From the NCBI RefSeq assembly GCF_035917275.1, contig NZ_CP108508.1:7316001-7380000 (forward strand): a stretch of DNA of 64,000 bases. The letters run 5' to 3'. The number at the start of each line of letters is the position of its first letter. Within the stretch, counting starts at the first letter, position 1. The translations under genes were made by a program, and so were the position numbers. Positions 1 to 64,000 of this stretch are shown here, piece after piece. Source of the DNA: Streptomyces sp. NBC_01237. GTDB taxonomy: Bacteria > Actinomycetota > Actinomycetes > Streptomycetales > Streptomycetaceae. A model generated the notes under the pieces. That model was not told the origin of the DNA and searched no databases. It worked only from the letters and a program-made list of their open reading frames with translations.

Positions 1-390
1 GAGCCCACCCCGCCCCTCCCAGCCGGTCCGGCGTTTGAGGACGCAACCCTGAGCCCCGGTTCGGGAGGCGCCCACCCCAGCCGGTCCGGCGCTTGAGGAC
101 GGAACCCTGAACCCCGGTTCGGGAGGCGCCCACCCCAGCCGGTCCGGCGTTTGAGGACGGAACCCCGAGCCCCGGCACGGGAGGCGCTCATGGCAGCCGG
201 TCCGGCGCTTGAGGACGGAACCCCGAGCCCTGGCACGGGAGGCGCCCACCCCAGCCGGTCCGGCGTTTGAGGACGGAACCCCGAGCCCCGGCACGGGAGG
301 CGCTCATGGCAGCCGGTCCGGCGCTTGAGGACGGAACCCCGAGCCCCGGTCCGGGAGGCGCCCACCCCAGCCCGTCCGGCGCTTGAGGAC
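1..390. repeat. 58-bp tandem repeat array, 7 units
   Basis: Seven copies of a unit beginning AGCCGGTCCGGCGYTTGAGG start at 21, 79, 137, 195, 253, 311 and 369, an exact 58-bp period. Units 3 and 5 are identical and units 4 and 6 nearly so, so a 116-bp dimer has itself been duplicated. Units alternate between GTTTGAGGAC and GCTTGAGGAC and between flanks CGCCCACCCC and CGCTCATGGC. The last unit is truncated. No convincing gene lies here; the short frames are repeat translations. The core resembles a short dispersed intergenic element common in Streptomyces (from memory). Confidence 0.93.
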
Positions 391-399
391 ACAAAGAAA

Positions 400-436
400 G
401 GGCACGGAGCACGGGACGTACCCGTACTCCGTGCCC
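400..436. terminator. Long hairpin, probable terminator
   Basis: A 16-nt arm at 400-415 pairs with 421-436 with one mismatch around the loop acgta. It follows the repeat array and probably ends transcription entering from the left; it could also back up katA termination from the right. Positions 437-566 contain nothing else I can identify. Confidence 0.7.
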
Positions 437-566
437 TCGACAGCACAGGCCCCGACAGGGACCGCGGCGCCGGCGATCGGCCCGGAACCCCGCCTCCTTC
501 AGGTCAGAAGGCGGACCCCGCACCCGTCACCACCGCACTGGCATCGCTCGGCGACCGCGGCCTCGT

Positions 567-614
567 CCTGCCCGCGCCGTGCGGACCCCTCATCCGGGTG
601 CGCGGCGCGGGCAG
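567..614 (-). terminator. katA terminator hairpin
   Basis: A GC-rich inverted repeat of about 20 nt per arm (567-588 against 595-614, with one small bulge) lies 19 bp beyond the katA stop codon. There is no U-tract, which is usual for high-GC actinobacteria. Confidence 0.7.
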
Positions 615-632
615 GGTTCATGGGGGAGAGGC

Positions 633-2090
633 TCAGTCCTCGCGCAGGGCGCGGACGGCCTCCTCCACACGCTTGCCGTAGTCGGCGTCGGCGGCGTGGA
701 AGTGGGCGAGGTTCTTCTCGATCACATCGTCACGGGTGACCTGCGAGAGACCCCCGGCGATGTTGGCGACCAGCCGGCCCTTCTCGTCCTCGGACATCAG
801 CCGGAACAGCTCGCCCGCCTGGAAGAAGTCGTCGTCCTTGGTGTGGGCGGGCGCCTCGTGCGTGCCGGTCCAGCCCTGGACGGCGAGCGGGGCGGCGAGT
901 GCCGCGCCGGTCTGCGCCGGACCGTCGTACGAGTTGGGCTCGTAGTTCTTGTCGTGGCGCGAGCCGTTGCGGGTGGCCATCAGACCGTCGCGGCCGTAGT
1001 TGTCCGCGGTGGCCGTCCGGGGCGCGTTGACCGGGAGGTGGGTGTGGTTGACGCCCAGCCGGTAGCGGTGCGCGTCCGCGTAGGCGAACAGCCGGCCCTG
1101 GAGCATCTTGTCCGGGGAGGGACCGATGCCGGGCACGAAGTTGTTCGGGGAGAACGCGGCCTGCTCGACCTCGGCGAAGACGTTGTCCGGGTTGCGGTCC
1201 AGCACGAGCCGGCCGACCCGCTGGAGCGGGTAGTCGCTGTGCGGCCACACCTTGGTGAGGTCGAACGGGTTGAAGCGGTAGTCCGTGGCTTCCGCGGCCG
1301 GCATGACCTGCACATGCAGCGTCCAGGACGGGTTGACGCCGCGCTCGATGGCCTGGAGCAGGTCAGTCTGGTGCGAGTTGGCGTCCTTGCCGACGAGTTC
1401 CGCGGCCTGGTCGGCGGCGAGGGAACGCACGCCCTGGTTGGTCTTGAAGTGGTACTTGACGAAGAAGGCCTCGCCCTGGGCGTTGGTCCACTGGTAGGTG
1501 TGCGAGCCGTAGCCGTTCATATGACGGTACGAGGCGGGGATGCCGCGGTCGCCCATCAGCCAGGTGACCTGGTGCGTGGCCTCGGGGGCGTGCGCCCAGA
1601 AGTCCCAGACGTTGTCCGGTTCCTGCTTGCCCGTGAACGGGTCGCGCTTCTGCGAGTGGATGAAGTCGGGGAACTTGATCGGGTCCTTGATGAAGAACAC
1701 CGGGGTGTTGTTGCCGACCAGGTCGTAGTTGCCCTCGTCCGTATAGAACTTGAGGGCGAAGCCGCGCGGGTCGCGGACGGCGTCGGCGCCGCCCAGCGAG
1801 TCGGCCACCGTGGAGAAACGTATGAACGTCTCGGTGCGGCGGCCCACTTCGGAGAGGAAGTCGGCGCGGGTGAAGCCGGTGACATCGTCGGTCACCTCGA
1901 AGTAGCCGTAGGCGCCGGAGCCGCGGGCGTGCACCACGCGCTCCGGGATGCGCTCACGGTTGAAGCGGGCGAGCTTCTCAAGGAGGTGCTGGTCCTGGAG
2001 GAGGATCGGTCCACCGACGCCGGCGGTGGCGGAGTTCTGGTTGTCGGCGACCGGGGCGCCTGACTCGGTCGTGAGCACACGCTTAGCCAT
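633..2090 (-). CDS. katA: Monofunctional haem catalase
   Basis: This cytoplasmic enzyme breaks H2O2 down to water and O2. At 485 aa it fits the small-subunit clade of haem catalases. The distal His is H54 in [11 protein letters not shown], the distal Asn is N127/N128 in GNNTPVFF, and the proximal Tyr region is [14 protein letters not shown] near the C-terminal third. The ATG at 2090 has GGAAGG about 12 nt upstream. No Fur-type catR gene lies next to it. Instead its promoter carries the same palindrome as the uricase operon promoter, so its likely job includes removing the H2O2 made by urate oxidase. It stands alone between two hairpins. The family call is certain; the symbol is by homology. 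Confidence 0.97.
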
Positions 2091-2133
2091 ATGTCGGGAT
2101 GACCTTCCGTACGGAGCTGCTGACGGCTTGAGG

Positions 2134-2176
2134 AGCGTAGGTTCGCCATGAACGACGCGTCAACAGTTTGTTGAAA
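2134..2176 (-). promoter_or_regulatory. katA promoter with TCAACA-N3-TGTTGA operator
   Basis: On the minus strand a -35 box TTGACG (2163-2158) is followed by an 18-bp spacer and a -10 box TACGCT (2139-2134). This predicts a leader of about 37 nt. The palindrome TTCAACAAACTGTTGAC (2175-2159) overlaps the -35. The stretch TTTCAACAAACTGTTGACG differs by one base from the uraD promoter at 6260-6278, in the same register to the -35. Confidence 0.8.
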
Positions 2177-2258
2177 GTGAAGGGTGAGGTTCCGGGTCGC
2201 GGCGGCGCCTGGGCGCGACAGGACAGGTGTCAGCGCCACCGCGACCCGGAGTTCATGG

Positions 2259-2275
2259 GGCCCCGTGACGGGGCC
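2259..2275 (-). terminator. Hairpin after glxR
   Basis: GGCCCC-gtgac-GGGGCC begins 5 bp downstream of the glxR stop codon. It separates the hyi-glxR operon from the katA promoter. Confidence 0.55.
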
Positions 2276-2280
2276 GGGTG

Positions 2281-3174
2281 TCAGACCTGCGAGCCGGAGA
2301 GGCGCTCGACGGAGCGCAGCAGGGCCGAGTGGTCCAGGCCGCCGTCACCCTGCGCGCGCAGGGAGGCGACCAGTTGGGCGACGACGGCGCCGACGGGCAG
2401 CGCGGCACCGACATTGCGGGCGGCGTCCGTGACGATCCCCATGTCCTTGTGGTGCAGATCGATCCGGAATCCCGGGGCGAAGTCGCGCTTGAGGAAGTTG
2501 TCCTTCTTACGGGTCAGTACGGTCGAACCGGCCAGACCGCCGTTGAGGACGTCGAGCGCGGCGGCGAGGTCGACGCCGGACTTCTCCAGGAAGACCACGG
2601 CCTCGGCACACGCCTGGATGTTGACCGCGACGATCAGCTGGTTGGCGGCCTTCACGGTCTGGCCGGACCCGTGCGGGCCGCAGAGCACGATCGTCCTGCC
2701 CAGCGCCTCCAGCAGGGGCCGGGCCGTGTCGAAGTCGGCCTGCTCGCCGCCGACCATGATCGAGAGAACGGCCTCGACCGCGCCCGCCTCGCCGCCGGAC
2801 ACCGGGGCGTCCAGCACGCGAAATCCCTTGTCCAGGGCGTTCTTCGCGAGGTCCACGGAGGTCTGCGGGGTGATCGAGGACATGTCGATCAGCAGCGCGC
2901 CGCGCTTCGCGTTCTCCAGGATGCCCTCGGGGCCGTACGCGATGGCCTCGACCTGCGGGGAGGCGGGCACCATCGTGATGACGACATCGGCGTCCGCGAC
3001 GGCGTCGGCGATCGAGGGGGCGCCCTTGCCGCCGGCCGCGACCAGGCGGTCGATCTTGTCCTGCTCCAGGGTGTACCCGGTGACGTCGTAGCCGGCCTTG
3101 ACCAGGTTCTCGGACATGGGGGAGCCCATGATGCCGAGCCCGATCCACGCAACCTTGGGGAGGTTGTTGCTCAT
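2281..3174 (-). CDS. glxR: 2-hydroxy-3-oxopropionate (tartronate semialdehyde) reductase
   Basis: A beta-hydroxyacid dehydrogenase that reduces tartronate semialdehyde to D-glycerate with NAD(P)H, the second step of the glyoxylate carboligase route. The Rossmann motif GLGIMGSPM is at residues 12-20, the substrate loop DAPVSGGEAG at 123-132 with S126, and the catalytic Lys K175 in GQTVKAANQL. The length of 297 aa is typical. It follows hyi by 49 bp on the same strand and should share its promoter. Glyoxylate carboligase, expected nearby, is not in this window. Other beta-hydroxyacid substrates cannot be excluded from sequence. Confidence 0.92.
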   Translation of the reverse strand: MSNNLPKVAWIGLGIMGSPMSENLVKAGYDVTGYTLEQDKIDRLVAAGGKGAPSIADAVADADVVITMVPASPQVEAIAYGPEGILENAKRGALLIDMSSITPQTSVDLAKNALDKGFRVLDAPVSGGEAGAVEAVLSIMVGGEQADFDTARPLLEALGRTIVLCGPHGSGQTVKAANQLIVAVNIQACAEAVVFLEKSGVDLAAALDVLNGGLAGSTVLTRKKDNFLKRDFAPGFRIDLHHKDMGIVTDAARNVGAALPVGAVVAQLVASLRAQGDGGLDHSALLRSVERLSGSQV

Positions 3175-3223
3175 GAGGGTGCCTTCCTGAAAAACGGGTG
3201 TACGTGAGGGAGTTCGGCCGCCC

Positions 3224-4045
3224 CTACCGGGGGAGCCACCCGAAGGACTCGGCGCTGGGACGGTCGCCCGGCTTGTACTCCAGGCCGACCCGTCCCGCGT
3301 AGCCGGCCTCGGTCAGCTCGTCGAGGAGCCGCTCCAGCGGGAGCGAGCCGGTGCCCGGCGCGCCGCGGCCCGGGTTGTCGGCGATCTGGACGTGGCCGGT
3401 CTTCCCGGCGTACGTCTTGATCACCTGGCTCAGGTCCTCGCCGTTCATCGACAGGTGGTAGAGGTCCAGCAGGAACTTCGCGTTCCCCAGGCCCGTCGCC
3501 GCGTTGACCCTGTCGACGATCTCGATCCCGGCCGGTGCGCTCACCAGTGGATAGAGCGGTGACTCCGGCTTGTTCAGGGTCTCGATCAGCAGGACCGCCC
3601 CGATCCGGTCGGCCGCACGGGCGGCCAGTACCAGGTTCTCCAGGGCGAGTTCGTCCTGGACGGCAGGGTCCACGCCGTCGACGCGGTTGCCGTACAGCGC
3701 GTTGAGCGCGGTGCAGCCCACCGAGGCGGCGAACGCCGCCGCCACCTCGATATTGGCGCGGAAGCGGTCCGACTCGGCGCCGGGCACGGAGAGCGCGCCG
3801 CGGTCGGGGCCGGGCAGCTGTCCGGCGTAGAAGTTCAGTCCCACCAGCTGGGTGCCGGCATCGTCGAGCGCCTTCTTGAGGGCGTCGAGCTCCGCCTGCG
3901 GCGGGGTGGGGGTCTCGATCCAGGGCCACCACAGCTCGACCGCCGTGAAGCCTGCCGCGGCGGCTGCCGCGGGGCGCTCCAGGAGCGGGAGTTCCGTGAA
4001 GAGGATCGAAAGGTTCACATCGAAGCGCTGGTCCGGGTATCCCAT
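3224..4045 (-). CDS. hyi: Hydroxypyruvate isomerase
   Basis: A 273-aa TIM-barrel protein of the xylose-isomerase-like family. It should interconvert hydroxypyruvate and tartronate semialdehyde, feeding the reductase encoded just downstream. Visible family segments are GFTAVELWWPW near residues 32-42, VLLIETLNKPESPLYPL with its metal-binding Glu, FLLDLYHLSMNGED, GHVQIADNPGRGAPGTG and VGLEYKP. The ATG at 4045 has AAGGAG 13 nt upstream. The promoter carries two TTCC-N7-GGAA palindromes, one of which overlaps the start of transcription and the ribosome binding site, so the gene is probably repressed without inducer. Confidence 0.92.
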   Translation of the reverse strand: MGYPDQRFDVNLSILFTELPLLERPAAAAAAGFTAVELWWPWIETPTPPQAELDALKKALDDAGTQLVGLNFYAGQLPGPDRGALSVPGAESDRFRANIEVAAAFAASVGCTALNALYGNRVDGVDPAVQDELALENLVLAARAADRIGAVLLIETLNKPESPLYPLVSAPAGIEIVDRVNAATGLGNAKFLLDLYHLSMNGEDLSQVIKTYAGKTGHVQIADNPGRGAPGTGSLPLERLLDELTEAGYAGRVGLEYKPGDRPSAESFGWLPR

Positions 4046-4062
4046 GAGGGGTTCGGCGCTCC

Positions 4063-4104
4063 TTCCGTATTGCGGAAGTTAGTTTCTGCTTAACGGAAGA
4101 TTGC
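4063..4104 (-). promoter_or_regulatory. hyi-glxR promoter with two tandem TTCC-N7-GGAA operators
   Basis: Read on the minus strand, TTCCGTTAAGCAGAA (4098-4084) and TTCCGCAATACGGAA (4077-4063) start 21 bp apart, about two helical turns. By alignment with the malate synthase promoter, the -10 is TAACTT (4081-4076), two bases after the first site. The -35 is a poor GCAATC (4104-4099). The first site fills the spacer and the second covers the predicted transcription start. The layout is seen directly; the binding protein is inferred (IclR candidate at 32509). Confidence 0.7.
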
Positions 4105-4260
4105 CCGGCGGGTGGCGAGGCTGTCAAGGGGGTGCCCGAAATTCGGGCCGGCCGACGGCACGCCCGGCCGGTGCCGGGGCCCCTTGCCGTCGGGGGCGGG
4201 GCGGGCCAGGGTGGCTGACGCATCCGAAGCAGCCACCGCCCCCCCCACGAGGTGCCTCGC

Positions 4261-5436
4261 ATGAACCACACCGCCACCAGCCGCCGCAGCCTCCTCGGAG
4301 CCCTGCTCGCGGGCGCCGTCCTGTCCGCCGCCCCCACGGCGCCCGCCCGGACCGCCGCCCCCGGCGGGCCCGCCCCCGTGCCGCCGGGCGCCCCACGCGC
4401 CATCCGGCCGCTCCTCCTCGGTACGTACACCTCGGCCGAGGGAGGCGGCACCGGCATCGGCACGGCCACGTACGACACCACCACCGGGGCGATCGCCACC
4501 GGCCCCGTGATCACGGGGGTCGACAACCCCTCGTACCTCGCCCCGCACCCTTCGGGCAGCACCGTCTACGCCGTGGACGAGCAGGACCGGGGTGCCGTGA
4601 CGGCCGTCGCGCTGGCGCCGGACGGCGCCCACCGGGTCCTCGGCAGCCGGGACACCGGCGGCGCCGGCCCCACCCACCTCTGCGTGCACCCCACCGGCGA
4701 GTGGCTGCTCAGCGCGAACTACACCTCGGGCAGCGTCGCCGTGCATCCCCTCGCCGCGGACGGTTCCATCGGCGAACGCACCGACCTCGTCACGCACACC
4801 TCGCCGCCGCCGGGACCGGGTCAGAACGGGCCGCACGCCCACCAGATCGTCACCTCGCCCGACGGGGGTCATGTCCTCGCCGTCGACCTGGGCAACGACA
4901 CCGTGTACACCTACCGCCTGGACACGACCGCCGGAACGCTCACCGAGGTCTCCCGCGCGGCGCTGAAACCCGGGGCCGGGCCGCGCCACCTCACTTTCCA
5001 TCCGGGCGGCCGCTTCGCCTACCTGGCGTGCGAGCTGGACAACACCGCCGTCGTCTGCGGATACGACCCGGTCACCGGAACCCTCACCCCGGGAACCGGC
5101 CAGTCCACCGGGACCGGCCCCGGGACCAGCTATCCGGCGCAGCTCCTGGTCACCGCCGACGGGGCCTTCGCCTACCTGGCCAACCGGGGCCACAACAGCC
5201 TCACCCGCTACGCCGTCGAGCAGGACGGGGCGGCGCTCCGGCTGCTGGACACCGTGCCCGTCGGTGGCGACTTCCCCCGTCAGATCGCCTTCTCCCCGGA
5301 CGGCGCCCTGCTCTTCGCCGCCAACCAGCGCTCGTCCACCGTCACCGTCTTCCGGGTGGACCGGGCCGACGGTGCTCTGAGCGGCGCGGGTCGGCCGGTG
5401 GCGGCTCCGGTCGCGGTCTGCGTGCTGCCGCTCTGA
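4261..5436 (+). CDS. Tat-exported lactonase-family beta-propeller protein
   Basis: A 391-aa protein of the lactonase, 7-bladed beta-propeller family (6-phosphogluconolactonase/YbhE-like). The N-terminus has a twin-arginine signal (SRRSLLG, then a hydrophobic stretch and APA), so it is exported. Repeated blade motifs include YTSAEGGGTGIGTATYDTTTG, PSGSTVYAVDEQ, DGGHVLAVDLGNDTVYTYRLD, PGGRFAYLACELDN and PDGALLFAANQRSS. The ATG at 4261 was preferred to the GTG at 4252 because the signal peptide then starts normally; the ribosome site is weak. An extracellular location argues against a pentose-phosphate role, and the substrate is unknown. Confidence 0.85.
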   Translation: MNHTATSRRSLLGALLAGAVLSAAPTAPARTAAPGGPAPVPPGAPRAIRPLLLGTYTSAEGGGTGIGTATYDTTTGAIATGPVITGVDNPSYLAPHPSGSTVYAVDEQDRGAVTAVALAPDGAHRVLGSRDTGGAGPTHLCVHPTGEWLLSANYTSGSVAVHPLAADGSIGERTDLVTHTSPPPGPGQNGPHAHQIVTSPDGGHVLAVDLGNDTVYTYRLDTTAGTLTEVSRAALKPGAGPRHLTFHPGGRFAYLACELDNTAVVCGYDPVTGTLTPGTGQSTGTGPGTSYPAQLLVTADGAFAYLANRGHNSLTRYAVEQDGAALRLLDTVPVGGDFPRQIAFSPDGALLFAANQRSSTVTVFRVDRADGALSGAGRPVAAPVAVCVLPL

Positions 5437-5443
5437 TGTCGCT

Positions 5444-5467
5444 GTGACCGCCCGCCCGGCCGGTCAC
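5444..5467. terminator. Hairpin after lactonase gene
   Basis: GTGACCG (5444-5450) pairs with CGGTCAC (5461-5467) around a 10-nt loop, 7 bp past the lactonase stop codon. The stem is short. Confidence 0.45.
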
Positions 5468-5544
5468 CAGCGGGTTATGGTCATGGCCGAGCCGCGCAGG
5501 AGCAGGTCGGCGGCGAGCACACGCGAGGACAACAGGGAGGCACA

Positions 5545-5796
5545 GTGCGCTTGAGGGTGGAGTTCACCACCGAGCCCTTCGATCTCGACGAGGCGCCCGC
5601 TCACGCGGTGGTGGCCCGTGAGGTCATCCAGACCGCCGAACTCGACGCCGTGGACGTCGGCCCGTTCGGGAACACGGCCGAAGGGGGAGCGGACCAGGTG
5701 CTCACCGCGGTGGACTCCCTGCTGCGCAAGGCCCTGGCCTCCGGCGCCACCCGGGTCTCGCTCCAGGTCAATGTGATCGGGGAGGGCGCACAGTGA
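5545..5796 (+). CDS. Thiamine-binding (MTH1187/YkoF-like) small protein
   Basis: An 83-aa protein starting at GTG with GGGAGG just upstream. The sequence runs MRLRVEFTTEPFDL, then VGPFGNTAEGGADQVLTAVDSLLRKAL and ATRVSLQVNVIGE, matching the small UPF0045/MTH1187 fold, several members of which bind thiamine or hydroxymethylpyrimidine. Its stop overlaps the GTG start of the next gene by 4 bp, so the two are translationally coupled. It could supply a ligand-sensing partner for the HTH protein downstream; that is inference only. Confidence 0.72.
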   Translation: MRLRVEFTTEPFDLDEAPAHAVVAREVIQTAELDAVDVGPFGNTAEGGADQVLTAVDSLLRKALASGATRVSLQVNVIGEGAQ

Positions 5797-6194
5797 CCAC
5801 ATCGGCGGACCACCCCCCTCTGGACCCGGTGGATCACCCCCTGATCGCCGCGGTGAAGCCGCTCGTCGACGCCATGGGTGCCGAGCTGCTGGGGCCCGAA
5901 CAGGCGCAGACCGATGATGTGGTGCTGTCCTGGGAGGGGCGGGACGTCGTCGCGGTCCGTCTGCCCCAGCTCTCGGACTCGCTCGACCACATCCTCGCCG
6001 CGATGGAGCGACGGCACGGGATGCCGCTCGCCGACCTGGACCGTCGGACGAAGCAGTCCGTCGTACGGACTCTGGAGGCACGTGGTGCCTTCTCCGTGCG
6101 CCATGGGGTGGAGACCGTGGCGGGCGCCCTGGGGGTCAGCCGCTTCACGGTCTACAACTACCTGAATAGGGAAAATGCCGCCAAGGGTGAGTAG
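5793..6194 (+). CDS. YheO-type HTH transcriptional regulator
   Basis: A 133-aa protein with a C-terminal helix-turn-helix at about residues 84-126 (LDRRTKQSVVRTLEARGAF, then VETVAGALGVSRFTVYNYLNR). This is characteristic of the DNA-binding half of YheO-like regulators. The N-terminal 80 residues form a short domain (VVLSWEGRDVVAVRLPQLSDSLDHIL), not a full PAS domain. It overlaps the upstream gene by 4 bp, ends in a strong terminator, and sits immediately before the uraD-uraH-uricase operon. That makes it a candidate binder of the TCAACA-N3-TGTTGA palindrome, without direct evidence. Confidence 0.78.
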   Translation: MTTSADHPPLDPVDHPLIAAVKPLVDAMGAELLGPEQAQTDDVVLSWEGRDVVAVRLPQLSDSLDHILAAMERRHGMPLADLDRRTKQSVVRTLEARGAFSVRHGVETVAGALGVSRFTVYNYLNRENAAKGE

Positions 6195-6211
6195 TTGAGC
6201 GAACACCGAGG

Positions 6212-6245
6212 AAAGCCGCCGTCCGGATGCCGGGACGGCGGCTTT
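6212..6245 (+). terminator. Strong intrinsic terminator
   Basis: A perfect 13-bp stem, AAAGCCGCCGTCC (6212-6224) with GGACGGCGGCTTT (6233-6245), has an 8-nt loop and is followed by cttcg. It insulates the uraD promoter that begins 15 bp later. Confidence 0.9.
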
Positions 6246-6259
6246 CTTCGTTCGCGATA

Positions 6260-6302
6260 TTTCAACAAAGTGTTGACGTGATGTTGTCGAGGGCGTTAGC
6301 TA
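6260..6302 (+). promoter_or_regulatory. uraD-uraH-uricase promoter with palindromic operator
   Basis: A -35 box TTGACG (6273-6278), an 18-bp spacer and a -10-like TAGCTA (6297-6302) predict a leader near 40 nt. The palindrome TTCAACAAAGTGTTGAC (6261-6277) overlaps the -35. The 19 bases TTTCAACAAAGTGTTGACG match the katA promoter at 18 positions. A second TGTTG half-site follows at 6282. Confidence 0.8.
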
Positions 6303-6349
6303 TCCGCAGCCCGTACAACGCACAGCGAAAAACAGCCACGGAGGCTCCC

Positions 6350-6856
6350 GTGACTTCGAGCTCCACACCGGGCCTGGCCCGGTTCAACACCCTGGCGGAC
6401 AGCGAGGCCACCGCCGTGCTGCACGAAGTGTGTGCCGGCGCCGCCTGGGGGAGGGCCATCCTCTCCCGGCGCCCGTACGCCACAGCCGACGCCCTTTTCG
6501 CCGCGAGCGACGCCGCCATGGCCGAGCTCACCGCCGCGGATCTGGCCGAGGCGATGGCCGGTCACCCGCCGATCGGCCGCCCGAAGCCCGGGGACCCTAC
6601 CTCCTCCCGTGAACAGCGGGGGATGGCCGGCGCCTCCGAGGAGCTCAAGACCGAGATGCTCGAACTGAACCTGGCCTACCAGGAGCGCTTCGGACATGTC
6701 TTCCTGATCTGCGCCACCGGCGCCACCGGTGAACAGATGCGCGACGCGGTCAGGACCCGGATCGGGAATCCGCCCGAGCGGGAGCGTGAGAACGTGCGCA
6801 CCGAGCTGGGCAAGATCAACCGCATCCGGCTGGCCCGTCTCGTACAGGACTCTTGA
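6350..6856 (+). CDS. uraD: OHCU decarboxylase
   Basis: 2-oxo-4-hydroxy-4-carboxy-5-ureidoimidazoline decarboxylase, the last enzyme of urate to (S)-allantoin conversion. From the GTG at 6350 (GGAGG 5 nt upstream) it is 168 aa. H72 in MAGHPPIGRPK is the catalytic His, followed by SSREQRGM and the C-terminal ELGKINRIRLARL typical of the family. An in-frame extension back to 6227 is rejected because it would run through the promoter and terminator. It leads an operon with uraH (21 bp on) and uricase, ordered in reverse of the pathway. Confidence 0.93.
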   Translation: MTSSSTPGLARFNTLADSEATAVLHEVCAGAAWGRAILSRRPYATADALFAASDAAMAELTAADLAEAMAGHPPIGRPKPGDPTSSREQRGMAGASEELKTEMLELNLAYQERFGHVFLICATGATGEQMRDAVRTRIGNPPERERENVRTELGKINRIRLARLVQDS

Positions 6857-6876
6857 GAACAAGGAGAGTGACGGTC

Positions 6877-7266
6877 TTGAGTACCGACACCACCGCATCG
6901 GTGTCCACGCACATCCTGGACACCAGCATCGGCCGTCCGGCCGCGTCCGTCGCCGTGTCCCTCGCCGCCCGCGGTGGCGCCGGCGCGGAGTACGTGACGC
7001 TCGGCGCGTCCGCCACCGATGCCGACGGGCGCTGCAAGGACCTGCCGGCGCTGCCGGAGGGCACCACCCACGTACGTCTCGTGTGCGACACCGGGACGTA
7101 CTTTTCCAAGAAGCAAGCCGAGGCGCAGCAGGACGCCCCCCGCGTAAGGGACAGCGGTGCGTTCTTCCCGGAGGTGGCGATCGCGTTCGCCGTCGTGCCG
7201 GGCGAGCACTATCACGTACCGCTGCTGCTCAACCCGTTCGGCTACTCCGTTTACCGAGGGAGCTAG
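6877..7266 (+). CDS. uraH: 5-hydroxyisourate hydrolase
   Basis: A transthyretin-like enzyme that hydrolyses 5-hydroxyisourate, the product of uricase, to OHCU. The start chosen is TTG at 6877 because AAGGAG at 6861-6866 is 10 nt upstream; the in-frame GTG at 6868 is too close. The 129-aa product begins with STHILDTSIGRPA and ends with the family signature YRGS. ATDADGRCKDL and HYHVPLLLNPFGYSVYRGS complete the fold. Uricase starts 5 bp after its stop codon. Confidence 0.94.
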   Translation: MSTDTTASVSTHILDTSIGRPAASVAVSLAARGGAGAEYVTLGASATDADGRCKDLPALPEGTTHVRLVCDTGTYFSKKQAEAQQDAPRVRDSGAFFPEVAIAFAVVPGEHYHVPLLLNPFGYSVYRGS

Positions 7267-7271
7267 CAGAC

Positions 7272-8195
7272 ATGCCCACGATTCTCGGCCAGAACCAGTA
7301 CGGCAAAGCAGAGAACCGCGTCGTCAGGATCACGCGGGACGGCGACACCCACCACATCAAGGACCTGAACGTCTCGGTCGCCCTTTCCGGCGACATGGAC
7401 GATGTGCACTACTCCGGCTCCAACGCCCATGTCCTGCCGACCGACACCACCAAGAACACGGTGTACGCGTTCGCCAAGGAGCACGGCATAGAGTCCGCCG
7501 AACAGTTCGGCATCCACCTCGCCCGGCACTTCGTGACCTCGCAGGGCCCGATCAAGGTCGCGCGGATCAGGATCGAGGAGTACGCCTGGGAGCGCATCGC
7601 GACCTCCGACGGCAACTCCCGGTTCATCGGCGCCGACGAGGTCAAGCACTCCTTCGTCCGCAAGGGCCAGGAGACCCGCACCACCCAGATCACCTACGAC
7701 GGCGAGAACTTCGAGGTCATCTCGGGTCTCAAGGACCTCACGGTGATGAACTCGACCAACTCCGAGTTCTGGGGCTACGTCAAGGACCAGTACACGACGC
7801 TCAAGGAGGCGTACGACCGCATCCTCGCGACCGAGGTCTCCGCCAGGTGGCGGTACAACTGGACCAGCGACGAGCAGCGGATGCCGAACTGGGAGAAGTC
7901 CTACGAGCAGGCGCGCAAGCACATGCTCCAGGCATTCGCCGAGACGTACTCCCTCTCCCTCCAGCAGACCCTGTACCAGATGGGTTCGCGCATCATCAAC
8001 AGCCGCAGCGAGATAGACGAGATCCGCTTCTCGCTGCCCAACAAACACCACTTCCTGGTGGACCTGGAGCCGTTCGGCCTCAAGAACGACCATGAGGTCT
8101 ACTTCGCGGCGGACCGGCCGTACGGCCTGATCGAGGCCACCGTGCTCCGGGACGGCACAGCGCCGCAGATCCCGGTCGACATGACCAACCTCTGA
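7272..8195 (+). CDS. pucL: Urate oxidase (uricase)
   Basis: A cofactor-free cytoplasmic enzyme that oxidises urate with O2 to 5-hydroxyisourate and H2O2. The 307-aa length is standard for one-piece uricases. Recognisable segments are GQNQYGKAENRVVRI with the catalytic Lys near residue 11, LPTDTTKNTVYAFAKEHGI with the catalytic Thr, KDLTVMNSTNSEFWGYVKDQYTTL, and SLPNKHHFLVDLEPFGLKN. The H2O2 produced is the obvious reason for katA to share this operon's promoter element. ATG start 5 bp after uraH. Confidence 0.96.
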   Translation: MPTILGQNQYGKAENRVVRITRDGDTHHIKDLNVSVALSGDMDDVHYSGSNAHVLPTDTTKNTVYAFAKEHGIESAEQFGIHLARHFVTSQGPIKVARIRIEEYAWERIATSDGNSRFIGADEVKHSFVRKGQETRTTQITYDGENFEVISGLKDLTVMNSTNSEFWGYVKDQYTTLKEAYDRILATEVSARWRYNWTSDEQRMPNWEKSYEQARKHMLQAFAETYSLSLQQTLYQMGSRIINSRSEIDEIRFSLPNKHHFLVDLEPFGLKNDHEVYFAADRPYGLIEATVLRDGTAPQIPVDMTNL

Positions 8196-8207
8196 CGCGG
8201 AACTGAG

Positions 8208-8243
8208 CCCGCCCCCGCCCGCCCACAGCCGGGCGGGGGCGGG
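8208..8243 (+). terminator. Hairpin between uricase and permease
   Basis: CCCGCCCCCGCCCG (8208-8221) pairs perfectly with CGGGCGGGGGCGGG (8230-8243) across an 8-nt loop. It may reduce rather than abolish read-through into the permease 20 bp further on. Confidence 0.65.
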
Positions 8244-8263
8244 ACGTCCCGGAGGGAACACCC

Positions 8264-9664
8264 ATGGCACAGCCTGCAACGGGGCCGGCAGAAGGCCCAT
8301 GTTCCGCCCCACCGACCGCTGCCGGTAAGGCAGTTCACCCGGTGGACGAGAAGCTTCCCCCCTCGCGGCTCGTCCCCGCCGCACTCCAGCACATCGCCGC
8401 CATGTACGCGGGCGTCGTCACCCCTCCACTGATCATCGGCCAGGCCGTCGGCCTGGACCCGGCCGGCATGACCCGCCTCATCGCGGCGAGTCTGCTCATC
8501 GCCGGACTCGCCACCGTCCTGCAGACCCTGGGTGTCGGAGCCTTCGCCGGGAACCGGCTGCCGTTCGTCAACGCCGCCTCCTCCGCCGGGATCGCGCCGA
8601 TGCTCGCCATCGCCGAGACCAGCGCCACCGGGCACCAACTCCCCGCGATATACGGGGCGGTGCTCGTCGCCGGAGTCTTCTGCCTGGCCGTCGGGCCGTT
8701 CTTCGGGAGACTGCTGCGGTTCTTCCCGCCGCTCGTCACCGGCGTCGTCATCACCCTCATCGGCGTCACGCTGATGCCGGTACCCGTCGCGTGGGCGCAG
8801 GGCGGCGACAGGAGTGCCGCCGACTTCGGGGCCATGAAGTATCTGGCCCTCGCCGCCTTCACCCTGACCGTGATCCTGCTCATCCAGCGCTTCGGGCGCG
8901 GTTTCGTCAAGCAAGTCGCCCTGCTCGTAGGCATGTTGGTCGGCACCTTGGCAGCGATCCCGTTCGGGCTCGCCGATTTCTCCGCGCTGAAGTCCGCACC
9001 GCTCGCCGCCCTCCCCACCCCCTTCGCCTTCGGAGCCCCCGAGTTCAGGCCCGCGGCGATCCTCTCCCTGTGCATCGTCATGCTGGTCCTGATGACGGAG
9101 TCCTCCGCCGGCATGCTGGCCCTGGGCGAGATCTGCGAACGGCGCACCGACGGCCGCACCATCACCCGCGGCCTGCGCACCGACGGCATCGCCACCCTCC
9201 TCGGCCCCGTCTTCGGGGGCTTCCCGACCAGCGCCTTCGCACAGAACGTCGGCGTCGTCTCGCTGACCGGAGTGCGCAGCCGCTACGTCGTGGCGACCGC
9301 GGGCGGTGCCCTGCTCGTCCTGGGCGTCTTCCCCGTCCTCGGCGCGGTCGTCTCGCTCGTGCCGATGCCCGTACTCGGCGGCGCCGGCATCGTCCTGTTC
9401 GGCTCGATCGCGGTGAGCGGTATCCGTACGCTCTCCGAAGCCGGCCTCGACGACAGCTCCAACATCATCCTGGTCGCGGTGGCGCTCGGCGCGGGCATCA
9501 TCCCGCTCGCCGCACCCGCCTTCTACGCGGGGTTCCCCTCCTGGGCGCAGACCGTGCTCGGCTCCGGAATCAGTGCCGGGGCGCTGGTCGCGGTCCTGCT
9601 CAACCTGTTCTTCCACCATCTCGGCACCCACAGCCGCAGCGCTGTGGCACTCAAATCCTCCTAG
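8264..9664 (+). CDS. NCS2 nucleobase:cation symporter (urate/xanthine type)
   Basis: A 466-aa integral membrane permease of the nucleobase-cation-symporter-2 family with about 12-14 hydrophobic segments. Family signatures are the N-terminal LQHIAAMYAGVVTPPLI, the TM8 region ESSAGMLALGEICERR and the QNVGVVSLTGVRSRYV motif. It is a close paralogue of the gene at 11436, with which it shares the lead-in HPVDE-LPP. Between uricase and an 8-oxoguanine deaminase it should import urate, xanthine or oxidised purines. Which ligand each paralogue takes cannot be read from sequence. Confidence 0.92.
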   Translation: MAQPATGPAEGPCSAPPTAAGKAVHPVDEKLPPSRLVPAALQHIAAMYAGVVTPPLIIGQAVGLDPAGMTRLIAASLLIAGLATVLQTLGVGAFAGNRLPFVNAASSAGIAPMLAIAETSATGHQLPAIYGAVLVAGVFCLAVGPFFGRLLRFFPPLVTGVVITLIGVTLMPVPVAWAQGGDRSAADFGAMKYLALAAFTLTVILLIQRFGRGFVKQVALLVGMLVGTLAAIPFGLADFSALKSAPLAALPTPFAFGAPEFRPAAILSLCIVMLVLMTESSAGMLALGEICERRTDGRTITRGLRTDGIATLLGPVFGGFPTSAFAQNVGVVSLTGVRSRYVVATAGGALLVLGVFPVLGAVVSLVPMPVLGGAGIVLFGSIAVSGIRTLSEAGLDDSSNIILVAVALGAGIIPLAAPAFYAGFPSWAQTVLGSGISAGALVAVLLNLFFHHLGTHSRSAVALKSS

Positions 9665-9709
9665 GGTCCTGCCGTGCCCACATCGCCGATGAGAGAAGAA
9701 GGAAGCATC

Positions 9710-11098
9710 ATGGCAGCTCCGGCAGGGCCTCAGCGCATCGTCATCGAGAACTGTTCGATCGCGACCGTCGACGCCCACGACACCGAGTACGCCTCGGGGT
9801 ACATCGTCGTGGCGGGCAACCGCATCGAGTCCATCGGCGCGGGCAGGGCACCGGAGGGTCTCGCCGATGTCGTACGCCGCGTCGACGGCACCGGACATCT
9901 CGTGACGCCCGGACTGGTCAACACCCATCACCACTTCTACCAGTGGATCACCCGCGGCCTGGCGACCGACCACAACCTCTTCGACTGGCTCGTCGCGCTG
10001 TACCCGACCTGGGCGCGCATCGACGAGCCGATGGCCCGCGCCGCCGCGCAGGGGTCCCTCGCGATGATGGCCAGGGGCGGTGTCACCACCGCGATGGACC
10101 ACCACTACGTCTACCCCGAGGGCTCCGGCGACCTCTCCGGAGCCATCATCGGCGCCGCCCGCGACATGGGCGTACGCTTCACCCTCGCCCGCGGCTCCAT
10201 GGACCGCAGCGAGAAGGACGGCGGACTGCCGCCGGACTTCGCGGTCGAGACCCTGGAGGGCGCGCTCACCGCCACCGAGGCGACCATCGACGCGCACCAC
10301 GACGCCTCTTTCGGCTCGATGACCCAGATCGCCGTCGCGCCCTGCTCACCGTTCTCCGTGTCGACCGAACTGATGCGGCAGGGAGCCGAGCTGGCCCGGC
10401 GCCGCGGCGTACGGCTGCACACCCACGGTTCGGAGACCGTCGAGGAGGAGCAGTTCTGCAAGGAACTGTTCGGGATGGGCCCGACCGACTACTTCGAGTC
10501 GACCGGCTGGCTCGGCGACGACGTGTGGATGGCGCACTGCGTCCACATGAACGACTCCGACATCGCCGCCTTCGCCCGCACGGGAACGGGCGTCGCCCAC
10601 TGCCCGTCCTCCAACGCCCGCCTCGCCGCGGGCATCGCCCGGGTCCCCGACATGCTCGCCGCGGGCGTCCCGGTCGGCCTCGGCGTCGACGGCACCGCCT
10701 CCAACGAGTCCGGCGAACTCCACACCGAGCTGCGCAACGCCCTGCTCGTCAACCGCCTCGGCGCCCACCGCGAGAAGGCCCTGAACGCCCGTCAGGCACT
10801 GCGCCTGGGTACGTACGGTGGCGCCCAGGTCCTGGGCAGGGCCGGTCAGATCGGCTCGCTGGAGGTCGGCAAGCTGGCCGACCTGGTGCTCTGGAAGCTG
10901 GACACCCTGGCCCACGCCTCCATCGCCGACCCGGTGACCGCGCTCGTCTTCGGCGCCGCGGCCCCCGTCACCCTCTCCCTCGTCGACGGCAAGCCGGTCG
11001 TCGAGGGCAACCACCTGATCACGGTGGACGAGGACGCGATCGCCCGCGTCACCCGCGACGAGGCCAGACGCCTCGCGCAGATCGCCGCCGGAGCCTGA
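9710..11098 (+). CDS. 8-oxoguanine deaminase / amidohydrolase
   Basis: A 462-aa metal-dependent amidohydrolase. The first metal-binding motif is NTHHHFYQWITRGL, then HTHGSE, HCVHMNDSD and DGTASNESGEL. The pattern HHFYQW-TRG-ATDHNLFDWL is that of 8-oxoguanine deaminases (8-oxoG to urate), which fits a position beside uricase and two purine permeases. Guanine deaminase and hydroxyatrazine-hydrolase-like enzymes are relatives, so the exact substrate is inferred. ATG at 9710 is chosen for the GAAGGA ribosome site; an upstream in-frame GTG at 9674 has none. Confidence 0.87.
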   Translation: MAAPAGPQRIVIENCSIATVDAHDTEYASGYIVVAGNRIESIGAGRAPEGLADVVRRVDGTGHLVTPGLVNTHHHFYQWITRGLATDHNLFDWLVALYPTWARIDEPMARAAAQGSLAMMARGGVTTAMDHHYVYPEGSGDLSGAIIGAARDMGVRFTLARGSMDRSEKDGGLPPDFAVETLEGALTATEATIDAHHDASFGSMTQIAVAPCSPFSVSTELMRQGAELARRRGVRLHTHGSETVEEEQFCKELFGMGPTDYFESTGWLGDDVWMAHCVHMNDSDIAAFARTGTGVAHCPSSNARLAAGIARVPDMLAAGVPVGLGVDGTASNESGELHTELRNALLVNRLGAHREKALNARQALRLGTYGGAQVLGRAGQIGSLEVGKLADLVLWKLDTLAHASIADPVTALVFGAAAPVTLSLVDGKPVVEGNHLITVDEDAIARVTRDEARRLAQIAAGA

Positions 11099-11119
11099 CG
11101 CTCCGCTAAATCCCCCGAC

Positions 11120-11227
11120 CGGCCGGCCGAGGGGGACGGCCCTCGACCGGCCGCCGTGGACCCGAGCGGGGTCCGCGGCAGCCGGTCCGCGGGGCGCACA
11201 CCCCAATGTGTGCGCCCCGCGGACCGG
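11120..11227. terminator. Two strong hairpins after the deaminase gene
   Basis: The first has 14-nt arms at 11120-11133 and 11140-11153 (one mismatch), 22 bp past the stop codon. The second is a perfect 20-bp stem, 11182-11201 with 11208-11227, around the 6-nt loop cccaat. The rest of the 337-bp gap to the next start holds only a short direct repeat of AGAGCCGCACCACC (11335 and 11353) and the ribosome site; I saw no clear promoter. Confidence 0.78.
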
Positions 11228-11435
11228 TGATGAACGCTGCCCGCACGACCTCGGCACACCCCCGCCGGCACCCCCCATGAGCACCCGCGCCCGCGGCGAC
11301 GCCCGCACCGGCGCGAGGGCCGCACCCTCCCGTGCAGAGCCGCACCACCTGTGAGAGCCGCACCACCGCACCACGTCGCCCCACCTCCCTGACACCCACG
11401 TCCCCGACGACGTGTACCCGACTGGAGGAACCGCT

Positions 11436-12857
11436 GTGGCCGCCAAGCCCAGGTTTCGCAAGGACGCAGTCGCAGGATCCGACCGGAAGCACCCGGTCGA
11501 CGAAACACTCCCACCTCTGAAGATGTTCACCAGCGGCCTCCAGCACGTGGCCGCGATGTACGCCGGAGTGGTGGCACCGCCCATGATCGTGGGGCCCGCC
11601 GTGGGTCTCACCGCCAAGGAGACCGCCTTCCTGATGGGGGCGAGCCTGTTCACCGCGGGCATAGCCACCCTCCTGCAGACCCTCGGCTTCTGGCGCATCG
11701 GCGCCCGGCTGCCGTTCGTCAACGGAGTCTCCTTCGCCGGGGTGACCCCGATGGTGGCGATAGGCAAGGACCGGGGCCACGACGGGATCGCCGTGATCTT
11801 CGGCGCGATCATCGTCGCGAGCGTGCTCGGCTTCGTACTCGCCCCGTACTTCGGCAAGTTGGTCAGGTTCTTCCCGCCCGTCGTCACCGGCACCGTCATC
11901 ACCCTGATCGGTGTCTCGCTGCTGCCGGTCGCCTTCAACTGGTCCCAGGGCGGCAACGCCACGGCCGACGACTACGGTTCGATGACCAACATCATCATGG
12001 CCGCGGGCACACTCCTGATCGTGCTGGCGCTGCGCAAACTGCTGCGCGGATTCCTCCAGCAGATCGCGATCCTGCTCGGCCTGGTCATCGGGACCCTGAT
12101 CGCCATCCCCGTCGGCATCACCGACTTCGGCGCCATCAAGGACGCCGAACTGGTGGGATTCCCCACGCCGTTCCACTTCGGCGCCCCGCAGTTCGAGATC
12201 GCGGCCATCATCTCGATGTGCATCGTCATGCTGGTCTGCATGACCGAGTCCACCGCGGACATGCTGGCCCTCGGGAAGATCGTCGGCCGGCCGGCGGACG
12301 AGCGGACCATCGAGGGCGGTCTGCGCGCCGACACCCTGGGCAGCGCCATCAGCCCACTGTTCAACGGTTTCATGTGCAGCGCCTTCGCCCAGAACATCGG
12401 CCTGGTCGCGATGACCAAGGTCCGCAGCCGGTTCGTCGTCGCCGCGGGCGGCGGCATCCTCATCGTGCTCGGCCTGGTGCCGGTGGCCGCGTCCGTCATC
12501 GCGCTGGTTCCGCTGCCCGTGCTCGGCGGCGCCGGCATCGTGCTGTTCGGCTCGGTCGCGGCGAGCGGCATCCAGACGCTGGCCACCGCCGCGCTGGAGA
12601 AGGGCGAGAACGCGCTGATCGTGGCCGCCGCCGTGGGCATAGGCCTGATACCGATCGCCGCACCGCAGTTCTACCACGCCTTCCCCCAGGACCTGCTGGT
12701 CGTCCTGGACTCGGGCATCTCCACCGGATGCGTCGTGGCGATCCTGCTCAACCTGGCCTTCAACCACCTGGGCCGCAAGCCGGAGGGGATGGAGGAGGAA
12801 GAGACCCGGAGCGGTGAGCACGTGGTCCCGGCGGCGGCCGGGGCGGGCGTCCACTGA
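11436..12857 (+). CDS. NCS2 nucleobase:cation symporter, second copy
   Basis: A 473-aa NCS2 permease starting at GTG 11436 with GGAGGA 9 nt upstream. It is collinear with the 8264 permease, sharing LQHVAAMYAGVVAPPMI, LPFVNGVSFAGVTPM, ESTADMLALGKI and QNIGLVAMTKVRSRFV. The two copies flank the deaminase gene, which suggests duplication followed by specialisation for different purines. It differs in the CMTESTAD segment and has a longer charged C-terminus. Two strong hairpins upstream suggest its own promoter. Confidence 0.91.
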   Translation: MAAKPRFRKDAVAGSDRKHPVDETLPPLKMFTSGLQHVAAMYAGVVAPPMIVGPAVGLTAKETAFLMGASLFTAGIATLLQTLGFWRIGARLPFVNGVSFAGVTPMVAIGKDRGHDGIAVIFGAIIVASVLGFVLAPYFGKLVRFFPPVVTGTVITLIGVSLLPVAFNWSQGGNATADDYGSMTNIIMAAGTLLIVLALRKLLRGFLQQIAILLGLVIGTLIAIPVGITDFGAIKDAELVGFPTPFHFGAPQFEIAAIISMCIVMLVCMTESTADMLALGKIVGRPADERTIEGGLRADTLGSAISPLFNGFMCSAFAQNIGLVAMTKVRSRFVVAAGGGILIVLGLVPVAASVIALVPLPVLGGAGIVLFGSVAASGIQTLATAALEKGENALIVAAAVGIGLIPIAAPQFYHAFPQDLLVVLDSGISTGCVVAILLNLAFNHLGRKPEGMEEEETRSGEHVVPAAAGAGVH

Positions 12858-12872
12858 GCGACCGGTGGAGCA

Positions 12873-12920
12873 CTGTGGCGCGCAGGGCGGCCCTCGGCGG
12901 GGTCGCCGTACGCGCCACAG
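12873..12920. terminator. Convergent-gene hairpin
   Basis: CTGTGGCGCG (12873-12882) pairs perfectly with CGCGCCACAG (12911-12920) across a 28-nt loop, between the permease and the oppositely oriented chitosanase. Confidence 0.45.
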
Positions 12921-12969
12921 GTGTTGACGGGGTGGGCGGAGGCCCGGTCCCGTCAGGGGCGGTCGCCGG

Positions 12970-13863
12970 TCAGCCGATGTGGAAGCTGTCCCCGTACACC
13001 TTCCAGTCGAGCGGCGGGTCGAGGTTGAGGTTGCCCTTCTTCAGGAACACGCGCTGGGCGGTGTCGACCCGGCTGGTGTCCGAGTGGGCCTCCTCCTGCT
13101 GCATCGCCCAGACCCGGGCGTCGAGGAAGGCGTTGAGGTACGTCGTCTCGTTGCCGCCCTGCGACGGCGGCTTGGCCTTCGAGAGGGCCCGCTTGCGGAT
13201 GGAGCTGAAGCTGGTGCTGTCGGAGCCGTCGCCGTGCATCACGATGGCGTCGTAGTACGCGAACTGGCCCAGCGTGCCGATGCCGTCGCTCTTGCCCTGC
13301 TTGACCGCCGGGTTGAAGTACACCCGGTCGCGCTCGTCGTTCTGCGCCTGCTTGAACGCCGAGTCGGACGCCGCCTTCACCCAGTCCTTGGTGAAGTTCG
13401 GGTCGAGACCCGCGTGCGAGGGGGTGCCGTCCACCTTGCGCAGGGCGGGCAGGTACTTCGCCAGGACGTTGCCGGGCTTGCGCTCGGTGTACAGCTCGAC
13501 CAGGTCGAGCATGTCGCCGGTGCCGGAACAGAAGCCGATGATGCCCGCCGTGTAGCCGCGGTCGTCGTCGATGTCCTCGATGTACTTGTACTGAGACTTC
13601 CAGTCCAGCGAGGAGTTCTCGGCGCTGGAGACCAGCTGCATGGCGATCTCCTTCTTCGCCGGGTCGTCGAGTCCGCTCGCTGCGGCCTTCAGCGGCTGCG
13701 CGGCCCGCGCGGGCCGGTCGGCCGAAGGCTGTGCGGGGGTGTCGCCCGCGTGCGCGGCGACGGGGATGGCGGTGAGAGCCAGCCCGAGCGCCACGGCGGC
13801 GATGCCGACGGGGCGGGTGAGCCGAGTGGTGCGACGTACGGTGCCGAGATGGGGGTTGTGCAC
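12970..13863 (-). CDS. csn: Secreted GH46 chitosanase
   Basis: An endo-chitosanase that cleaves beta-1,4-glucosamine polymer outside the cell. The 297-aa precursor has a signal peptide (RRTTRLTRPVGIAAVALGL to AAHA, with paired arginines that may route it through Tat), a short Ala/Pro linker and a GH46 domain from about residue 63. The catalytic pair E82 (SSAENSSLDW) and D100 (YIEDIDDDRGYT) has the same 18-residue spacing as E22/D40 of the Streptomyces N174 enzyme. FCSGTGDM and NDERDRVYF are conserved. A palindrome resembling ROK-family CsnR operators lies upstream. Confidence 0.96.
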   Translation of the reverse strand: MHNPHLGTVRRTTRLTRPVGIAAVALGLALTAIPVAAHAGDTPAQPSADRPARAAQPLKAAASGLDDPAKKEIAMQLVSSAENSSLDWKSQYKYIEDIDDDRGYTAGIIGFCSGTGDMLDLVELYTERKPGNVLAKYLPALRKVDGTPSHAGLDPNFTKDWVKAASDSAFKQAQNDERDRVYFNPAVKQGKSDGIGTLGQFAYYDAIVMHGDGSDSTSFSSIRKRALSKAKPPSQGGNETTYLNAFLDARVWAMQQEEAHSDTSRVDTAQRVFLKKGNLNLDPPLDWKVYGDSFHIG

Positions 13864-13898
13864 CTGTCCTCCAGGGGAGTTCGCCGTTCCGGGGTTCT

Positions 13899-13927
13899 GT
13901 TAGGAAGCTTTACTATCAGGGTGATAG
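13899..13927 (-). promoter_or_regulatory. Overlapping palindromes upstream of csn
   Basis: GTTAGGAAGCTTTACTATC (13899-13917) is an imperfect inverted repeat resembling the operator of the chitosanase repressor CsnR, as I recall it. It overlaps a perfect palindrome CTATCA-GGG-TGATAG (13913-13927). Both lie 36-64 bp before the csn start codon. The second chitosanase gene has no such sequence upstream. Confidence 0.6.
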
Positions 13928-14020
13928 GTGTGGCGTACACCCCTTCGGCGCAAGTGAGTTGAGAGCCGGGTGGCCGCACGGGAGGCGTACGCCGGTCCCC
14001 TGGGGGTCCGGACGTGGAAA

Positions 14021-14057
14021 GGCCCCGCTCCGCGCGGGGAACGCGCGGAGCGGGGCC
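14021..14057 (-). terminator. Terminator of the SH3 gene
   Basis: A perfect 16-bp stem (14042-14057 with 14021-14036, 5-nt loop) is followed on the minus strand by TTTCC and lies 15 bp past the stop codon. Confidence 0.88.
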
Positions 14058-14072
14058 GGTGGCGGACCGCGC

Positions 14073-14402
14073 TCAGCAGTTGAGGTAGGCCACGTGGATC
14101 CAGACGCCGGTCGGGCCGCCCCACAGGTCACCCATGACCCAGCTGCCCTCCTGGCCCCGGGCGTTGAGGTTCTGTCCCCGGTTCACCGTGCCGAGCACCG
14201 CGTACCCCGTCCCCGGACCGCCGCGGAAGTTCACCCCGTTGTCGTTGACCGTGCAGACCTGCGGCGGCGCCTGGACGGACGGTGCGGTCCGGACGGCTGC
14301 GGCGGGGGCGGTCACGGCCTGGGCGGAGGGGCCCGCGGCCAGGCCGAGGCCCGCACCCAGGACCATTGCGGTCAGCAACATCTTCTTCAGCATCCTGTAC
14401 AT
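14073..14402 (-). CDS. Small secreted SH3-like domain protein
   Basis: A 109-aa precursor: signal peptide MYRMLKKMLLTAMVLGAGLGLAAGPSAQA, an Ala/Pro linker, then one bacterial SH3 (SH3_3) domain with VCTVNDNGVNFRGGPGTGYAVLGTVNRGQ and WVMGDLWGG. The two Cys near the ends of the domain (QVCTV and the final YLNC) could form a disulfide. The start at 14402 is chosen because GGAG lies 7 nt upstream and the signal peptide begins there; a longer frame to 14579 is not supported. Such domains usually bind cell wall. Its position between two chitosanase genes suggests a polysaccharide or wall role but proves none. Confidence 0.82.
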   Translation of the reverse strand: MYRMLKKMLLTAMVLGAGLGLAAGPSAQAVTAPAAAVRTAPSVQAPPQVCTVNDNGVNFRGGPGTGYAVLGTVNRGQNLNARGQEGSWVMGDLWGGPTGVWIHVAYLNC

Positions 14403-14582
14403 CCTGACGCTCCGGGGCGCGCCCGTGTGCGCGCCTCCGGCCCCCTCAACGGGACGACCCGCCCCGGGGTCACGGGTGGGCGCGTTCACCCACGCGGTCG
14501 GAAGAACACACAGGTCATCCGGTGTCACAACCGGCGCAGGCCGATCGCCGGGCCGCCGCCCCACGCGTCCGGCGGCCATGTT

Positions 14583-15392
14583 TCAGCCGCCGTCGACGCG
14601 GTAGCTGTCGCCGTACACCTTCCACCGCAACGGTGTCTCCAGCCCGAGTTTGCCTTCGCGTACGAACACCCGCTGGGCGGTCTCCACCCGGCTGGTGTCG
14701 CTGTGGGCGGCCTCCTGGCGCATGGCGGCCACCCGGGCGTCGAGGAAGGCGTCCAGATACGCCTGCTCGTCGCCGCCCTTCGCGGGCGGCCGGGCCGTCG
14801 AGAGCGCCCTTCGGCGGATCGTGGTGAAGCCGTCCTCGCCGTCGGTGTCACCGGCGCCGTGCATCACATAGGCGTCGTAGTAGATGAACTGCCCGAGCGC
14901 GCCGAGCCCGTCGCCCCGGGCCCGCTCCACCGCCGGTTCGAAGTACGCGCGGTCGCGCTCCCCGTCCTGCGCCGAACGGAACTCCGGGTCGTCGGCCGCC
15001 TTCGCCCAGGCATCGGTGAACGGCCGCCCGAGCCCCGCGTGCGAGGCGCTTCCCTCCACCGTGCGCAGCGCGGGCAGGAACCGTTCCAGCGGGTTTCCGG
15101 GGCGCGCCGCCGCGTACCGTTCCACGACGTCGCGCAGGTCGCCGGTCCCGGAACAGAAGCCGATGATGCCCGCCGTGTAGCCGCGGCCGTCGTCGATGTC
15201 CTCGATGTACGCGTACTGCGCCCGCCAGTCCAGCGAGGAGTTCTCGGCGCTGGAGACCAGCTGCATGGCGATCCGTTTCTTCGCCGGATCACGGAGCCCG
15301 GCGTCCTCGGTGGCCGGCTCCGGTCCGGTGCAGCCGGTCAGGACAGCGGCCGCCAGGACGGGCGCGAGCAGGGTGCGGAGTATGCGCTTCAC
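14583..15392 (-). CDS. GH46 chitosanase, predicted lipoprotein
   Basis: A second GH46 chitosanase of 269 aa. The N-terminus MKRILRTLLAPVLAAAVLTGC has a lipobox (LTGC, Cys21), so the enzyme should be tethered to the outer face of the membrane, unlike the secreted paralogue. Catalytic residues are intact: E50 in SSAENSSLDW and D68 in YIEDIDDGRGYT. GFCSGTGDL and GERDRAYF match the family. A division of labour is plausible, with the secreted enzyme digesting polymer and the anchored one processing oligomers or protecting the cell. Confidence 0.94.
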   Translation of the reverse strand: MKRILRTLLAPVLAAAVLTGCTGPEPATEDAGLRDPAKKRIAMQLVSSAENSSLDWRAQYAYIEDIDDGRGYTAGIIGFCSGTGDLRDVVERYAAARPGNPLERFLPALRTVEGSASHAGLGRPFTDAWAKAADDPEFRSAQDGERDRAYFEPAVERARGDGLGALGQFIYYDAYVMHGAGDTDGEDGFTTIRRRALSTARPPAKGGDEQAYLDAFLDARVAAMRQEAAHSDTSRVETAQRVFVREGKLGLETPLRWKVYGDSYRVDGG

Positions 15393-15457
15393 GTGCCGAG
15401 CCTGCCAGGCCGGGGGCCGGGCGCCGGAGGGTGCCCCGCGGCTGTAGCGTCAGGGGC

Positions 15458-16141
15458 ATGGAAGATCAGTCTGTTGTGGATGTCGGCGATGTGCGGCTGG
15501 CGTACCGGACCTGGGGTGACCCGTTCGGCTCGCCGGTCGTCCTGCTGCACGGGCTCGGCGGCTCCGCCGCGAACTGGGAGGCGGCCGGGAGCCTGCTCGG
15601 CGAGGAGTGGCGGGTGTTCGCCCTGGATCTGCGCGGGCACGGGGAGAGCGACTGGCCGGACGAGTACGGCCTGGATCTGATGCGGGACGACGTGCTCGGT
15701 TTCCTGGACGAGCTGGAGCTCGACCGGGTCGGTCTGGTCGGTCACGGCATGGGCGGGGTCGTCGCCCAGCTGCTGGCCCAGGAGCACTCCGACCGGGTGG
15801 AGCGGCTGGTGCTGGTGGAGACCCCCGCGCCGTGGCCGGGCGATCCGGGACCGGTCGGTCGCCCCGAGGGGCCCGTGGACTACGACGAGAACGCGGTGCC
15901 CGCCGTCCGGGCCCAGGTGGCCGACCCCGACCCGGAGTGGGCGGAGGGCCTGGGCGAGATCGTCGCGCCGACGATGCTCGTCTCGGGCGGCCCGGAGAGC
16001 GCGATGCCGCAGGAGCGCCTGCCCGACATGGCGTCCCTGATCCCGGACTGCCGGCTGATCACGGTGCCGGGCGGCCACCGGGTGCACGAGACCCGGGCCG
16101 ACCAGGTCGCCCAGCAGATCACCGAGTTCTTCACGAGCTGA
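15458..16141 (+). CDS. Alpha/beta hydrolase-fold protein lacking the usual nucleophile
   Basis: A 227-aa alpha/beta hydrolase fold with the oxyanion region LLHGLGGSAANW (residues 29-40), LDLRGHGESDWP and a C-terminal GGHRVHE His. The nucleophile elbow, normally G-H-S-M-G, reads GHGMG at 95-99, so residue 97 is Gly; the codons are ggt cac ggc atg ggc. Classical serine hydrolase activity is therefore not expected, and a binding or non-canonical role is possible. A TAGCGT box 7 nt before the ATG suggests a leaderless transcript. An in-frame extension to 15431 is not favoured. Confidence 0.85.
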   Translation: MEDQSVVDVGDVRLAYRTWGDPFGSPVVLLHGLGGSAANWEAAGSLLGEEWRVFALDLRGHGESDWPDEYGLDLMRDDVLGFLDELELDRVGLVGHGMGGVVAQLLAQEHSDRVERLVLVETPAPWPGDPGPVGRPEGPVDYDENAVPAVRAQVADPDPEWAEGLGEIVAPTMLVSGGPESAMPQERLPDMASLIPDCRLITVPGGHRVHETRADQVAQQITEFFTS

Positions 16142-16247
16142 CCCGGCGGCCCCACGCGTCGGCCGGCCGGTTCCCCGCCGGTCCGGTGGCGTGCCCCGGG
16201 GCCGGAGGCACGAGGCGTTGTCAGTCCCCGGTGCCATGATCGGCGCC

Positions 16248-18431
16248 ATGGATCTCGTGACGTTCTTCGACGACCTCGACGCGCAGCCCTGGGCCGCCTA
16301 CGAGCACGCCTACGGCAGCGCCGAGGACGTGCCCGACTGCCTGCGGGCGCTCGCGGGGGACGACAAGGACGCGGCGGACGCGGCGCTCGGCGACCTGTAC
16401 GCGAGCATCCTCCACCAGGGGTCGGTGTACGAGGCGTCCGCGAAGGCGGTGCCGTTCCTGGCCCGGCTGGCCGCCGGGGGCGTCCGGACGGTGGACCTGC
16501 TGGCCCTCCTCGGCGGTATCGCGGAGGGCGGGACGGAATTCGACGACGGCGACGGGGCGGGCGAGAGCGACGAGGCGGCCTGTCGCCGTGCCGTCGTCGG
16601 CCAGCTCCCCCTGCTGCTCGACTCGGTCGCCTCCGATGTCCCCGAAGTACGGCAGTGCGCCGTCTGGGCGGCCGCGATGACCGGAGCGGCCGGGCGGGCG
16701 CTGCCGGTGCTCCGCGAACGGGCCGCCGTGGAGGAGGTCCCGCTCGTACGCGCCGAGCTGCTGTTCGCCCTGGCGCATCTGGATGCGGCGGGCACGGCCG
16801 CCGCGGCGACGGAGGCGGTGGGCCCGGACCACCCGGGGGAGCTGCGGATCGCGGCACTGCTGGCCTGCGTGGACGGCGGACTCCCCTGGGGCCCGCTCCA
16901 CCACGAGGCGATGCTTTCCCTGCTCCCCGCCGACGGGCTCGTCGCCGAACGGCTCGACCAGGACCGCGGCGAACCCCTGCACCACATCACTGAGTCCCTG
17001 CTGCTCCGGGACACGGACGAGGACCGCGACGCGGTCTTCGCGCTGCTCGGCGCCGCGCTCGCCGACGGGTCGCCCGAGGCGTGCGGCGAAGCGGTGTGGG
17101 CGGCCGAGGCCGCCTGCCGGCTGTCCCGCAGCGCACCGCGGCGGCTGGCCGCGCCCCTGCTCGCCCTGGCCACCGGCCCCCGGGCCGCCGATGTCCCGGC
17201 CGTGCTGCCCGCCCTGAAGCTTCTCGGAGCACTCGCGGCCCCGGCGGCGGGCATGCTGGCCCGGCTCGCCCAGGGCGAAGGGGAGGAGGCCGACCGCGCC
17301 CTCGAAGTCCTGGTCGTGGTGGATCCGCAACGGGCCGCGCCGCTCCTGGCCCGGAATCCGGCGCAGCGGCCGCGCGCGCTCGGTGCGGCATGCGGCGGAT
17401 CCTTCGGGGCCGCACCGGTCCTGCCGTACGACCCCGGACTCCTCGTGTCGCTCCGCCAGTGGCTCGGCACGCTGGAGCCCGGCGGCAACGGCTCGTTCCG
17501 GCTCGCGGCACTGCTGGAGTCCTGGGGCGCGGACGCGGCCGGGGCCGTACCCGAACTGTGCGCCGCGCTGCCCAGGTTCCCGCAGCTGGTGCCCAAGGTG
17601 CTGGTCGCCGTATGCCCGCCCGAACGCCGGGAGGACGTGGCTGAGCTGCTGCGTACGGCGGCCCGCTCCGGCCCGGTGGAGGACCGTTTCGAGGCCGCGC
17701 GGGCCCTGCACGCACTGACGGGGGAGGACGCTCCGCTGCTGACCGCCGTGGCCGACCGGCTCGCCGAGGACCGCAACGGGATACGCGAGGCCGCGGTCGC
17801 CGCCGCCGGGCTGGGACCGGCCGCCGCGGAGCTCGTTCCGGCGCTGCGGGCCGCGTTCAACGCTCCCGACGCGCACCGCAACATCCCCGAGATGCAGGCG
17901 GACATCGACATCGCCGCAGCCCTGCACCGCATCACCGGAGACCTGGCGGAAGCCGTGCCGGTGCTGGCCGGGGTGCTCACGGACACCGAAATGACCTGGA
18001 GCCGCTGGGCGTTCGTCCACGCGACGAGGGTCGCCGCCGGGCTCGGCCCGGGTGCGGCGGGCGGGCCGCTCGTTCCCGTGCTGGAGGCGCTGCTCGCGGA
18101 TCCGGAGCAGGTGCCGGGTGCGGTGCTCGCCCTGCTCGCCATCGCCCCCGGGAGGCTCGACGCGCACCGGGCGGCAGGTCTGCTGCTGGACGCGGCGGAG
18201 TGCGGAACCGCCCCGGTCGAGGCGGTGGAGGCGCTGATCGCCCTCGGACCGGAGGCGGTCGGTGAGGACGCCCGTGCGCGGCTGGCCCGGCTGGCCGAGC
18301 AGGACCTGAGACTGCATGTGTCCGGAGTCCTCGGCGCGGTCACCGCCGACGAGCGGGTGCGTGAGCGGGCCCGAGCGGCGGTGCGGGTGCTGGGCGGCGA
18401 CGCGGTGGCGGGGGCCGCGACCGCCGGCTGA
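16248..18431 (+). CDS. Large HEAT-repeat protein
   Basis: A 727-aa protein made almost entirely of Ala/Leu-rich helical repeats, such as VRQCAVWAAAMTGAAGRALPVLRERA, VRAELLFALAHLD and IREAAVAAAGLGPAAAELVPALRAAF. The HEAT/Armadillo-type solenoid is clear but the function is not. It lacks a signal peptide and membrane segments, so a cytoplasmic binding scaffold is likely. The ATG at 16248 (MDLVTFFDDL) is chosen over an ATG at 16236; neither has a strong ribosome site. It ends 2 bp from the convergent gene that follows. Confidence 0.8.
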   Translation: MDLVTFFDDLDAQPWAAYEHAYGSAEDVPDCLRALAGDDKDAADAALGDLYASILHQGSVYEASAKAVPFLARLAAGGVRTVDLLALLGGIAEGGTEFDDGDGAGESDEAACRRAVVGQLPLLLDSVASDVPEVRQCAVWAAAMTGAAGRALPVLRERAAVEEVPLVRAELLFALAHLDAAGTAAAATEAVGPDHPGELRIAALLACVDGGLPWGPLHHEAMLSLLPADGLVAERLDQDRGEPLHHITESLLLRDTDEDRDAVFALLGAALADGSPEACGEAVWAAEAACRLSRSAPRRLAAPLLALATGPRAADVPAVLPALKLLGALAAPAAGMLARLAQGEGEEADRALEVLVVVDPQRAAPLLARNPAQRPRALGAACGGSFGAAPVLPYDPGLLVSLRQWLGTLEPGGNGSFRLAALLESWGADAAGAVPELCAALPRFPQLVPKVLVAVCPPERREDVAELLRTAARSGPVEDRFEAARALHALTGEDAPLLTAVADRLAEDRNGIREAAVAAAGLGPAAAELVPALRAAFNAPDAHRNIPEMQADIDIAAALHRITGDLAEAVPVLAGVLTDTEMTWSRWAFVHATRVAAGLGPGAAGGPLVPVLEALLADPEQVPGAVLALLAIAPGRLDAHRAAGLLLDAAECGTAPVEAVEALIALGPEAVGEDARARLARLAEQDLRLHVSGVLGAVTADERVRERARAAVRVLGGDAVAGAATAG

Positions 18432-18433
18432 CG

Positions 18434-19045
18434 TCAGTCCTGCGGCCGTCGGTCCGGCTGCCAGTCGGGGCGGCGGCCGCTGAGTGCGATCACCCGGTCC
18501 ACGAGCGGAGCGCCGGCCGGTACCGGGACCGGCGGGCCGAAGATCGCTCCGGCGTCCGGGTCGTCATCGACGGGCGTCAGCAGCGCCTCGCAGGAGCGCA
18601 GATTCGCCTCGTCCGCCCGGAACGGCTGCCCGGTCGACCTGGCCAGGTCCCAGCCGTGGACGACCAGCTCGTTGAGCGCGACCGCGGCGGCCACCGGAGC
18701 GGGCAGATCCACACCGCCCGCCCGCGTCATGCCCTCCCAGGCGGCGGGCGAGCGCCAGGCCGCCACCAGCTCGTCGAGCAGCGGCGGCAGCACCTCGCGC
18801 CAGTCGTCGCCGAGCACCAGGGGCGCCGTTCCGGGGGAGACCTCGGTCGTCGGCCCGAGATCCTTGTGCGCCGCGTCGCGGAAGGCGGCCGTCAGTCCGA
18901 CCACATGGGCGAGCAGTTCCCGTACCGCGTAGTCGGGGCAGGGGGTCGGTCCGGCCAGCCGGCGGTCCTCGATGGAGTCGAGCAGCGCGGCGATCTGCCG
19001 GGCGGCCGGTTCGAGATCGAGGGCGGGGGCGGTACTGCTGTCCAT
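18434..19045 (-). CDS. TIGR03086-type DinB/mycothiol-dependent metal-binding protein
   Basis: A 203-aa protein of the MDMPI/DinB-like helical bundle family, members of which use mycothiol in actinobacteria. The expected metal ligands are visible as H47 (LLAHVVGL) and the ExxxH pair E126/H130 (LNELVVHGWDLA). The N-terminal ARQIAALLDSIEDRRLAGPTPCPDYAVRELLAHV is typical. A longer frame extends upstream to 20248 across another gene and is rejected. The substrate is unknown. Confidence 0.85.
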   Translation of the reverse strand: MDSSTAPALDLEPAARQIAALLDSIEDRRLAGPTPCPDYAVRELLAHVVGLTAAFRDAAHKDLGPTTEVSPGTAPLVLGDDWREVLPPLLDELVAAWRSPAAWEGMTRAGGVDLPAPVAAAVALNELVVHGWDLARSTGQPFRADEANLRSCEALLTPVDDDPDAGAIFGPPVPVPAGAPLVDRVIALSGRRPDWQPDRRPQD

Positions 19046-19255
19046 GAACACACCGTTCCGACTGTCCGGGGCCGTGAAACTCGTCGCCCTCAACCGTCCC
19101 CGGAACCCACCGTCCTCAACCGTCCCGCCCGCCGTTCCTCCTGGTGCGGTGCACACCGGCACATTGCGGAACGTTCCTCTCCACCCCCTTGTCGGCGACC
19201 CCCGCACCATGGCATACAGGTCTGGACCATTGCTGTCCGGATGGAAGGCAAGACC

Positions 19256-20233
19256 GTGCAACGCCCCCACGCACCTGCCGCGTTGGCCTGTTCCGCCGCC
19301 CTGCTCCTCGCCACGCTCACCGCGTGCGGCGGCGCGGCCGAAGCGGACACGCAGAAACCGACCACCCCACGAGACGTGACCGCGCAGGCCAGCAGTTCCA
19401 CATCGGTGCACGTCATGTGGGAGCCCGCCTCCGACAACAAGGCGATCACCGGCTACGAGATCTACCGCAAGGGCACGAAGGTGAAGTCCGTACCGGCGGC
19501 CAAGCGGATGATCGACATCGACGGGCTGACGGCCTCGACCGCCTACACGTTCACCGTCCGGGCCCGCGACGCCGCCGGGAACCTCTCCGAGCCGAGCCCC
19601 GCCGTACCCGTCACCACCCAGCCCACCCCGCCGAAGGACGACCGGGCGCCGACCGCTCCGGTGAAGCTGCGCGGCACCGCCGACGGCGGTCGCGCCGCCA
19701 CCCTGGCCTGGGGCGGCTCCACGGACGACGTGGGCGTCACCTCGTACGACATCTACCAGGAGGACTCCCGGATCCACAGTGTGCCGGGCACCGCCACCAC
19801 GGCCCGGCTCACCGGGCTGCGCCCCGGCACCGTCTACACCTTCACCGTCCGGGCCCGCGACGCCTCCGACAAGTCCTCGCCGGACAGCAACGCCCTCGAC
19901 CTCACCACCGCCACCGCTCCCGGCGCCCCCGCGAGCACCGCCCCCACCGGTCTTCGCACCACCACCGCGGCCGAGGGCGGCGAGTTCGCCGTCGACCTGT
20001 CCTGGGACCAGCCCGAGACGGGCGGCGAGATCCCCGCGTACCAGCTCTACCTCAACGGGAAGATGACCACCACCATCGTCTGGGGCGGCACCCCGCCCCA
20101 GGGGCGCGCGACCTACCGGCTGACGCTCGCCGACCCGGCCGGAACCCGCTACTCGGTGAAGCTGCGCGCCAAGCTCCCGGACGGCAAGTGGGGTGACTTC
20201 TCCGCCCAGCGCACCGTGGTCCTCGGGGACTGA
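19256..20233 (+). CDS. Lipoprotein with three fibronectin type III domains
   Basis: A 325-aa predicted lipoprotein. The leader ends in LLLATLTAC (lipobox LTAC) and is followed by three tandem Fn3 domains at roughly residues 40-130, 140-225 and 230-325. Each has the hallmark W near the start and a TAYTFTVRARDAAGN or TVYTFTVRARDAS strand. There is no catalytic domain; in Streptomyces Fn3 domains usually accompany glycan hydrolases, so here it may be a surface adhesion or spacer protein. The GTG at 19256 is chosen for the upstream GGAAGG; ATG 19241 is the alternative. Confidence 0.82.
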   Translation: MQRPHAPAALACSAALLLATLTACGGAAEADTQKPTTPRDVTAQASSSTSVHVMWEPASDNKAITGYEIYRKGTKVKSVPAAKRMIDIDGLTASTAYTFTVRARDAAGNLSEPSPAVPVTTQPTPPKDDRAPTAPVKLRGTADGGRAATLAWGGSTDDVGVTSYDIYQEDSRIHSVPGTATTARLTGLRPGTVYTFTVRARDASDKSSPDSNALDLTTATAPGAPASTAPTGLRTTTAAEGGEFAVDLSWDQPETGGEIPAYQLYLNGKMTTTIVWGGTPPQGRATYRLTLADPAGTRYSVKLRAKLPDGKWGDFSAQRTVVLGD

Positions 20234-20323
20234 CCGTTCCTCAGGCATGCGGGAACCCGCCCCATATGGTCCATTGATCCCGGAACCTCAGCACTGAGCA
20301 CCATGAGGAACAGGGGTTGAACG

Positions 20324-21676
20324 ATGGACCTGAGCTCCAGGGTCGACGCACTGATGGACGGACTCGTCGCGGATCTGGAACGGCTGACCGCCATTCCGTC
20401 GATCGCCTTTCCCGGCTTCCCGCCCGAGCCCGTGCGGCAGGCCCACGACCTCCTCGTGGACCTGCTGCGCGGCGCGGGCGTCAAGCACATCGACCGGCTC
20501 GACCTCCCCGACACCGCGCCGGTCATCGTCGCCGAGGTCCCGCCGCCGTCCCCCGGCGCCCCGACCGTGCTGCTCTACGGCCACTACGACGTACAGCCGC
20601 CGGGCGACGAGAGCCTGTGGCTGTCACCGCCCTTCGAACCCACCGCGGTCGAGGGCGGCCTGCGGGCCCGCGGCATCGCCGACGACAAGTCCAACATCCT
20701 TGTCCACCTGGGCGTACTGCGGGCGTACGGGGGCAGACCCCCGGTCGGGCTGAAGATCGTCCTGGAGGGGCAGGAGGAGTACGGCAGCGCCTTCGACGAC
20801 TACCCGCCCACCGACCCGGACCGGTTCGCCTGCGATGCCATGGTCATCGCCGACATGGGCAACCTCCGCCCCGGCAGCCCCACGCTCACCACGGGTCTGC
20901 GCGGTGCGTCGGAAGTCGTCGTCGAGGTCCGTACCCTCGCCGAACCCCGCCACAGCGGCGAGTTCGGCGGCGCGGCCCCGGACGCCCTGCTCGTCCTGCT
21001 CAAGGCCCTCGCCACGCTCCACGACGTGCACGGCGACGTGGCCGTCGAGGGGCTGCGCCGCGAGGAGTGGAAGGGCACCACCTACACCGAGGAGGAGTTC
21101 CGCGGCCTCGCCGGAGTCGAGGACGGCATCGGGCTCATCGGCTCCGGCAGCCTCGGTGAACGCCTCTGGAGCGGACCGGCCATCACCGTCATCGGCATCG
21201 ACGCCCCGAGCGTCGACCACGCGGCCTCCGCGGTCGTCCCCTACGCCAGGGCAAAGCTGAACCTCCGCTTCCACCCCGAGCAGGATCCCCAGGAGGCGCA
21301 GGGCCTGCTCGTCACCCATCTGGAGTCACTGCGCCCGTTCGGAATTCCGCTCACCGTCACCCCGGGCGACACCGGCCCCGGATTCGAGCCCGCGACCGGC
21401 GGCCCCGCCTACCGCGCCGCCCTCACCGCGCTGCGCGAGGGCTGGGGGGCACCACCCGCGTTCGTCGCCAGCGGCGGCTCGATCCCGCTGGTCAACGGGC
21501 TGTCCAAGGCGGTGCCCGGCGCGGAGGTACTGCTCTTCGGCGCCCAGGACAGCATGTGCAACCTGCACGCGCCCAATGAGCGGGTGCTGTTCTCGGAGCT
21601 GCGGTCGGCGGTGATCGCCGAGGCCGCGTTCCTGCGGGAGTTCGCCGCAGCGCACGGCGGCGGGAGCGCCGCGTGA
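20324..21676 (+). CDS. M20-family metallopeptidase (dipeptidase/carboxypeptidase)
   Basis: A 450-aa zinc peptidase of the M20 family. The ligand motifs are YGHYDVQPPGD (His and the catalytic Asp), RGIADDKSN (bridging Asp), EGQEEYGS (general base and metal Glu) and the C-terminal HAPNERV (His). A lid/dimerisation domain occupies the middle (RHSGEFGGAAPDAL). There is no signal peptide, so it acts in the cytoplasm. It is coupled by a 4-bp GTGA overlap to the permease gene that follows, so the pair probably imports and hydrolyses a peptide or acyl-amino acid. Confidence 0.92.
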   Translation: MDLSSRVDALMDGLVADLERLTAIPSIAFPGFPPEPVRQAHDLLVDLLRGAGVKHIDRLDLPDTAPVIVAEVPPPSPGAPTVLLYGHYDVQPPGDESLWLSPPFEPTAVEGGLRARGIADDKSNILVHLGVLRAYGGRPPVGLKIVLEGQEEYGSAFDDYPPTDPDRFACDAMVIADMGNLRPGSPTLTTGLRGASEVVVEVRTLAEPRHSGEFGGAAPDALLVLLKALATLHDVHGDVAVEGLRREEWKGTTYTEEEFRGLAGVEDGIGLIGSGSLGERLWSGPAITVIGIDAPSVDHAASAVVPYARAKLNLRFHPEQDPQEAQGLLVTHLESLRPFGIPLTVTPGDTGPGFEPATGGPAYRAALTALREGWGAPPAFVASGGSIPLVNGLSKAVPGAEVLLFGAQDSMCNLHAPNERVLFSELRSAVIAEAAFLREFAAAHGGGSAA

Positions 21677-23199
21677 GCACGGACTCCCGGACCGCCCCGG
21701 AGGAGAAGCCCCCGGCCGGGAAGAAGTTCGTCTTCCCCAGCGCCCTGACCATTCTCGCCCTCGTCACCCTGGCGGTCTGGGCACTGGCCTTTCTGATCCC
21801 CTCCGGTGCCTACGACCGCGACAAGGACGGTGCGCCGGTCCAGGGCACGTACCACCGGGTCCCGTCGGACCAGAGCTTCGTCGACCGTCTCAACGACCTC
21901 TTCCTCTCCCCGGTCAACGGCCTCTACGGCGTGCAGGACGAGAGGACCGGCCGGGTCGGCCCGGACCTGGCCGGCGAACTGTACGGCAGCGCGGGGGTGT
22001 TCCTCTTCGTCCTCGCGATCGGCGCGTTCATCACGATGGTGTTCGCCACGGGCGCCCTGGACCGGGGCATCGGCCGTCTCGCCCACCGGCTCCGCGACCG
22101 GGGTGCGCTGCTCATCGCGGGTGTGATGCTGGTCTTCGCGCTGCTGGGCACGGTGGAGGGGTTCGCGGAGGAGACCCTCGGCTTCTACGGTCTGATCGTG
22201 CCGCTGATGCTGGCCCTCGGCTACGACCGGATGGTGGCCACCGGCACGATCATCCTCGGCGCTGGCATCGGGGTGCTGTGCTCCACGGTCAACCCGTTCG
22301 CGACCGGGGTCGCCTCGTCCGCTGCCGACATCTCGCTCGGCGACGGCATCGTGCTGCGCGCCATCATGTGGGTCGTACTGACCGCGGTGACCATCGCCTA
22401 CGTCATCCGGTACGCGCGACGGGTCCGCAAGGACCCCGGCCGCTCGCTCTCCGGCTTCCTGCCCGGCGACCGCGACCACACGGCGGCGGACGCGGGCGAG
22501 CCCCCCGACCTGACCCCCCTCCACAAGACGGTCCTGGTGCTGGTCGCCCTGGTCTTCACCTTCATGATCTTCTCGGTGGTGCCGTGGTCCAGCGCCGTCA
22601 CCGGCGACGCCGACGCCACCGCGTACGGCTTCGAACTCGGCTGGTCCTTCCCGGAGCTGGCGGCGCTCTTCCTGGTCGCGGCCGTGATCATCGGTGTCGT
22701 GGCGCGTTTCGGCGAGCAGAAGGTCAGCGCGACGATCATCCAGGGGGCGGCGGACTTCATCTCGCCCGCGCTGGTCATCGTGCTGGCCCGCGGTGTCACG
22801 GTCATCATGAACAACTCGCAGATCACCGACACCGTGCTGCACTCCATCGAGGGGCTGGTCTCGGGCACGTCCTCGGCCGTCTTCGCGGTCTTCGTCTTCA
22901 TCGTCAACCTGCCGCTGGCCTTCCTGATCCCCTCGACCTCCGGCCACGCCACCCTCGCCATGCCGATCCTGGCCCCGCTCGCCGACTTCGCCGGCGTCTC
23001 GCGGGCGGTCGTCGTGACGGCCTGGCAGTCGGCGAGCGGCTGGATGAACCTGTGGGTGCCGACCACGGCCGTCACCATCGGCGGGGTGGCCCTGGCGAAG
23101 GTGGGCTACGACAAGTACCTGCGCTTCGTCTGGCCGTTGCTGGCGATCCTGTTCGTGCTGATCAGCGGGTTCGTGGCGCTGGGGGCGGTGTGGACCTGA
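21673..23199 (+). CDS. YfcC-family membrane transporter
   Basis: A 508-aa integral membrane protein of the YfcC/DcuC-related ion-transporter superfamily. It has an N-terminal helix VFPSALTILALVTLAVWALAFLIPSGAYDR and a large extracytoplasmic loop (residues 45-100). Then come helices with GTVEGFAEETLGFYGLIVPLMLALGYDRM and LPLAFLIPSTSGHATLAMPILAPLADFAGVSR, matching the re-entrant substrate loops of the family. It overlaps the M20 peptidase gene, which implies a peptide-like substrate such as a dipeptide or aminobenzoyl-glutamate analogue. Confidence 0.88.
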   Translation: MSTDSRTAPEEKPPAGKKFVFPSALTILALVTLAVWALAFLIPSGAYDRDKDGAPVQGTYHRVPSDQSFVDRLNDLFLSPVNGLYGVQDERTGRVGPDLAGELYGSAGVFLFVLAIGAFITMVFATGALDRGIGRLAHRLRDRGALLIAGVMLVFALLGTVEGFAEETLGFYGLIVPLMLALGYDRMVATGTIILGAGIGVLCSTVNPFATGVASSAADISLGDGIVLRAIMWVVLTAVTIAYVIRYARRVRKDPGRSLSGFLPGDRDHTAADAGEPPDLTPLHKTVLVLVALVFTFMIFSVVPWSSAVTGDADATAYGFELGWSFPELAALFLVAAVIIGVVARFGEQKVSATIIQGAADFISPALVIVLARGVTVIMNNSQITDTVLHSIEGLVSGTSSAVFAVFVFIVNLPLAFLIPSTSGHATLAMPILAPLADFAGVSRAVVVTAWQSASGWMNLWVPTTAVTIGGVALAKVGYDKYLRFVWPLLAILFVLISGFVALGAVWT

Positions 23200-23213
23200 G
23201 GCGGTGGGGCGGG

Positions 23214-23233
23214 GCGCGGTGAACGAGCCGCGC
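23214..23233. terminator. Small hairpin after the YfcC gene
   Basis: GCGCGG (23214-23219) pairs with CCGCGC (23228-23233) between convergent genes. The stem is only 6 bp, so this is tentative. Confidence 0.3.
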
Positions 23234-23276
23234 GGCGGGGGCGGTGAAGTGGGGTGAACGCGGGAGGGGAGCCCGC

Positions 23277-23906
23277 TCAGCCGCTCCTCGACGCGCCCGC
23301 CGTCGATGCCAGGCAGCGCTCCGCCAGCGCGGCGGGCCCCTCCGGCCCCGTCGCCGGGGCGTCGCTCGCCGCCCAGGTCTCCACCGCCACGCGCACCGCC
23401 GCTCCGGCGGTGGCCGCCGTCAGCCGGATGTCCAGGGTGCCCGCGTCGGCCGGGTGGCCGGCCCGCGCCGCGAGCACGGTGGCCAGCGTGGCCTCCGACT
23501 CGCGGCACGCGTCGTTCCACACCGACCGCAGCGCCGGGCTGTCCGCGGCCATCCGCAAGAGGGAACGCACCCACTCCAGGGACTCCGTGCCCTGTGTGTC
23601 ACCGGGAGCGGCGGCCAGCGTCCGCGCCGCCGCGTACCGCAGCGCATCGGGCAGGGACAGGGTGTGCGGGGCGTCGCGCACGGCCTCCACCCACTGCTGG
23701 GAACCCACGGCGAAGAGCGGGGCGACGGCCTCCTCCTTGGTCGCGCAGTAGCGGTAGAGGGTGCGCGGGGCGATGCCCGCCGCGCGGGCGATGTCCTCGG
23801 CGCGGGTGGCCCGCAGGCCGTTCTCCACGAAGAGGGCGGCCGCGGTACGGGCGATGTCCCACCGGGTCGCGGCCTTGCGCCGCTCTGTCAACGAAGCACC
23901 TTGCAT
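23277..23906 (-). CDS. TetR-family transcriptional regulator
   Basis: A 209-aa regulator whose N-terminal HTH (TRWDIARTAAALFVENGLRATRAEDIARAAGIAPRTLYRYCATKEEAV) is diagnostic of TetR. The rest is the helical ligand domain. The ATG at 23906 is chosen because TAACCT lies 7 nt upstream, as expected for a leaderless transcript, and the HTH then starts normally; the longer frame to 23990 would cover the intergenic palindrome. It is divergent from the solute-binding protein gene and convergent with the peptidase-permease pair; either may be its target. Confidence 0.88.
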   Translation of the reverse strand: MQGASLTERRKAATRWDIARTAAALFVENGLRATRAEDIARAAGIAPRTLYRYCATKEEAVAPLFAVGSQQWVEAVRDAPHTLSLPDALRYAAARTLAAAPGDTQGTESLEWVRSLLRMAADSPALRSVWNDACRESEATLATVLAARAGHPADAGTLDIRLTAATAGAAVRVAVETWAASDAPATGPEGPAALAERCLASTAGASRSG

Positions 23907-23970
23907 GCGAGGCAGGTTATGCCCACCGGGCCACCGGCCGACCTCTCTTGATCGGCAGAGATTGCCTGTA

Positions 23971-23985
23971 TGACACAATCTGTCA
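23971..23985. promoter_or_regulatory. TetR-type palindrome in divergent promoter
   Basis: TGACA-caatc-TGTCA is a perfect 15-bp palindrome between the divergent TetR and solute-binding protein genes, 40 bp before the preferred start of the latter. It is the best operator candidate for the adjacent regulator. Confidence 0.6.
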
Positions 23986-24024
23986 CTCAAGGCGTTGCGG
24001 TACGAACAAAAGGTGGCAACAGCG

Positions 24025-25290
24025 GTGCGTCGGCGGCGGTTTCTTCTCCAGACAGCCGGCTTCGCCGGTGCTACGGCCGCCGGATTCGGCCTCGCCGGCT
24101 GCGACGCCGGTTCCGGCGCGACGCTCGACCTCCTCGTGGCCAGCTACGACGAGAGCGTGGGTGCCTCGCTGGGAGACCAGTGGGACAGCGTGATCGCGGC
24201 GTTCCGGAAGAAGCACCCCGACATCAAGGTCGCGCTGGAGCGGGTCCCGTACAACAAGATCGACAAGAGGCTCGCGCAGCGGGTCGCGGACGGCCGGGAG
24301 CCCGACATCGCGCAGTCGAACATCTTCGCCCCCTACGGCGAGGACGATCTGCTCTACACCGCGAGCGAGCTGTTCAGCATCTCGACGCAGGCCGACTTCA
24401 TCCGGTCGTTCGCCGACGCGGGCACGGTCGACCGGGAGCTCTACGGGTTCCCGTTCCTGGCCAGCACGCCCCGGCTCTTCTACAACAAGGAGCTCTTCCG
24501 GCGGGCGCGCGTCGGTGACGCTCCCACATCGTGGGCCGAACTGCGCTCGGCCGCCGCAGCGCTGAAGGGGATCGGCGTGAAGACGCCGTACGGACTCCAG
24601 CTGGGCCCCGAGGCGGCCGAGGACGAGGCCCTGTCCTGGATGCTCGCGGCGGGCGGCGGCTTCACGGACCTCGTGGGCTACGACTTCGAGACGCAGCCCA
24701 ACATCGACGCCCTGGCCTGGCTGCGCGACGAACTGGTCGCCGAGGACCTGGCGGGCGCGGCACCCGAGAAGCTCGACCGGACCGAGGCGTACGAGCGGTT
24801 CCTGCGCGGCGACATCGGGATGATGGTCGCCCACCCCGTACTGATGGGCGCCGCCGACCAGGCCAAACTCCCGTACGCGCATGCCGCGTTCCCCGCGAGG
24901 GACGGCGGCAGCCCCGCACCGATCGGCCTGAGCGACTGGCTGATGGCGTTCAAGCGCAACGGTCACCGCAAGGAGTGCGGTGCGTTCCTCGACTTCCTGT
25001 ACAGCGGCCAGTCCGCGGCGGCCTACGGCGGCAGCCAGTCCGCGCTGCCCGTGACGTACACCGCGTCCGACGCCGTGCGCGAGGAGTCGGCCACCCGTCC
25101 GCTGTGGCCCTTCATCGACCAGCTGCCGCAGGCCCGTTTCGCGCCGGTGAACATGCGGTCCTGGCCCGAGGTGCGCAGCGCGATACGCAGGGACGTGGGC
25201 CGGGCGGTACTGAGCGGCGGTGACCCGGCGGTGGTGCTCAAGTCGCTGGACGACGCGGCGGCCAAGGCGGAGGCGGCCGAGGTGGGCTGA
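24025..25290 (+). CDS. Tat-dependent extracellular solute-binding lipoprotein (orphan)
   Basis: A family-1 ABC solute-binding protein of about 421 aa. The leader has a four-arginine Tat motif, RRRRFLLQTAGFAG, and a lipobox LAGC. SBP features follow: FRKKHPDIKVALERVPYNKIDKRLAQRVADGREPDI, GFPFLASTPRLFYNKELFRRA and WLRDELVAEDLAG. No permease or ATPase gene is adjacent: the neighbours are the TetR gene and malate synthase. It may serve transporters encoded elsewhere. The GTG at 24025 (AAAAGG 11 nt upstream) is chosen; GTG 24013 and TTG 23995 are alternatives. Confidence 0.85.
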   Translation: MRRRRFLLQTAGFAGATAAGFGLAGCDAGSGATLDLLVASYDESVGASLGDQWDSVIAAFRKKHPDIKVALERVPYNKIDKRLAQRVADGREPDIAQSNIFAPYGEDDLLYTASELFSISTQADFIRSFADAGTVDRELYGFPFLASTPRLFYNKELFRRARVGDAPTSWAELRSAAAALKGIGVKTPYGLQLGPEAAEDEALSWMLAAGGGFTDLVGYDFETQPNIDALAWLRDELVAEDLAGAAPEKLDRTEAYERFLRGDIGMMVAHPVLMGAADQAKLPYAHAAFPARDGGSPAPIGLSDWLMAFKRNGHRKECGAFLDFLYSGQSAAAYGGSQSALPVTYTASDAVREESATRPLWPFIDQLPQARFAPVNMRSWPEVRSAIRRDVGRAVLSGGDPAVVLKSLDDAAAKAEAAEVG

Positions 25291-25370
25291 GGGCTGTCCG
25301 CCGGCTGCTCCGTCCTGACGGCCGGGGGCGGCCGTCCGCCTGGCCCGCCCTCCGCCGTGCGCAACGCCCC

Positions 25371-25407
25371 CACCGCCCCCCGGTGCTGTGCGGTACCGGG
25401 GGCGGTG
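25371..25407 (-). terminator. aceB terminator
   Basis: A 13-bp stem with one bulged base (25371-25384 with 25395-25407) lies 23 bp beyond the malate synthase stop codon, between convergent genes, and can serve both strands. Confidence 0.7.
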
Positions 25408-25430
25408 CGGGCGGGCAGCTGTGGCTCGGG

Positions 25431-27050
25431 TCAGGCCAGCTGCTCGTACGCGGGGAGGGTGAGGAAGTCCGCGTAGTCCTGGTCCAGGGAGACCTGGAGC
25501 AGGAGGTCGTGGGCCTGCTGCCACTTGCCCGCGGTGAAGGCGGTCTCGCCGACCTCCCGGCGGATCGCGTCGAGTTCCTCGGCCGCGACCGTGCGGGCCA
25601 GCTCCGCCGTGGCGTGCTCGCCGTTCTCGAAGACCACGTCCGCGTTGATCCACTGCCAGATCTGCGAGCGCGAGATCTCGGCGGTGGCGGCGTCCTCCAT
25701 CAGGTTGAAGATGGCGACCGCGCCCATGCCGCGCAGCCACGCCTCGATGTACCGGATGCCGACCGCGACGGCGTTGCGCAGGCCGTCGTACGTGGGGCGG
25801 GCGTCGAGGGTGTCGATCGCGATCAGGTCGCCCGCCGCCACCGAGACGTCCTCGCGCAGGCGCTCCTTCTGGTTCGGCTTCTCGCCCAGGACCGCGTCGA
25901 AGGAGGCCATGGCGATGGGGACCAGGTCGGGGTGGGCGACCCAGGAGCCGTCGAAGCCGTCGTGGGCCTCGCGGTCCTTGTCCGCCTTGACCTTCTCGAA
26001 GGCGACCTTGTTGACCTCGGCGTCGCGGCGGGACGGGATGAACGCCGCCATGCCGCCGATGGCGTGCGCCCCGCGCTTGTGGCAGGTGCGGACGAGGAGT
26101 TCGGTGTACGCCCGCATGAACGGGGCGGTCATCGTCACGGCGTTGCGGTCCGGGAGGACGAACTTCGTTCCGCCGTCACGGAAGTTCTTGACGATGGAGA
26201 ACAGGTAGTCCCAGCGGCCCGCGTTCAGCCCGGAGGCGTGGTCGCGCAGCTCGTAGAGGATCTCCTCCATCTCGTACGCCGCGGTGATCGTCTCGATCAG
26301 GACGGTCGCACGGACCGTGCCCTGCGGGATGCCGACGTAGTCCTGGGCGAAGACGAAGATGTCGTTCCAGAGGCGGGCCTCCAGGTGCGACTCCGTCTTC
26401 GGCAGATAGAAGTACGGCCCCTTGCCCAGGTCGATGAGGCGCTGGGCGTTGTGGAAGAAGTAGAGGCCGAAGTCGACCAGCGCGCCGGGCACCGGGGCTC
26501 CGTCGAGCTGGAGGTGACGCTCGTTCAGGTGCCATCCGCGCGGGCGGGTGACGACCGTCGCGAGTTCGCCGGCGGGCCTGAGGGCGTACGACTTGCCCGA
26601 CTTCGGGTCGGTGAAGTCGATGGCGCGGGTGTAGGCGTCGATCAGATTCAGCTGGCCGAGGACCACGTTCTCCCACGTGGGGGCGGACGCGTCCTCGAAG
26701 TCGGCGAGCCAGACCTTGGCGCCCGAGTTGAGGGCGTTGATGGTCATCTTGCGGTCGGTCGGACCGGTGATCTCCACCCGGCGGTCGTCGAGTGCGGCCG
26801 GGGCCGGTGCGACCTTCCAGGATTCGTCCGCGCGGACCGCCGCCGTCTCGGGCAGGAAGTCCAGCGTGGAGGTACGGGCGATCTCGGCGCGGCGCTCGCC
26901 GCGCCGGGCGAGCAGCTCGTCACGGCGCGGGGTGAACTGCCGGTGCAGCTCGGCCACGAACGCGAGGGCCGCGTCGGTCAGGACCTCTTCCTGCCGGGGC
27001 AGGGGCTCGGCATCGACGATGGCCAGCGGGGACGGCGCTGGTGCGGACAT
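25431..27050 (-). CDS. aceB: Malate synthase A
   Basis: Condenses glyoxylate with acetyl-CoA to malate. At 539 aa it is the short, AceB-type (MSA) form. Clear family blocks are INALNSGAKVWLADFEDASAPTWEN, LPKTESHLEARLWNDIFVFAQDYVGIPQGTVRATVLIET, RWDYLFSIVKNF, GGMAAFIPSRRDAEVN and GFDGSWVAHPDLVPIA. Its promoter carries both purine/glyoxylate palindromes, so besides acetate growth it should serve glyoxylate from allantoate and ureidoglycolate breakdown. It lies between the urate and allantoin gene blocks. No isocitrate lyase is present in the window. Confidence 0.97.
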   Translation of the reverse strand: MSAPAPSPLAIVDAEPLPRQEEVLTDAALAFVAELHRQFTPRRDELLARRGERRAEIARTSTLDFLPETAAVRADESWKVAPAPAALDDRRVEITGPTDRKMTINALNSGAKVWLADFEDASAPTWENVVLGQLNLIDAYTRAIDFTDPKSGKSYALRPAGELATVVTRPRGWHLNERHLQLDGAPVPGALVDFGLYFFHNAQRLIDLGKGPYFYLPKTESHLEARLWNDIFVFAQDYVGIPQGTVRATVLIETITAAYEMEEILYELRDHASGLNAGRWDYLFSIVKNFRDGGTKFVLPDRNAVTMTAPFMRAYTELLVRTCHKRGAHAIGGMAAFIPSRRDAEVNKVAFEKVKADKDREAHDGFDGSWVAHPDLVPIAMASFDAVLGEKPNQKERLREDVSVAAGDLIAIDTLDARPTYDGLRNAVAVGIRYIEAWLRGMGAVAIFNLMEDAATAEISRSQIWQWINADVVFENGEHATAELARTVAAEELDAIRREVGETAFTAGKWQQAHDLLLQVSLDQDYADFLTLPAYEQLA

Positions 27051-27185
27051 GAGCTGTCACTCCTTCAGCGGGCGGTGCGGGCGGCGTCTCACGGGCCGCC
27101 GGGTCGCCTGAGAGGCACGGCGTGCCATGGCTCCGGGATACGGCCGTGGGCGCCGTCCGGGGTACAGAGGGCTTCTGACCAGTGG

Positions 27186-27226
27186 ATAGTAGTTTCCTCA
27201 TGGTGGAAGTTCAATGGTTTGTTGAT
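27186..27226 (-). promoter_or_regulatory. aceB promoter with both purine/glyoxylate palindromes
   Basis: On the minus strand a -35 TTGAAC (27214-27209), a 17-bp spacer and a -10 TACTAT (27191-27186) form a good housekeeping promoter. TTCCACCATGAGGAA (27208-27194) fills the spacer. TCAACAAACCATTGA (27225-27211) overlaps the -35 in the same register as at katA and uraD. The predicted leader is about 130 nt. Confidence 0.8.
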
Positions 27227-27295
27227 GTCGAGATTCTCCGGGTCGACACAAGTGCCCGCCCGGCGGCGCAGCGTGCCAGTGCGCATACGGACCGT

Positions 27296-27901
27296 TCACT
27301 CCAGGCGGGTCAGATCCTCCACGGTGTCGATGTCGTACGCCTGAGCCACATCGGAACACTCGACGAGCGTGATCGCATCGCGGTGCGTCCGCAGATACGT
27401 CCGGGCCCCCCGGTCGCCCACCGCAGCCGCCGCGACATCCGCCCACCGGGCCGCCCCGAAGAGCACCGGATGACCGCGCTCCCCGGCGTACGAGGCGGCC
27501 GCCAGGCCCGCCCGTGACCGGTAGGCCGACCGCACCCGCGCCACCGCCTCCGCGCCGATGCCCGGCTGGTCCACCAGAAGGACGAGCGCCGCGTCCGCAC
27601 CCGTACCGGAGAGAGAGGCCAGCCCCGCCCGGAGCGAGGTACCCATGCCCGCCTCCCACTCCGGGTTGACCGTCACCACGCACCCCGTCAGATCGGCGCG
27701 GGCCCGCACCTCGTCGGCAGCCGCGCCCAGGACCACGTACAGCGGGCCGCAGCCGCCGTTGCGCAGGGCCCGCACGGCGTGCTCGACCAGGGGGCGGCCG
27801 CGGTGTTCGAGCAGTGCCTTGGGCCGGCCGCCGAGGCGCCGGCCGCCACCCGCGGCGAGCAGCACCCCAGCGACCACAGGGTTCTCATCAGTAGGAGCCA
27901 T
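27296..27901 (-). CDS. MobA-like nucleotidyltransferase (molybdenum cofactor cytidylyl/guanylyltransferase type)
   Basis: A 201-aa NTP-transferase. The P-loop-like signature LAAGGGRRLGGRPKALLEHRGRPL is near the N-terminus, followed by VVLGAAADEVRA, LLVDQPGIGAEAV and RGHPVLFGAARW. The combination with DQPG and GHPVLF is typical of MocA-type enzymes that finish the molybdenum cofactor of xanthine dehydrogenase-type hydroxylases. That would fit purine catabolism, although xdh genes are not here. The ATG at 27901 is chosen because the domain begins at once. It is followed by the aceB promoter on the same strand. Confidence 0.82.
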   Translation of the reverse strand: MAPTDENPVVAGVLLAAGGGRRLGGRPKALLEHRGRPLVEHAVRALRNGGCGPLYVVLGAAADEVRARADLTGCVVTVNPEWEAGMGTSLRAGLASLSGTGADAALVLLVDQPGIGAEAVARVRSAYRSRAGLAAASYAGERGHPVLFGAARWADVAAAAVGDRGARTYLRTHRDAITLVECSDVAQAYDIDTVEDLTRLE

Positions 27902-28094
27902 GCCCCCTGAATACCACCGCGCGGTTCGCACAGGCGAAAGAAATGTCACCCTCAGGGGTAACCCCGAATTCTGTCCTTCGAGTGGCGCCGCCCACCTCCG
28001 ATGGCGTTAACTTGCGGGCAACCCCAGGCACTTGACCACGGTCCGGGTCCTGGTCGAAACACCGGCGCAAAGACGTGTGAGGGGGAGTGCTTTG

Positions 28095-28406
28095 TTGCGA
28101 AGCGTGGGGCAGAAGCGAGTGACCGGCAGCACCGAGGACCCGAGAGTGGCGGAGCTGCGCACGGCCGTCTCCCGGCTCCGCCGCGAACTGGCCGGACATC
28201 CCTCGGAGTTCTCGGACCGGGGCATCGCCGAGGACGAGTTGGCGGCGCTGGACGCCATGGCGATCAGCGGCACGCCGGAGATTCCCCGGCTGCGCCGTTC
28301 GCTGCTGCTGATCGCGGGGGCGATCGGCTCGGTGAGCGCGCTGGCCGCCGGACTGCGGGACGTACGGAACGCGGTGGACCTGTTCGGGGAGCCGCCCCGC
28401 CGCTGA
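28095..28406 (+). CDS. Small DUF5955-like protein with one hydrophobic segment
   Basis: About 103 aa. The N-terminal half is charged (PRVAELRTAVSRLRRELAGHPSEFSDRGIAEDELAALDAMA); a hydrophobic stretch follows (LRRSLLLIAGAIGSVSALAAGLRDVRNAVDLFG). I recognise this as a Streptomyces family labelled DUF5955 from memory; no function is known. The TTG at 28095 is chosen because GGGGAG ends 7 nt before it. GTG 28104 and GTG 28119 are alternatives. Confidence 0.65.
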   Translation: MRSVGQKRVTGSTEDPRVAELRTAVSRLRRELAGHPSEFSDRGIAEDELAALDAMAISGTPEIPRLRRSLLLIAGAIGSVSALAAGLRDVRNAVDLFGEPPRR

Positions 28407-28598
28407 CGCGGGGCCCGGTATCCCGTGACGCGTACGTGCCGGGGGGATCGTGCGTACGAGCCCCCGCGGCCCGTCACATGTGCGGGACGCGGCAGCCGTG
28501 CGTACGTGGCGCCGGGGCAGCGGCACGCCCGGGGGCATCAGACGCTGGAGGGGTTCGCGGAGGAGACCCTCAGCGGCACGTTCGCGCGCCCGGGGGCA

Positions 28599-29255
28599 TC
28601 AGCGGCGGATCAGGCGGCGGGCCGTCGCCGCCGCGACCGCCGAGGTGCGTGAGTCGACGCCCAGCTTGGCGTAGATGTGCACCAGATGGGACTTCACGGT
28701 CGCCTGGCTCAGGAACAGCTTCTTGCTGATCTGCTGGTTGGACAGCCCCTCGCCCAGCAGCTGGAGCACTTCCAGCTCCCGCTTGGTCAGTGCCTCCGCC
28801 GGGGTGCGCATGCGGTCCATCAGCCGGTGGGCGACCGCCGGGGCGAGCGCCGAGCGGCCGGCCGCCGCCGTGCGTACCGCCGCGGCCAGTTCCTCCGGCG
28901 GGGCGTCCTTGAGCAGATACCCGCTCGCGCCCGCCTCGACGGCGGCCAGGATGTCGGCGTCCGAGTCGTACGTGGTGAGGATCAGTACCCGGGGCGCTCC
29001 GGCCGCCGCGGTGATCGCGGCGGTGGCCTGCGCGCCGTGCATCCCGGGGCCGAACTGCAGGTCCATCAGCACGACGTCGAAGCCGCCCGCCGCGGCGAGG
29101 GCGACGGCCCGCTCCGCGGTGGCCGCCTCGGCGACGACCCGGAAGTCCGGCTCGGTGTCGAGCACGGCGCGCAGCCCCGCCCGTACCACCGGGTGGTCGT
29201 CGGCGAGCAGCAGCCTGATCGGGTCGCCCGTGCGGCGTCGTCCTTCGTCGTTCAT
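28599..29255 (-). CDS. NarL/LuxR-type response regulator
   Basis: A 218-aa response regulator. The receiver domain (residues 13-130) has the acidic pair ADD (18-20), phosphoacceptor D65 in VVLMDLQ, Thr in ILTTYDS and Lys in GYLLKDAPPEEL. The C-terminal LuxR HTH is LTKRELEVLQLLGEGLSNQQISKKLFLSQATVKSHLVHIYAKLGV. It overlaps the kinase gene upstream by 4 bp. Its likely target is the divergent ABC transporter at 30565. A 16-bp direct repeat, CGCCCGGGGGCATCAG, covers the end of the gene (28587) and recurs at 28526. Confidence 0.94.
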   Translation of the reverse strand: MNDEGRRRTGDPIRLLLADDHPVVRAGLRAVLDTEPDFRVVAEAATAERAVALAAAGGFDVVLMDLQFGPGMHGAQATAAITAAAGAPRVLILTTYDSDADILAAVEAGASGYLLKDAPPEELAAAVRTAAAGRSALAPAVAHRLMDRMRTPAEALTKRELEVLQLLGEGLSNQQISKKLFLSQATVKSHLVHIYAKLGVDSRTSAVAAATARRLIRR

Positions 29256-30454
29256 GCGGCCCGTGCCTCCTCGCCCGGGAGGGGAAGGGGCAGCGTGACG
29301 GCCACCGCCGTGCCCTGTCCGGGAGCCGATTCCACGCTCAGCGTGCCGCCCAGCGAGCGGGCCCTCGCCCGCATCGCGGGCAGCCCGAAACCGCTGTTCC
29401 CCGCCTCGTCGGGCCCGCCCGCCGCGGGGTCGAAGCCCGTGCCGTCGTCGACGACGTCCAGGGAGAGCGAGGTGTCCATGAAACTGAGCGTGATTTCCGC
29501 CCGCCCGGCGTGCGCGTGCCGCACCGTGTTCGCCAGTGCCGACTGCGCGGTACGCAGCAGCGCCACCTCGTACGGGGTGGGCAGGGCCACCGGGGTGCCG
29601 CTGACCGCGAACTGCGCCGTGAGACCGGGCGACGTGGTGCGGGCGCACAGCCGCTCAAGGGCGGCCGCGAGCGACCCGTGCTCCAGGTCCGGCGGCGTCA
29701 GTGCGCGGACGAAGGAGCGGGCCTCGGCCAGATTGTCCTGGGCGGCCTCGCGGGCCCGGCGCACATGTGCCGCGGCCGGTGCGTCCGACGGCAGCGAGCG
29801 CTCGGCGGCCCGCAGCAGCAGCTGAATGCTGGAGAGCCCCTGGGCGAGGGTGTCGTGGATCTCCCGGGCCAGCCGTTCCCGCTCGGCCAGCGTGCCCGCG
29901 GTACGTTCCGCCCCGGCCAGTTCCGCCCGGGTGGAGACCAGCTCCTCGATCAGCTCGCGGCGCCGCTCGCTCTCCCGGAACAGGGCCTCGTACCCGAACA
30001 CGGTGGCGACCGCGACCGCCGCCCCGAGCAGCGGCCCGATGAACGCGCCGGGGCTGATCGCCTGCTCGTGCAGCACGAAACTGGTGATCGCGGCCCCGGC
30101 GGTGACCGTGACGGCGGCCGGCCCCCAGCGCGACGGCAGCAGGTGGAGCTGGAGGAAGTAGAGCGGGAAGGCCACCCACAGGGCGTCCGGCGACAGTGCG
30201 AGCAGCGCCACCCATACCGCGCCGAGCGCGGCCAGCCAGAACGCCCCGGCCCGCGTCCGGGGCTGTACGCCGGGGGCCAGGACGCCCGCCGCGTACACCG
30301 CGGCCATCACCGCCGCCATGACGACGACCGCCGGGGTGTGCGCGGCCGGGTCACCGGGCGCGCGGGCCGCGGCGAGCACGAGCAGCCCCAGCAGCAGCGC
30401 GTGCAGGCACAGCCTGAGGGCGGCTGCGACGGGGGTGGGTGTGGGTGAGTCCAT
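29252..30454 (-). CDS. Sensor histidine kinase (HisKA_3 type)
   Basis: A 400-aa membrane kinase. The first ~150 residues hold about five hydrophobic helices. The dimerisation/phosphoacceptor motif is ERERLAREIHDTLAQGLSSIQLLLR and the ATPase N-box region is LRTAQSALANTVRHAHAGRAEI. The G-boxes are DDGTGFDP and GFGLPAMRARARSLGGTLSVES. It is paired with the response regulator by a 4-bp overlap and is divergent from an ABC exporter, a common arrangement for envelope-stress or drug-sensing systems. Confidence 0.93.
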   Translation of the reverse strand: MDSPTPTPVAAALRLCLHALLLGLLVLAAARAPGDPAAHTPAVVVMAAVMAAVYAAGVLAPGVQPRTRAGAFWLAALGAVWVALLALSPDALWVAFPLYFLQLHLLPSRWGPAAVTVTAGAAITSFVLHEQAISPGAFIGPLLGAAVAVATVFGYEALFRESERRRELIEELVSTRAELAGAERTAGTLAERERLAREIHDTLAQGLSSIQLLLRAAERSLPSDAPAAAHVRRAREAAQDNLAEARSFVRALTPPDLEHGSLAAALERLCARTTSPGLTAQFAVSGTPVALPTPYEVALLRTAQSALANTVRHAHAGRAEITLSFMDTSLSLDVVDDGTGFDPAAGGPDEAGNSGFGLPAMRARARSLGGTLSVESAPGQGTAVAVTLPLPLPGEEARAA

Positions 30455-30490
30455 GGTCCGTCCAGCGTAGACGCGCCCCGTGCGTGCCCG

Positions 30491-30508
30491 GTCAATCGAA
30501 AGGTTGAT
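30491..30508. promoter_or_regulatory. Inverted repeat in kinase/ABC divergent promoter
   Basis: GTCAATCGAAAGGTTGAT is an imperfect inverted repeat (TCAA-Y-C ... G-R-TTGA) midway between the divergent kinase and ABC permease genes. It is the best candidate site for the NarL-type regulator. Confidence 0.5.
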
Positions 30509-30564
30509 GTCTGGCCCCTCCACCGTGCGATGTTTCCCCGGGCCCGCGGCGCGAGGCTGGAGCC

Positions 30565-31653
30565 ATGTTCGTCGCATGGAGAGATCTACGGTTCGCCAAG
30601 GGCCGGTTCGCGCTCATGGGCTCGGTCGTGGTGCTGATCACGCTGCTCGTGGGCCTGCTGTCCGGTCTGACGGCCGGGCTCGCCCGGGAGAACACCTCGG
30701 CCGTCACCGGGCTGAACGCCGACCACCTCGCGTTCGCCGCGCCGCCCGACGGCCGGTCGGTGTCCTTCACCGATTCGACCGTCCGGGAGCCGGCCTGGCG
30801 GAGCTGGGCCGGGCGGCCCGGTGTCACCGCCGCGCAGCCCCTGGGCATCCGGACCCTGAACGCCGCCGCCCCCGGCGACCGTACGGCCGCCGTGTCGGTG
30901 TTCGGCGTCGAGCCGTCCGGTGGGCTCGCGCCCCCCGGCGCCCGCGTCGCCCCGGGAGAGGTGGTCCTCTCCGAGCAGGCCGCCGAGGACCTCGGCGCCG
31001 GAGCGGGTGACCGGATCAGGATCGGCGGCATGGACGAGACCGTCGCCGCCGTCGCGGGAGACGCCTCGTACAGCCATACGCCCGTCGTCTGGGCCTCCCT
31101 CGACGACTGGCAGCGGATCGGGCACGACGGGCGCGGACCGGACGAAGCGGCCACGGTCATCGCCCTCACCACGACGGGTGGCGCCGATCTGGCCGCCGGG
31201 GACGAGGCGGCGGGCACCAGCACGCTCACCCTCGACGGTTCCCTCACCGCGATCGGCTCCTACCAGGCCGAGAACGGCTCCCTCCAGCTGATGCGCGGGT
31301 TCCTCTTCGCCATCTCCGCCCTGGTCATCGGCGCCTTCTTCACCGTCTGGACGATCCAGCGCGGCGGCGACGTGGCCGTACTGAAGGCGCTCGGTGCCTC
31401 GACCCCGTATCTGCTGCGGGACGCGCTCGGACAGGCCGTCGTGATGCTCGCCCTCGGTACGGGGCTGGGCACCGCGCTCGCCGCCGGCGTCGGCGCCCTG
31501 ATCAGCGGGGGTGCCGTGCCCTTCGTCCTGGACGCCTCGACCGTCCTCGTGCCGGCGGCCGTCATGATCGTCCTCGGCGCGCTCGGGGCGGCCCTGTCCA
31601 TCCGGCGGATCACCGCCGTCGATCCGCTCACCGCGCTCGGGAGTGCCCGATGA
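30565..31653 (+). CDS. MacB/FtsX-type ABC transporter permease
   Basis: A 362-aa permease. One N-terminal helix (RFALMGSVVVLITLLVGLLSGLTAGL) precedes an extracytoplasmic MacB-like domain of about 200 residues. Three C-terminal helices follow (LFAISALVIGAFFTVWTI, AVVMLALGTGLGTALAAGVGAL, VLVPAAVMIVLGALGAALSI). The segment GGDVAVLKALGASTPYLLRDAL is the coupling region of this superfamily. It overlaps the ATPase gene by 4 bp. Such systems move lipids or peptides across the membrane or transmit mechanical signals rather than import solutes. Confidence 0.92.
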   Translation: MFVAWRDLRFAKGRFALMGSVVVLITLLVGLLSGLTAGLARENTSAVTGLNADHLAFAAPPDGRSVSFTDSTVREPAWRSWAGRPGVTAAQPLGIRTLNAAAPGDRTAAVSVFGVEPSGGLAPPGARVAPGEVVLSEQAAEDLGAGAGDRIRIGGMDETVAAVAGDASYSHTPVVWASLDDWQRIGHDGRGPDEAATVIALTTTGGADLAAGDEAAGTSTLTLDGSLTAIGSYQAENGSLQLMRGFLFAISALVIGAFFTVWTIQRGGDVAVLKALGASTPYLLRDALGQAVVMLALGTGLGTALAAGVGALISGGAVPFVLDASTVLVPAAVMIVLGALGAALSIRRITAVDPLTALGSAR

Positions 31654-32333
31654 CCCTCACCCTGTCCGATGTCACCCTCACCTACCCGGACGGCGACGGC
31701 AGGCTCACCGCACTGGACCGGGTCTCGCTGGAGGTCCCCGCGGGATCGCTCACCGCGGTCGTCGGGCCCTCCGGTTCCGGGAAGTCCAGCCTGCTCGCGG
31801 TGGCCGCCACCCTGGTCACCCCGGACGAGGGCCGGGTCGTCGTCGCGGGCACCCGGACCGAGGGACTCGGCCGCGCCGATCTGGCGGCCCTGCGCCGGGA
31901 GCGGATCGGGATCGTCTTCCAGCAGCCCAACCTGCTGCCCTCACTGACCGCCGTCGAACAGCTCCAGGTGATGACCCATCTGTCGGGCCGGGCGGCGCGG
32001 GCCGCCCGTGGCCGCGCCCTCGAACTGCTCGACGCGGTCGGCCTCGCCGATCAGGCGCACCGCCGCCCGCACCAGCTGTCGGGCGGTCAGCGCCAGCGGG
32101 TCAATATCGCCCGCGCCCTGATGAACGACCCGGCGGTCCTGCTCGTCGACGAGCCGACCAGCGCACTCGACCACGAACGGGGCGCGGCCGTGCTCGATCT
32201 GCTGACGGCCCTGACCCGGGAACGGTCCACGGCCACGGTGCTGGTCACGCACGACCGGGCGCACCTGGACCGGATGGACCGGACGGTGGCGATGGACGAC
32301 GGGCGGCTGACCGCGCAGGTGCCCGCCGTCTGA
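31650..32333 (+). CDS. MacB/LolD-type ABC transporter ATPase
   Basis: A 227-aa ATPase with Walker [12 protein letters not shown]-loop VFQQPNLLPSLTAVEQL, signature LSGGQRQRVNIARAL, Walker [13 protein letters not shown] and switch His in LVTHDRAHL. It is the partner of the permease encoded immediately upstream. Confidence 0.95.
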   Translation: MTLTLSDVTLTYPDGDGRLTALDRVSLEVPAGSLTAVVGPSGSGKSSLLAVAATLVTPDEGRVVVAGTRTEGLGRADLAALRRERIGIVFQQPNLLPSLTAVEQLQVMTHLSGRAARAARGRALELLDAVGLADQAHRRPHQLSGGQRQRVNIARALMNDPAVLLVDEPTSALDHERGAAVLDLLTALTRERSTATVLVTHDRAHLDRMDRTVAMDDGRLTAQVPAV

Positions 32334-32390
32334 GGGCGGACCGGGCGTCGTGGGGCGGGGCCGGCAGGACGGCCCGGCGACCCCGGGCAG

Positions 32391-32471
32391 GGACCGGCCG
32401 CCGTTGGCGGGGACCGGCGGCTCGGGGTGGGGACCGGCCGCCTTCGGCGGGGACCCGCCGTTCTCCGGTGG
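32391..32471. repeat. Four imperfect 20-bp tandem repeats
   Basis: Units of the form GGACCGGCCGCCKTYGGCGG start at 32391, 32411, 32431 and 32451 (the last is 21 bp). Several units can fold on themselves. They fill the gap between the ABC ATPase and the allR terminator. Confidence 0.75.
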
Positions 32472-32473
32472 AC

Positions 32474-32502
32474 CGGGAACCCGGGCACGGCCCGGGTTCC
32501 CG
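32474..32502. terminator. Bidirectional terminator between ABC and allR genes
   Basis: A perfect 13-bp stem (32474-32486 with 32490-32502, loop acg) lies 7 bp past the allR stop codon and serves the convergent ABC operon as well. Confidence 0.85.
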
Positions 32503-32508
32503 CGCGTC

Positions 32509-33309
32509 TCAGCCGGCCGAGCCGCTGCTCGCCAGTGCCGTCGAGAGTTCCTTCGCGACCTGCTGGAGGATCGGCACGATCCGCTCCGTCGCCGTCTCCG
32601 TCACCCGTCCCGCCGGGCCCGAGATGGAGATCGCGGCCGAGGTGGGGGAGTTGGGCACGGACACGGCCAGGCAGCGGACCCCGATCTCCTGCTCGTTGTC
32701 GTCCACCGCGTAACCGGCCCTGCGCACCTGCTCCAGCGCTTCGAGGAAGCCGTCGGCGGTGGTGATCGTCTTCTCGGTGGCGGCCGGCATCCCGGTGCGC
32801 GCGAGCAGCGCCCGTACCTCGTCGGCGGGCGTGTTCGCGAGCAGTGCCTTGCCCACCCCCGTGGAGTGGGGGAGCACCCGGCGGCCCACCTCGGTGAACA
32901 TGCGCATCGAGTGCTTGGAGGGCACCTGGGCGACGTACACGATCTCGTCGCCGTCGAGCAGCGCCATGTTCGCCGTCTCGCCGGTCTCCTCGACCAGGCG
33001 CTGGAGGTACGGGCGGGCCCAGGTGCCGAGCAGCCGGGACGCGGACTCGCCGAGCCGGATCAGGCGCGGGCCGAGCGCGTAGCGGCGGTTGGGCTGCTGG
33101 CGTACGTAACCGCAGACGACCAGCGTGCGCATCAGCCGGTGGATGGTGGGCAGCGGAAGCCCGCTGCTCGCGGAGAGCTCGCTCAGCCCGACCTCGCCCC
33201 CGGCGTCGGCCATCCGCTCCAGCAGATCGAAGGCGCGCTCAAGGGACTGCACCCCACCGCTGGAACCGGTGGGCTTGGAGTCGGATGTGCTGGCGTGGGA
33301 CGACGGCAC
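32509..33309 (-). CDS. allR: IclR-family regulator of allantoin genes
   Basis: A 266-aa regulator. The N-terminal winged HTH is GVQSLERAFDLLERMADAGGEVGLSELSASSGLPLPTIHRLMRTLVVCGYVRQ. A GAF-like effector domain follows (MALLDGDEIVYVAQVPSKHSMRMF, PHSTGVGKALLAN, AVDDNEQEIGVRCLAVSVPN). GTG 33309 is chosen because AAAGGA lies 8 nt upstream; a longer frame to 33459 has no ribosome site. It is divergent from allB-alc, as AllR-type repressors often are, so it probably senses allantoate or glyoxylate. It is my main candidate to bind the TTCC-N7-GGAA sites. Confidence 0.88.
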   Translation of the reverse strand: MPSSHASTSDSKPTGSSGGVQSLERAFDLLERMADAGGEVGLSELSASSGLPLPTIHRLMRTLVVCGYVRQQPNRRYALGPRLIRLGESASRLLGTWARPYLQRLVEETGETANMALLDGDEIVYVAQVPSKHSMRMFTEVGRRVLPHSTGVGKALLANTPADEVRALLARTGMPAATEKTITTADGFLEALEQVRRAGYAVDDNEQEIGVRCLAVSVPNSPTSAAISISGPAGRVTETATERIVPILQQVAKELSTALASSGSAG

Positions 33310-33494
33310 GTCAACGGTCCTTTCGAAGCGGAAGGCAAGGCAGCAGCCTACCGGGCTGTTCCTGATCGGCCCACTGCTCCCGGTGCGGCGTCCTTGCCGG
33401 TCAGAGCCTGTTTTGTCCTGGTGCCGACGTTCGGGCCCAAGGTGCGGCGAGGGCGCCACTGTTCCATGCTACGTTCCGCCCTCCGAAATTTGCC

Positions 33495-33590
33495 TTCTAC
33501 TTTGTGGAAATCTCCAGTCGAGGCAACAGGGCGGGCGGGGTCTTGACGGAGCGGATTCCCGAGTGAAGACTCCTTCAACAGTTCGTTGAA
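33495..33590. promoter_or_regulatory. allR/allB intergenic operators
   Basis: TTCTACTTTGTGGAA (33495-33509) is a TTCC-N7-GGAA type palindrome; in minus orientation it agrees with the hyi site TTCCGTTAAGCAGAA at 11 of 15 bases. TTCAACAGTTCGTTGAA (33574-33590) is a TCAACA-N3-TGTTGA type site. A -35 TTGACG (33543-33548) with a weak -10 AAGACT 17 bp on would put the allB start point inside the second palindrome. The rest of the 301-bp gap shows nothing more. Confidence 0.7.
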
Positions 33591-33610
33591 TTCTTGAGTG
33601 AGGAGCACGG

Positions 33611-34954
33611 GTGTCCGGTCCGGACGTGAACCTGATACTGCGCTCGACGCGCGTCGTCACCCCCCAAGGCACGCGCCCCGCGTCGGTCGCCGTCGCCGGC
33701 GGGACGATCGAGGCGGTCCTGCCGTACGACGCCGAGCCGCCCTCCGGGGCCCGGCTGGAGGACCTCGGCGACGACGTCCTGCTGCCCGGACTCGTCGACA
33801 CGCACGTCCATGTGAACGACCCCGGCCGCACGGAGTGGGAAGGCTTCTTCACCGCCACCCGGGCAGCCGCGGCGGGCGGCATCACCACCCTCCTGGACAT
33901 GCCGCTCAACTCCCTCCCGCCGACCACCACCGTCGACCACCTGCGCACCAAGCAGCGGGTCGCCGCCCCCAAGGCGCACATCGACACCGGCTTCTGGGGC
34001 GGCGCGATACCGTCCAACACCAAGGACCTGCGACCGCTGTACGAGGCCGGGGTCTTCGGCTTCAAGTGCTTCCTGTCGCCCTCGGGCGTCGAGGAGTTCC
34101 CCGAGCTGGACCAGGAGCAACTGGCCCGCTCCATGGCCGAGATCGCCGGATTCGGCGGACTGCTCATCGTCCACGCCGAGGACCCGCACCGGCTGGCCGC
34201 CGCACCGCAGCGGGGCGGCCCCGCGTACGCGGACTTCCTCGCCTCCCGCCCGCGCGACGCCGAGAACACCGCGATCGAGACCCTGATCGCCCAGGCCGAG
34301 CGGCTGAACGCCCGTATCCACGTCCTGCACCTCTCCTCCAGTGACGCCCTGCCGCTCATCGCCGCCGCCAAGCGCGAGGGCGTGCGCGTCACGGTCGAGT
34401 CCTGCCCGCACTTCCTCACCCTCACCGCCGAGGAAGTCCCGGACGGGGCCACGGAGTTCAAGTGCTGCCCGCCCATCCGGGAGGCCGCCAACCAGGACGC
34501 GCTGTGGGACGGGCTCGCCGACGGCACCATCGACTGCATCGTCTCCGACCACTCGCCCTGCACCACCGATCTGAAGACCCCCGACTTCGCCTCCGCGTGG
34601 GGCGGCATCTCCTCCCTCCAGCTCGGCCTGCCCGCCATCTGGAGCGAGGCCCGCAGGCGTGGTCACTCCCTCGACGACGTGGCCCGCTGGATGTCGACGG
34701 CCCCCGCGGACCTGGCCGGACTGACCCGCAAGGGCGCCATCGAGGCCGGACGCGACGCCGACTTCGCCGTCCTCGCCCCCGAGGAGACGTTCACCGTCGA
34801 CCCGGCCGAACTCTTCCACCGCAACCAGGTCACCGCCTACGCGGGCAGGACCCTGCACGGCGTCGTGAAGTCCACCTGGCTGCGTGGTGTCCGCATAGCG
34901 GCGGACGGCGTACTCGCCGAACCCACCGGCCGCCTCCTCGAAAGGACCCAGTGA
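33611..34954 (+). CDS. allB: Allantoinase
   Basis: Hydrolyses allantoin to allantoate. The 447-aa cyclic amidohydrolase has metal ligands H65 and H67 in [17 protein letters not shown], the carboxylated Lys in [18 protein letters not shown], then [17 protein letters not shown] and [12 protein letters not shown]. It starts at GTG 33611 with GAGGAG upstream and runs directly into allantoicase. It receives the allantoin made by the uraD-uraH-uricase operon 25 kb away. Confidence 0.96.
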
Positions 34955-34956
34955 CC

Positions 34957-36084
34957 ATGACGGACGCGGCGATACCGCGCTTCACCGGCGACGCGAGCCC
35001 CTACGCGGGCGGCGACCCGTACGCCGACCACCGCACCGCCGACTTCCCCTTCGGTCATCTCGTCGACCTCGCCGACCGGCGGCTCGGCGCCGGAGTGATC
35101 GCCGCCAACGACGAGTTCTTCGCCGAGCGGGAGAACCTGCTGAAGCCGGAGCCCGCCGAGTTCGACCCGGAGCGCTTCGGGCACAAGGGCAAGATCATGG
35201 ACGGCTGGGAGACCCGCCGCCGCCGCGGCGTGAGCGCCGCGGAGCCGCACCCCACGGACGAGGACCACGACTGGGCGCTGGTGCGGCTCGGGGCGCCCGG
35301 TGTCGTCCGGGGGATCGTCGTCGACACCGCCCACTTCCGCGGCAACTACCCGCAGGCGGTCTCCGTCGAAGCGGCCTGCGTCGCCGGTTCCCCGTCCCCC
35401 GGGGAACTGCTCGCCCCCGACGTGAAGTGGACAACGCTGGTTCCCCGTACGGCCGTCGGCGGCCACGCCGCCAACGGGTTCGCCATCGACGCCGGAGCCC
35501 GCTTCACCCACCTGCGGGTCAACCAGCACCCGGACGGCGGAATCGCCCGGCTCCGCGTGTACGGCGAAGTCGCCCCGGACCCCGCCTGGCTGGCCGCCCT
35601 CGGCACCTTCGACCTCGCGGCCCTGGAGAACGGCGGGCGGGTCGAGGACGCCTCCGACCGCTTCTACTCCCCGGCCACCCACACCATCCAGCCGGGCCGC
35701 TCCCGCAAGATGGACGACGGCTGGGAGACCCGGCGCCGACGCGACAAGGGCAACGACTGGATCCGCTACGCGCTCGCCGCCCAGGCGGAGATCCGGGCCG
35801 TGGAGATCGACACCGCCTATCTCAAGGGCAACTCGGCGGGCTGGGCGAGCCTTTCGGTCCAGGACGGGGACGACGGCGACGGCGAGTGGACCGAGATCCT
35901 GCCCAGGACCCGGCTCCAGCCCGACACCAACCACCGCTTCGTCCTGGAGCGGGCCGTCCGGGGCTCCCGCGTCCGGATCGACATCTTCCCCGACGGCGGT
36001 ATCTCCCGGCTGCGGCTCTTCGGCTCGCTCACCGAGGAGGGGGCGGCCCGGCTGGCCGCCCGGCACGAGGAGCCGGTCGGCTGA
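34957..36084 (+). CDS. alc: Allantoicase
   Basis: Hydrolyses allantoate to ureidoglycolate and urea. The 375-aa protein has the expected internal duplication of two jelly-roll domains. The repeated motifs are HKGKIMDGWETRRRR near residues 75-90 with VVDTAHFRGNYP, and SRKMDDGWETRRRRDKGNDW near 250 with EIDTAYLKGNSAGW. Each domain ends in a PDGGI-RLR motif. ATG 34957 lies just after the allB stop (AAAGGA 10 nt upstream); GTG 34951 overlapping allB is the alternative. Its ureidoglycolate yields glyoxylate, the substrate of malate synthase and carboligase. Confidence 0.95.
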   Translation: MTDAAIPRFTGDASPYAGGDPYADHRTADFPFGHLVDLADRRLGAGVIAANDEFFAERENLLKPEPAEFDPERFGHKGKIMDGWETRRRRGVSAAEPHPTDEDHDWALVRLGAPGVVRGIVVDTAHFRGNYPQAVSVEAACVAGSPSPGELLAPDVKWTTLVPRTAVGGHAANGFAIDAGARFTHLRVNQHPDGGIARLRVYGEVAPDPAWLAALGTFDLAALENGGRVEDASDRFYSPATHTIQPGRSRKMDDGWETRRRRDKGNDWIRYALAAQAEIRAVEIDTAYLKGNSAGWASLSVQDGDDGDGEWTEILPRTRLQPDTNHRFVLERAVRGSRVRIDIFPDGGISRLRLFGSLTEEGAARLAARHEEPVG

Positions 36085-36232
36085 GCATCCGCCCTCCGGT
36101 GCTCCAGTACTCCGGTACTCCGGTGTGCCCGATGAGTCCGGATACGAGGGCTTGTGTCACCCTGGTCGAGGTGCGGCGAGGTGCCCCTGGGGCGCGGCGC
36201 CGCACTCTCGGACGTCCCGACCAGGAGTTGCC

Positions 36233-36562
36233 ATGATCTTCATCGCCGTCAAGTTCACCGTCCTCGTCGCCGAGCGCGACAACTGGCTTCCCGCGCTGGA
36301 GGACTTCACCGTCGCCACCCGCTCGGAACCGGGCAACGTGTTCTTCGAGTGGTCCTTCAGCGTCGAGAACCCGAACCAGTTCGTGCTGCTGGAAGCCTTC
36401 GCCGACGCGGACGCCGGTGCGGCGCACGTGAAGTCCGATCACTTCACGGCGGCGATCAAGACGATGTCGGAGATGGTCGCCGAGGTTCCGGAGATCGTCA
36501 ACGTCGAGGTGCCGGGCGACGGCTGGTCGCGGATGGCGGAGGTCACCCCGCGCAACCGCTGA
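36233..36562 (+). CDS. Antibiotic-biosynthesis-monooxygenase-fold protein (putative quinol monooxygenase)
   Basis: A 109-aa ferredoxin-like fold protein of the ABM/YgiN type, with FIAVKFTVLVAERDNWLPALEDFTVATRSEPGNVFFEWSFSVENPNQFVLLEAFADADAGAAHVKSDHF. The FVLLEAF strand and AHVKSDHF helix are characteristic. ATG at 36233 with AGGAG upstream. Small ABM proteins often turn over reactive quinones or haem; no partner here fixes its substrate. Confidence 0.85.
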   Translation: MIFIAVKFTVLVAERDNWLPALEDFTVATRSEPGNVFFEWSFSVENPNQFVLLEAFADADAGAAHVKSDHFTAAIKTMSEMVAEVPEIVNVEVPGDGWSRMAEVTPRNR

Positions 36563-36576
36563 CGCTTCCAGGAGGC

Positions 36577-37407
36577 TCAGAACTCCTCGTGCACATCGGG
36601 GTCGCCGCCGAACCGCCGCTGCGGACCGGCGGCGATCCGTGCCATCTCCCGGGGCGTCAGCTCGAACCCGAACAGGTCCAGGTTCTCGCGCTGCCGGCCG
36701 GGGTCCGCCGACTTCGGGATCGGCACCGCACCGAGCTGGGTGTGCCAGCGGAGCACCGCCTGACCGGAGCTCACCCCGTGGGCGGCGGCGACGGCCACGG
36801 TCTCCGGGGCGTCGAGCACGTCGCGGCCCCGGGCCAGCGGGCTCCAGCTCTCGGTGACGATGCCCTTCGCCGCGTGCACGGCACGCAGTTCGTCCTGCAC
36901 GAGCAGCGGGTGCATCTCGATCTGGTTCACCGCGGGCAGCACACCGGTCTCCCGCTCCAGCCGGTCGAGATGGGCGGCCGTGAAGTTGGAGACACCGATG
37001 GAGCGGACCAGCCCGTCCTCGCGGAGCTTGATCATCGCCCGCCAGGTGTCCACGTACTTGTCGACGCGGGGAAGCGGCCAGTGGATCAGATACAGGTCGA
37101 CGTACTCGACCCCCAGGGCGCCGCGCGACTCCTCGAACGAGGCCAGCGTCTCCTCGTACCCGTGATGCCGGCCGGGCACCTTGGTGGTGAGGAAGACGTC
37201 TTCGCGCGGTACGCCGCCGCGGGCGATCCCGCGCCCCGTACCGGTCTCGTTGCGGTAGTTCATCGCGGTGTCGAGGAGCCGGTAGCCGAGGCCCAGGGCC
37301 CCGGCCACCGCCTTCTCGGCGGCGTCGTCGTCCAGCGGCCAGGTACCGAGGCCGACCGCGGGGATGGCGTGGCCGTCGTTCAGGGGGCGGGCCGGAGTCC
37401 TTGTCAT
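36577..37407 (-). CDS. Aldo/keto reductase
   Basis: A 276-aa NADPH-dependent AKR of the 2,5-diketo-D-gluconate reductase type. The catalytic tetrad is complete: D46, Y51 (LLDTAMNYRNE), K76 (TTKVPG) and H109 (DLYLIHWPLP). Cofactor-binding segments NQIEMHPLL, SWSPLARG and PIPKSADPGRQRENLDLF are present. It is convergent with the small monooxygenase gene, 14 bp apart. The physiological substrate is unknown. Confidence 0.94.
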   Translation of the reverse strand: MTRTPARPLNDGHAIPAVGLGTWPLDDDAAEKAVAGALGLGYRLLDTAMNYRNETGTGRGIARGGVPREDVFLTTKVPGRHHGYEETLASFEESRGALGVEYVDLYLIHWPLPRVDKYVDTWRAMIKLREDGLVRSIGVSNFTAAHLDRLERETGVLPAVNQIEMHPLLVQDELRAVHAAKGIVTESWSPLARGRDVLDAPETVAVAAAHGVSSGQAVLRWHTQLGAVPIPKSADPGRQRENLDLFGFELTPREMARIAAGPQRRFGGDPDVHEEF

Positions 37408-37774
37408 GATCTCTCTTCCCGTTCGGCTTCCGTCCCGACCAGGGTAGGCCGGGTACCGGAACGGGGCATATGCGCCATGGCGGGGTGAGCGCGTGGGGGG
37501 TCAGGACCCCGGCCGGCCCACGCGGAGACCGGCGATGTGTGCGACCTGCGACGGGAGCGGACCCCGGCCGCCGGCGGAAGGCCGGGTTCCTGATCGCGCC
37601 GAGGCCCGCGCGCCGCCCGGGTCCGCATGGCGCCCGGGTCCGCATGGCGTACGGACCGGGCCGCGGGCGATCCGCTCGGGGGCCGCGAGGCCTGGATGAT
37701 GAGCGGCGGCGCGCAGGCCGTCCGTACCGGGCACGGCCATGGCCCGCGCCCGGTACGGGAGGCGCCCGAGCCCG
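37408..37774. other. Gene-free interval with a 17-bp tandem duplication
   Basis: This 367-bp gap between two reductase genes has no supported gene. GCCCGGGTCCGCATGGC occurs twice in tandem from 37615 and 37632. Several short overlapping frames on both strands are compositional. No clear promoter or terminator was found. Confidence 0.6.
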
Positions 37775-38536
37775 TCAGGCCGCGTGGCCGCCGTCCACGA
37801 CGACCTCGGTCCCGGTGACGTACCCCGCCTCGGTGCTCGCCAAGTAGGCGATCAGAGAGGCGACTTCATCCGTCGTACCGAACCGGGCGAGTGCGGTCGC
37901 CGAGCGCTGGCCCTCGGCGAACGGCCCGTCGGCCGGATTCAGGTCCGTGTCGACCGGACCGGGCTGGATCAGGTTCACCGTGATGCCGCGCGGGCCGAGT
38001 TCCCTGGCGAGCGGCTTGGTGAGACCGGACAGCGCGGACTTGCTCATCGCGTAGAGGGTGCCGCCGGGGCCGCCGGCGTACCGGCTGAGGGCCGTGCCGA
38101 CGGTGATGACACGTCCCCCGTCGGCCAGCCGCTCGGCGGCGGTCCGGCAGGCGAGGAACACCGCGCGTACGTTCACGGCCAGCACCCGGTCGACGTCCGC
38201 CGTGCTGAGCGTGGCGATGGGGCCGAGGACGCCGATCCCCGCGTTGTTGACGAGGATGTCGAGCCGTCCCAGTGCGTCCGCCGCACGGTTCACGGCTTCG
38301 GCGGCGGCCTCGGCGTCCGCGGCGTCGCAGCGCAGGGCGATGCCCCGGCGTCCGTGGCCCTCGATCTTCCGGACGACCGCCAGGGCCGCCTCCTCGTCCT
38401 GTACGTACGTCACGGCCACGTCGACTCCTTCCTGCGCGAGCCGCAGGGCGGTGGCGGCGCCGATGCCGCGGCTGCCGCCGGTGACGAGCGCGGTCCTGGT
38501 GGTGGTGATGCCGGTGGAGCCGGTGGTGCTGGACAT
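37775..38536 (-). CDS. SDR-family oxidoreductase
   Basis: A 253-aa classical short-chain dehydrogenase: cofactor motif TGGSRGIGAA, LVNNAGIG, catalytic Ser region TVGTALSRY, YAMSK with catalytic Tyr/Lys, and a C-terminal VDGGHAA. It resembles FabG-like 3-oxoacyl reductases, but the substrate is open. ATG 38536 is chosen; the longer frame to 38692 would run into the large palindrome. It is divergent from the RibD-like gene at 38820. Confidence 0.93.
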   Translation of the reverse strand: MSSTTGSTGITTTRTALVTGGSRGIGAATALRLAQEGVDVAVTYVQDEEAALAVVRKIEGHGRRGIALRCDAADAEAAAEAVNRAADALGRLDILVNNAGIGVLGPIATLSTADVDRVLAVNVRAVFLACRTAAERLADGGRVITVGTALSRYAGGPGGTLYAMSKSALSGLTKPLARELGPRGITVNLIQPGPVDTDLNPADGPFAEGQRSATALARFGTTDEVASLIAYLASTEAGYVTGTEVVVDGGHAA

Positions 38537-38671
38537 GCGGGATTCCTTGCCGATGGGCGATAGGGGAGTGGTGTCGCGCAGACCACGACGTCGTGTTGAC
38601 CACGTCCTGCGGCGACAAGGACAAGGAAAGTCCTCCGGCGGCCCGGACACCGGCGGGAAACGGACAGCCAC

Positions 38672-38703
38672 TCCGTACACGCGTGCCGGCACGCGTGTAC
38701 GGA
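38672..38703. promoter_or_regulatory. Perfect 32-bp palindrome in divergent promoter
   Basis: TCCGTACACGCGTGCC (38672-38687) is followed without any spacer by its exact reverse complement (38688-38703). It lies 136 bp before the SDR start codon and 117 bp before the RibD-like gene. A zero-spacer palindrome cannot fold into an RNA hairpin over its full length, and the position favours an operator. A 12-bp palindrome CACGACGTCGTG at 38584-38595 lies closer to the SDR gene. Confidence 0.75.
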
Positions 38704-38819
38704 CCCCTTCGCTCCGCCCGACAGGTGAGCCGATGAGTTACGGGCGAGAGTGGAGTCATGAGTGAGCAGGCGCCGGCCCTGTCGACGGGGCCCGGTGCGC
38801 GATCAGAAGGAGCACGGGC

Positions 38820-39443
38820 ATGGCCGAACTGACTCTCACCACTTTCCTGACGCTCGACGGAGTCATCCAGGGACCCGGAGGCCCCGAAGAGGACAGGAGC
38901 GGCGGCTTCGGGCAGGGAGGCTGGATCGTGCCGTTCGCGGACGAGGGCATGGGCCAGTTCATCAGCGAGGTGTTCGAGCGCCCGGTGGCCTTCCTGCTCG
39001 GACGGCGTACGTATGACATCTTCGCGGCGCACTGGCCCAAGGTCACCGACGAGGGGGACCAGGTGGCGGCCCGGCTCAACGGGCTGCCGAAGTACGTCGT
39101 CTCCTCGACGCTCAAGGACCCGGAGTGGGAGCACACCACTGTTGTCGACGGGGACCTCGCGGCCGAGGTGGCCGGGCTGAAGGAGCGGATCGGGGACGGT
39201 GAGCTCCAGATCCACGGCAGCGTCCGGCTCGCCCAGGAGCTGATGGCGCTCGATCTCATCGACCAGTACAACCTGCTGATCTTCCCCGTCGTCCTCGGCG
39301 CCGGCCGTCGCCTCTTCGCGGAGGGCGCACTGCCGACCGCGTTCGAACTGGCGGCCGCACGCACGACCTCCACCGGCGTCGCGATCCACACCTACCGCCC
39401 CAGCGGCCGGGCGCGCTACGGATCGTTCGCCCTCGACGAGTGA
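38820..39443 (+). CDS. RibD C-terminal/dihydrofolate reductase-fold protein
   Basis: A 207-aa protein of the DHFR-like reductase fold: [94 protein letters not shown]. This is the stand-alone YwjB/YyaP-like group, found widely in actinobacteria and of unknown substrate. ATG 38820 has AGAAGGAG upstream. It is divergent from the SDR gene across the 32-bp palindrome. Confidence 0.9.
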
Positions 39444-39452
39444 GCCGTGGCT

Positions 39453-40196
39453 TCAGGGTGGGGGCGGCAGCGGGGCCCCGTTCGTCGCGCAGGCGCGCAG
39501 GCGTCCGAGGATCGCCCGCGCCGCCTTCGTGTATCCGATCGTGTTGTCGTGCAGCACCGACTCCGCGTTGGCCAGTTCGAGGAACGCGATGATCTCGAAG
39601 GCCAGTTGGGAGACGTCCGTGTCCTCGGCGAGTTCGCCGAGGACACGGGCCTCCTCGACCGTCTGCTCGACGAAGGTGACCCAGCCGGTCTGTGCGGACA
39701 CCAGTGCGTCGTGCACCCGGCCCTCGACGGCGTCGAATTCGGCGATGGTGGAGTAGAAGAAGCAGCCGCCGGGAAACACCCGCCCCCGTGAGTAGGCGAT
39801 CCAGCTCTCGCACAGCCGCCATAAGCGCCCCAGACCGGCCGGCAGGGCCCTGGCGGGTTTCAGCACATGGTCGACGTAGATCGTGACGGCGGTCTGGACG
39901 GTGGCGAGTTGAAGCTCCTCCTGGGAGCCGAAGAGGGCGAACACACCGCTCGTGCTCAGTTTCAGGTCCGTGGCCAGCCCTCGGAGCGAGATTCCCGCCA
40001 GGCCCTGGGTCGAGGCGACCGCCGCCGCGTGCCCGAGAATCAGCTGCCGGGTCCCGTCCTCCTTCCCGGTCCGCTCTGTCCGCTCGGTCTGGACGGTATG
40101 CCCGGTCCGCTCGATCTGCCCGGTCGGGACGGTCCGCCCGGTCGGTCCGGCCCGTCCGGTCCGCTCGGGCCGGTCGTCCGGCCGCGATCCAGTCAT
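39453..40196 (-). CDS. TetR-family regulator with RTG-rich N-terminal extension
   Basis: A 247-aa TetR regulator. The HTH begins near residue 49 (TRQLILGHAAAVASTQGLAGISLRGLATDLKLSTSGVFALFGSQEELQ). A TetR_C-type domain follows, with GGCFFYSTIAEFDAVEGRVHDAL. The first ~47 residues are a low-complexity tail of Arg/Thr/Gly units (TGRAGPTGRTVPTGQ, IERTGHT, TERTERTG) encoded by a degenerate repeat. Translation could begin inside it. It is divergent from the EamA transporter gene, its probable target. Confidence 0.87.
   Translation of the reverse strand: MTGSRPDDRPERTGRAGPTGRTVPTGQIERTGHTVQTERTERTGKEDGTRQLILGHAAAVASTQGLAGISLRGLATDLKLSTSGVFALFGSQEELQLATVQTAVTIYVDHVLKPARALPAGLGRLWRLCESWIAYSRGRVFPGGCFFYSTIAEFDAVEGRVHDALVSAQTGWVTFVEQTVEEARVLGELAEDTDVSQLAFEIIAFLELANAESVLHDNTIGYTKAARAILGRLRACATNGAPLPPPP
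40065..40190 (-). repeat. Degenerate repeat inside the TetR gene 5' end
   Basis: Multiple copies of CGGTC/CCGGTCCGCTC-like units, spaced mostly 9-15 bp, encode the RTG-rich extension of the TetR protein. The frame is kept throughout. Confidence 0.6.
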
Positions 40197-40346
40197 GTGC
40201 CAACTCCGTGCGTCGAAGGGCGGGAGGCGTCATTCTAGGAGCGCCACCGGTGGGTGCCCGGTCCAGGAGACCGGCCGTTGAGACAGGTGTTCCCGTCGGC
40301 GGTTCCCGCCCGGTACCGTGACCGCTCCGCGTGTGAGCCGGCGAGG

Positions 40347-40373
40347 TCTCCACATCGTTTCCCGTTGTGGAGA
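40347..40373 (+). promoter_or_regulatory. Inverted repeat just upstream of the EamA gene
   Basis: TCTCCACA (40347-40354) and TGTGGAGA (40366-40373) form a perfect 8-bp inverted repeat with an 11-bp spacer, ending 3 bp before the AGGAG ribosome site. It may be the TetR operator or a leader hairpin that limits translation. Confidence 0.5.
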
Positions 40374-40387
40374 ACCAGGAGAACCCG

Positions 40388-41317
40388 GTGTCCTCTGTCG
40401 CCCTGCCCGTCCTCGTGCCGCCGCGCCGCGCCTGGCTCACCGACCTGCCCGTACTGCTGGTCGCCGTCGTCTGGGGTGCCAGCTATCTCGCGGCCAAGGG
40501 CATCACCACGACCCACACCGTCGTCGCCGTCCTCGTCCTGCGCTTCGCGATCGTGCTGCCGGTCCTGGCCGTCGCCGGGTGGCGGGGGCTGCGGGCGCTG
40601 AGCGCCGGGCAGTGGCGCGGGGCCGGTCTGCTCGGCCTCGTGCTCAGCGGGATCTTCCTGCTGGAGACCTATGGAGTGGTGCACACCTCGGCGACCAACG
40701 CGGGACTGATCATCAGCCTCACGATGATCCTCACCCCGCTCGCCGAGGCCGCGGTGACCCGGGTCCGGCCGCCCGCCCGCTTCCTCGCCGCGGCGGGGCT
40801 CTCCGTCGCGGGTGTGGTGCTCCTGACCCAGGGGGGCGGGTTCACCAGCCCCTCGACCGGTGACCTCCTGATGCTGCTGGCCGCTCTCGCCCGGACCGTC
40901 CATGTCCTGGCCATGGCCCGTATCAAGGCGGTCCAGGAAGCGGATTCGCTCTCCCTGACCACCGTCCAGCTCGGCGGCGCCGTCGCGGTCTTCGCCGTCC
41001 TCGCCGCCGTTCCGGGCACCGGTTCCGCGCCCTGGACCGTCGCGGCGGACTTCGGTGCCCGGGAGTGGGCCGGGCTGATCTTCCTGTCCGTGTTCTGTAC
41101 GCTCTTCGCGTTCTTCGTGCAGATGTGGTCGGTACGCCGCACCTCACCCTCCCGCGTCAGCCTGCTGCTCGGTACGGAGCCGCTGTGGGCCGCCGCCGTG
41201 GGCATCACGATCGGCGGCGAGCGGCTCGGTGTCCTCGGTCTGTCCGGCGCGCTGCTGGTGCTGGCCGGCACGGCGTGGGGACGGCGCAGCGCGGACGGAG
41301 CGCCGCCCGCCTCCTGA
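40388..41317 (+). CDS. EamA/DMT-family transporter
   Basis: A 309-aa membrane protein with ten hydrophobic segments arranged as two EamA repeats. The first starts at LPVLLVAVVWGASYLAAKG and the second at PSTGDLLMLLAALARTVHVLAMAR. The segment SVFCTLFAFFVQMWSVRRTSPSRVSLLLGTEPLWAAAVGITIGGERL is diagnostic. GTG 40388 is chosen (AGGAG 6 nt upstream) over GTG 40367. It probably exports a metabolite, induced through the divergent TetR. Confidence 0.9.
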   Translation: MSSVALPVLVPPRRAWLTDLPVLLVAVVWGASYLAAKGITTTHTVVAVLVLRFAIVLPVLAVAGWRGLRALSAGQWRGAGLLGLVLSGIFLLETYGVVHTSATNAGLIISLTMILTPLAEAAVTRVRPPARFLAAAGLSVAGVVLLTQGGGFTSPSTGDLLMLLAALARTVHVLAMARIKAVQEADSLSLTTVQLGGAVAVFAVLAAVPGTGSAPWTVAADFGAREWAGLIFLSVFCTLFAFFVQMWSVRRTSPSRVSLLLGTEPLWAAAVGITIGGERLGVLGLSGALLVLAGTAWGRRSADGAPPAS

Positions 41318-41335
41318 CCGATCGTGCCGTGAGGC

Positions 41336-41539
41336 TCATGTCCTGATCGAGTCGGCCGCGATCATCACCGCGGCCCCCGTCACCACCAGCACGATATTGA
41401 CGAACACCCCGTACTCGCTCATGAAGTCGAGCCGCCGCACCACCGTCCACAGCCGGAACCAGCCCGTCCACTCGTAGAGGAGCCCGGCGGCGCCCTGGGC
41501 GAAGACGAGGAACCCGACCGACTCGACAATTTTCTTCAT
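41336..41539 (-). CDS. Small membrane protein, function unknown
   Basis: A 67-aa protein with two hydrophobic stretches (SVGFLVFAQGAAGLLYEW near residues 7-24, YGVFVNIVLVVTGAAVMIAA near 43-62) separated by a basic loop (WFRLWTVVRRLDFM). ATG 41539. I do not recognise a named family, but the composition and periodicity are those of a real membrane protein. It is divergent from the kinase gene at 41685. Confidence 0.7.
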   Translation of the reverse strand: MKKIVESVGFLVFAQGAAGLLYEWTGWFRLWTVVRRLDFMSEYGVFVNIVLVVTGAAVMIAADSIRT

Positions 41540-41684
41540 GGGCCGAGCCTTCCGCCCGTGCCGCCGCCCCCGCGTCGGCCACCGGTCTTCGTCCGCGCGC
41601 CGAAAGTCGCGGACCGTACGACTTTGGTCGCTTCCTGCCCCCGGCAGGCCCGTCCGGGCCGCTCACCCGCATAGATTTATCGAT

Positions 41685-42905
41685 ATGACCCGCACCGAGT
41701 ACCGCTGGCTGTTGCCGTCGGCGATGGCCGAACCAGAGCTGCCCGACGACCGGGCGCGCTCACGCCGCACCGTGCGGGACTGGGCCGTCGACATCGCGGC
41801 CTTCCTGTGCGCCGCGTTCTTCGGCATGCTCGTGGTCGGTGCGATCGACGCCGACCACACCACGCCGGACATGGTCGTCTTCGTGGACTCGCTGATCGGC
41901 GCGGCCGCGTGCTGCGCCCTCTGGGTGCGGCGGCGCTGGCCCGTCGGGCTGGCGGTGGCCATGATCGCCGTCGGCATCGTGGAGCCGGTCGCGGCGGGCG
42001 CCCTGCTGGTCGCCCTGTTCAGCCTGGCCGTGCACCGGCCGTTCAGACCCACCGCGGTCGTCGGCGCCCTCGCCCTCGCCGTGGCTCCGCTCCAGCCCTA
42101 TCTGCGCCCGGACCCGGAGACCTCCTACCTCGCCTCGACGGTCATCGGCGTGCTGCTCACCCTGCTGGTGCTCAGCTGGGGCATGGTCGTACGGTCCAGG
42201 CGCCAGCTCGTCGTCACCCTGCGGGAACGGGCGCGCCGGGCGGAGGCCGAGGCCGAACTGCGCGCGGAACAGGCCCAGCGGCTGGCCCGCGAGGCCATCG
42301 CCCGCGAAATGCACGATGTCCTCGCCCACCGGCTGACCCTGCTCAGCGTGCACGCCGGAGCACTCGAATTCCGCCCCGACGCGCCCCCGGCCGAGGTCGG
42401 CCGGGCCGCCGGAGTCATCAGGGACAGCGCCCACGAGGCGCTCCAGGACCTCCGCGAGATCATCGGCGTACTCCGAGCGCCCGGGGAGGGCGACGAGAGC
42501 CACCGGCCGCAGCCCACCCTCGTCACCCTGGACGCCCTGATCGCCGAGTCCCGGCTGGCCGGAATGAAGGTCACCCTCGACAACCGTGTGGCCGACCCCG
42601 CCGCCGCCCCCGCTGCCACCGGCCGCACCGTCTACCGCATCGCGCAGGAGTGCCTCACCAACGCGCGCAAGCACGCGCCGGGCGCCGAGGTCACCGTCAC
42701 CGTGACCGGCGGGCCGGGCGAGGGGCTCACGATCGAGGTCCGCAACCCGGCCCCCACCGAACCCTTCGAGCGGGTGCCCGGCTCGGGACAGGGGCTCATC
42801 GGACTCACCGAACGCGCCACCCTCACCGGTGGCCACCTGGACCACGGGCCCGAGGCCGACGGCGGGTTCGCCGTCCGCGCCCGACTGCCGTGGCCCGCCG
42901 CGTGA
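41685..42905 (+). CDS. Sensor histidine kinase (HisKA_3 type)
   Basis: A 406-aa kinase with an N-terminal membrane domain (DIAAFLCAAFFGMLVVGAI, LIGAAACCALWV, LAVAMIAVGIVEPVAAGALLVALFSLAV, LASTVIGVLLTLLVLSWGMVV). Next come a coiled-coil linker (RERARRAEAEAELRAEQAQRLAREAI), the phosphoacceptor REMHDVLAHRLTLLSVHAG, and ATPase boxes AQECLTNARKHAPGAEV and GSGQGLIGLTERATLTGG. A TAGATT box 7 nt before the ATG suggests a leaderless message. The partner regulator follows 70 bp on. Confidence 0.93.
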   Translation: MTRTEYRWLLPSAMAEPELPDDRARSRRTVRDWAVDIAAFLCAAFFGMLVVGAIDADHTTPDMVVFVDSLIGAAACCALWVRRRWPVGLAVAMIAVGIVEPVAAGALLVALFSLAVHRPFRPTAVVGALALAVAPLQPYLRPDPETSYLASTVIGVLLTLLVLSWGMVVRSRRQLVVTLRERARRAEAEAELRAEQAQRLAREAIAREMHDVLAHRLTLLSVHAGALEFRPDAPPAEVGRAAGVIRDSAHEALQDLREIIGVLRAPGEGDESHRPQPTLVTLDALIAESRLAGMKVTLDNRVADPAAAPAATGRTVYRIAQECLTNARKHAPGAEVTVTVTGGPGEGLTIEVRNPAPTEPFERVPGSGQGLIGLTERATLTGGHLDHGPEADGGFAVRARLPWPAA

Positions 42906-42975
42906 TGCCGCGACGGCCGGGAGCGGCCGCGGGCCGGGTGCGGGACCCCCGCCGGAGCTGGCTACGGTGGCCCTC

Positions 42976-43707
42976 ATGAACACCCCGATGTCTCCCACGC
43001 CCCCGGTGGCGCAACCGGTCCGGCTGCTCATCGTCGACGACGACCCGCTCGTCCGGGCAGGGCTCACGCTGATGCTCGGCGGCGCCGACGGCATCGACAT
43101 CGTGGGAGAGGGCGCCGACGGCCACGAGGTCGCCGCACTGGTCGACCGGCTGCGCCCCGATGTGGTGCTGATGGACATCCGGATGCCCGGCATGGACGGG
43201 CTCACCGCGACCGAGGAGCTGCGCCGCCGTCCCTCGGCCCCTGAGGTCGTCGTCCTCACCACCTTCCACGCCGATGAGCAGGTGCTGCGGGCCATTCGCG
43301 CGGGAGCCGCAGGATTTGTCCTGAAAGACACCCCACCCGCGCAGATCGTCGAGTCGGTCCGGCGGGTGGCCGCCGGTGATCCGGTCCTCTCGCCCGCTGT
43401 CACACGGCAGTTGATGGCACGTGCCGCGGGCGGCGCACCGGACGACCGCGGCAGCCGTGCGGACCGGGCGCGCAGGCGCTTCGACGATCTGGCCGAGCGG
43501 GAACGGGAGGTCGCCCTCGCCGTCGGACGCGGCGGGTCCAACGCGGAGATCGCGGGTTCGCTGTATCTGAGCGTGGCCACCGTGAAGACGCACGTGTCCC
43601 GGATTCTCGCCAAACTCGACCTCAACAACCGTGTCCAGATCGCACTGTTGGTGCACGACGCCGGGCTGCTCGACGAGGACGGTGGGGACGGGGGCGGCAT
43701 ACGCTGA
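42976..43707 (+). CDS. NarL/LuxR-type response regulator
   Basis: A 243-aa response regulator: acidic cluster VDDDP (20-24), phosphoacceptor D67 in VVLMDIRMPGMDG, Thr in VLTTFHADEQV, Lys in GFVLKDTPPAQ. The C-terminal HTH is LAEREREVALAVGRGGSNAEIAGSLYLSVATVKTHVSRILAKLDL. It is partnered with the kinase upstream. The P450 gene starts 27 bp after its stop codon and may belong to the same transcript. Confidence 0.93.
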   Translation: MNTPMSPTPPVAQPVRLLIVDDDPLVRAGLTLMLGGADGIDIVGEGADGHEVAALVDRLRPDVVLMDIRMPGMDGLTATEELRRRPSAPEVVVLTTFHADEQVLRAIRAGAAGFVLKDTPPAQIVESVRRVAAGDPVLSPAVTRQLMARAAGGAPDDRGSRADRARRRFDDLAEREREVALAVGRGGSNAEIAGSLYLSVATVKTHVSRILAKLDLNNRVQIALLVHDAGLLDEDGGDGGGIR

Positions 43708-43734
43708 CCGGACCGGACCTGAAGGGGGCGGACC

Positions 43735-44907
43735 ATGTCCGTGATCGATCTGCGTGATGTGCCGGACTTCGTGGCGAATCCGTATCCGTACTACGCGAAA
43801 CTGCGCGTCGAGGGGCCCGTGCACGCCATTCGCACCGATCAACTCGAACGGGCGTGGCTGATCGTCGGGTACGACGAGGGCAGGGCGGCCCTCGCGGACC
43901 CGCGCTTCAACAAGGACTGGCGGCCGACGGGACGCTGGCCGGACGGGGACAGTGCGATCAGCACGAACATGCTGGAGCTGGACGCACCCCGGCACACCCG
44001 GCTGCGCAGGCTCGTCGCCCGTGAGTTCACCTCCCGGCGGATCGAGGCGCTGCGCCCGCGCGTCGAGGAGATCACCGCGGAACTGCTCGACGCGATGCCC
44101 GCCACCGGCAGCGCCGACCTCGTCGACGCGCTCGCCTTTCCGCTGCCGATGACCGTCATCTGCGAGCTGCTCGGTGTGCCGGACCTGGACCGCGACGCCT
44201 TTCGCCTGCTGTCGAACGGAGTCGTCTCCCCGACCCCGGAGCAGAAGGAGGGCGATGCGGTCGGCGCCATGGGCGACTACCTGGTCGAACTCATCGAGGA
44301 CAAGCGATGCTCGCCGGGCGACGACCTGATGAGCGCGCTGATCCGGGCGCGCGACGAGGGCGGTGACGGGCTGTCTCCCGACGAACTGGTGGGCATGGCC
44401 TTCCTGTTGCTCGTCGCGGGCCACGAGACGACGGTCAATCTCATCTCCAACGGGGTACGGGCGCTGCTCGACCATCCGGCGCAACTGGCCCTGCTCCGGG
44501 CCGACCCCGGTCTGATCGACGGCGCGATCGAGGAGACGCTGCGCTACGACGGACCGGTGGAGACGGCCACGCTGCGGTTCACCCGCGAACCGGTGACGAT
44601 CGGCTCCACCGTCATCCCGGCGGACGAAGTGGTGGTCGTGGCGCTGGGCTCCGGCGGCCGTGACCCCGGCCGCTTCCCGGACCCGGACACCTTCGACATC
44701 CGCCGCGACACCCAGGGACATCTGGCCTTCGGACACGGGGTGCACTTCTGCCTGGGTGCGCCGCTGGCCCGGATGGAGGCCCGGATCGCGATCCGGGCAC
44801 TGCTGGAGCGCTGCCCCGGCCTCGCACGCGACCCGGACGGCGGGGAGCCCGAGTGGGTGCCCGGCCTGCTGCTGCGGGGTGTGCGGCGGCTGCCGGTGCG
44901 CTGGTGA
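43735..44907 (+). CDS. Cytochrome P450
   Basis: A 390-aa soluble actinobacterial P450 (CYP107/105-like class by general appearance). I-helix oxygen motif AGHETT, ExxR in EETLR, haem loop FGHGVHFCLGAPLAR with the axial thiolate C339. LDAPRHTRLRRLVAREFT is the typical C-helix region. No ferredoxin or reductase gene is adjacent, so electrons must come from elsewhere. It is followed by a second, clearly related P450. The substrate is unknown. Confidence 0.95.
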   Translation: MSVIDLRDVPDFVANPYPYYAKLRVEGPVHAIRTDQLERAWLIVGYDEGRAALADPRFNKDWRPTGRWPDGDSAISTNMLELDAPRHTRLRRLVAREFTSRRIEALRPRVEEITAELLDAMPATGSADLVDALAFPLPMTVICELLGVPDLDRDAFRLLSNGVVSPTPEQKEGDAVGAMGDYLVELIEDKRCSPGDDLMSALIRARDEGGDGLSPDELVGMAFLLLVAGHETTVNLISNGVRALLDHPAQLALLRADPGLIDGAIEETLRYDGPVETATLRFTREPVTIGSTVIPADEVVVVALGSGGRDPGRFPDPDTFDIRRDTQGHLAFGHGVHFCLGAPLARMEARIAIRALLERCPGLARDPDGGEPEWVPGLLLRGVRRLPVRW

Positions 44908-45031
44908 CGCCGCCCCGTACACCCCGGCCGCGGCCCGTGCGATCGGGCAAGCCGTCCACCAGGTCATCCGCCGGGCCGATCGCCGAGCGATTCGCGCGGC
45001 CGATCGCCATGTCATACGGAAAGGAACCGTG

Positions 45032-46228
45032 TTGACCACCGAAGCCATGGTCGACCTCGCCGCACTCGGCGAGGACTTCGTTCGCGACCCCTACCCCGTG
45101 TACGCGCGACTGCGGGCCCTGGGACCCGTCCACCGGGTCCGCATTCCCGAGGGCACTCCTGCCTGGCTCGTCGTCGGCTACGACGTGGGGCGTGAACTCC
45201 TCGCCGACCAGCGCCTGTCCAAGCAGTGGCAGAACGCCTCGCCCGCGCTGGGCGTGTCCAAGGTCTCCGCCGGTACGACCATGCTCAGCAGCGACGCGCC
45301 CGACCACACCCGGCTGAGAAAGCTGGTGACCAGGGAGTTCACCCCGCGCCGCATGGAAGCACTCGCGCCGCGTATCCAGGAGATGACGGACGAGCTCCTG
45401 GACGCGATGCTCGCATCGGAGGGCCGGAGCGCCGACCTCGTGGAGGGGCTGTCCTTCCCGCTGCCGATGTCCGTCATCTGCGAACTGCTGGGGGTGCCGT
45501 TCCTGGACCGGACGGTGTTCCGGGAGTGGTCCAACCTCGCCCTCTCGGCCGCCGCGGCCGAGTCCCGCGCCCACGCGACGGCGGAGATGACCGCCTACTT
45601 GACCCGGCTCCTGGCCGGCAAGCGCGAGCAGCCGGGCGACGACCTGCTCAGCGCGCTGATCCACACATCGGACGGCGACGGCGACCGGCTCTCCGGCGAC
45701 GAGCTGTTGGGCATGGCCTGGCTGCTGCTCATCGCGGGACACGAGACCACCGTCGGCCTCATCACCAACGGCATACACCATCTGCTCGCCCATCCGGATC
45801 AACTGATGGCTCTGCGCGCGGACTTCGGCCTCATCGACAAGGCCGTCGAGGAGATCCTGCGCTTCGAGGGACCCGTCGAGACCCCCACGTACCGCTTCAC
45901 CACCGAGCCGATCGAGGTCGGCGGCACGGTCATCCCGGGCGGCGGGGAGCTGGTCCTCGTGGCGATGTCGGACGCCAACCGCGACCCCGCCCGGTACGCG
46001 GAGGCGGACCGCTTCGACATCACGCGGGACGCCCGCGGCCATGTCGCGTTCGGCCATGGCATCCACTACTGCCTGGGTGCGCCGCTGGCCCGTATCGAGG
46101 CCCGGATCGCCATCAGGTCGCTGCTGGAGCGCTGCCCGGACCTGCGACCGGCCGCGGACCCGGCGACGCTGAGCTGGCGCACCGGGATGCTGATGCGGGG
46201 GCCGCTCACCCTGCCGGTGGCCTGGTGA
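45032..46228 (+). CDS. Cytochrome P450, second copy
   Basis: A P450 of about 398 aa related along its whole length to the gene at 43735. It shares SDAPDHTRLRKLVTREFTPRRMEAL, SFPLPMSVICELLGVPFLDR, AGHETT, EEILR and FGHGIHYCLGAPLAR with axial C347. TTG 45032 is chosen (AAGGAA 5-7 nt upstream); GTG 45029 and ATG 45047 are possible. The pair is a tandem duplication that has diverged. Natural-product tailoring or xenobiotic oxidation are both plausible; nothing local decides. Confidence 0.93.
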   Translation: MTTEAMVDLAALGEDFVRDPYPVYARLRALGPVHRVRIPEGTPAWLVVGYDVGRELLADQRLSKQWQNASPALGVSKVSAGTTMLSSDAPDHTRLRKLVTREFTPRRMEALAPRIQEMTDELLDAMLASEGRSADLVEGLSFPLPMSVICELLGVPFLDRTVFREWSNLALSAAAAESRAHATAEMTAYLTRLLAGKREQPGDDLLSALIHTSDGDGDRLSGDELLGMAWLLLIAGHETTVGLITNGIHHLLAHPDQLMALRADFGLIDKAVEEILRFEGPVETPTYRFTTEPIEVGGTVIPGGGELVLVAMSDANRDPARYAEADRFDITRDARGHVAFGHGIHYCLGAPLARIEARIAIRSLLERCPDLRPAADPATLSWRTGMLMRGPLTLPVAW

Positions 46229-46233
46229 GTGCC

Positions 46234-46251
46234 CGCCCCGTGTGTGGGGCG
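46234..46251. terminator. Short hairpin after the second P450 gene
   Basis: CGCCCC-gtgtgt-GGGGCG lies 6 bp past the P450 stop codon, before the convergent dehydrogenase gene. The stem is 6 bp, so the call is moderate. Confidence 0.4.
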
Positions 46252-46302
46252 CCCGGTCCGGTGATGCCGCGCCGCGGGTGACTGCCCGGGGACGCCGGCC
46301 GG

Positions 46303-47316
46303 TCAGTCCCCGGGGATCTCCCGCAGGCTCACCGGCCGGCGTTCGCGGCGTGACACCTCGCACGCCTCCGCGATCCGCAGCGCGTGCAGCGCCTCCCGCC
46401 CGTCGCACGGATTGGCCAGCTCGCCCCGCGCCACCCTGAGGAACGCGTCCAGCTCCGCCTCGTACGCCGGCGCGAACCGTTCCAGGAAACCCGGCCAGGG
46501 CTTCGGCGGGGCGGCGGGGCCCTGCGGTTCCGCCGAGGTGAGCGGGGTGCGGTCGTCGAGGCCGACCGCGAGCTGATCGCGTTCGCCCGCCAGTTCCATC
46601 CGTACGTCGTATCCGGCGCCGTTGCACCGGGTGGCCGTGGCCGTGGCGAGCGTCCCGTCGTCCAGGGTCAGCAGGACCGCGGCCGTGTCGACATCGCCCG
46701 CCTCGCGGAACATCGCGGGCCCGGCGTCCGACCCCATGGCGTACACCTCGCTCACCTCGCGGCCCGTCACCCACCGCAGCATGTCGAAGTCATGGACCAG
46801 GCAGTCCCGGTACAGGCCGCCGGAGAGCGGGAGGTAGGCGGCGGGCGGCGGCGCCGCGTCCGAGGTGATCGTGCGCACGGTGTGCAACCGTCCGAGCCGC
46901 CCCTCCCGTACGGCGGCGCGGGCCGCGGCGAACCCCGCGTCGAAGCGCCGCATGAATCCCAGCTGGAGTACGGATCCCGCCGATTCGACCGCCGCCAGGG
47001 CGCCCAGGGTGCCGGGCAGATCGAGGGCGATCGGCTTCTCGCAGAACGAGGGGAGCCCGGCGCGGGCGGCCCGCTCGATGAGACCCGCGTGGGCGGAGGT
47101 CGCCGAGGCGATCACCAGCGCGTCCACACCGCCGTCCGCGCGGGAGGCGAACATCTCGTCCACCGCGACGGCCGCGGCCCCGGTCCGCGCGGCGACCCCG
47201 GCCGCCCGGTCCCGATCGGCGTCCGCCACCACCAGTGAGTCCACGGCGGAGTGACGGCTCAGCGTCTCCGCATGGAAACTGCCGATTCGTCCCGTTCCGA
47301 TGAGTCCGATGCGCAT
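46303..47316 (-). CDS. Gfo/Idh/MocA-family dehydrogenase (inositol 2-dehydrogenase-like)
   Basis: A 337-aa NAD(P)-dependent sugar or inositol dehydrogenase. The N-terminal Rossmann motif is IGLIGTGRIGSFHAETL, then FCEKPIALD with the catalytic Lys in EKP, and GGLYRDCLVHDFDMLRWVTG with the substrate-site Asp/His region. It is divergent from the GntR regulator, and its promoter has a GntR palindrome beside a consensus TTGACA. It therefore belongs to the sugar regulon to its right. Inositol is the usual annotation for such sequences, but another sugar is possible. Confidence 0.88.
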   Translation of the reverse strand: MRIGLIGTGRIGSFHAETLSRHSAVDSLVVADADRDRAAGVAARTGAAAVAVDEMFASRADGGVDALVIASATSAHAGLIERAARAGLPSFCEKPIALDLPGTLGALAAVESAGSVLQLGFMRRFDAGFAAARAAVREGRLGRLHTVRTITSDAAPPPAAYLPLSGGLYRDCLVHDFDMLRWVTGREVSEVYAMGSDAGPAMFREAGDVDTAAVLLTLDDGTLATATATRCNGAGYDVRMELAGERDQLAVGLDDRTPLTSAEPQGPAAPPKPWPGFLERFAPAYEAELDAFLRVARGELANPCDGREALHALRIAEACEVSRRERRPVSLREIPGD

Positions 47317-47323
47317 GGCCCAA

Positions 47324-47431
47324 AGGTGACGTTCGCCCCTTCGTCATGTCAAGCGTTTGTCCTGACAAATGAGGGACCGTTCTCCCGCTGCACCGGCCGC
47401 CATGGTTTTGTCCGGACAATCGAACTACGCT
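47324..47431. promoter_or_regulatory. Divergent dehydrogenase/GntR promoters with two operators
   Basis: TTTGTC-ct-GACAAA (47356-47369) lies directly upstream of the minus-strand -35 TTGACA (47352-47347), whose -10 TCACCT (47329-47324) ends 7 nt before the dehydrogenase ATG. TTGTCCGGACAA (47408-47419), a perfect 12-bp palindrome, lies just before the plus-strand -10 TACGCT (47426-47431), 6 nt before the GntR GTG. Both messages look leaderless, and both operators are placed to block polymerase. Confidence 0.75.
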
Positions 47432-47437
47432 CGGCCC

Positions 47438-48196
47438 GTGACCGAACGAGGAACCGACCAGCCGCTCCCGCTGAGCGTGGACCGCACCAGCCCGGTGCCG
47501 CTCTACTTCCAGCTGGCGCAACAGCTGGAGGCGGCCGTCGAACAGGGCCGGCTGGCCCCCGGCACCCTGCTCGGCAACGAGATCGAGCTCGCCTCCCGCC
47601 TCGGCCTGTCCCGGCCCACCGTGCGCCAGGCGATCCAGTCGCTGGTGGACAAGGGGCTGATGGTGCGCCGCCGGGGCGTCGGTACCCAGATCGTGCACAG
47701 CAAGGTCCGGCGCCCGCTGGAACTCAGCTCGCTCTACGACGACCTGGAGGCGGCCGGTCAGCGCCCCGCGACCCGCGTCCTGCGCAACACCCTCGAACCC
47801 GCCGGTGCCGAGGTCGCCGCCGCCCTCGGCGTCCCGGAGGGCAGCGAGGTCCACCTCGTCGAGCGGCTGCGGTACGCGCACGACGAGCCGGTGGCACTGC
47901 TGCGCAACCACCTGCCTCCGGGACTGCTCGCCCTCGGCACCGAGCAGTTGGAGGCCACCGGGCTGTACCGGATGATGCGCCTCTCGGGCATCACCCTGCA
48001 CAGCGCCCGCCAGTCCATCGGCGCGCGCGCCGCCACCGAGCGGGAGGCCGGCGAACTCCACGAGGCGACGGGTGCGCCGCTGCTCACGATGGAGCGGACC
48101 ACCTTCGACGACACGGGCCGCACGGTCGAGTTCGGCTCGCACGTCTACCGGGCGGCGCGGTACGCGTTCGAGTTCCAGCTGCTCGTACGCTCCTGA
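47438..48196 (+). CDS. GntR-family (HutC subfamily) regulator
   Basis: A 252-aa regulator. The winged HTH is PLYFQLAQQLEAAVEQGRLAPGTLLGNEIELASRLGLSRPTVRQAIQSLVDKGLMVRRRGVGTQIV; a UTRA effector domain follows from about residue 95 (LELSSLYDDLEAAGQRPATRVL, EVHLVERLRYAHDEPVALLRNHLP, MERTTFDDTGRTVEFGSHVYRA). GTG 47438 is chosen because TACGCT lies 6 nt upstream. Three TTTGTCCGGACAAA-like sites flank its own gene, the dehydrogenase and the ABC operon. Confidence 0.92.
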   Translation: MTERGTDQPLPLSVDRTSPVPLYFQLAQQLEAAVEQGRLAPGTLLGNEIELASRLGLSRPTVRQAIQSLVDKGLMVRRRGVGTQIVHSKVRRPLELSSLYDDLEAAGQRPATRVLRNTLEPAGAEVAAALGVPEGSEVHLVERLRYAHDEPVALLRNHLPPGLLALGTEQLEATGLYRMMRLSGITLHSARQSIGARAATEREAGELHEATGAPLLTMERTTFDDTGRTVEFGSHVYRAARYAFEFQLLVRS

Positions 48197-48229
48197 ACCC
48201 GACCCAGGCCCCGCTCCGAGTGATCTGGC

Positions 48230-48310
48230 CGACCCGACCGACCCGACCCGATCCCGACCCGATCCCGACCCGACCCGACCCGACCGGGCCGGACCGATCC
48301 GACCCGGCCG
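48230..48310. repeat. GACCC-type simple repeat
   Basis: An array of gaccc/gatccc/gaccg units, mostly of 5-6 bp, sits between the GntR stop codon and the operator of the ABC operon. It is the kind of tract that changes length by slippage. Confidence 0.7.
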
Positions 48311-48351
48311 GACCTGTCCGGCCCCGCCCGGTCGGCCCCGTAGCCCGGCGT

Positions 48352-48398
48352 CATGTTCGGACAAACTATTGACGGTGGTCATACAACGCCGCTAGAAC
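48352..48398 (+). promoter_or_regulatory. Sugar ABC operon promoter with GntR operator
   Basis: CATGTTCGGACAAA (48352-48365) agrees with TTTGTCCGGACAAA at 11 of 14 positions and ends 3 bp before a -35 TTGACG (48369-48374). An 18-bp spacer leads to a -10 TAGAAC (48393-48398). The leader is about 40 nt. Confidence 0.72.
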
Positions 48399-48444
48399 TC
48401 CTCCAGCCGCACTCCGGCGGCCGGGGAGAGAAGGCGGACCCACC

Positions 48445-49437
48445 TTGCGTACGACTCGCACGGCAGCAGTCCTGATCGCCGCAGTCGCCCTCACCGTCGC
48501 CGGATGCAGCGGCTCCGGCGGCAAGGACTCCGAGGGCACCTCCGGCGGCGGGGGAGGCGGCAAGGCGGTCTCCACGCCCCGGATGAAGATCGCGATGGTG
48601 ACGCACTCGGGGGAGGGCGACACCTTCTGGGACATCGTCCAGAACGGTGCCGAACAGGCCGCGGCCAAGGACAACGTCGCATTCCTGTACTCCGCGGACA
48701 AGGAGGGCAGGGAACAGGCCCAGCTCGTCCAGGCCGCCATCGACCAGAAGGTCGACGGGCTGATCGTCACCCTCGCCAAACCCGAGGCGCTCAAGGCCGT
48801 CGTCGCCAAGGCCGTGGGAGCGGGCATCCCCGTCGTCACGATCAACTCCGGGGCACGGTTCTCCACCGAGGTCGGCGCACTGGGCCACATCGGGCAGGAC
48901 GAGACCGTGGCGGGCGAGGCCGTCGGCAGCGAGCTGAACGCACGCGGCCGGAAGAAGGCCGTCTGCGTCATCCACGAACAGGGCAACGTCTCACTCGAAG
49001 AGCGCTGTGCCGGAGTCGCCGAGACCTTCGGCGGGACCGTCGAGAACCTCAACGTCGAAGGCACCAACATGCCCGCCGCCACCTCTTCCATCGAGGCCAA
49101 GCTCCAGGCGGACACGGGCATCGACGCGATCGTCACCCTCGGTGCCCCCTTCGCCGCCGCCTCCGTCAAGGCCAAGAAGGGCTCCGGTTCCACCGCGGAG
49201 GTCGACACCTTCGACCTCAACGCCGAAGTGGTCGGGCGCCTCAAGGCCGAGGAGGTCGGCTTCGCCGTCGACCAGCAGCCCTACCTCCAGGGCTATCTCG
49301 CCGTCGACGGACTGTGGCTCAACCGGACCAACGGAAATGTCGTCGGCGGAGGGAGGCCGGTGCTCACCGGACCGGCGATCGTCACCGCGAAGGACGTACC
49401 GGAGCTGGAGAAATTCACCGAGCGCGGCACCCGGTGA
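48445..49437 (+). CDS. Sugar ABC transporter substrate-binding lipoprotein 1
   Basis: A 330-aa periplasmic-binding-protein-like lipoprotein of the ribose/inositol class (Peripla_BP_4). The leader ends AALTVAGC-type (VALTVAGCSG), then a Gly/Ser tether. The domain starts KIAMVTHSGEGDTFWDIVQNGAEQAAAKDN and continues QKVDGLIVTLAKPEALKAVVAKAVGAGIPVVTINSG and GFAVDQQPYLQGYLAVDGLWL. It starts at TTG 48445. It is duplicated by the next gene and stands first in the operon. Confidence 0.93.
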   Translation: MRTTRTAAVLIAAVALTVAGCSGSGGKDSEGTSGGGGGGKAVSTPRMKIAMVTHSGEGDTFWDIVQNGAEQAAAKDNVAFLYSADKEGREQAQLVQAAIDQKVDGLIVTLAKPEALKAVVAKAVGAGIPVVTINSGARFSTEVGALGHIGQDETVAGEAVGSELNARGRKKAVCVIHEQGNVSLEERCAGVAETFGGTVENLNVEGTNMPAATSSIEAKLQADTGIDAIVTLGAPFAAASVKAKKGSGSTAEVDTFDLNAEVVGRLKAEEVGFAVDQQPYLQGYLAVDGLWLNRTNGNVVGGGRPVLTGPAIVTAKDVPELEKFTERGTR

Positions 49438-49463
49438 ACCGCCGCCGCACCACCGCGACCCGC

Positions 49464-49499
49464 CCCCGCCCGGCCCCTGCCGGGCGATGCCGGGCGGGG
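49464..49499 (+). terminator. Hairpin between the two binding-protein genes
   Basis: CCCCGCCCGGC (49464-49474) pairs with GCCGGGCGGGG (49489-49499) across a 14-nt loop in the 152-bp gap. Partial termination here would make the first binding protein more abundant than the rest of the operon. Confidence 0.55.
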
Positions 49500-49589
49500 C
49501 TCGGGGATACTTGGGCAGCCGGGCCGGGACAGCGCTCCCCCCGGCTCCTCCAAGCAGCACAGCGAGCAGCACAAGAAGGGCACGGCGTC

Positions 49590-50600
49590 GTGGCAAGGGT
49601 TCGGACAGGGGTACGCGCGATGGGCGCCGTGCTGGCAGCGGTGCTCGGCGCCTCCCTCGTGGGATGCAGCAGCACCGGTGGCAAGCGGGCGGAAGAACGC
49701 GCGGCTGAGGCCGCCGAGGGCCGGTCCGCGGTGTCCACACCCCGCTGGACCTTCGCCATGGTCACCCACTCGGGCGACGGCGACACCTTCTGGGACATCG
49801 TCCAGAAGGGCTCCGAGCAGGCGGCAGCCAAGGACAACATCAACTTCCTGTACTCGCACAACGACGAGGCGCAGCAGCAGGCCCAGCTCGTCCAGACCGC
49901 GATCGACAAGAAGGTCGACGGGCTGATCGTCACGCTCGCCAAGCCCGACGCCATGAAGGCCGTGGTGGCCAAGGCCGTCAAGGCCGGTATCCCGGTCATC
50001 ACGGTGAACTCGGGCTCCGCGGAGTCCAAGGCGTTCGGCGCCCTCACCCACATCGGCCAGGACGAGTCCATCGCCGGTGAGGCGGTCGGCGACGAGCTGG
50101 ACGAGCGGGGCCGCAAGAAGGCCCTGTGCATCCTGCACGAGCAGGGCAACGTCGGCCATGAGCAGCGCTGCGCGGGGGCGAAGAAGTCCTTCGCCGGCAC
50201 GATGCAGAACCTGTACGTCGACGGCACCAACATGCCCGACGTCCAGGCGTCCATCGAGGCCAAGCTCCAGGCCGACAGGAGCATCGACGCGGTCGTCACC
50301 CTCGGCGCGCCGTTCGCCGACGCCGCCGTCCAGGCCAAGGCGACCGCGGGCAGCAAGGCGGAGATCGACACCTTCGACCTGAACGCCAAGGTCGCCGCCG
50401 GGCTCAAGGAGAAGAAGCTCGGCTTCGCCGTCGACCAGCAGCCCTACCTCCAGGGCTACGAGGCCGTCGACCTGCTCTGGCTCTACCGCTACAACCGCAA
50501 TGTGCTCGGCGGCGGCCTGCCCGTCCTGACCGGCCCGCAGGTCATCACGTCCGACGATGCCGACGCGCTCGCCGCATACACGAAGCGGGGAACTCGATGA
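49590..50600 (+). CDS. Sugar ABC transporter substrate-binding lipoprotein 2
   Basis: A 336-aa paralogue of the preceding binding protein with the same architecture: lipobox LVGC (GASLVGCSST), short tether, then FAMVTHSGDGDTFWDIVQKGSEQAAAKDN, KKVDGLIVTLAKPDAMKAVVAKAVKAGIPVITVNSG and GFAVDQQPYLQGYEAVDLLWL. GTG 49590 is chosen because AAGAAGGG is 9 nt upstream; ATG 49620 is possible. Its stop overlaps the permease start by 4 bp, so this copy is the one tightly coupled to the membrane complex. Confidence 0.92.
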   Translation: MARVRTGVRAMGAVLAAVLGASLVGCSSTGGKRAEERAAEAAEGRSAVSTPRWTFAMVTHSGDGDTFWDIVQKGSEQAAAKDNINFLYSHNDEAQQQAQLVQTAIDKKVDGLIVTLAKPDAMKAVVAKAVKAGIPVITVNSGSAESKAFGALTHIGQDESIAGEAVGDELDERGRKKALCILHEQGNVGHEQRCAGAKKSFAGTMQNLYVDGTNMPDVQASIEAKLQADRSIDAVVTLGAPFADAAVQAKATAGSKAEIDTFDLNAKVAAGLKEKKLGFAVDQQPYLQGYEAVDLLWLYRYNRNVLGGGLPVLTGPQVITSDDADALAAYTKRGTR

Positions 50601-51673
50601 GCGGGACCGGACAGCCCGCGGCCCCGGCCCCGGCTCCGGCCCCGTCCAAGGGCGGTGCCGACGAGCGGCTGCTCCGCACCTCGCCGCTGCGCAGGCTGCT
50701 CGGCCGTCCCGAGCTCGGTTCGGTCGTCGGCGCGGCGGCCGTCTTCCTCTTCTTCACGATCGTCGCGGACAGCTTCCTCCAGGCATCCAGTCTGGGCACG
50801 GTGCTGTACGCGGCCTCCACCATCGGGATCATGGCGGCGCCGGTGGCGCTGCTGATGATCGGCGGCGAGTTCGACCTCTCCGCCGGTGTGCTGGTCACCA
50901 GCTCCGCGCTGATCTCCTCGATGTTCAGCTACCAGATGACGGCCAACGTCTGGGTCGGCGTCTTCGTGTCCCTGCTGGTCACCCTGGCCGTCGGCGCGTT
51001 CAACGGCTTCATGCTGACCCGTACCAAGCTGCCGAGCTTCATCATCACGCTCGGTACGTTCCTGATGCTGACCGGACTCAACCTCGGTTTCACCAAACTG
51101 ATCAGCGAAACCGTCTCGACCAAGGCGATCGGCGACATGGAGGGCTTCGAGTCGGCCCGCAAGGTGTTCGCCTCCCAGCTGACGATCGGTGACGTCGAGT
51201 TCAAGGTCACCATCCTGTGGTGGGCGGCGCTCGTCGCGGTCGCCACCTGGATCCTGCTCCGTACCCGCTTCGGCAACTGGATCTTCGCCGTCGGCGGTGA
51301 GGCCGACGCGGCCCGCGCGGTCGGGGTCCCGGTGATCCGTACGAAGATCGGCCTCTACCTCGGCGTGGCCTTCGCCGCCTGGGTCTCCGGGCAGCACCTG
51401 CTCTTCAGCTACGACGTCGTCCAGTCCGGCGAGGGCGTCGGCAACGAGCTGACGTACATCATCGCGGCCGTCATCGGCGGCTGTCTGATCACCGGCGGCT
51501 ACGGCTCCGCGATCGGCTCCGCGGTCGGTGCCTTCATCTTCGGCATGACCAGCAAGGGCATCGTCTACGCGGAGTGGAACCCGGACTGGTTCAAGTTCTT
51601 CCTGGGAGCGATGCTGCTCCTGGCCACCCTGCTCAACGCATGGGTACGCAAGCGCGCGGAGGCGACAAAGTGA
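50597..51673 (+). CDS. Sugar ABC transporter permease (RbsC class)
   Basis: A 358-aa permease of the BPD_transp_2 family with 8-10 helices. The signature [34 protein letters not shown] is followed by [32 protein letters not shown]. The EAA-like loop is [27 protein letters not shown] ~40-residue Ala/Pro-rich cytoplasmic N-terminus precedes the first helix. It overlaps genes on both sides by 4 bp. Confidence 0.95.
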
Positions 51674-52500
51674 CGGCCGACCGGGCACTCGTCGAGCTGG
51701 CCGACGTAGCCAAGTTCTACGGCAACATCAAGGCGCTGGAACACGTCTCGCTGGTGGTCCACGCGGGCGAGATCACCTGTGTCCTCGGCGACAACGGGGC
51801 CGGCAAGTCCACGCTCATCAAGATCATTGCGGGGCTGCACCGGCACGACGCGGGGACCTTCCTGATCGACGGCGAGGAGACCGCCCTCGCCAACCCGCGC
51901 GACGCCCTGGACCGGGGCATCGCCACGGTCTACCAGGACCTCGCCGTCGTCCCCCTCATGCCGGTCTGGCGGAACTTCTTCCTCGGCTCCGAGCCGACGA
52001 TCGGCTCCGGGCCCTTCAAGCGCCTCGACGTGCGCCGGATGCGCGAGACGACCCGCTCCGAGCTGCTGCGCATGGGGATCGACCTGCGCGACGTCGACCA
52101 GCCGATCGGCACCCTGTCCGGCGGCGAGCGCCAGTGTGTGGCGATCGCCCGCGCCGTCTACTTCGGTGCCAAGGTCCTCGTCCTGGACGAGCCGACGGCG
52201 GCACTCGGCGTCAAGCAGTCCGGTGTCGTCCTCAAGTACGTCGCGGCCGCCAGGGACGCCGGGCTCGGCGTGGTTCTCATCACGCACAACCCGCACCACG
52301 CCTACCTCGTGGGGGACCGGTTCGTGCTGCTCAAGCGTGGCGCGATGTCGGGCAGCCACACCAAGGACGACATCACCCTGGACGAGCTCACCCGCCAGAT
52401 GGCGGGCGGCAGCGAGCTCGACGAGCTCAGCCACGAGCTGGAGCGCACCCTCGCGCCCGGCCGTCCCGAAGTGCCCGGGGCGGGCGACGGCACGCCGTAG
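51670..52500 (+). CDS. Sugar ABC transporter ATPase, single nucleotide-binding domain
   Basis: A 276-aa ATPase: Walker [12 protein letters not shown]-loop [21 protein letters not shown], signature [15 protein letters not shown], Walker [12 protein letters not shown], switch His in [10 protein letters not shown]. RbsA/MglA-type ATPases of this transporter class usually have two fused nucleotide-binding domains and about 500 aa; this one has a single domain and presumably acts as a homodimer. GTG start overlapping the permease stop. Confidence 0.95.
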
Positions 52501-52634
52501 TGGAGGCATAGCTTCCGGCGCGGCCGACCCCGCCCACCGGCCCCGGGGGGCCGGCAGTGGCAGAATCGAGCGCGGTGGACGCCGTCCGCCGCCGGCAGCA
52601 GCACCCGACCGGCCCTCCAGACCCCGCAGGGACG

Positions 52635-53801
52635 ATGAGCACGTACCGCGACTTCACACACCGCGGCTCCGCCCGCGCCACCGTCCTCAAGACCGTCGGC
52701 ACCAGGGAGCGGCGCTCGCACCTCACCGCGCCACGCGTCCCGACCGTCGGCATCGACATCGGCGGGACGAAGGTGATGGCCGGCGTCGTCGACGCGGACG
52801 GCAACATCCTGGAGCAGCTGCGCACCGAGACCCCGGACAAGTCCAAGAGCCCCAAGGTCGTCGAGGACACCATCGTCGAGCTGGTCCTGGACCTCTCCGA
52901 CCGGCACGACGTGCATGCCGTGGGCATCGGCGCGGCGGGCTGGGTGGACGCCGACCGCTCGAAGGTCCTGTTCGCCCCCCACCTCGCCTGGCGCGACGAA
53001 CCCCTGCGCGACGCGATCGCCTCCCGCCTCGTTGTCCCCGTCATGGTCGACAACGACGCCAATACGGCCGCCTGGGCGGAATGGCGCTTCGGCGCGGGCC
53101 GAGGCGAGGACCACCTCGTCATGATCACGCTCGGTACCGGCATCGGGGGCGCGATCCTGGAGGACGGCCAGGTCAAGCGCGGGAAGTACGGCGTCGCGGG
53201 TGAGTTCGGCCACATGCAGGTCGTCCCCGGCGGCCACCGCTGCCCCTGCGGCAACCGCGGCTGCTGGGAGCAGTACAGCTCCGGCAACGCGCTGGTGCGC
53301 GAGGCCAGGGAGCTGGCCGCGGCGGACTCCCCGGTCGCGCACTATCTGCTGGACCGGGTCAAGGGCAACATCCCCGACATCACCGGGCCGCTCATCACCG
53401 AACTGGCCCGGGAGGGCGATGCGATGTGCATCGAGCTCCTCCAGGACATCGGTCAGTGGCTCGGTGTCGGCATCGCCAACCTGGCCGCCGCGCTCGACCC
53501 GTCCTGCTTTGTGATCGGAGGCGGCGTCAGCGCCGCCGACGACCTGCTGATCGGCCCCGCCAGGGACGCCTTCAAGCGGCATCTCACAGGGCGCGGCTAC
53601 CGCCCCGAGGCCCGGATCGCGAAGGCCCAGCTCGGCCCCGAGGCGGGTATGGTCGGCGCCGCGGACCTGGCCCGACTGGTCGCCCGCAGATTCCGCCGGG
53701 CCAACCGCCGCCGCGTGGAGCGGTACGAGCGGTACGCGCAGATCTACGACCAGGCCGCGAGCACCATCCGCAACACGCGATCCACCCGCACCGCCGACTG
53801 A
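52635..53801 (+). CDS. ROK-family sugar kinase (glucokinase-like)
   Basis: A 388-aa ROK protein: ATP motif DIGGTK (41-46), MVDNDANTAAWAEWRFGAG with the catalytic Asp, TLGTGIGGAI, and the zinc site GHMQVVPGGHRCPCGNRGCWEQYSS. A ~35-residue N-terminal extension lacks an HTH, so it is a kinase rather than a repressor. I recall a second ROK glucokinase of S. coelicolor in a similar context. It follows the sugar transporter by 134 bp and should phosphorylate the imported sugar. ATG 52635 has AGGGA upstream. Confidence 0.92.
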   Translation: MSTYRDFTHRGSARATVLKTVGTRERRSHLTAPRVPTVGIDIGGTKVMAGVVDADGNILEQLRTETPDKSKSPKVVEDTIVELVLDLSDRHDVHAVGIGAAGWVDADRSKVLFAPHLAWRDEPLRDAIASRLVVPVMVDNDANTAAWAEWRFGAGRGEDHLVMITLGTGIGGAILEDGQVKRGKYGVAGEFGHMQVVPGGHRCPCGNRGCWEQYSSGNALVREARELAAADSPVAHYLLDRVKGNIPDITGPLITELAREGDAMCIELLQDIGQWLGVGIANLAAALDPSCFVIGGGVSAADDLLIGPARDAFKRHLTGRGYRPEARIAKAQLGPEAGMVGAADLARLVARRFRRANRRRVERYERYAQIYDQAASTIRNTRSTRTAD

Positions 53802-53878
53802 ACCGCGGCCGCGCCGCGCGGCGTCCTCCGGCCAGTGACCGCATCCGCAGCAGCCGCAGTACCAAGGGAACTCCGATC

Positions 53879-54475
53879 ATGACCGCAGCCGAGCACCCCG
53901 TCGTGCCGCGCCAGTCCGTTCCGCCGGGCGACGGCGACGGCAAGCCTCCGCAGGACCGCCGGCGGGTGATCCGCCGACGGCTGATCACGGCGACGATCAT
54001 CGTGCTGCTGATCGGCATCCCGGCCGGCTATCTGCTGATCTCCGCAGGCCAGAGCCGCCGCTCCGGCAAGGACAAGGAGGCCGAGGCGGCGGCGCAGGGT
54101 CTCCGCGAGGACTGGCCGTCCGGGATGCAGCGCCGGATCTTCGAGGTGCCGATCCCCGGGAACGCCACGGGGGTCCAGTACTACGAGACCAACAACTGGA
54201 AGGCCAGCCGGATGTACGTGAAGTTCCGTACGACATCCGCCGGCCTCGACCGGTTCCTGTCCGGCGTCGGAACGGGCCGCGCCGCCCTGAAGCCGGGGGC
54301 GGTGACCATCGGTGAACGCGATATCAAGATCAGCGACTGGTACTTCGGGCCCGGTGTGTTCTGGGCGGGTACGACCCACACCAACAAGGACCCGCGTCCC
54401 ACCCAGAACATCACCGTCAACATGACCGATCCGGCCAGCCCTGTCGTGTATGTCGTTTCCGCGGCGACCCCCTGA
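53879..54475 (+). CDS. Single-pass membrane protein, function unknown
   Basis: A 198-aa protein. An Arg-rich cytoplasmic N-terminus (QDRRRVIRRRL) precedes one transmembrane helix (ITATIIVLLIGIPAGYLLISAG, residues ~37-58) and an extracytoplasmic domain (WPSGMQRRIFEVPIPGNATGVQYYETNNWKASRMYVKFRTTSAGLDRFLSGVG). No catalytic signature is evident. It lies 77 bp after the ROK kinase gene on the same strand, possibly in the same transcript. Confidence 0.75.
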   Translation: MTAAEHPVVPRQSVPPGDGDGKPPQDRRRVIRRRLITATIIVLLIGIPAGYLLISAGQSRRSGKDKEAEAAAQGLREDWPSGMQRRIFEVPIPGNATGVQYYETNNWKASRMYVKFRTTSAGLDRFLSGVGTGRAALKPGAVTIGERDIKISDWYFGPGVFWAGTTHTNKDPRPTQNITVNMTDPASPVVYVVSAATP

Positions 54476-54511
54476 CCGCGGCCCGGCAGCGCGCTCACTA
54501 ACCTGGAGCGA

Positions 54512-56230
54512 GTGAGTGAAGTGAGCGACACGACCCCGCAGCCCGCGCCGGCCCCGCAGCCCGCCGCCCCGGCACCGACAGCTCCGCAGGCCCCTGCGGC
54601 CCCGCACACGGTGCAGGCCCCGGTGGCCCCGCACGCCGTACAGGCCCCCTTGGCCCCACACGCCCTCGTGGCCCCGCAGCACCACCCCATGTCCCCGCAG
54701 CCCGCACCGGCCGCCCCCGCCCCGCAGCCGGGTCCGGGCGAGCCGCCCGCGCACATCGCTCCGGCCCCGCAGCCCGCACCGGCACCCCCGCACGCCGCCC
54801 ACGTCCCCGTGCCCCCGTACGCGGAACAGGCCCCGATGGGCCCGTACGCGGAACAGGCCCCGATGGTCCCGCAGGCGGTGCAGGCCCCCACGCCCCCGCA
54901 GTCCCCGACACCCCCGCAGGCTCCGCACGCCGCTCGGGCGCCCGTGCCCCCGCCCGCTCCCCAGGCCCCGCAGACCCTTCAGTACCGCTTCGACGGGCCG
55001 GACGACGCGCCCGTCCTGGTGATCGGCCCCTCGCTGGGGACCACCTGGCACATGTGGGACCGGCAGATACCCGAGCTGTCCCAGCACTGGCGCGTCTTCC
55101 GCTACGACCTGCCGGGCCACGGCGGCGCCCCCGCCCACCCCGCCACCGCCGTCGCGGAGCTGGCGGACCGGCTGCTCGCCACCCTCGACAGCCTCGGTGT
55201 CCAGCGCTTCGGGTACGCGGGCTGCTCCATCGGCGGCGCGATCGGCGCCGAGCTCGCCCTGCGCCACCCGCACCGGGTGGCCTCGCTGGCCCTGGTGGCG
55301 GCCTCGCCCCGGTTCGGCAGCGCCGACGAGTTCCGCCAGCGCGGTGTGATCGTCCGGACCAACGGGCTGGAGCCGATGGCCCGCACCGCGCCGGAGCGCT
55401 GGTTCACCCCCGGCTTCGCCGCCGCCCAGCCCGCCATCGTGGAGTGGGCCGTGCAGATGGTCCGCACCACCGACCCCGGCTGCTACATCGCCGCCTGCGA
55501 GGCGCTGGCCGCCTTCGACATCCGCGCCGAACTCGGCCGCATCGGCGTCCCGACCCTCGTCCTGGTCGGCGCCGAGGACCAGGTCACCGGCCCCGCCGAG
55601 GCGCGCACCCTGGTCGCGGGCATCCCGGACGCCCGGCTCGCCCTGGTCCCCGGCGCCTCCCACCTCGCCCCCGTCGAGCAGCCCGGCGCCGTCTGCGATC
55701 TGCTCCTGACCCACTTCTCCACGGCCTGGCAGGACACCCTCGCCGCCATTCCGGTCCTGCCCGTCGTCCCGGCGCTCTCCGTTCCCTTCACCCCCGTCGC
55801 CGAGATCGCCCCCGCGGCAGCCCGGCCCGAGGCCGACGGCGCGGGCCGCGGCGACGTGCTCGACAGCGGTACGAAGATCCGCCGCGAGGTGCTGGGAGAC
55901 GCCCACGTCGACGGGGTGAACGCCTCGTCCGACGCCTTCACCGAGGATTTCCAGGACCTCGTCACCCGGTACGCCTGGGGCGAGGTCTGGACCCGGGAGG
56001 GGCTGGACCGCAGGACGCGCAGCTGCATCACGCTCACCGCGCTGGTCGCCTCCGGCCACCTCCACGGCCTGGCCGCGCACACGAGGGCGGCGCTGCGCAA
56101 CGGGCTCACGCCCGCCGAGATCAAGGAAGTCCTGCTCCAGACCGCGGTGTACTGCGGCATTCCGGCCGCCGGTGCCGCCTTCGACATCGCACGGTCCGTG
56201 ATCCAGGAGGAAACCACACCGCCCGCGTAG
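54512..56230 (+). CDS. pcaL: PcaL-type fusion (3-oxoadipate enol-lactonase + carboxymuconolactone decarboxylase) with Pro/Ala-rich N-terminus
   Basis: A 572-aa fusion of two steps of the protocatechuate branch of beta-ketoadipate catabolism. Residues ~155-405 form the enol-lactonase (alpha/beta hydrolase) with S239 in AGCSIGGA and His in GASHLAP. Residues ~450-565 are the AhpD-like decarboxylase (DAFTEDFQDLVTRYAWGEVWTREGLDRRTRSCITLTAL, HTRAALRNGLTPAEIKEVLLQTAVYCGIPAAG). Unusually, the first ~154 residues are almost only Pro, Ala, Gln and His, with a 9-residue tandem PYAEQAPMG. No other pca gene is adjacent. The GTG at 54512 is uncertain; an internal start would drop part of the tail. Confidence 0.87.
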   Translation: MSEVSDTTPQPAPAPQPAAPAPTAPQAPAAPHTVQAPVAPHAVQAPLAPHALVAPQHHPMSPQPAPAAPAPQPGPGEPPAHIAPAPQPAPAPPHAAHVPVPPYAEQAPMGPYAEQAPMVPQAVQAPTPPQSPTPPQAPHAARAPVPPPAPQAPQTLQYRFDGPDDAPVLVIGPSLGTTWHMWDRQIPELSQHWRVFRYDLPGHGGAPAHPATAVAELADRLLATLDSLGVQRFGYAGCSIGGAIGAELALRHPHRVASLALVAASPRFGSADEFRQRGVIVRTNGLEPMARTAPERWFTPGFAAAQPAIVEWAVQMVRTTDPGCYIAACEALAAFDIRAELGRIGVPTLVLVGAEDQVTGPAEARTLVAGIPDARLALVPGASHLAPVEQPGAVCDLLLTHFSTAWQDTLAAIPVLPVVPALSVPFTPVAEIAPAAARPEADGAGRGDVLDSGTKIRREVLGDAHVDGVNASSDAFTEDFQDLVTRYAWGEVWTREGLDRRTRSCITLTALVASGHLHGLAAHTRAALRNGLTPAEIKEVLLQTAVYCGIPAAGAAFDIARSVIQEETTPPA

Positions 56231-56243
56231 CAGGATGAGCGGC

Positions 56244-56891
56244 ATGAACGCATCGCCTCTCACACTCACCAAGAAGACGCACTCGTGCATCCGGATCGAG
56301 AAGGACGGGCAGGCGCTCGTCATCGACCCCGGTGGCTTCTCCGAGGACGACGCCGCGATCGGTGCCGACGTCATCCTGGTCACGCACGAACACCCGGACC
56401 ACTTCGACGAGGCGCGGCTGCGGGCCGGTCTCGCGGCCAACCCGGCGGCCGAGATCTGGACGCTGCGCAGTGTGGCCGATCAGCTCTCCGCCGCCTTCCC
56501 GGGGCGGGTGCACACCGTGGGGCACGGTGACACCTTCACCGCCGCGGGCTTCGAGGTGGCCGTGCACGGAGAGCTGCACGCGGTGATCCACCCGGACATC
56601 CCGAGGGTCACCAACATCGGCTTCCTGGTGGACGGTTCGCTCTTCCACCCCGGGGACGCGCTCACCGTCCCCGACCGGCCGGTGGACACCCTGATGCTCC
56701 CGGTGATGGCCCCGTGGAACAAGATCTCGGAGGTCATCGACTACGTGCGCGAGGTCAGGCCGCGGCGTGCCATCGACATCCACGACGCGCTGCTCACCGA
56801 TCTCGCGCGGCCCATCTACGACAGCCAGATCGGCAGCCTCGGCGGCGCCGACCACGGCCGGCTGGCGCCCGGGGACGTCACGGAAGTCTGA
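56244..56891 (+). CDS. Metallo-beta-lactamase-fold hydrolase (UlaG-like)
   Basis: A 215-aa MBL-fold protein with the metal motif VTHEHPDHFD, then GELHAVIHPDIPRVTNIGFLVDGSLFHPGDAL and LMLPVMAPWNKISEVIDYVREVRPRRAIDIHDALL. It resembles the UlaG/L-ascorbate-6-phosphate lactonase-like branch widespread in actinobacteria; the substrate is unknown. ATG 56244 is preferred (AGGA 8 nt upstream) over ATG 56235. Confidence 0.87.
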   Translation: MNASPLTLTKKTHSCIRIEKDGQALVIDPGGFSEDDAAIGADVILVTHEHPDHFDEARLRAGLAANPAAEIWTLRSVADQLSAAFPGRVHTVGHGDTFTAAGFEVAVHGELHAVIHPDIPRVTNIGFLVDGSLFHPGDALTVPDRPVDTLMLPVMAPWNKISEVIDYVREVRPRRAIDIHDALLTDLARPIYDSQIGSLGGADHGRLAPGDVTEV

Positions 56892-56899
56892 ACGGCCGG

Positions 56900-56926
56900 C
56901 CGGTCGCCGGACTGCCCGGCGACCGG
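56900..56926 (+). terminator. Terminator after the MBL gene
   Basis: CCGGTCGCCGG (56900-56910) pairs perfectly with CCGGCGACCGG (56916-56926), loop actgc, 8 bp past the stop codon. Confidence 0.75.
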
Positions 56927-56990
56927 ACGCACGGTCGCGCTCGGGCCGGACCGACGGCGACTGTCAGTGGGACCGGCTAGGTTTGCTGCC

Positions 56991-57770
56991 ATGCGCATCG
57001 CCACCTGGAACGTCAATTCGATCACCGCCCGGCTCCCGAGGCTGCTGGCCTGGCTGGAGAGCACCGGCACCGACGTGCTGTGCATCCAGGAGACCAAGTG
57101 CACGGCCGAACAGTTCCCCTCCGACGAGCTGCGCGAGCTGGGCTACGAGTCCGCGGTCAACGCCACCGGCCGGTGGAACGGGGTCGCGCTGCTCTCCCGG
57201 GTCGGGCTCACCGATGTCGTCACGGGACTGCCGGACGGCCCGGAGTACGACGGGGTGCAGGAGCCGCGGGCGATCTCCGCGACCTGCGGCCCGGTCCGTG
57301 TCTGGTCGGTCTACGTGCCCAACGGCCGCGAGGTCGAGCACGCGCACTACGCGTACAAGCTGCGCTGGTTCGAGGCCCTCCAGAAGGCCGTGGCGGTGGA
57401 CGCCGCGGGGGCGCTGCCGTTCGCGGTCCTGGGCGACTTCAACGTGGCCCCGACGGACGAGGACGTCTGGGACCCCGCGCTCTTCGAGGGCGCCACCCAT
57501 GTCACCCCCGCCGAGCGCGCCGCCCTGGCGACGCTCCGGGAGGAGGGGCTGAGCGATGTGATGCCCCGCCCGCTCAAGTACGACCACCCGTACACCTTCT
57601 GGGACTACCGCGAGCTGCGCTTCCCGAAGAACAGGGGCATGCGCATCGACCTGGTCTACGGCAACGCCCCGTTCACGGCGGCGGTCAAGGACAGCTATGT
57701 CGACCGGGAGGAGCGCAAGGGCAAGGGCGCTTCCGACCACGCCCCGGTAGTCGTCGACCTCGACCTCTGA
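56991..57770 (+). CDS. xth: Exodeoxyribonuclease III
   Basis: A 259-aa AP endonuclease/3'-5' exonuclease of base-excision repair. Signatures are MRIATWNVNSITARLPRLLAWL, CIQETKC (metal Glu), YVPNGREV, VLGDFNVAPTDEDVWDP (catalytic Asp/Asn) and the C-terminal RIDLVYGN and SDHAPVVVDL. A TAGGTT box 7 nt before the ATG suggests a leaderless transcript. Streptomyces usually encode more than one Xth-like enzyme. Confidence 0.95.
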   Translation: MRIATWNVNSITARLPRLLAWLESTGTDVLCIQETKCTAEQFPSDELRELGYESAVNATGRWNGVALLSRVGLTDVVTGLPDGPEYDGVQEPRAISATCGPVRVWSVYVPNGREVEHAHYAYKLRWFEALQKAVAVDAAGALPFAVLGDFNVAPTDEDVWDPALFEGATHVTPAERAALATLREEGLSDVMPRPLKYDHPYTFWDYRELRFPKNRGMRIDLVYGNAPFTAAVKDSYVDREERKGKGASDHAPVVVDLDL

Positions 57771-57793
57771 GCTACGGCGGCGGAATCTGCTGA

Positions 57794-57838
57794 CAACCGT
57801 AGGTTGACACCTCAAGGGCGTCAACCTACGGTTGACAT
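57794..57838 (+). promoter_or_regulatory. Leaderless promoter bracketed by twin operators
   Basis: -35 TTGACA (57804-57809), a 17-bp spacer and -10 TACGGT (57827-57832) put the transcription start at the ATG at 57839. A perfect 15-bp inverted repeat has arms at 57794-57808 and 57820-57834. Each arm is itself a CAACC-N3-GGTTG palindrome. One overlaps the -35 and the other the -10, with centres 26 bp apart. Confidence 0.85.
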
Positions 57839-58597
57839 ATGACGCAGCCTCTTCCCGCAACGCCGTCCGTGCGCCTCGACGATCTGATCGCGGCCATCAA
57901 GAACAGCCACACCGACGCCCTGGAGCAGCTGTCGGGCGCGGTCGTCGCCGCCGACCATCTCGGTGATGTCGCCGACCATCTCATCGGCCACTTCGTGGAC
58001 CAGGCCCGCCGCTCCGGCGCCTCCTGGACCGACATCGGCCGGAGCATGGGAGTCACCCGGCAGGCCGCCCAGAAGCGCTTCGTTCCCAAGAGGACCGAGG
58101 CGGGCGCCGGTTCCGGCTCCGACCTGGACCCGAGCCAGGGCTTCGGCCGCTTCACCCCGCGCGCCCGCAATGTGGTCATGGCCGCCCACAACGAGGCCCA
58201 GGCCGCCCGGCACGCCGAGATCCTCCCGGCCCACCTGGCGCTCGGCCTCCTCGCCGAGCCCGACGGCATCGCCGCCCGGGTGATCACCGCCCAGGGGGTG
58301 GGCCCGGACGCCATCCGCACCGGCGCGGCCGCCACGCTGCCTCCCGCCGCGGACGAGGTGCCCGAGCTGATCCCGTACGACGCGGATTCCCGCAAGGTCC
58401 TGGAGCTGACCTTCCGTGAGGCGCTCCGGCTCGGGCACAACTACGTCGGCACCGAGCACATTCTGCTGGCCCTGCTGGAATTCGAGGACGGCTCCGGTGC
58501 GCTCACCGGCCTCGGCCTCGGCAAGGACGCGGTATCGGCCGCCGTCGAAACCGCCGTGGCCGAAGCGGCGGCGGCCTCGGGGCAGCGGGAATCCTGA
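57839..58597 (+). CDS. HTH / Clp N-terminal-domain protein, probable autoregulator
   Basis: A 252-aa protein combining a helical N-terminus with an HTH-like segment at ~62-82 (SWTDIGRSMGVTRQAAQKRF) and two Clp N-terminal repeats from ~98 on (FGRFTPRARNVVMAAHNEAQAARHAEILPAHLALGLL and DADSRKVLELTFREALRLGHNYVGTEHILLALL). It has no AAA+ ATPase domain, so it is not a Clp chaperone. The Clp N-domain normally binds adaptors or substrates, so this may be a regulator that senses or presents misfolded proteins. The twin operators over its leaderless promoter suggest it represses itself; that is inferred. Confidence 0.83.
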   Translation: MTQPLPATPSVRLDDLIAAIKNSHTDALEQLSGAVVAADHLGDVADHLIGHFVDQARRSGASWTDIGRSMGVTRQAAQKRFVPKRTEAGAGSGSDLDPSQGFGRFTPRARNVVMAAHNEAQAARHAEILPAHLALGLLAEPDGIAARVITAQGVGPDAIRTGAAATLPPAADEVPELIPYDADSRKVLELTFREALRLGHNYVGTEHILLALLEFEDGSGALTGLGLGKDAVSAAVETAVAEAAAASGQRES

Positions 58598-58618
58598 CCG
58601 ACGGGTGCGGCGGCGGGT

Positions 58619-59398
58619 TCAGTGCACCGAGAACCCGCCGTCGACGAAGATCGACTGGCCGGTGACATAGCCGGAGCCCCGGCCCGCCAGGAACACCGCG
58701 GCGCCGGCGAAGTCCTCGGCCAGTCCATTGCGTCCGACCATGGTGCGCGCCGCCAGGGCCGCCACCTTCTCCGGGTCGGAGGCGAGCCGTTCGTTCAGCG
58801 GCGTCAGCACGAACCCCGGCACCAGCGTGTTGCAGGTGACGCCGTGCGGAGACCACGCCTCCGCCTGTGAGCGGGCCAGCGATTCCAGGGCGCCCTTGGA
58901 CACCCCGTAGGCGCCGCTGTTCACGAACGCGCGGTGCGCCTGCTGGGAGGTGATGTGGATGATCCGCCCGAAGCCACGCTCGGCCATGCCGGGTCCGAAG
59001 CGCTGCCCCAGCAGATAGGGCGCCTTCAGGTTCACCGTCATCGTGGTGTCCCAGACGTCCTCGCCCAGCTCGCCCATGGGCGGCCGCAGATTGATCCCGG
59101 CGCAGTTCACCAGGATGTCGGGCTCCCCGTAAGGCGCGGCCGCCGCCTCGGCTCCCGTACGCACACCCTCGGCGGTACTCAGATCCGCGCTCACCCACGC
59201 CGCCCGGCAGCCCTCGCCCGTCAGCTCGTCCACCGTCGCGGCCAGCTCCGCCTCCCGGCGTGCCACGACGACGACGCTCGCCCCCGCGCGGGCGAGGGCT
59301 CCGGTGATCGCCCGGCCGATGCCGGAGCTCCCGCCGGTCACCACGGCGACCCGGCCCTCCAGGGAGAACAGTTCGGACAGATAGGTCTGCGAGATCAT
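58619..59398 (-). CDS. SDR-family oxidoreductase (gluconate 5-dehydrogenase-like)
   Basis: A 259-aa classical SDR: VVTGGSSGIGRAI, ILVNCAGINLRPPMGELGEDVW, IIHITSQQAHRAFVNSGAYGVSKGAL with catalytic Ser/Tyr/Lys, and C-terminal VTGQSIFVDGGFSVH. The INLRPPMGE and QQAHR segments recall gluconate or sugar-acid dehydrogenases, but the substrate is open. It is convergent with the Clp-N gene, 21 bp apart. Confidence 0.92.
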   Translation of the reverse strand: MISQTYLSELFSLEGRVAVVTGGSSGIGRAITGALARAGASVVVVARREAELAATVDELTGEGCRAAWVSADLSTAEGVRTGAEAAAAPYGEPDILVNCAGINLRPPMGELGEDVWDTTMTVNLKAPYLLGQRFGPGMAERGFGRIIHITSQQAHRAFVNSGAYGVSKGALESLARSQAEAWSPHGVTCNTLVPGFVLTPLNERLASDPEKVAALAARTMVGRNGLAEDFAGAAVFLAGRGSGYVTGQSIFVDGGFSVH

Positions 59399-59505
59399 GT
59401 ACGCACCCTAGGTGCCGGGTCCCGCGCGACCCGGGCCGGGTGTCGGATCGGCAACGGCCGCGCGCCCTGTGGTGCGGATCGCGGCGGGGATGGGACCCTA
59501 GTGGT

Positions 59506-59946
59506 ATGAACATCCCTTTCTTGGACAACTGGCGTAAGCGTCAGGGTGGTACGCCGGGAGCGGCTCTCGCTGCCGCCGTCGAAGCGGATCCCGACGGCGT
59601 GGCCGAGCTGCTCGCCGAATGCGAACTGCTGCGTGTCCGAGCGGGGCAGAACGGACTCGAACTCGACGACAGCCCCGCCTCGTTGACCGCGCTCGACCAG
59701 CTGCCGCCCCGCTGGCGCGACGACCCCGAGGAACTGCCCTGGCTCGGCAACGACGCCGGTCTCTATCTCGGCACGGTTCTCGTGCGGACCGTGCCCGGTG
59801 CGGCCTGGGACGTCTGGCCGAGCGGCCAGCCCGTGGTGCGCCTGGCCTCCGGACGTGAGATCGATGTCGTCGCGGCCGGTCTCGACTGGGCGATGGCGGG
59901 CAGCCCCGAGCTTTCCCAGGTGTACGCGGAGTCCGCCGAGAACTGA
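59506..59946 (+). CDS. Conserved hypothetical protein (DUF6278-like)
   Basis: A 146-aa acidic protein, MNIPFLDNWRKRQGGTPGAALAAAVEADPDGVAELLAECELLR, then LTALDQLPPRWRDDPEELPWLGNDAGLYLGTVLVRTVPGAAW and VVRLASGREIDVVAAGLDWAM. It resembles a family of Streptomyces hypothetical proteins I associate with DUF6278; no function is known. There are no signal or membrane segments. The start is weakly supported but the frame has normal third-position GC. Confidence 0.7.
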   Translation: MNIPFLDNWRKRQGGTPGAALAAAVEADPDGVAELLAECELLRVRAGQNGLELDDSPASLTALDQLPPRWRDDPEELPWLGNDAGLYLGTVLVRTVPGAAWDVWPSGQPVVRLASGREIDVVAAGLDWAMAGSPELSQVYAESAEN

Positions 59947-60070
59947 CCCGCGTCACCGAATCGAGATAAACAGCCTTATGCCCTATATGCGCGTGTCGGG
60001 TACGAAGTCCCTTGTCGGGATGGATAGTTTGCGCTGACCTCGACACAGCGACAAGTGGGTAGGGCAGCGT

Positions 60071-60814
<744 letters not shown>

Positions 60815-60825
60815 CGGGGGGCTCC

Positions 60826-61770
60826 ATGTTGCGTACGAGGAACTCGCGTACGAAAAGGTCACGTACGAGGACGGGCGCGGTCGCTCTGGCCGGCCTTCTG
60901 CTCGCCCTGCTCACCGCCGGGTGCGGCAAGGAGGGCAGCCCGCCGGTCAAGGGGCCGAAGCCGGAGGCGCTGCCGCACTACAAGGTCGACACCGGCTTCG
61001 AACTGCCCGGCTCCACGACCTGGAAGAAGGCCAAGAGGCGGGGCCACCTCGTGGTCGGCGCCAAGGAGGACCAGCCCTACCTGGGCGAGAAGGACCCGGC
61101 CACCGGGATCTACTCCGGCTTCGACATCGAGATCGCCCGCATGGTGGCGGCCTCGCTCGGCTTCGGGCAGAAGGCGGTCCAGTTCAGGACGATCGCCTCG
61201 GCCAACCGCGAGACAGCCCTGCAGAACGGCCAGATCGACTACTACGTCGGCACCTACACCATCAACGACATGCGCAAGAAGCTCGTCGGGTTCGCCGGCC
61301 CCTACTACCTGGCCGGACAGGGGCTGCTGGTGCGCACCGACGAGAACGACATCCACGGGCCGCAGGACCTGGACGGCAAGACCGTCTGTTCGGCGGCGGG
61401 CTCCACTCCGTACCAGCGCATCGCCGCCGACTACCCCAAGGCGCACCTCGTCGCCTACGACACGTACTCGATCTGCGTCGACAACCTGCTGACCTACCAG
61501 GTCGACGCCGTCACCACCGACGACGCCATCCTGCTGGGCTTCGCGGCGAAGGCTCCGGACGAGATGAAGGTGGTCGGGAAGCCGTTCTCGCAGGAGCCGT
61601 ACGGCATCGGCGTGCCCCGCGGCGACAACGCGCTGCGCGCCGCGCTCAACGACGCCCTGGAGGCCAACGAGAAGAACGGCAACTGGAAGAAGGCGTTCGA
61701 AGCGACGCTGGGCCTGTCCGGAGTGCCCGCGCCGAAGCCCCCGCCCATCGACCGCTACCCGGCGAACTGA
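60826..61770 (+). CDS. gluB: Glutamate-type ABC transporter substrate-binding lipoprotein
   Basis: A 314-aa binding protein (SBP family 3). The basic leader (RTRNSRTKRSRTRTG, encoded by repeated cgtacgag-like triplets) and hydrophobic stretch end in a lipobox LTAGC. The domain contains LVVGAKEDQPYLGEKDPATGIYSGFDIEIARMVAASLGF, NGQIDYYVGTYTINDMRKKLVGFAGPYYLAGQGLLVR and GKTVCSAAGSTPYQRI. The fit to GluB-type glutamate/aspartate proteins is good; the ligand remains a prediction. Confidence 0.93.
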   Translation: MLRTRNSRTKRSRTRTGAVALAGLLLALLTAGCGKEGSPPVKGPKPEALPHYKVDTGFELPGSTTWKKAKRRGHLVVGAKEDQPYLGEKDPATGIYSGFDIEIARMVAASLGFGQKAVQFRTIASANRETALQNGQIDYYVGTYTINDMRKKLVGFAGPYYLAGQGLLVRTDENDIHGPQDLDGKTVCSAAGSTPYQRIAADYPKAHLVAYDTYSICVDNLLTYQVDAVTTDDAILLGFAAKAPDEMKVVGKPFSQEPYGIGVPRGDNALRAALNDALEANEKNGNWKKAFEATLGLSGVPAPKPPPIDRYPAN

Positions 61771-61786
61771 GGGGACGGCACCGCAC

Positions 61787-62431
61787 ATGGATGTACTGAC
61801 AGAGAACTTCTCCCTCTACGGCAAGGGCTTCCTCGGTACCGTCGAGCTGACCGTGTACGCCTCGGTCCTGGCGCTGGTCCTCGGCTTCGTGATGGCCTCC
61901 TGCCGGGTCGCGCCCGTCGGCTCCTTCCGGGTGCTGGGCACGGTCTGGGTGACGGTGCTCCGCAACACCCCGCTCACCCTGCTGTTCTTCGCCGTCCTGC
62001 TCGGCCTGCCGCGCTTCGGCCTGGTCCTGCCGTTCAAGGTCTTCGCGGTCCTCGCGCTCGGCTGCTACACCTCCGCGTTCATCTGCGAGGTGCTGCGCTC
62101 CGGCATCAACACCGTGCCCACCGGCCAGGGCGAGGCCGCCCGCAGCCTCGGCATGTCCTTCGGCCAGACGCTGAGCCATGTGGTCCTGCCGCAGGCCTTC
62201 CGCTCGGTGATCCCGCCGGTCGGCTCGACCCTCATCGCGCTGGCCAAGAACTCCGCGATCGCGGGAGCGTTCAGCGTCACGGAGCTGCTCGGCACCTACA
62301 AGACCCTCAATGAGCTGGGCTACAGCATCATCTGGACGTTCATCTGGATCGCCGTCGGCTACCTGATCATCACCCTTTCCATCAGCGCGCTCTTCAACGT
62401 GCTGGAGAAGCGCTGGGGAGTCGCCCGATGA
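61787..62431 (+). CDS. gluC: Glutamate-type ABC transporter permease
   Basis: A 214-aa HisM-type permease with five helices and the EAA loop GQGEAARSLGMSFGQTLSHVVLPQAFRSVIPPVGSTLIALAKNSAIAG. It has MDVLTENFSLYGKGFLGTVELTVYASVLALVLG at the N-terminus. It overlaps gluD by 4 bp. Confidence 0.94.
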   Translation: MDVLTENFSLYGKGFLGTVELTVYASVLALVLGFVMASCRVAPVGSFRVLGTVWVTVLRNTPLTLLFFAVLLGLPRFGLVLPFKVFAVLALGCYTSAFICEVLRSGINTVPTGQGEAARSLGMSFGQTLSHVVLPQAFRSVIPPVGSTLIALAKNSAIAGAFSVTELLGTYKTLNELGYSIIWTFIWIAVGYLIITLSISALFNVLEKRWGVAR

Positions 62432-63300
62432 CCGCACGCTCCATGCCCACGGCCACCGCGCTCTACGACATCCCGGGCCCGCTGACCCGCAGACGGCACT
62501 TCCTCTACGGGGTCGGCTCCACGATCCTGATCCTCGCGCTGGTCGGCTGGGTCATCTATCTGCTCTTCGACACCGACCAGTTCACCAGCGAGAAGTGGAC
62601 GCCCTTCGAGTACAAGGGCATCCAGGAGCTGCTGCTGCGCGGACTGGGCAACACCCTCAAGGCGTTCGGGTACGCCGCGGTGCTGTCACTGGCACTCGGT
62701 GCCCTGCTCGCCGTCGGCCGGCTCTCCGCGCACCGGCCGGTGCGCTGGATCTCGACGCTGCTGGTCGAATTCTTCCGGGCCATGCCGGTGCTGGTGATGA
62801 TCTTCTTCATCTTCGTCGCGCTGAAGGTGCAGCCGCTGCCCGCGCTGGTCGCCGGGCTGACCCTCTACAACGGTTCCGTCCTCGCGGAGGTGTTCCGTAC
62901 CGGCATCAACTCGGTGGATCGCGGTCAGCGGGAGGCCGCGTACGCGCTCGGCATGCGCAAGACGCAGGTCACGACCTTCGTCCTCGCACCCCAGGCGGTA
63001 CGCGCCATGCTCCCCACCATCATCAGCCAGCTGGTGGTGGCCCTGAAGGACACCTCGCTCGGCTATCTGATCACCTATGAGGAATTCCTCCACGCGGGAA
63101 AGCTGATCGCGTCGAATCTCGACTACGATCTTCCCTTCATCCCTGTGGTGATGGTGATCTCACCCATCTACATCGGGATGTGCATGCTGCTTTCCTGGTT
63201 CGCCACCTGGGTGGCGAAACGACAGCGGCGCAACCCGAAGACCGAGGCGGTGGATGTGGCCCCGGCCGAACCAGGGACGCTGCTGCCGGGAGGGCAGTAG
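62428..63300 (+). CDS. gluD: Glutamate-type ABC transporter permease
   Basis: A 290-aa second permease: N-terminal cytoplasmic tail, first helix GSTILILALVGWVIYLLFD, permease core GLGNTLKAFGYAAVLSLALGALLAVGRLSAHRPVRWISTLLVEFFRAMPVLVMIFFIFVAL and EAA loop GQREAAYALGMRKTQVTTFVLAPQAVRAMLPTIISQLVVALKDTSLG. It is the last gene of the operon and ends in the hairpin at 63279-63326. Confidence 0.94.
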   Translation: MTARSMPTATALYDIPGPLTRRRHFLYGVGSTILILALVGWVIYLLFDTDQFTSEKWTPFEYKGIQELLLRGLGNTLKAFGYAAVLSLALGALLAVGRLSAHRPVRWISTLLVEFFRAMPVLVMIFFIFVALKVQPLPALVAGLTLYNGSVLAEVFRTGINSVDRGQREAAYALGMRKTQVTTFVLAPQAVRAMLPTIISQLVVALKDTSLGYLITYEEFLHAGKLIASNLDYDLPFIPVVMVISPIYIGMCMLLSWFATWVAKRQRRNPKTEAVDVAPAEPGTLLPGGQ

Positions 63301-63326
63301 CCGGGCAGCGCCCGCCCGGCAGCAGC
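63279..63326. terminator. Bidirectional hairpin over the gluD stop codon
   Basis: GCTGCTGCCGGG (63279-63290) pairs with CCCGGCAGCAGC (63315-63326). The perfect 12-bp stem spans the gluD stop and ends 7 bp before the stop of the convergent hydrolase gene. Confidence 0.6.
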
Positions 63327-63332
63327 CGGTGA

Positions 63333-64000
63333 TCACTTCTCGCGCAGCGGGACCGAGAGGTAACTCGGATCCGCACCGGGCGAGGAGAAGGTCAGCTGCG
63401 AGCCGGTCGGGTTGTGCTCGATGTACAGCGGATCAACGGTGTCGATCACCAGGGCGAGCCGGTGACCGGCCGGGACGTCGTAGGCCGTGGAGAACAGCTC
63501 CAGGTCCACGGGGAACGGCCGGCCCGGGGTCTGCCCGTGGAACGTGTAGGGGGCGTTGCTGACCAGTTTGCCGAGGCCGAGCGGCCCCACGTCGTAGAGA
63601 TAGGCGACGAGGGTGCCGCTCTCCTCGGTGCTGGTGACCGTGGTGTGCAGCGCGGCGGTGCCGCGGATGTGCCGGGCGGCGGCGTACGGCCCGGACTGCC
63701 AGACGCTCGCGAAGGCGCGCGGCAGCAGGGGGATGGAGGCGACGGGCGGCAGCTTCACGAACTGGTCGAGGGCGTTGGACAGCATGACGATGCCGCCGTT
63801 GGCACCCGAGTCGACATTCGCCAGGATCTTCTTCGTGCCGTCCAGCTCGATCCGGTGCTTCCCGGCGCCGACCGACTTCCAGTCCGGGTAGCCCTCGTAG
63901 CCCTTGTCGGTACGGGACTTGAGCTGGACCGGCCGCTCGGTGTCGATGCCGTTGCGCTCGCCCTTGAGATACCGGTCGAACCAGCGGTGCGTGCTCGTCC
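63333..64000 (-). CDS. CocE/S15-family hydrolase, C-terminal part (cut by window end)
   Basis: The frame stays open to the right edge, so only the last ~222 residues are visible. They include HRWFDRYLKGERNGIDTERPVQL, then the PepX_C jelly-roll domain of X-Pro dipeptidyl-peptidase/cocaine-esterase proteins (GTAALHTTVTSTEESGTLVAYLYDVGPLGLGKLVSNAPYTFHGQTPGRPFPVDLELFSTAYDVPAGHRLALVIDTVDPLY). The catalytic alpha/beta hydrolase domain lies outside the window. The internal ATG at 63785 is not the true start. Confidence 0.85.
   Translation of the reverse strand, partial: TSTHRWFDRYLKGERNGIDTERPVQLKSRTDKGYEGYPDWKSVGAGKHRIELDGTKKILANVDSGANGGIVMLSNALDQFVKLPPVASIPLLPRAFASVWQSGPYAAARHIRGTAALHTTVTSTEESGTLVAYLYDVGPLGLGKLVSNAPYTFHGQTPGRPFPVDLELFSTAYDVPAGHRLALVIDTVDPLYIEHNPTGSQLTFSSPGADPSYLSVPLREK

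Follow-up and report, generated by a model that had tools for sequence, protein, structure and literature searches.

Why would a catalase gene and a uricase operon stand behind nearly the same promoter sequence, and which protein would read it? We addressed this question in a 64-kb stretch of DNA (the window), which carries katA (633..2090, minus strand; PF00199 Catalase) and, on the plus strand, the genes for OHCU decarboxylase (uraD; 6350..6856; TIGR03180 and NF010372 above cut-off), hydroxyisourate hydrolase (uraH; 6853..7266; TIGR02962 above cut-off) and uricase (7272..8195; TIGR03383 above cut-off).

A palindrome at the katA and uricase promoters

A pattern scan placed the candidate operator at both promoters, as TTTCAACAAACTGTTGACG at katA (2176-2158, minus strand; core palindrome 2159-2175) and as TTTCAACAAAGTGTTGACG at uraD-uraH-uricase (6260-6278, plus strand; core palindrome 6261-6277). 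The original prediction of near-identical 19-mers was borne out: 18 of the 19 bases agree and the register on the -35 box is identical, the last six bases being the -35-like TTGACG in both cases (6273-6278 at uraD). The 18-bp spacer claimed to follow this hexamer is also present at both promoters. The downstream -10-like hexamers are TAGCTA (6297-6302) for uraD and TACGCT (2139-2134) for katA, and we infer that these elements are genuine -35 and -10 boxes. From the end of the operator to the start codon taken here there are 71 bp for uraD and 67 bp for katA.

Results of the genome scan showed that TTTCAACAAASTGTTGACG occurs twice in the 10.19-Mb genome, only at katA and uraD, while its reversed control gave 0 matches in the same scan. 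Under a simple base-composition model, one such 19-mer is expected in about 1e-6 copies per genome, or about 1e-4 with one mismatch. Within the window, TTCAACANNNTGTTGAA with up to three mismatches gave six matches vs. 0.11 expected from shuffles. Relaxed to the form TTCAACA-N3-TGTTGAA with at most one mismatch, the palindrome was found at four genome sites vs. one for the reversed control, and these four precede katA, uraD, the allantoinase gene and a urease operon. Between allR and allB, the allantoinase copy (33574..33590, plus strand) stops 20 bp short of the start taken here for allB (33611..34954, plus strand; TIGR03178 above cut-off); of 194 AllR loci in the genus, the best 30 were scored and 29 have this site. 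The allB and urease sites are placed unlike those of uraD and katA: the -35-like hexamer forms part of the right arm in the latter two, whereas at allB the operator follows a possible promoter and precedes the start. The sequence comparisons show TTCAACA-N3-TGTTGAA to be rare and conserved, and to overlap or adjoin core promoter elements.

Conservation and breadth of the putative regulon

Loss of the palindrome from orthologous promoters of relatives, which would have spoken against a common promoter-operator, was looked for and not seen. The operator was kept before uraD in 80/80 named relatives, a set that comprises the best 80 among 478 confirmed relatives and includes close, non-independent kin. 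It was likewise kept before katA in all 46 named relatives that could be scored; in the other 34 of the 80 loci katA fell outside the fetched flank (gcl was scorable in 30/80). The left arm, which does not overlap the -35 hexamer, was retained in every best match (80 for uraD, 46 for katA). Of 290 control regions, one reached three mismatches and none had fewer. In one comparison the promoters had been chosen by the palindrome, so that arm conservation there is true by construction and was left unused.

Further purine genes are also preceded by the operator in relatives. The pairing of catalase with uricase, as originally proposed, stands with respect to the shared operator but not in its limitation to two promoters. 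As the allantoinase gene and the urease operon also carry the operator, it would mark a purine-to-urea regulon, more than a pair, and the best explanation of the sequence data is that TTCAACA-N3-TGTTGAA serves as the operator of such a regulon in Streptomyces. In some species the sites also precede genes for a xanthine permease, a cyclophilin-like protein beside cydAB and a DUF6986 aldolase-like protein. A class-wide pattern scan gave a match in 118/296 genomes; outside the genus these matches are largely background, and reversed-control matches are also common there. The sites of one non-genus genome of another family (G244) were read and are real; they lie before uricase and before xanthine dehydrogenase. 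At another fetched non-genus locus (L208 of G380) a creatininase gene lies nearby and no uricase-pathway gene was recognized.

It had further been suggested that the katA operator would replace the usual Fur-type repressor. We recognized no Fur-like gene beside katA in the ORF lists of both flanks, whose ORFs were partly HMM-scanned. Another catalase of the same genome (L275), however, has a divergent Fur-family gene alongside, which speaks against replacement and indicates that katA is an additional catalase. The arrangement resembles CatR/Fur systems in that a catalase would be under a dedicated regulator, and differs in that the Fur-like gene adjoins another catalase. In S. coelicolor, SCO6209-6211 drop under oxidative stress and no rise of catalases is reported (PMC4991794), a point against the proposed joint regulation.

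Candidate regulators of the operator

The gene directly upstream of uraD (hth; 5793..6194, plus strand) encodes a 133-aa protein with an HTH_22 domain (PF13309, E 8e-20; 71.1 bits vs. a cut-off of 29.6), and the gene on its other side matches Thiamine_BP weakly. The protein has zero cysteines, making a thiol-based peroxide switch unlikely. No operator precedes hth itself and thus there is no sign of autoregulation. By gene order, the S. coelicolor gene at the same place is SCO6208, listed as a putative transposase. A search of the open-licence PMC literature found no paper that describes the TTCAACA-N3-TGTTGAA operator or assigns a regulatory role to SCO6208.

We initially read the site in the allR-allB gap as pointing to the AllR-like IclR-family protein encoded beside allB (32509..33459, minus strand; PF01614 and PF09339; 127.5 bits with the NCBIfam AllR model, below the cut-off of 406; true start probably downstream of the ORF start), which would bind the operator until allantoate, glyoxylate or another breakdown product set it free. 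Comparison of genomes reduced this reading to a rival. Among 199 genomes of the genus, five lack any site (G043, G113, G135, G186, G192); all five are without HTH_22 and all have AllR. In G192, AllR, uricase and a diverged allB are present whereas hth and site are both missing. Conversely, the order hth-site-uraD is kept in three genomes with no AllR ortholog detected (G073, G130 and G176, the first two being fragmented assemblies). Operator presence thus does not follow AllR across genomes but is strongly associated with HTH_22 (Fisher p 5e-8 for HTH_22 vs. 1.0 for AllR, kinship ignored), with two clear exceptions: G187 has the site at uraD and, weakened to two mismatches, at allB, and G120, an assembly of 950 contigs, has sites before allB and the DUF6986 gene, with no HTH_22 gene detected in either.

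These counts have to be read with some caution. Site matches were inspected for G050, G120, G158 and G187 of the nine HTH_22-negative genomes and for only a few of the 190 positives. Two HTH_22-positive genomes (G156 and G010) have only background-like matches, so the figure of 190/190 positives with a site is generous; when G156, G010, G050 and G158 were counted as site-less, p was still 6e-10. Uricase, searched for in 16 chosen genomes (10 positive; G168 not scored), was undetected in 4/5 of the zero-site genomes, and the sites may therefore have gone with their target genes. The five zero-site genomes may also represent one lineage.

In the class sample HTH_22 was found in 26/296 genomes, namely 25 of the genus and, among 268 non-genus genomes, G244 only. 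The site lies between hth and uraD/uricase with one mismatch in 23 of these 26 loci and with two mismatches in one; in the remaining two the uricase operon is not adjacent. The end of the HTH, RFTVYNYLNR, is identical in 17/17 aligned proteins, including that of G244. Because site-less genomes lack HTH_22 yet have AllR, and AllR-less genomes keep hth and the site, we favor the HTH_22 protein over the AllR-like protein as the better-supported candidate regulator.

Binding of the operator by AllR is nevertheless a possible, if unlikely, reading. The S. coelicolor counterpart was reportedly published by Navone in 2015 as a regulator of allantoin pathway genes, and its target pathway overlaps with the putative operator regulon. 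AllR was found in 194/199 genomes of the genus and in G244, it occurs with sites in the two HTH_22 exceptions, and the conserved site in the allR-allB gap adjoins its own gene. A citing paper states that allantoic acid weakens AllR-DNA binding (PMC11438217). On the other hand, TTCAACA-N3-TGTTGAA does not resemble the motif KTTGGAAWAWTWTTCCAAC bound by AllR of E. coli (PMC8222616). Moreover, in G186 and G043 AllR adjoins aceB with a different palindrome, TTCC-N7-GGAA, and no purine operator. In the window, TTCC-N7-GGAA lies outside the purine operator set, before hyi-glxR (4063..4077, plus strand) and before the malate synthase gene aceB (palindrome 27194..27208, plus strand; gene 25431-27050, minus strand), and is the proposed AllR site; at least two matches were also obtained in 5/100 window shuffles. 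The hyi and aceB promoters agree better with it than with TTTCCG-N3-TGCGGAAA, a second motif that we rejected as unspecific (20 forward genome matches vs. 7 for the control).

It is rather improbable that a third regulator encoded elsewhere binds the operator, with HTH_22 as a merely co-inherited neighbor. Co-occurrence cannot separate a binder from a linked gene, and no HTH_22 gene was detected in the site-bearing genomes G187 and G120; yet even G244, the single non-genus genome with HTH_22, keeps hth, site and uricase next to one another. SenR was proposed at SCO6209, but the site printed there is a different, GC-rich sequence (PMC4991794). Finally, it is highly improbable that the two promoters resemble each other only through a common -35 promoter element or through recent copying, with no regulator involved. 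The final hexamer is of an ordinary -35-like type, but the conserved left arm lies outside it, the allB and urease sites are placed differently, and only about 1e-4 copies per genome would be expected by chance.

A model for purine-to-urea regulation

Uricase is controlled in other bacteria by HucR-type MarR repressors, and the arrangement proposed here would be similar in placing uricase under a dedicated repressor. The candidate is set apart by its domain (HTH_22 as opposed to MarR); no MarR match was obtained for the 133-aa protein at E up to 1. Its DNA-binding domain PF13309 is common to YheO-like regulators such as Cj1387c (PMC4519771), where deletion of cj1387c raised the product of the adjacent gene, as that of a repressor would. 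YheO-like regulators, however, carry PAS_6 and adjoin an L-PSP (Cj1388/RidA-like) gene. The 133-aa protein instead has a short, 60-residue N-terminal part without a family match: its Pfam search up to E 1 returned no PAS family, although weak matches can be lost to filtering. Next to hth stand uricase genes, and no L-PSP gene was found among its neighbors.

In the model that we favor, the HTH_22 protein would bind the operator, probably as a dimer, and repress by covering the promoter. A rise of a purine breakdown product would cause its release, upon which uricase, allantoinase and urease would be made along with a catalase able to clear the H2O2 that uricase forms. The AllR-like protein would more likely act at TTCC-N7-GGAA of the glyoxylate genes (gcl, hyi-glxR, aceB). 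Judged from genome comparison, we consider this model as a whole somewhat probable. We give an even chance to the proposal that the PAS-less HTH_22 protein is a dedicated Streptomyces repressor of uricase, allantoinase, urease and a detoxifying catalase, joined in some species by the xanthine permease, cyclophilin-like and DUF6986 genes.

If true, this would provide a defined operator and a regulator overlooked by annotation for purine breakdown in Streptomyces, and a peroxide-making enzyme would be wired to its own catalase. Two palindromes would be separated within one pathway, one for the purine part and the other for the glyoxylate part, and the little-known DUF6986 and cyclophilin-like genes would be tied to purine metabolism. 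As uricase is a drug enzyme that, according to PMC11555846, can be made by Streptomyces, derepressed strains would be of use.

The purine operator and its conservation

katA and the uraD-uraH-uricase operon had been proposed to share a near-identical promoter-operator, and both 19-mers were confirmed (2176-2158, minus strand, and 6260-6278, plus strand), identical at 18 of 19 bases and in a common register in which TTGACG is followed by 18 bp and a -10-like hexamer. A pattern scan of the whole 10.19-Mb genome gave no further copy of TTTCAACAAASTGTTGACG. With at most one mismatch to TTCAACANNNTGTTGAA, four sites were found genome-wide: in the katA and uraD promoters, in the allR-allB gap (33574-33590) and, outside the window, at L024:6052-6068, with the GTG of a urease operon 61 bp downstream. 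Thus, the pair of the original prediction is real, but it represents only half of a set spanning uricase, allantoinase, urease and one catalase.

Conservation was assessed in the best 80 of 478 relatives from a single uricase-relative scan, nearly all Streptomyces, by scoring the best operator match within about 350 bp upstream of uraD. One mismatch was found in 79 of these 80 loci and two in the other; upstream of katA, for loci with this gene inside the flank, the counts were 45 and 1 of 46. Among 290 control regions (48 glxR, 52 hyi, 80 hth, 80 uraH, 30 gcl), three mismatches occurred once and fewer never. All 126 best matches at uraD and katA start with TTCAACAAA, and the single mismatch usually falls on the C at the end (80/80 uraD, 45/46 katA), which creates a -35-like hexamer, TTGAC-. 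Among AllR loci of the genus, the 30 best were scored, and 29 of them carry the allR-allB site; the exception, genome G158, has no allB within the 60 kb read. The shared operator is almost certainly real and functional, and its overlap with promoter elements suggests that it would mediate repression.

Candidate regulators

Two candidates are encoded nearby, the HTH_22 protein (5793-6194), immediately upstream of uraD, and an AllR-like IclR protein (32509-33459). Among 199 genus genomes, HTH_22 was detected in 190, AllR in 194 and at least one operator site in 194; a reversed-control pattern matched in 25. The site-less genomes (G043, G113, G135, G186, G192) all have AllR (5/5) and none has HTH_22 (0/5); G192 retains AllR, a diverged allB and uricase, with hth and site both absent. 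At E 1e-60, five genus genomes were AllR-negative: the order hth, site, uraD is intact in G073, G130 and G176, while G168 was left out of scoring and G050 is 82% complete. Fisher tests against site presence, with kinship ignored, gave 5e-8 for HTH_22 vs. 1.0 for AllR. The other HTH_22-negative genomes have single background-like matches (G050, G158) or genuine sites (G187, G120), and the HTH_22-positive G156 and G010, which speak against the association, have background-like matches only. Recounting G156, G010, G050 and G158 as site-less gave 6e-10, with few HTH_22-positive genomes inspected. Uricase, however, was not detected in four of the five site-less genomes, which counts against the inference for HTH_22.

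In the class, HTH_22 occurs in 26 of 296 genomes, 25 of the 28 sampled genus members and G244, from another family. Between hth and uraD/uricase the site has one mismatch at 23 of 26 loci and two at one (L254); in stretches L245 and L249, hth lacks an adjoining uricase operon. RFTVYNYLNR forms the HTH end in 17 of 17 aligned proteins, and in the predicted model (mean pLDDT 80.7) the N-terminal part is small and of alpha-beta type, whereas the C-terminal part, which binds DNA, is helical. We regard HTH_22, with moderate confidence, as the most likely regulator of the purine operator.

Control of this operator by AllR, next to whose gene one site lies, appears unlikely. A second palindrome, TTCC-N7-GGAA, lies before hyi-glxR (4063-4077), aceB (malate synthase; 27194-27208) and, outside the window, gcl (glyoxylate carboligase; L023:10061-10077, wider span L023:10040-10077); it is probably bound by AllR or by a different regulator of glyoxylate genes. 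G186 and G043, without the purine operator, retain it upstream of aceB with AllR close by, which suggests that AllR uses the second palindrome. The related TTCTACTTTGTGGAA lies at 33495-33509 in the allR-allB gap; with both palindrome types present, allB may answer to both. Upstream of aceB, a degenerate purine operator (27210-27226, 3 mismatches) adjoins TTCC-N7-GGAA, and stretch L168 has a similar composite. In G244 (L206:13140-15706), the genes for an AllR ortholog and for malate synthase diverge, with ATTCCGTATCATGGAAC, of the TTCC/GGAA kind, between them. An unseen third regulator acting on the purine operator, rather than HTH_22 or AllR, is less probable still.

The proposed wider purine regulon

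In published S. coelicolor data, xanthine dehydrogenase (SCO4972), SCO6209, SCO6247 and SCO6248 rose together in one comparison (PMC6629963), which fits a purine regulon. Under oxidative stress SCO6209-6211 fell, with no catalase rise seen (PMC4991794), so co-expression with katA under that stress is not supported; the same source proposes SenR as acting at SCO6209. By gene order, SCO6208, listed as a putative transposase (PMC3897704), would be the counterpart of hth.

Two other catalase genes of the same family occur in the NBC_01237 genome, one (L275) beside a divergent Fur-family gene, so katA is an extra catalase bearing the purine operator. Downstream of katA, within window positions 1-400, there are GC-rich repeats whose unit is GCCGGTCCGGCG(T/C)TTGAGGA. 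Directly 3′ of uricase, an amidohydrolase gene between two Xan_ur_permease genes (8264-12857) likely forms a purine uptake and deamination unit.

Twenty additional stretches around operator sites in genus genomes were read. The sites lay at uraD/katA (L227, L228, L229), at the end of a contig behind glxR, where the gene concerned is probably katA (L220), at allantoinase (L211), urease genes (L215, L217, L218, L223) and xanthine permease (L221), and upstream of genes for cytochrome bd oxidase (L210, L212, L213, L214, L216, L219), five of these six with a divergent cyclophilin-like (PF04126) gene; one within a gene (L226) is probably background. G244 has sites upstream of the genes for uricase, for xanthine dehydrogenase and for a sodium:solute symporter. 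Finally, the operator precedes a DUF6986 (HpcH/malyl-CoA-lyase-like) gene in three of the twenty stretches (L222, L224, L225), and also in L263, which suggests a role for the DUF6986 family in purine or glyoxylate metabolism.
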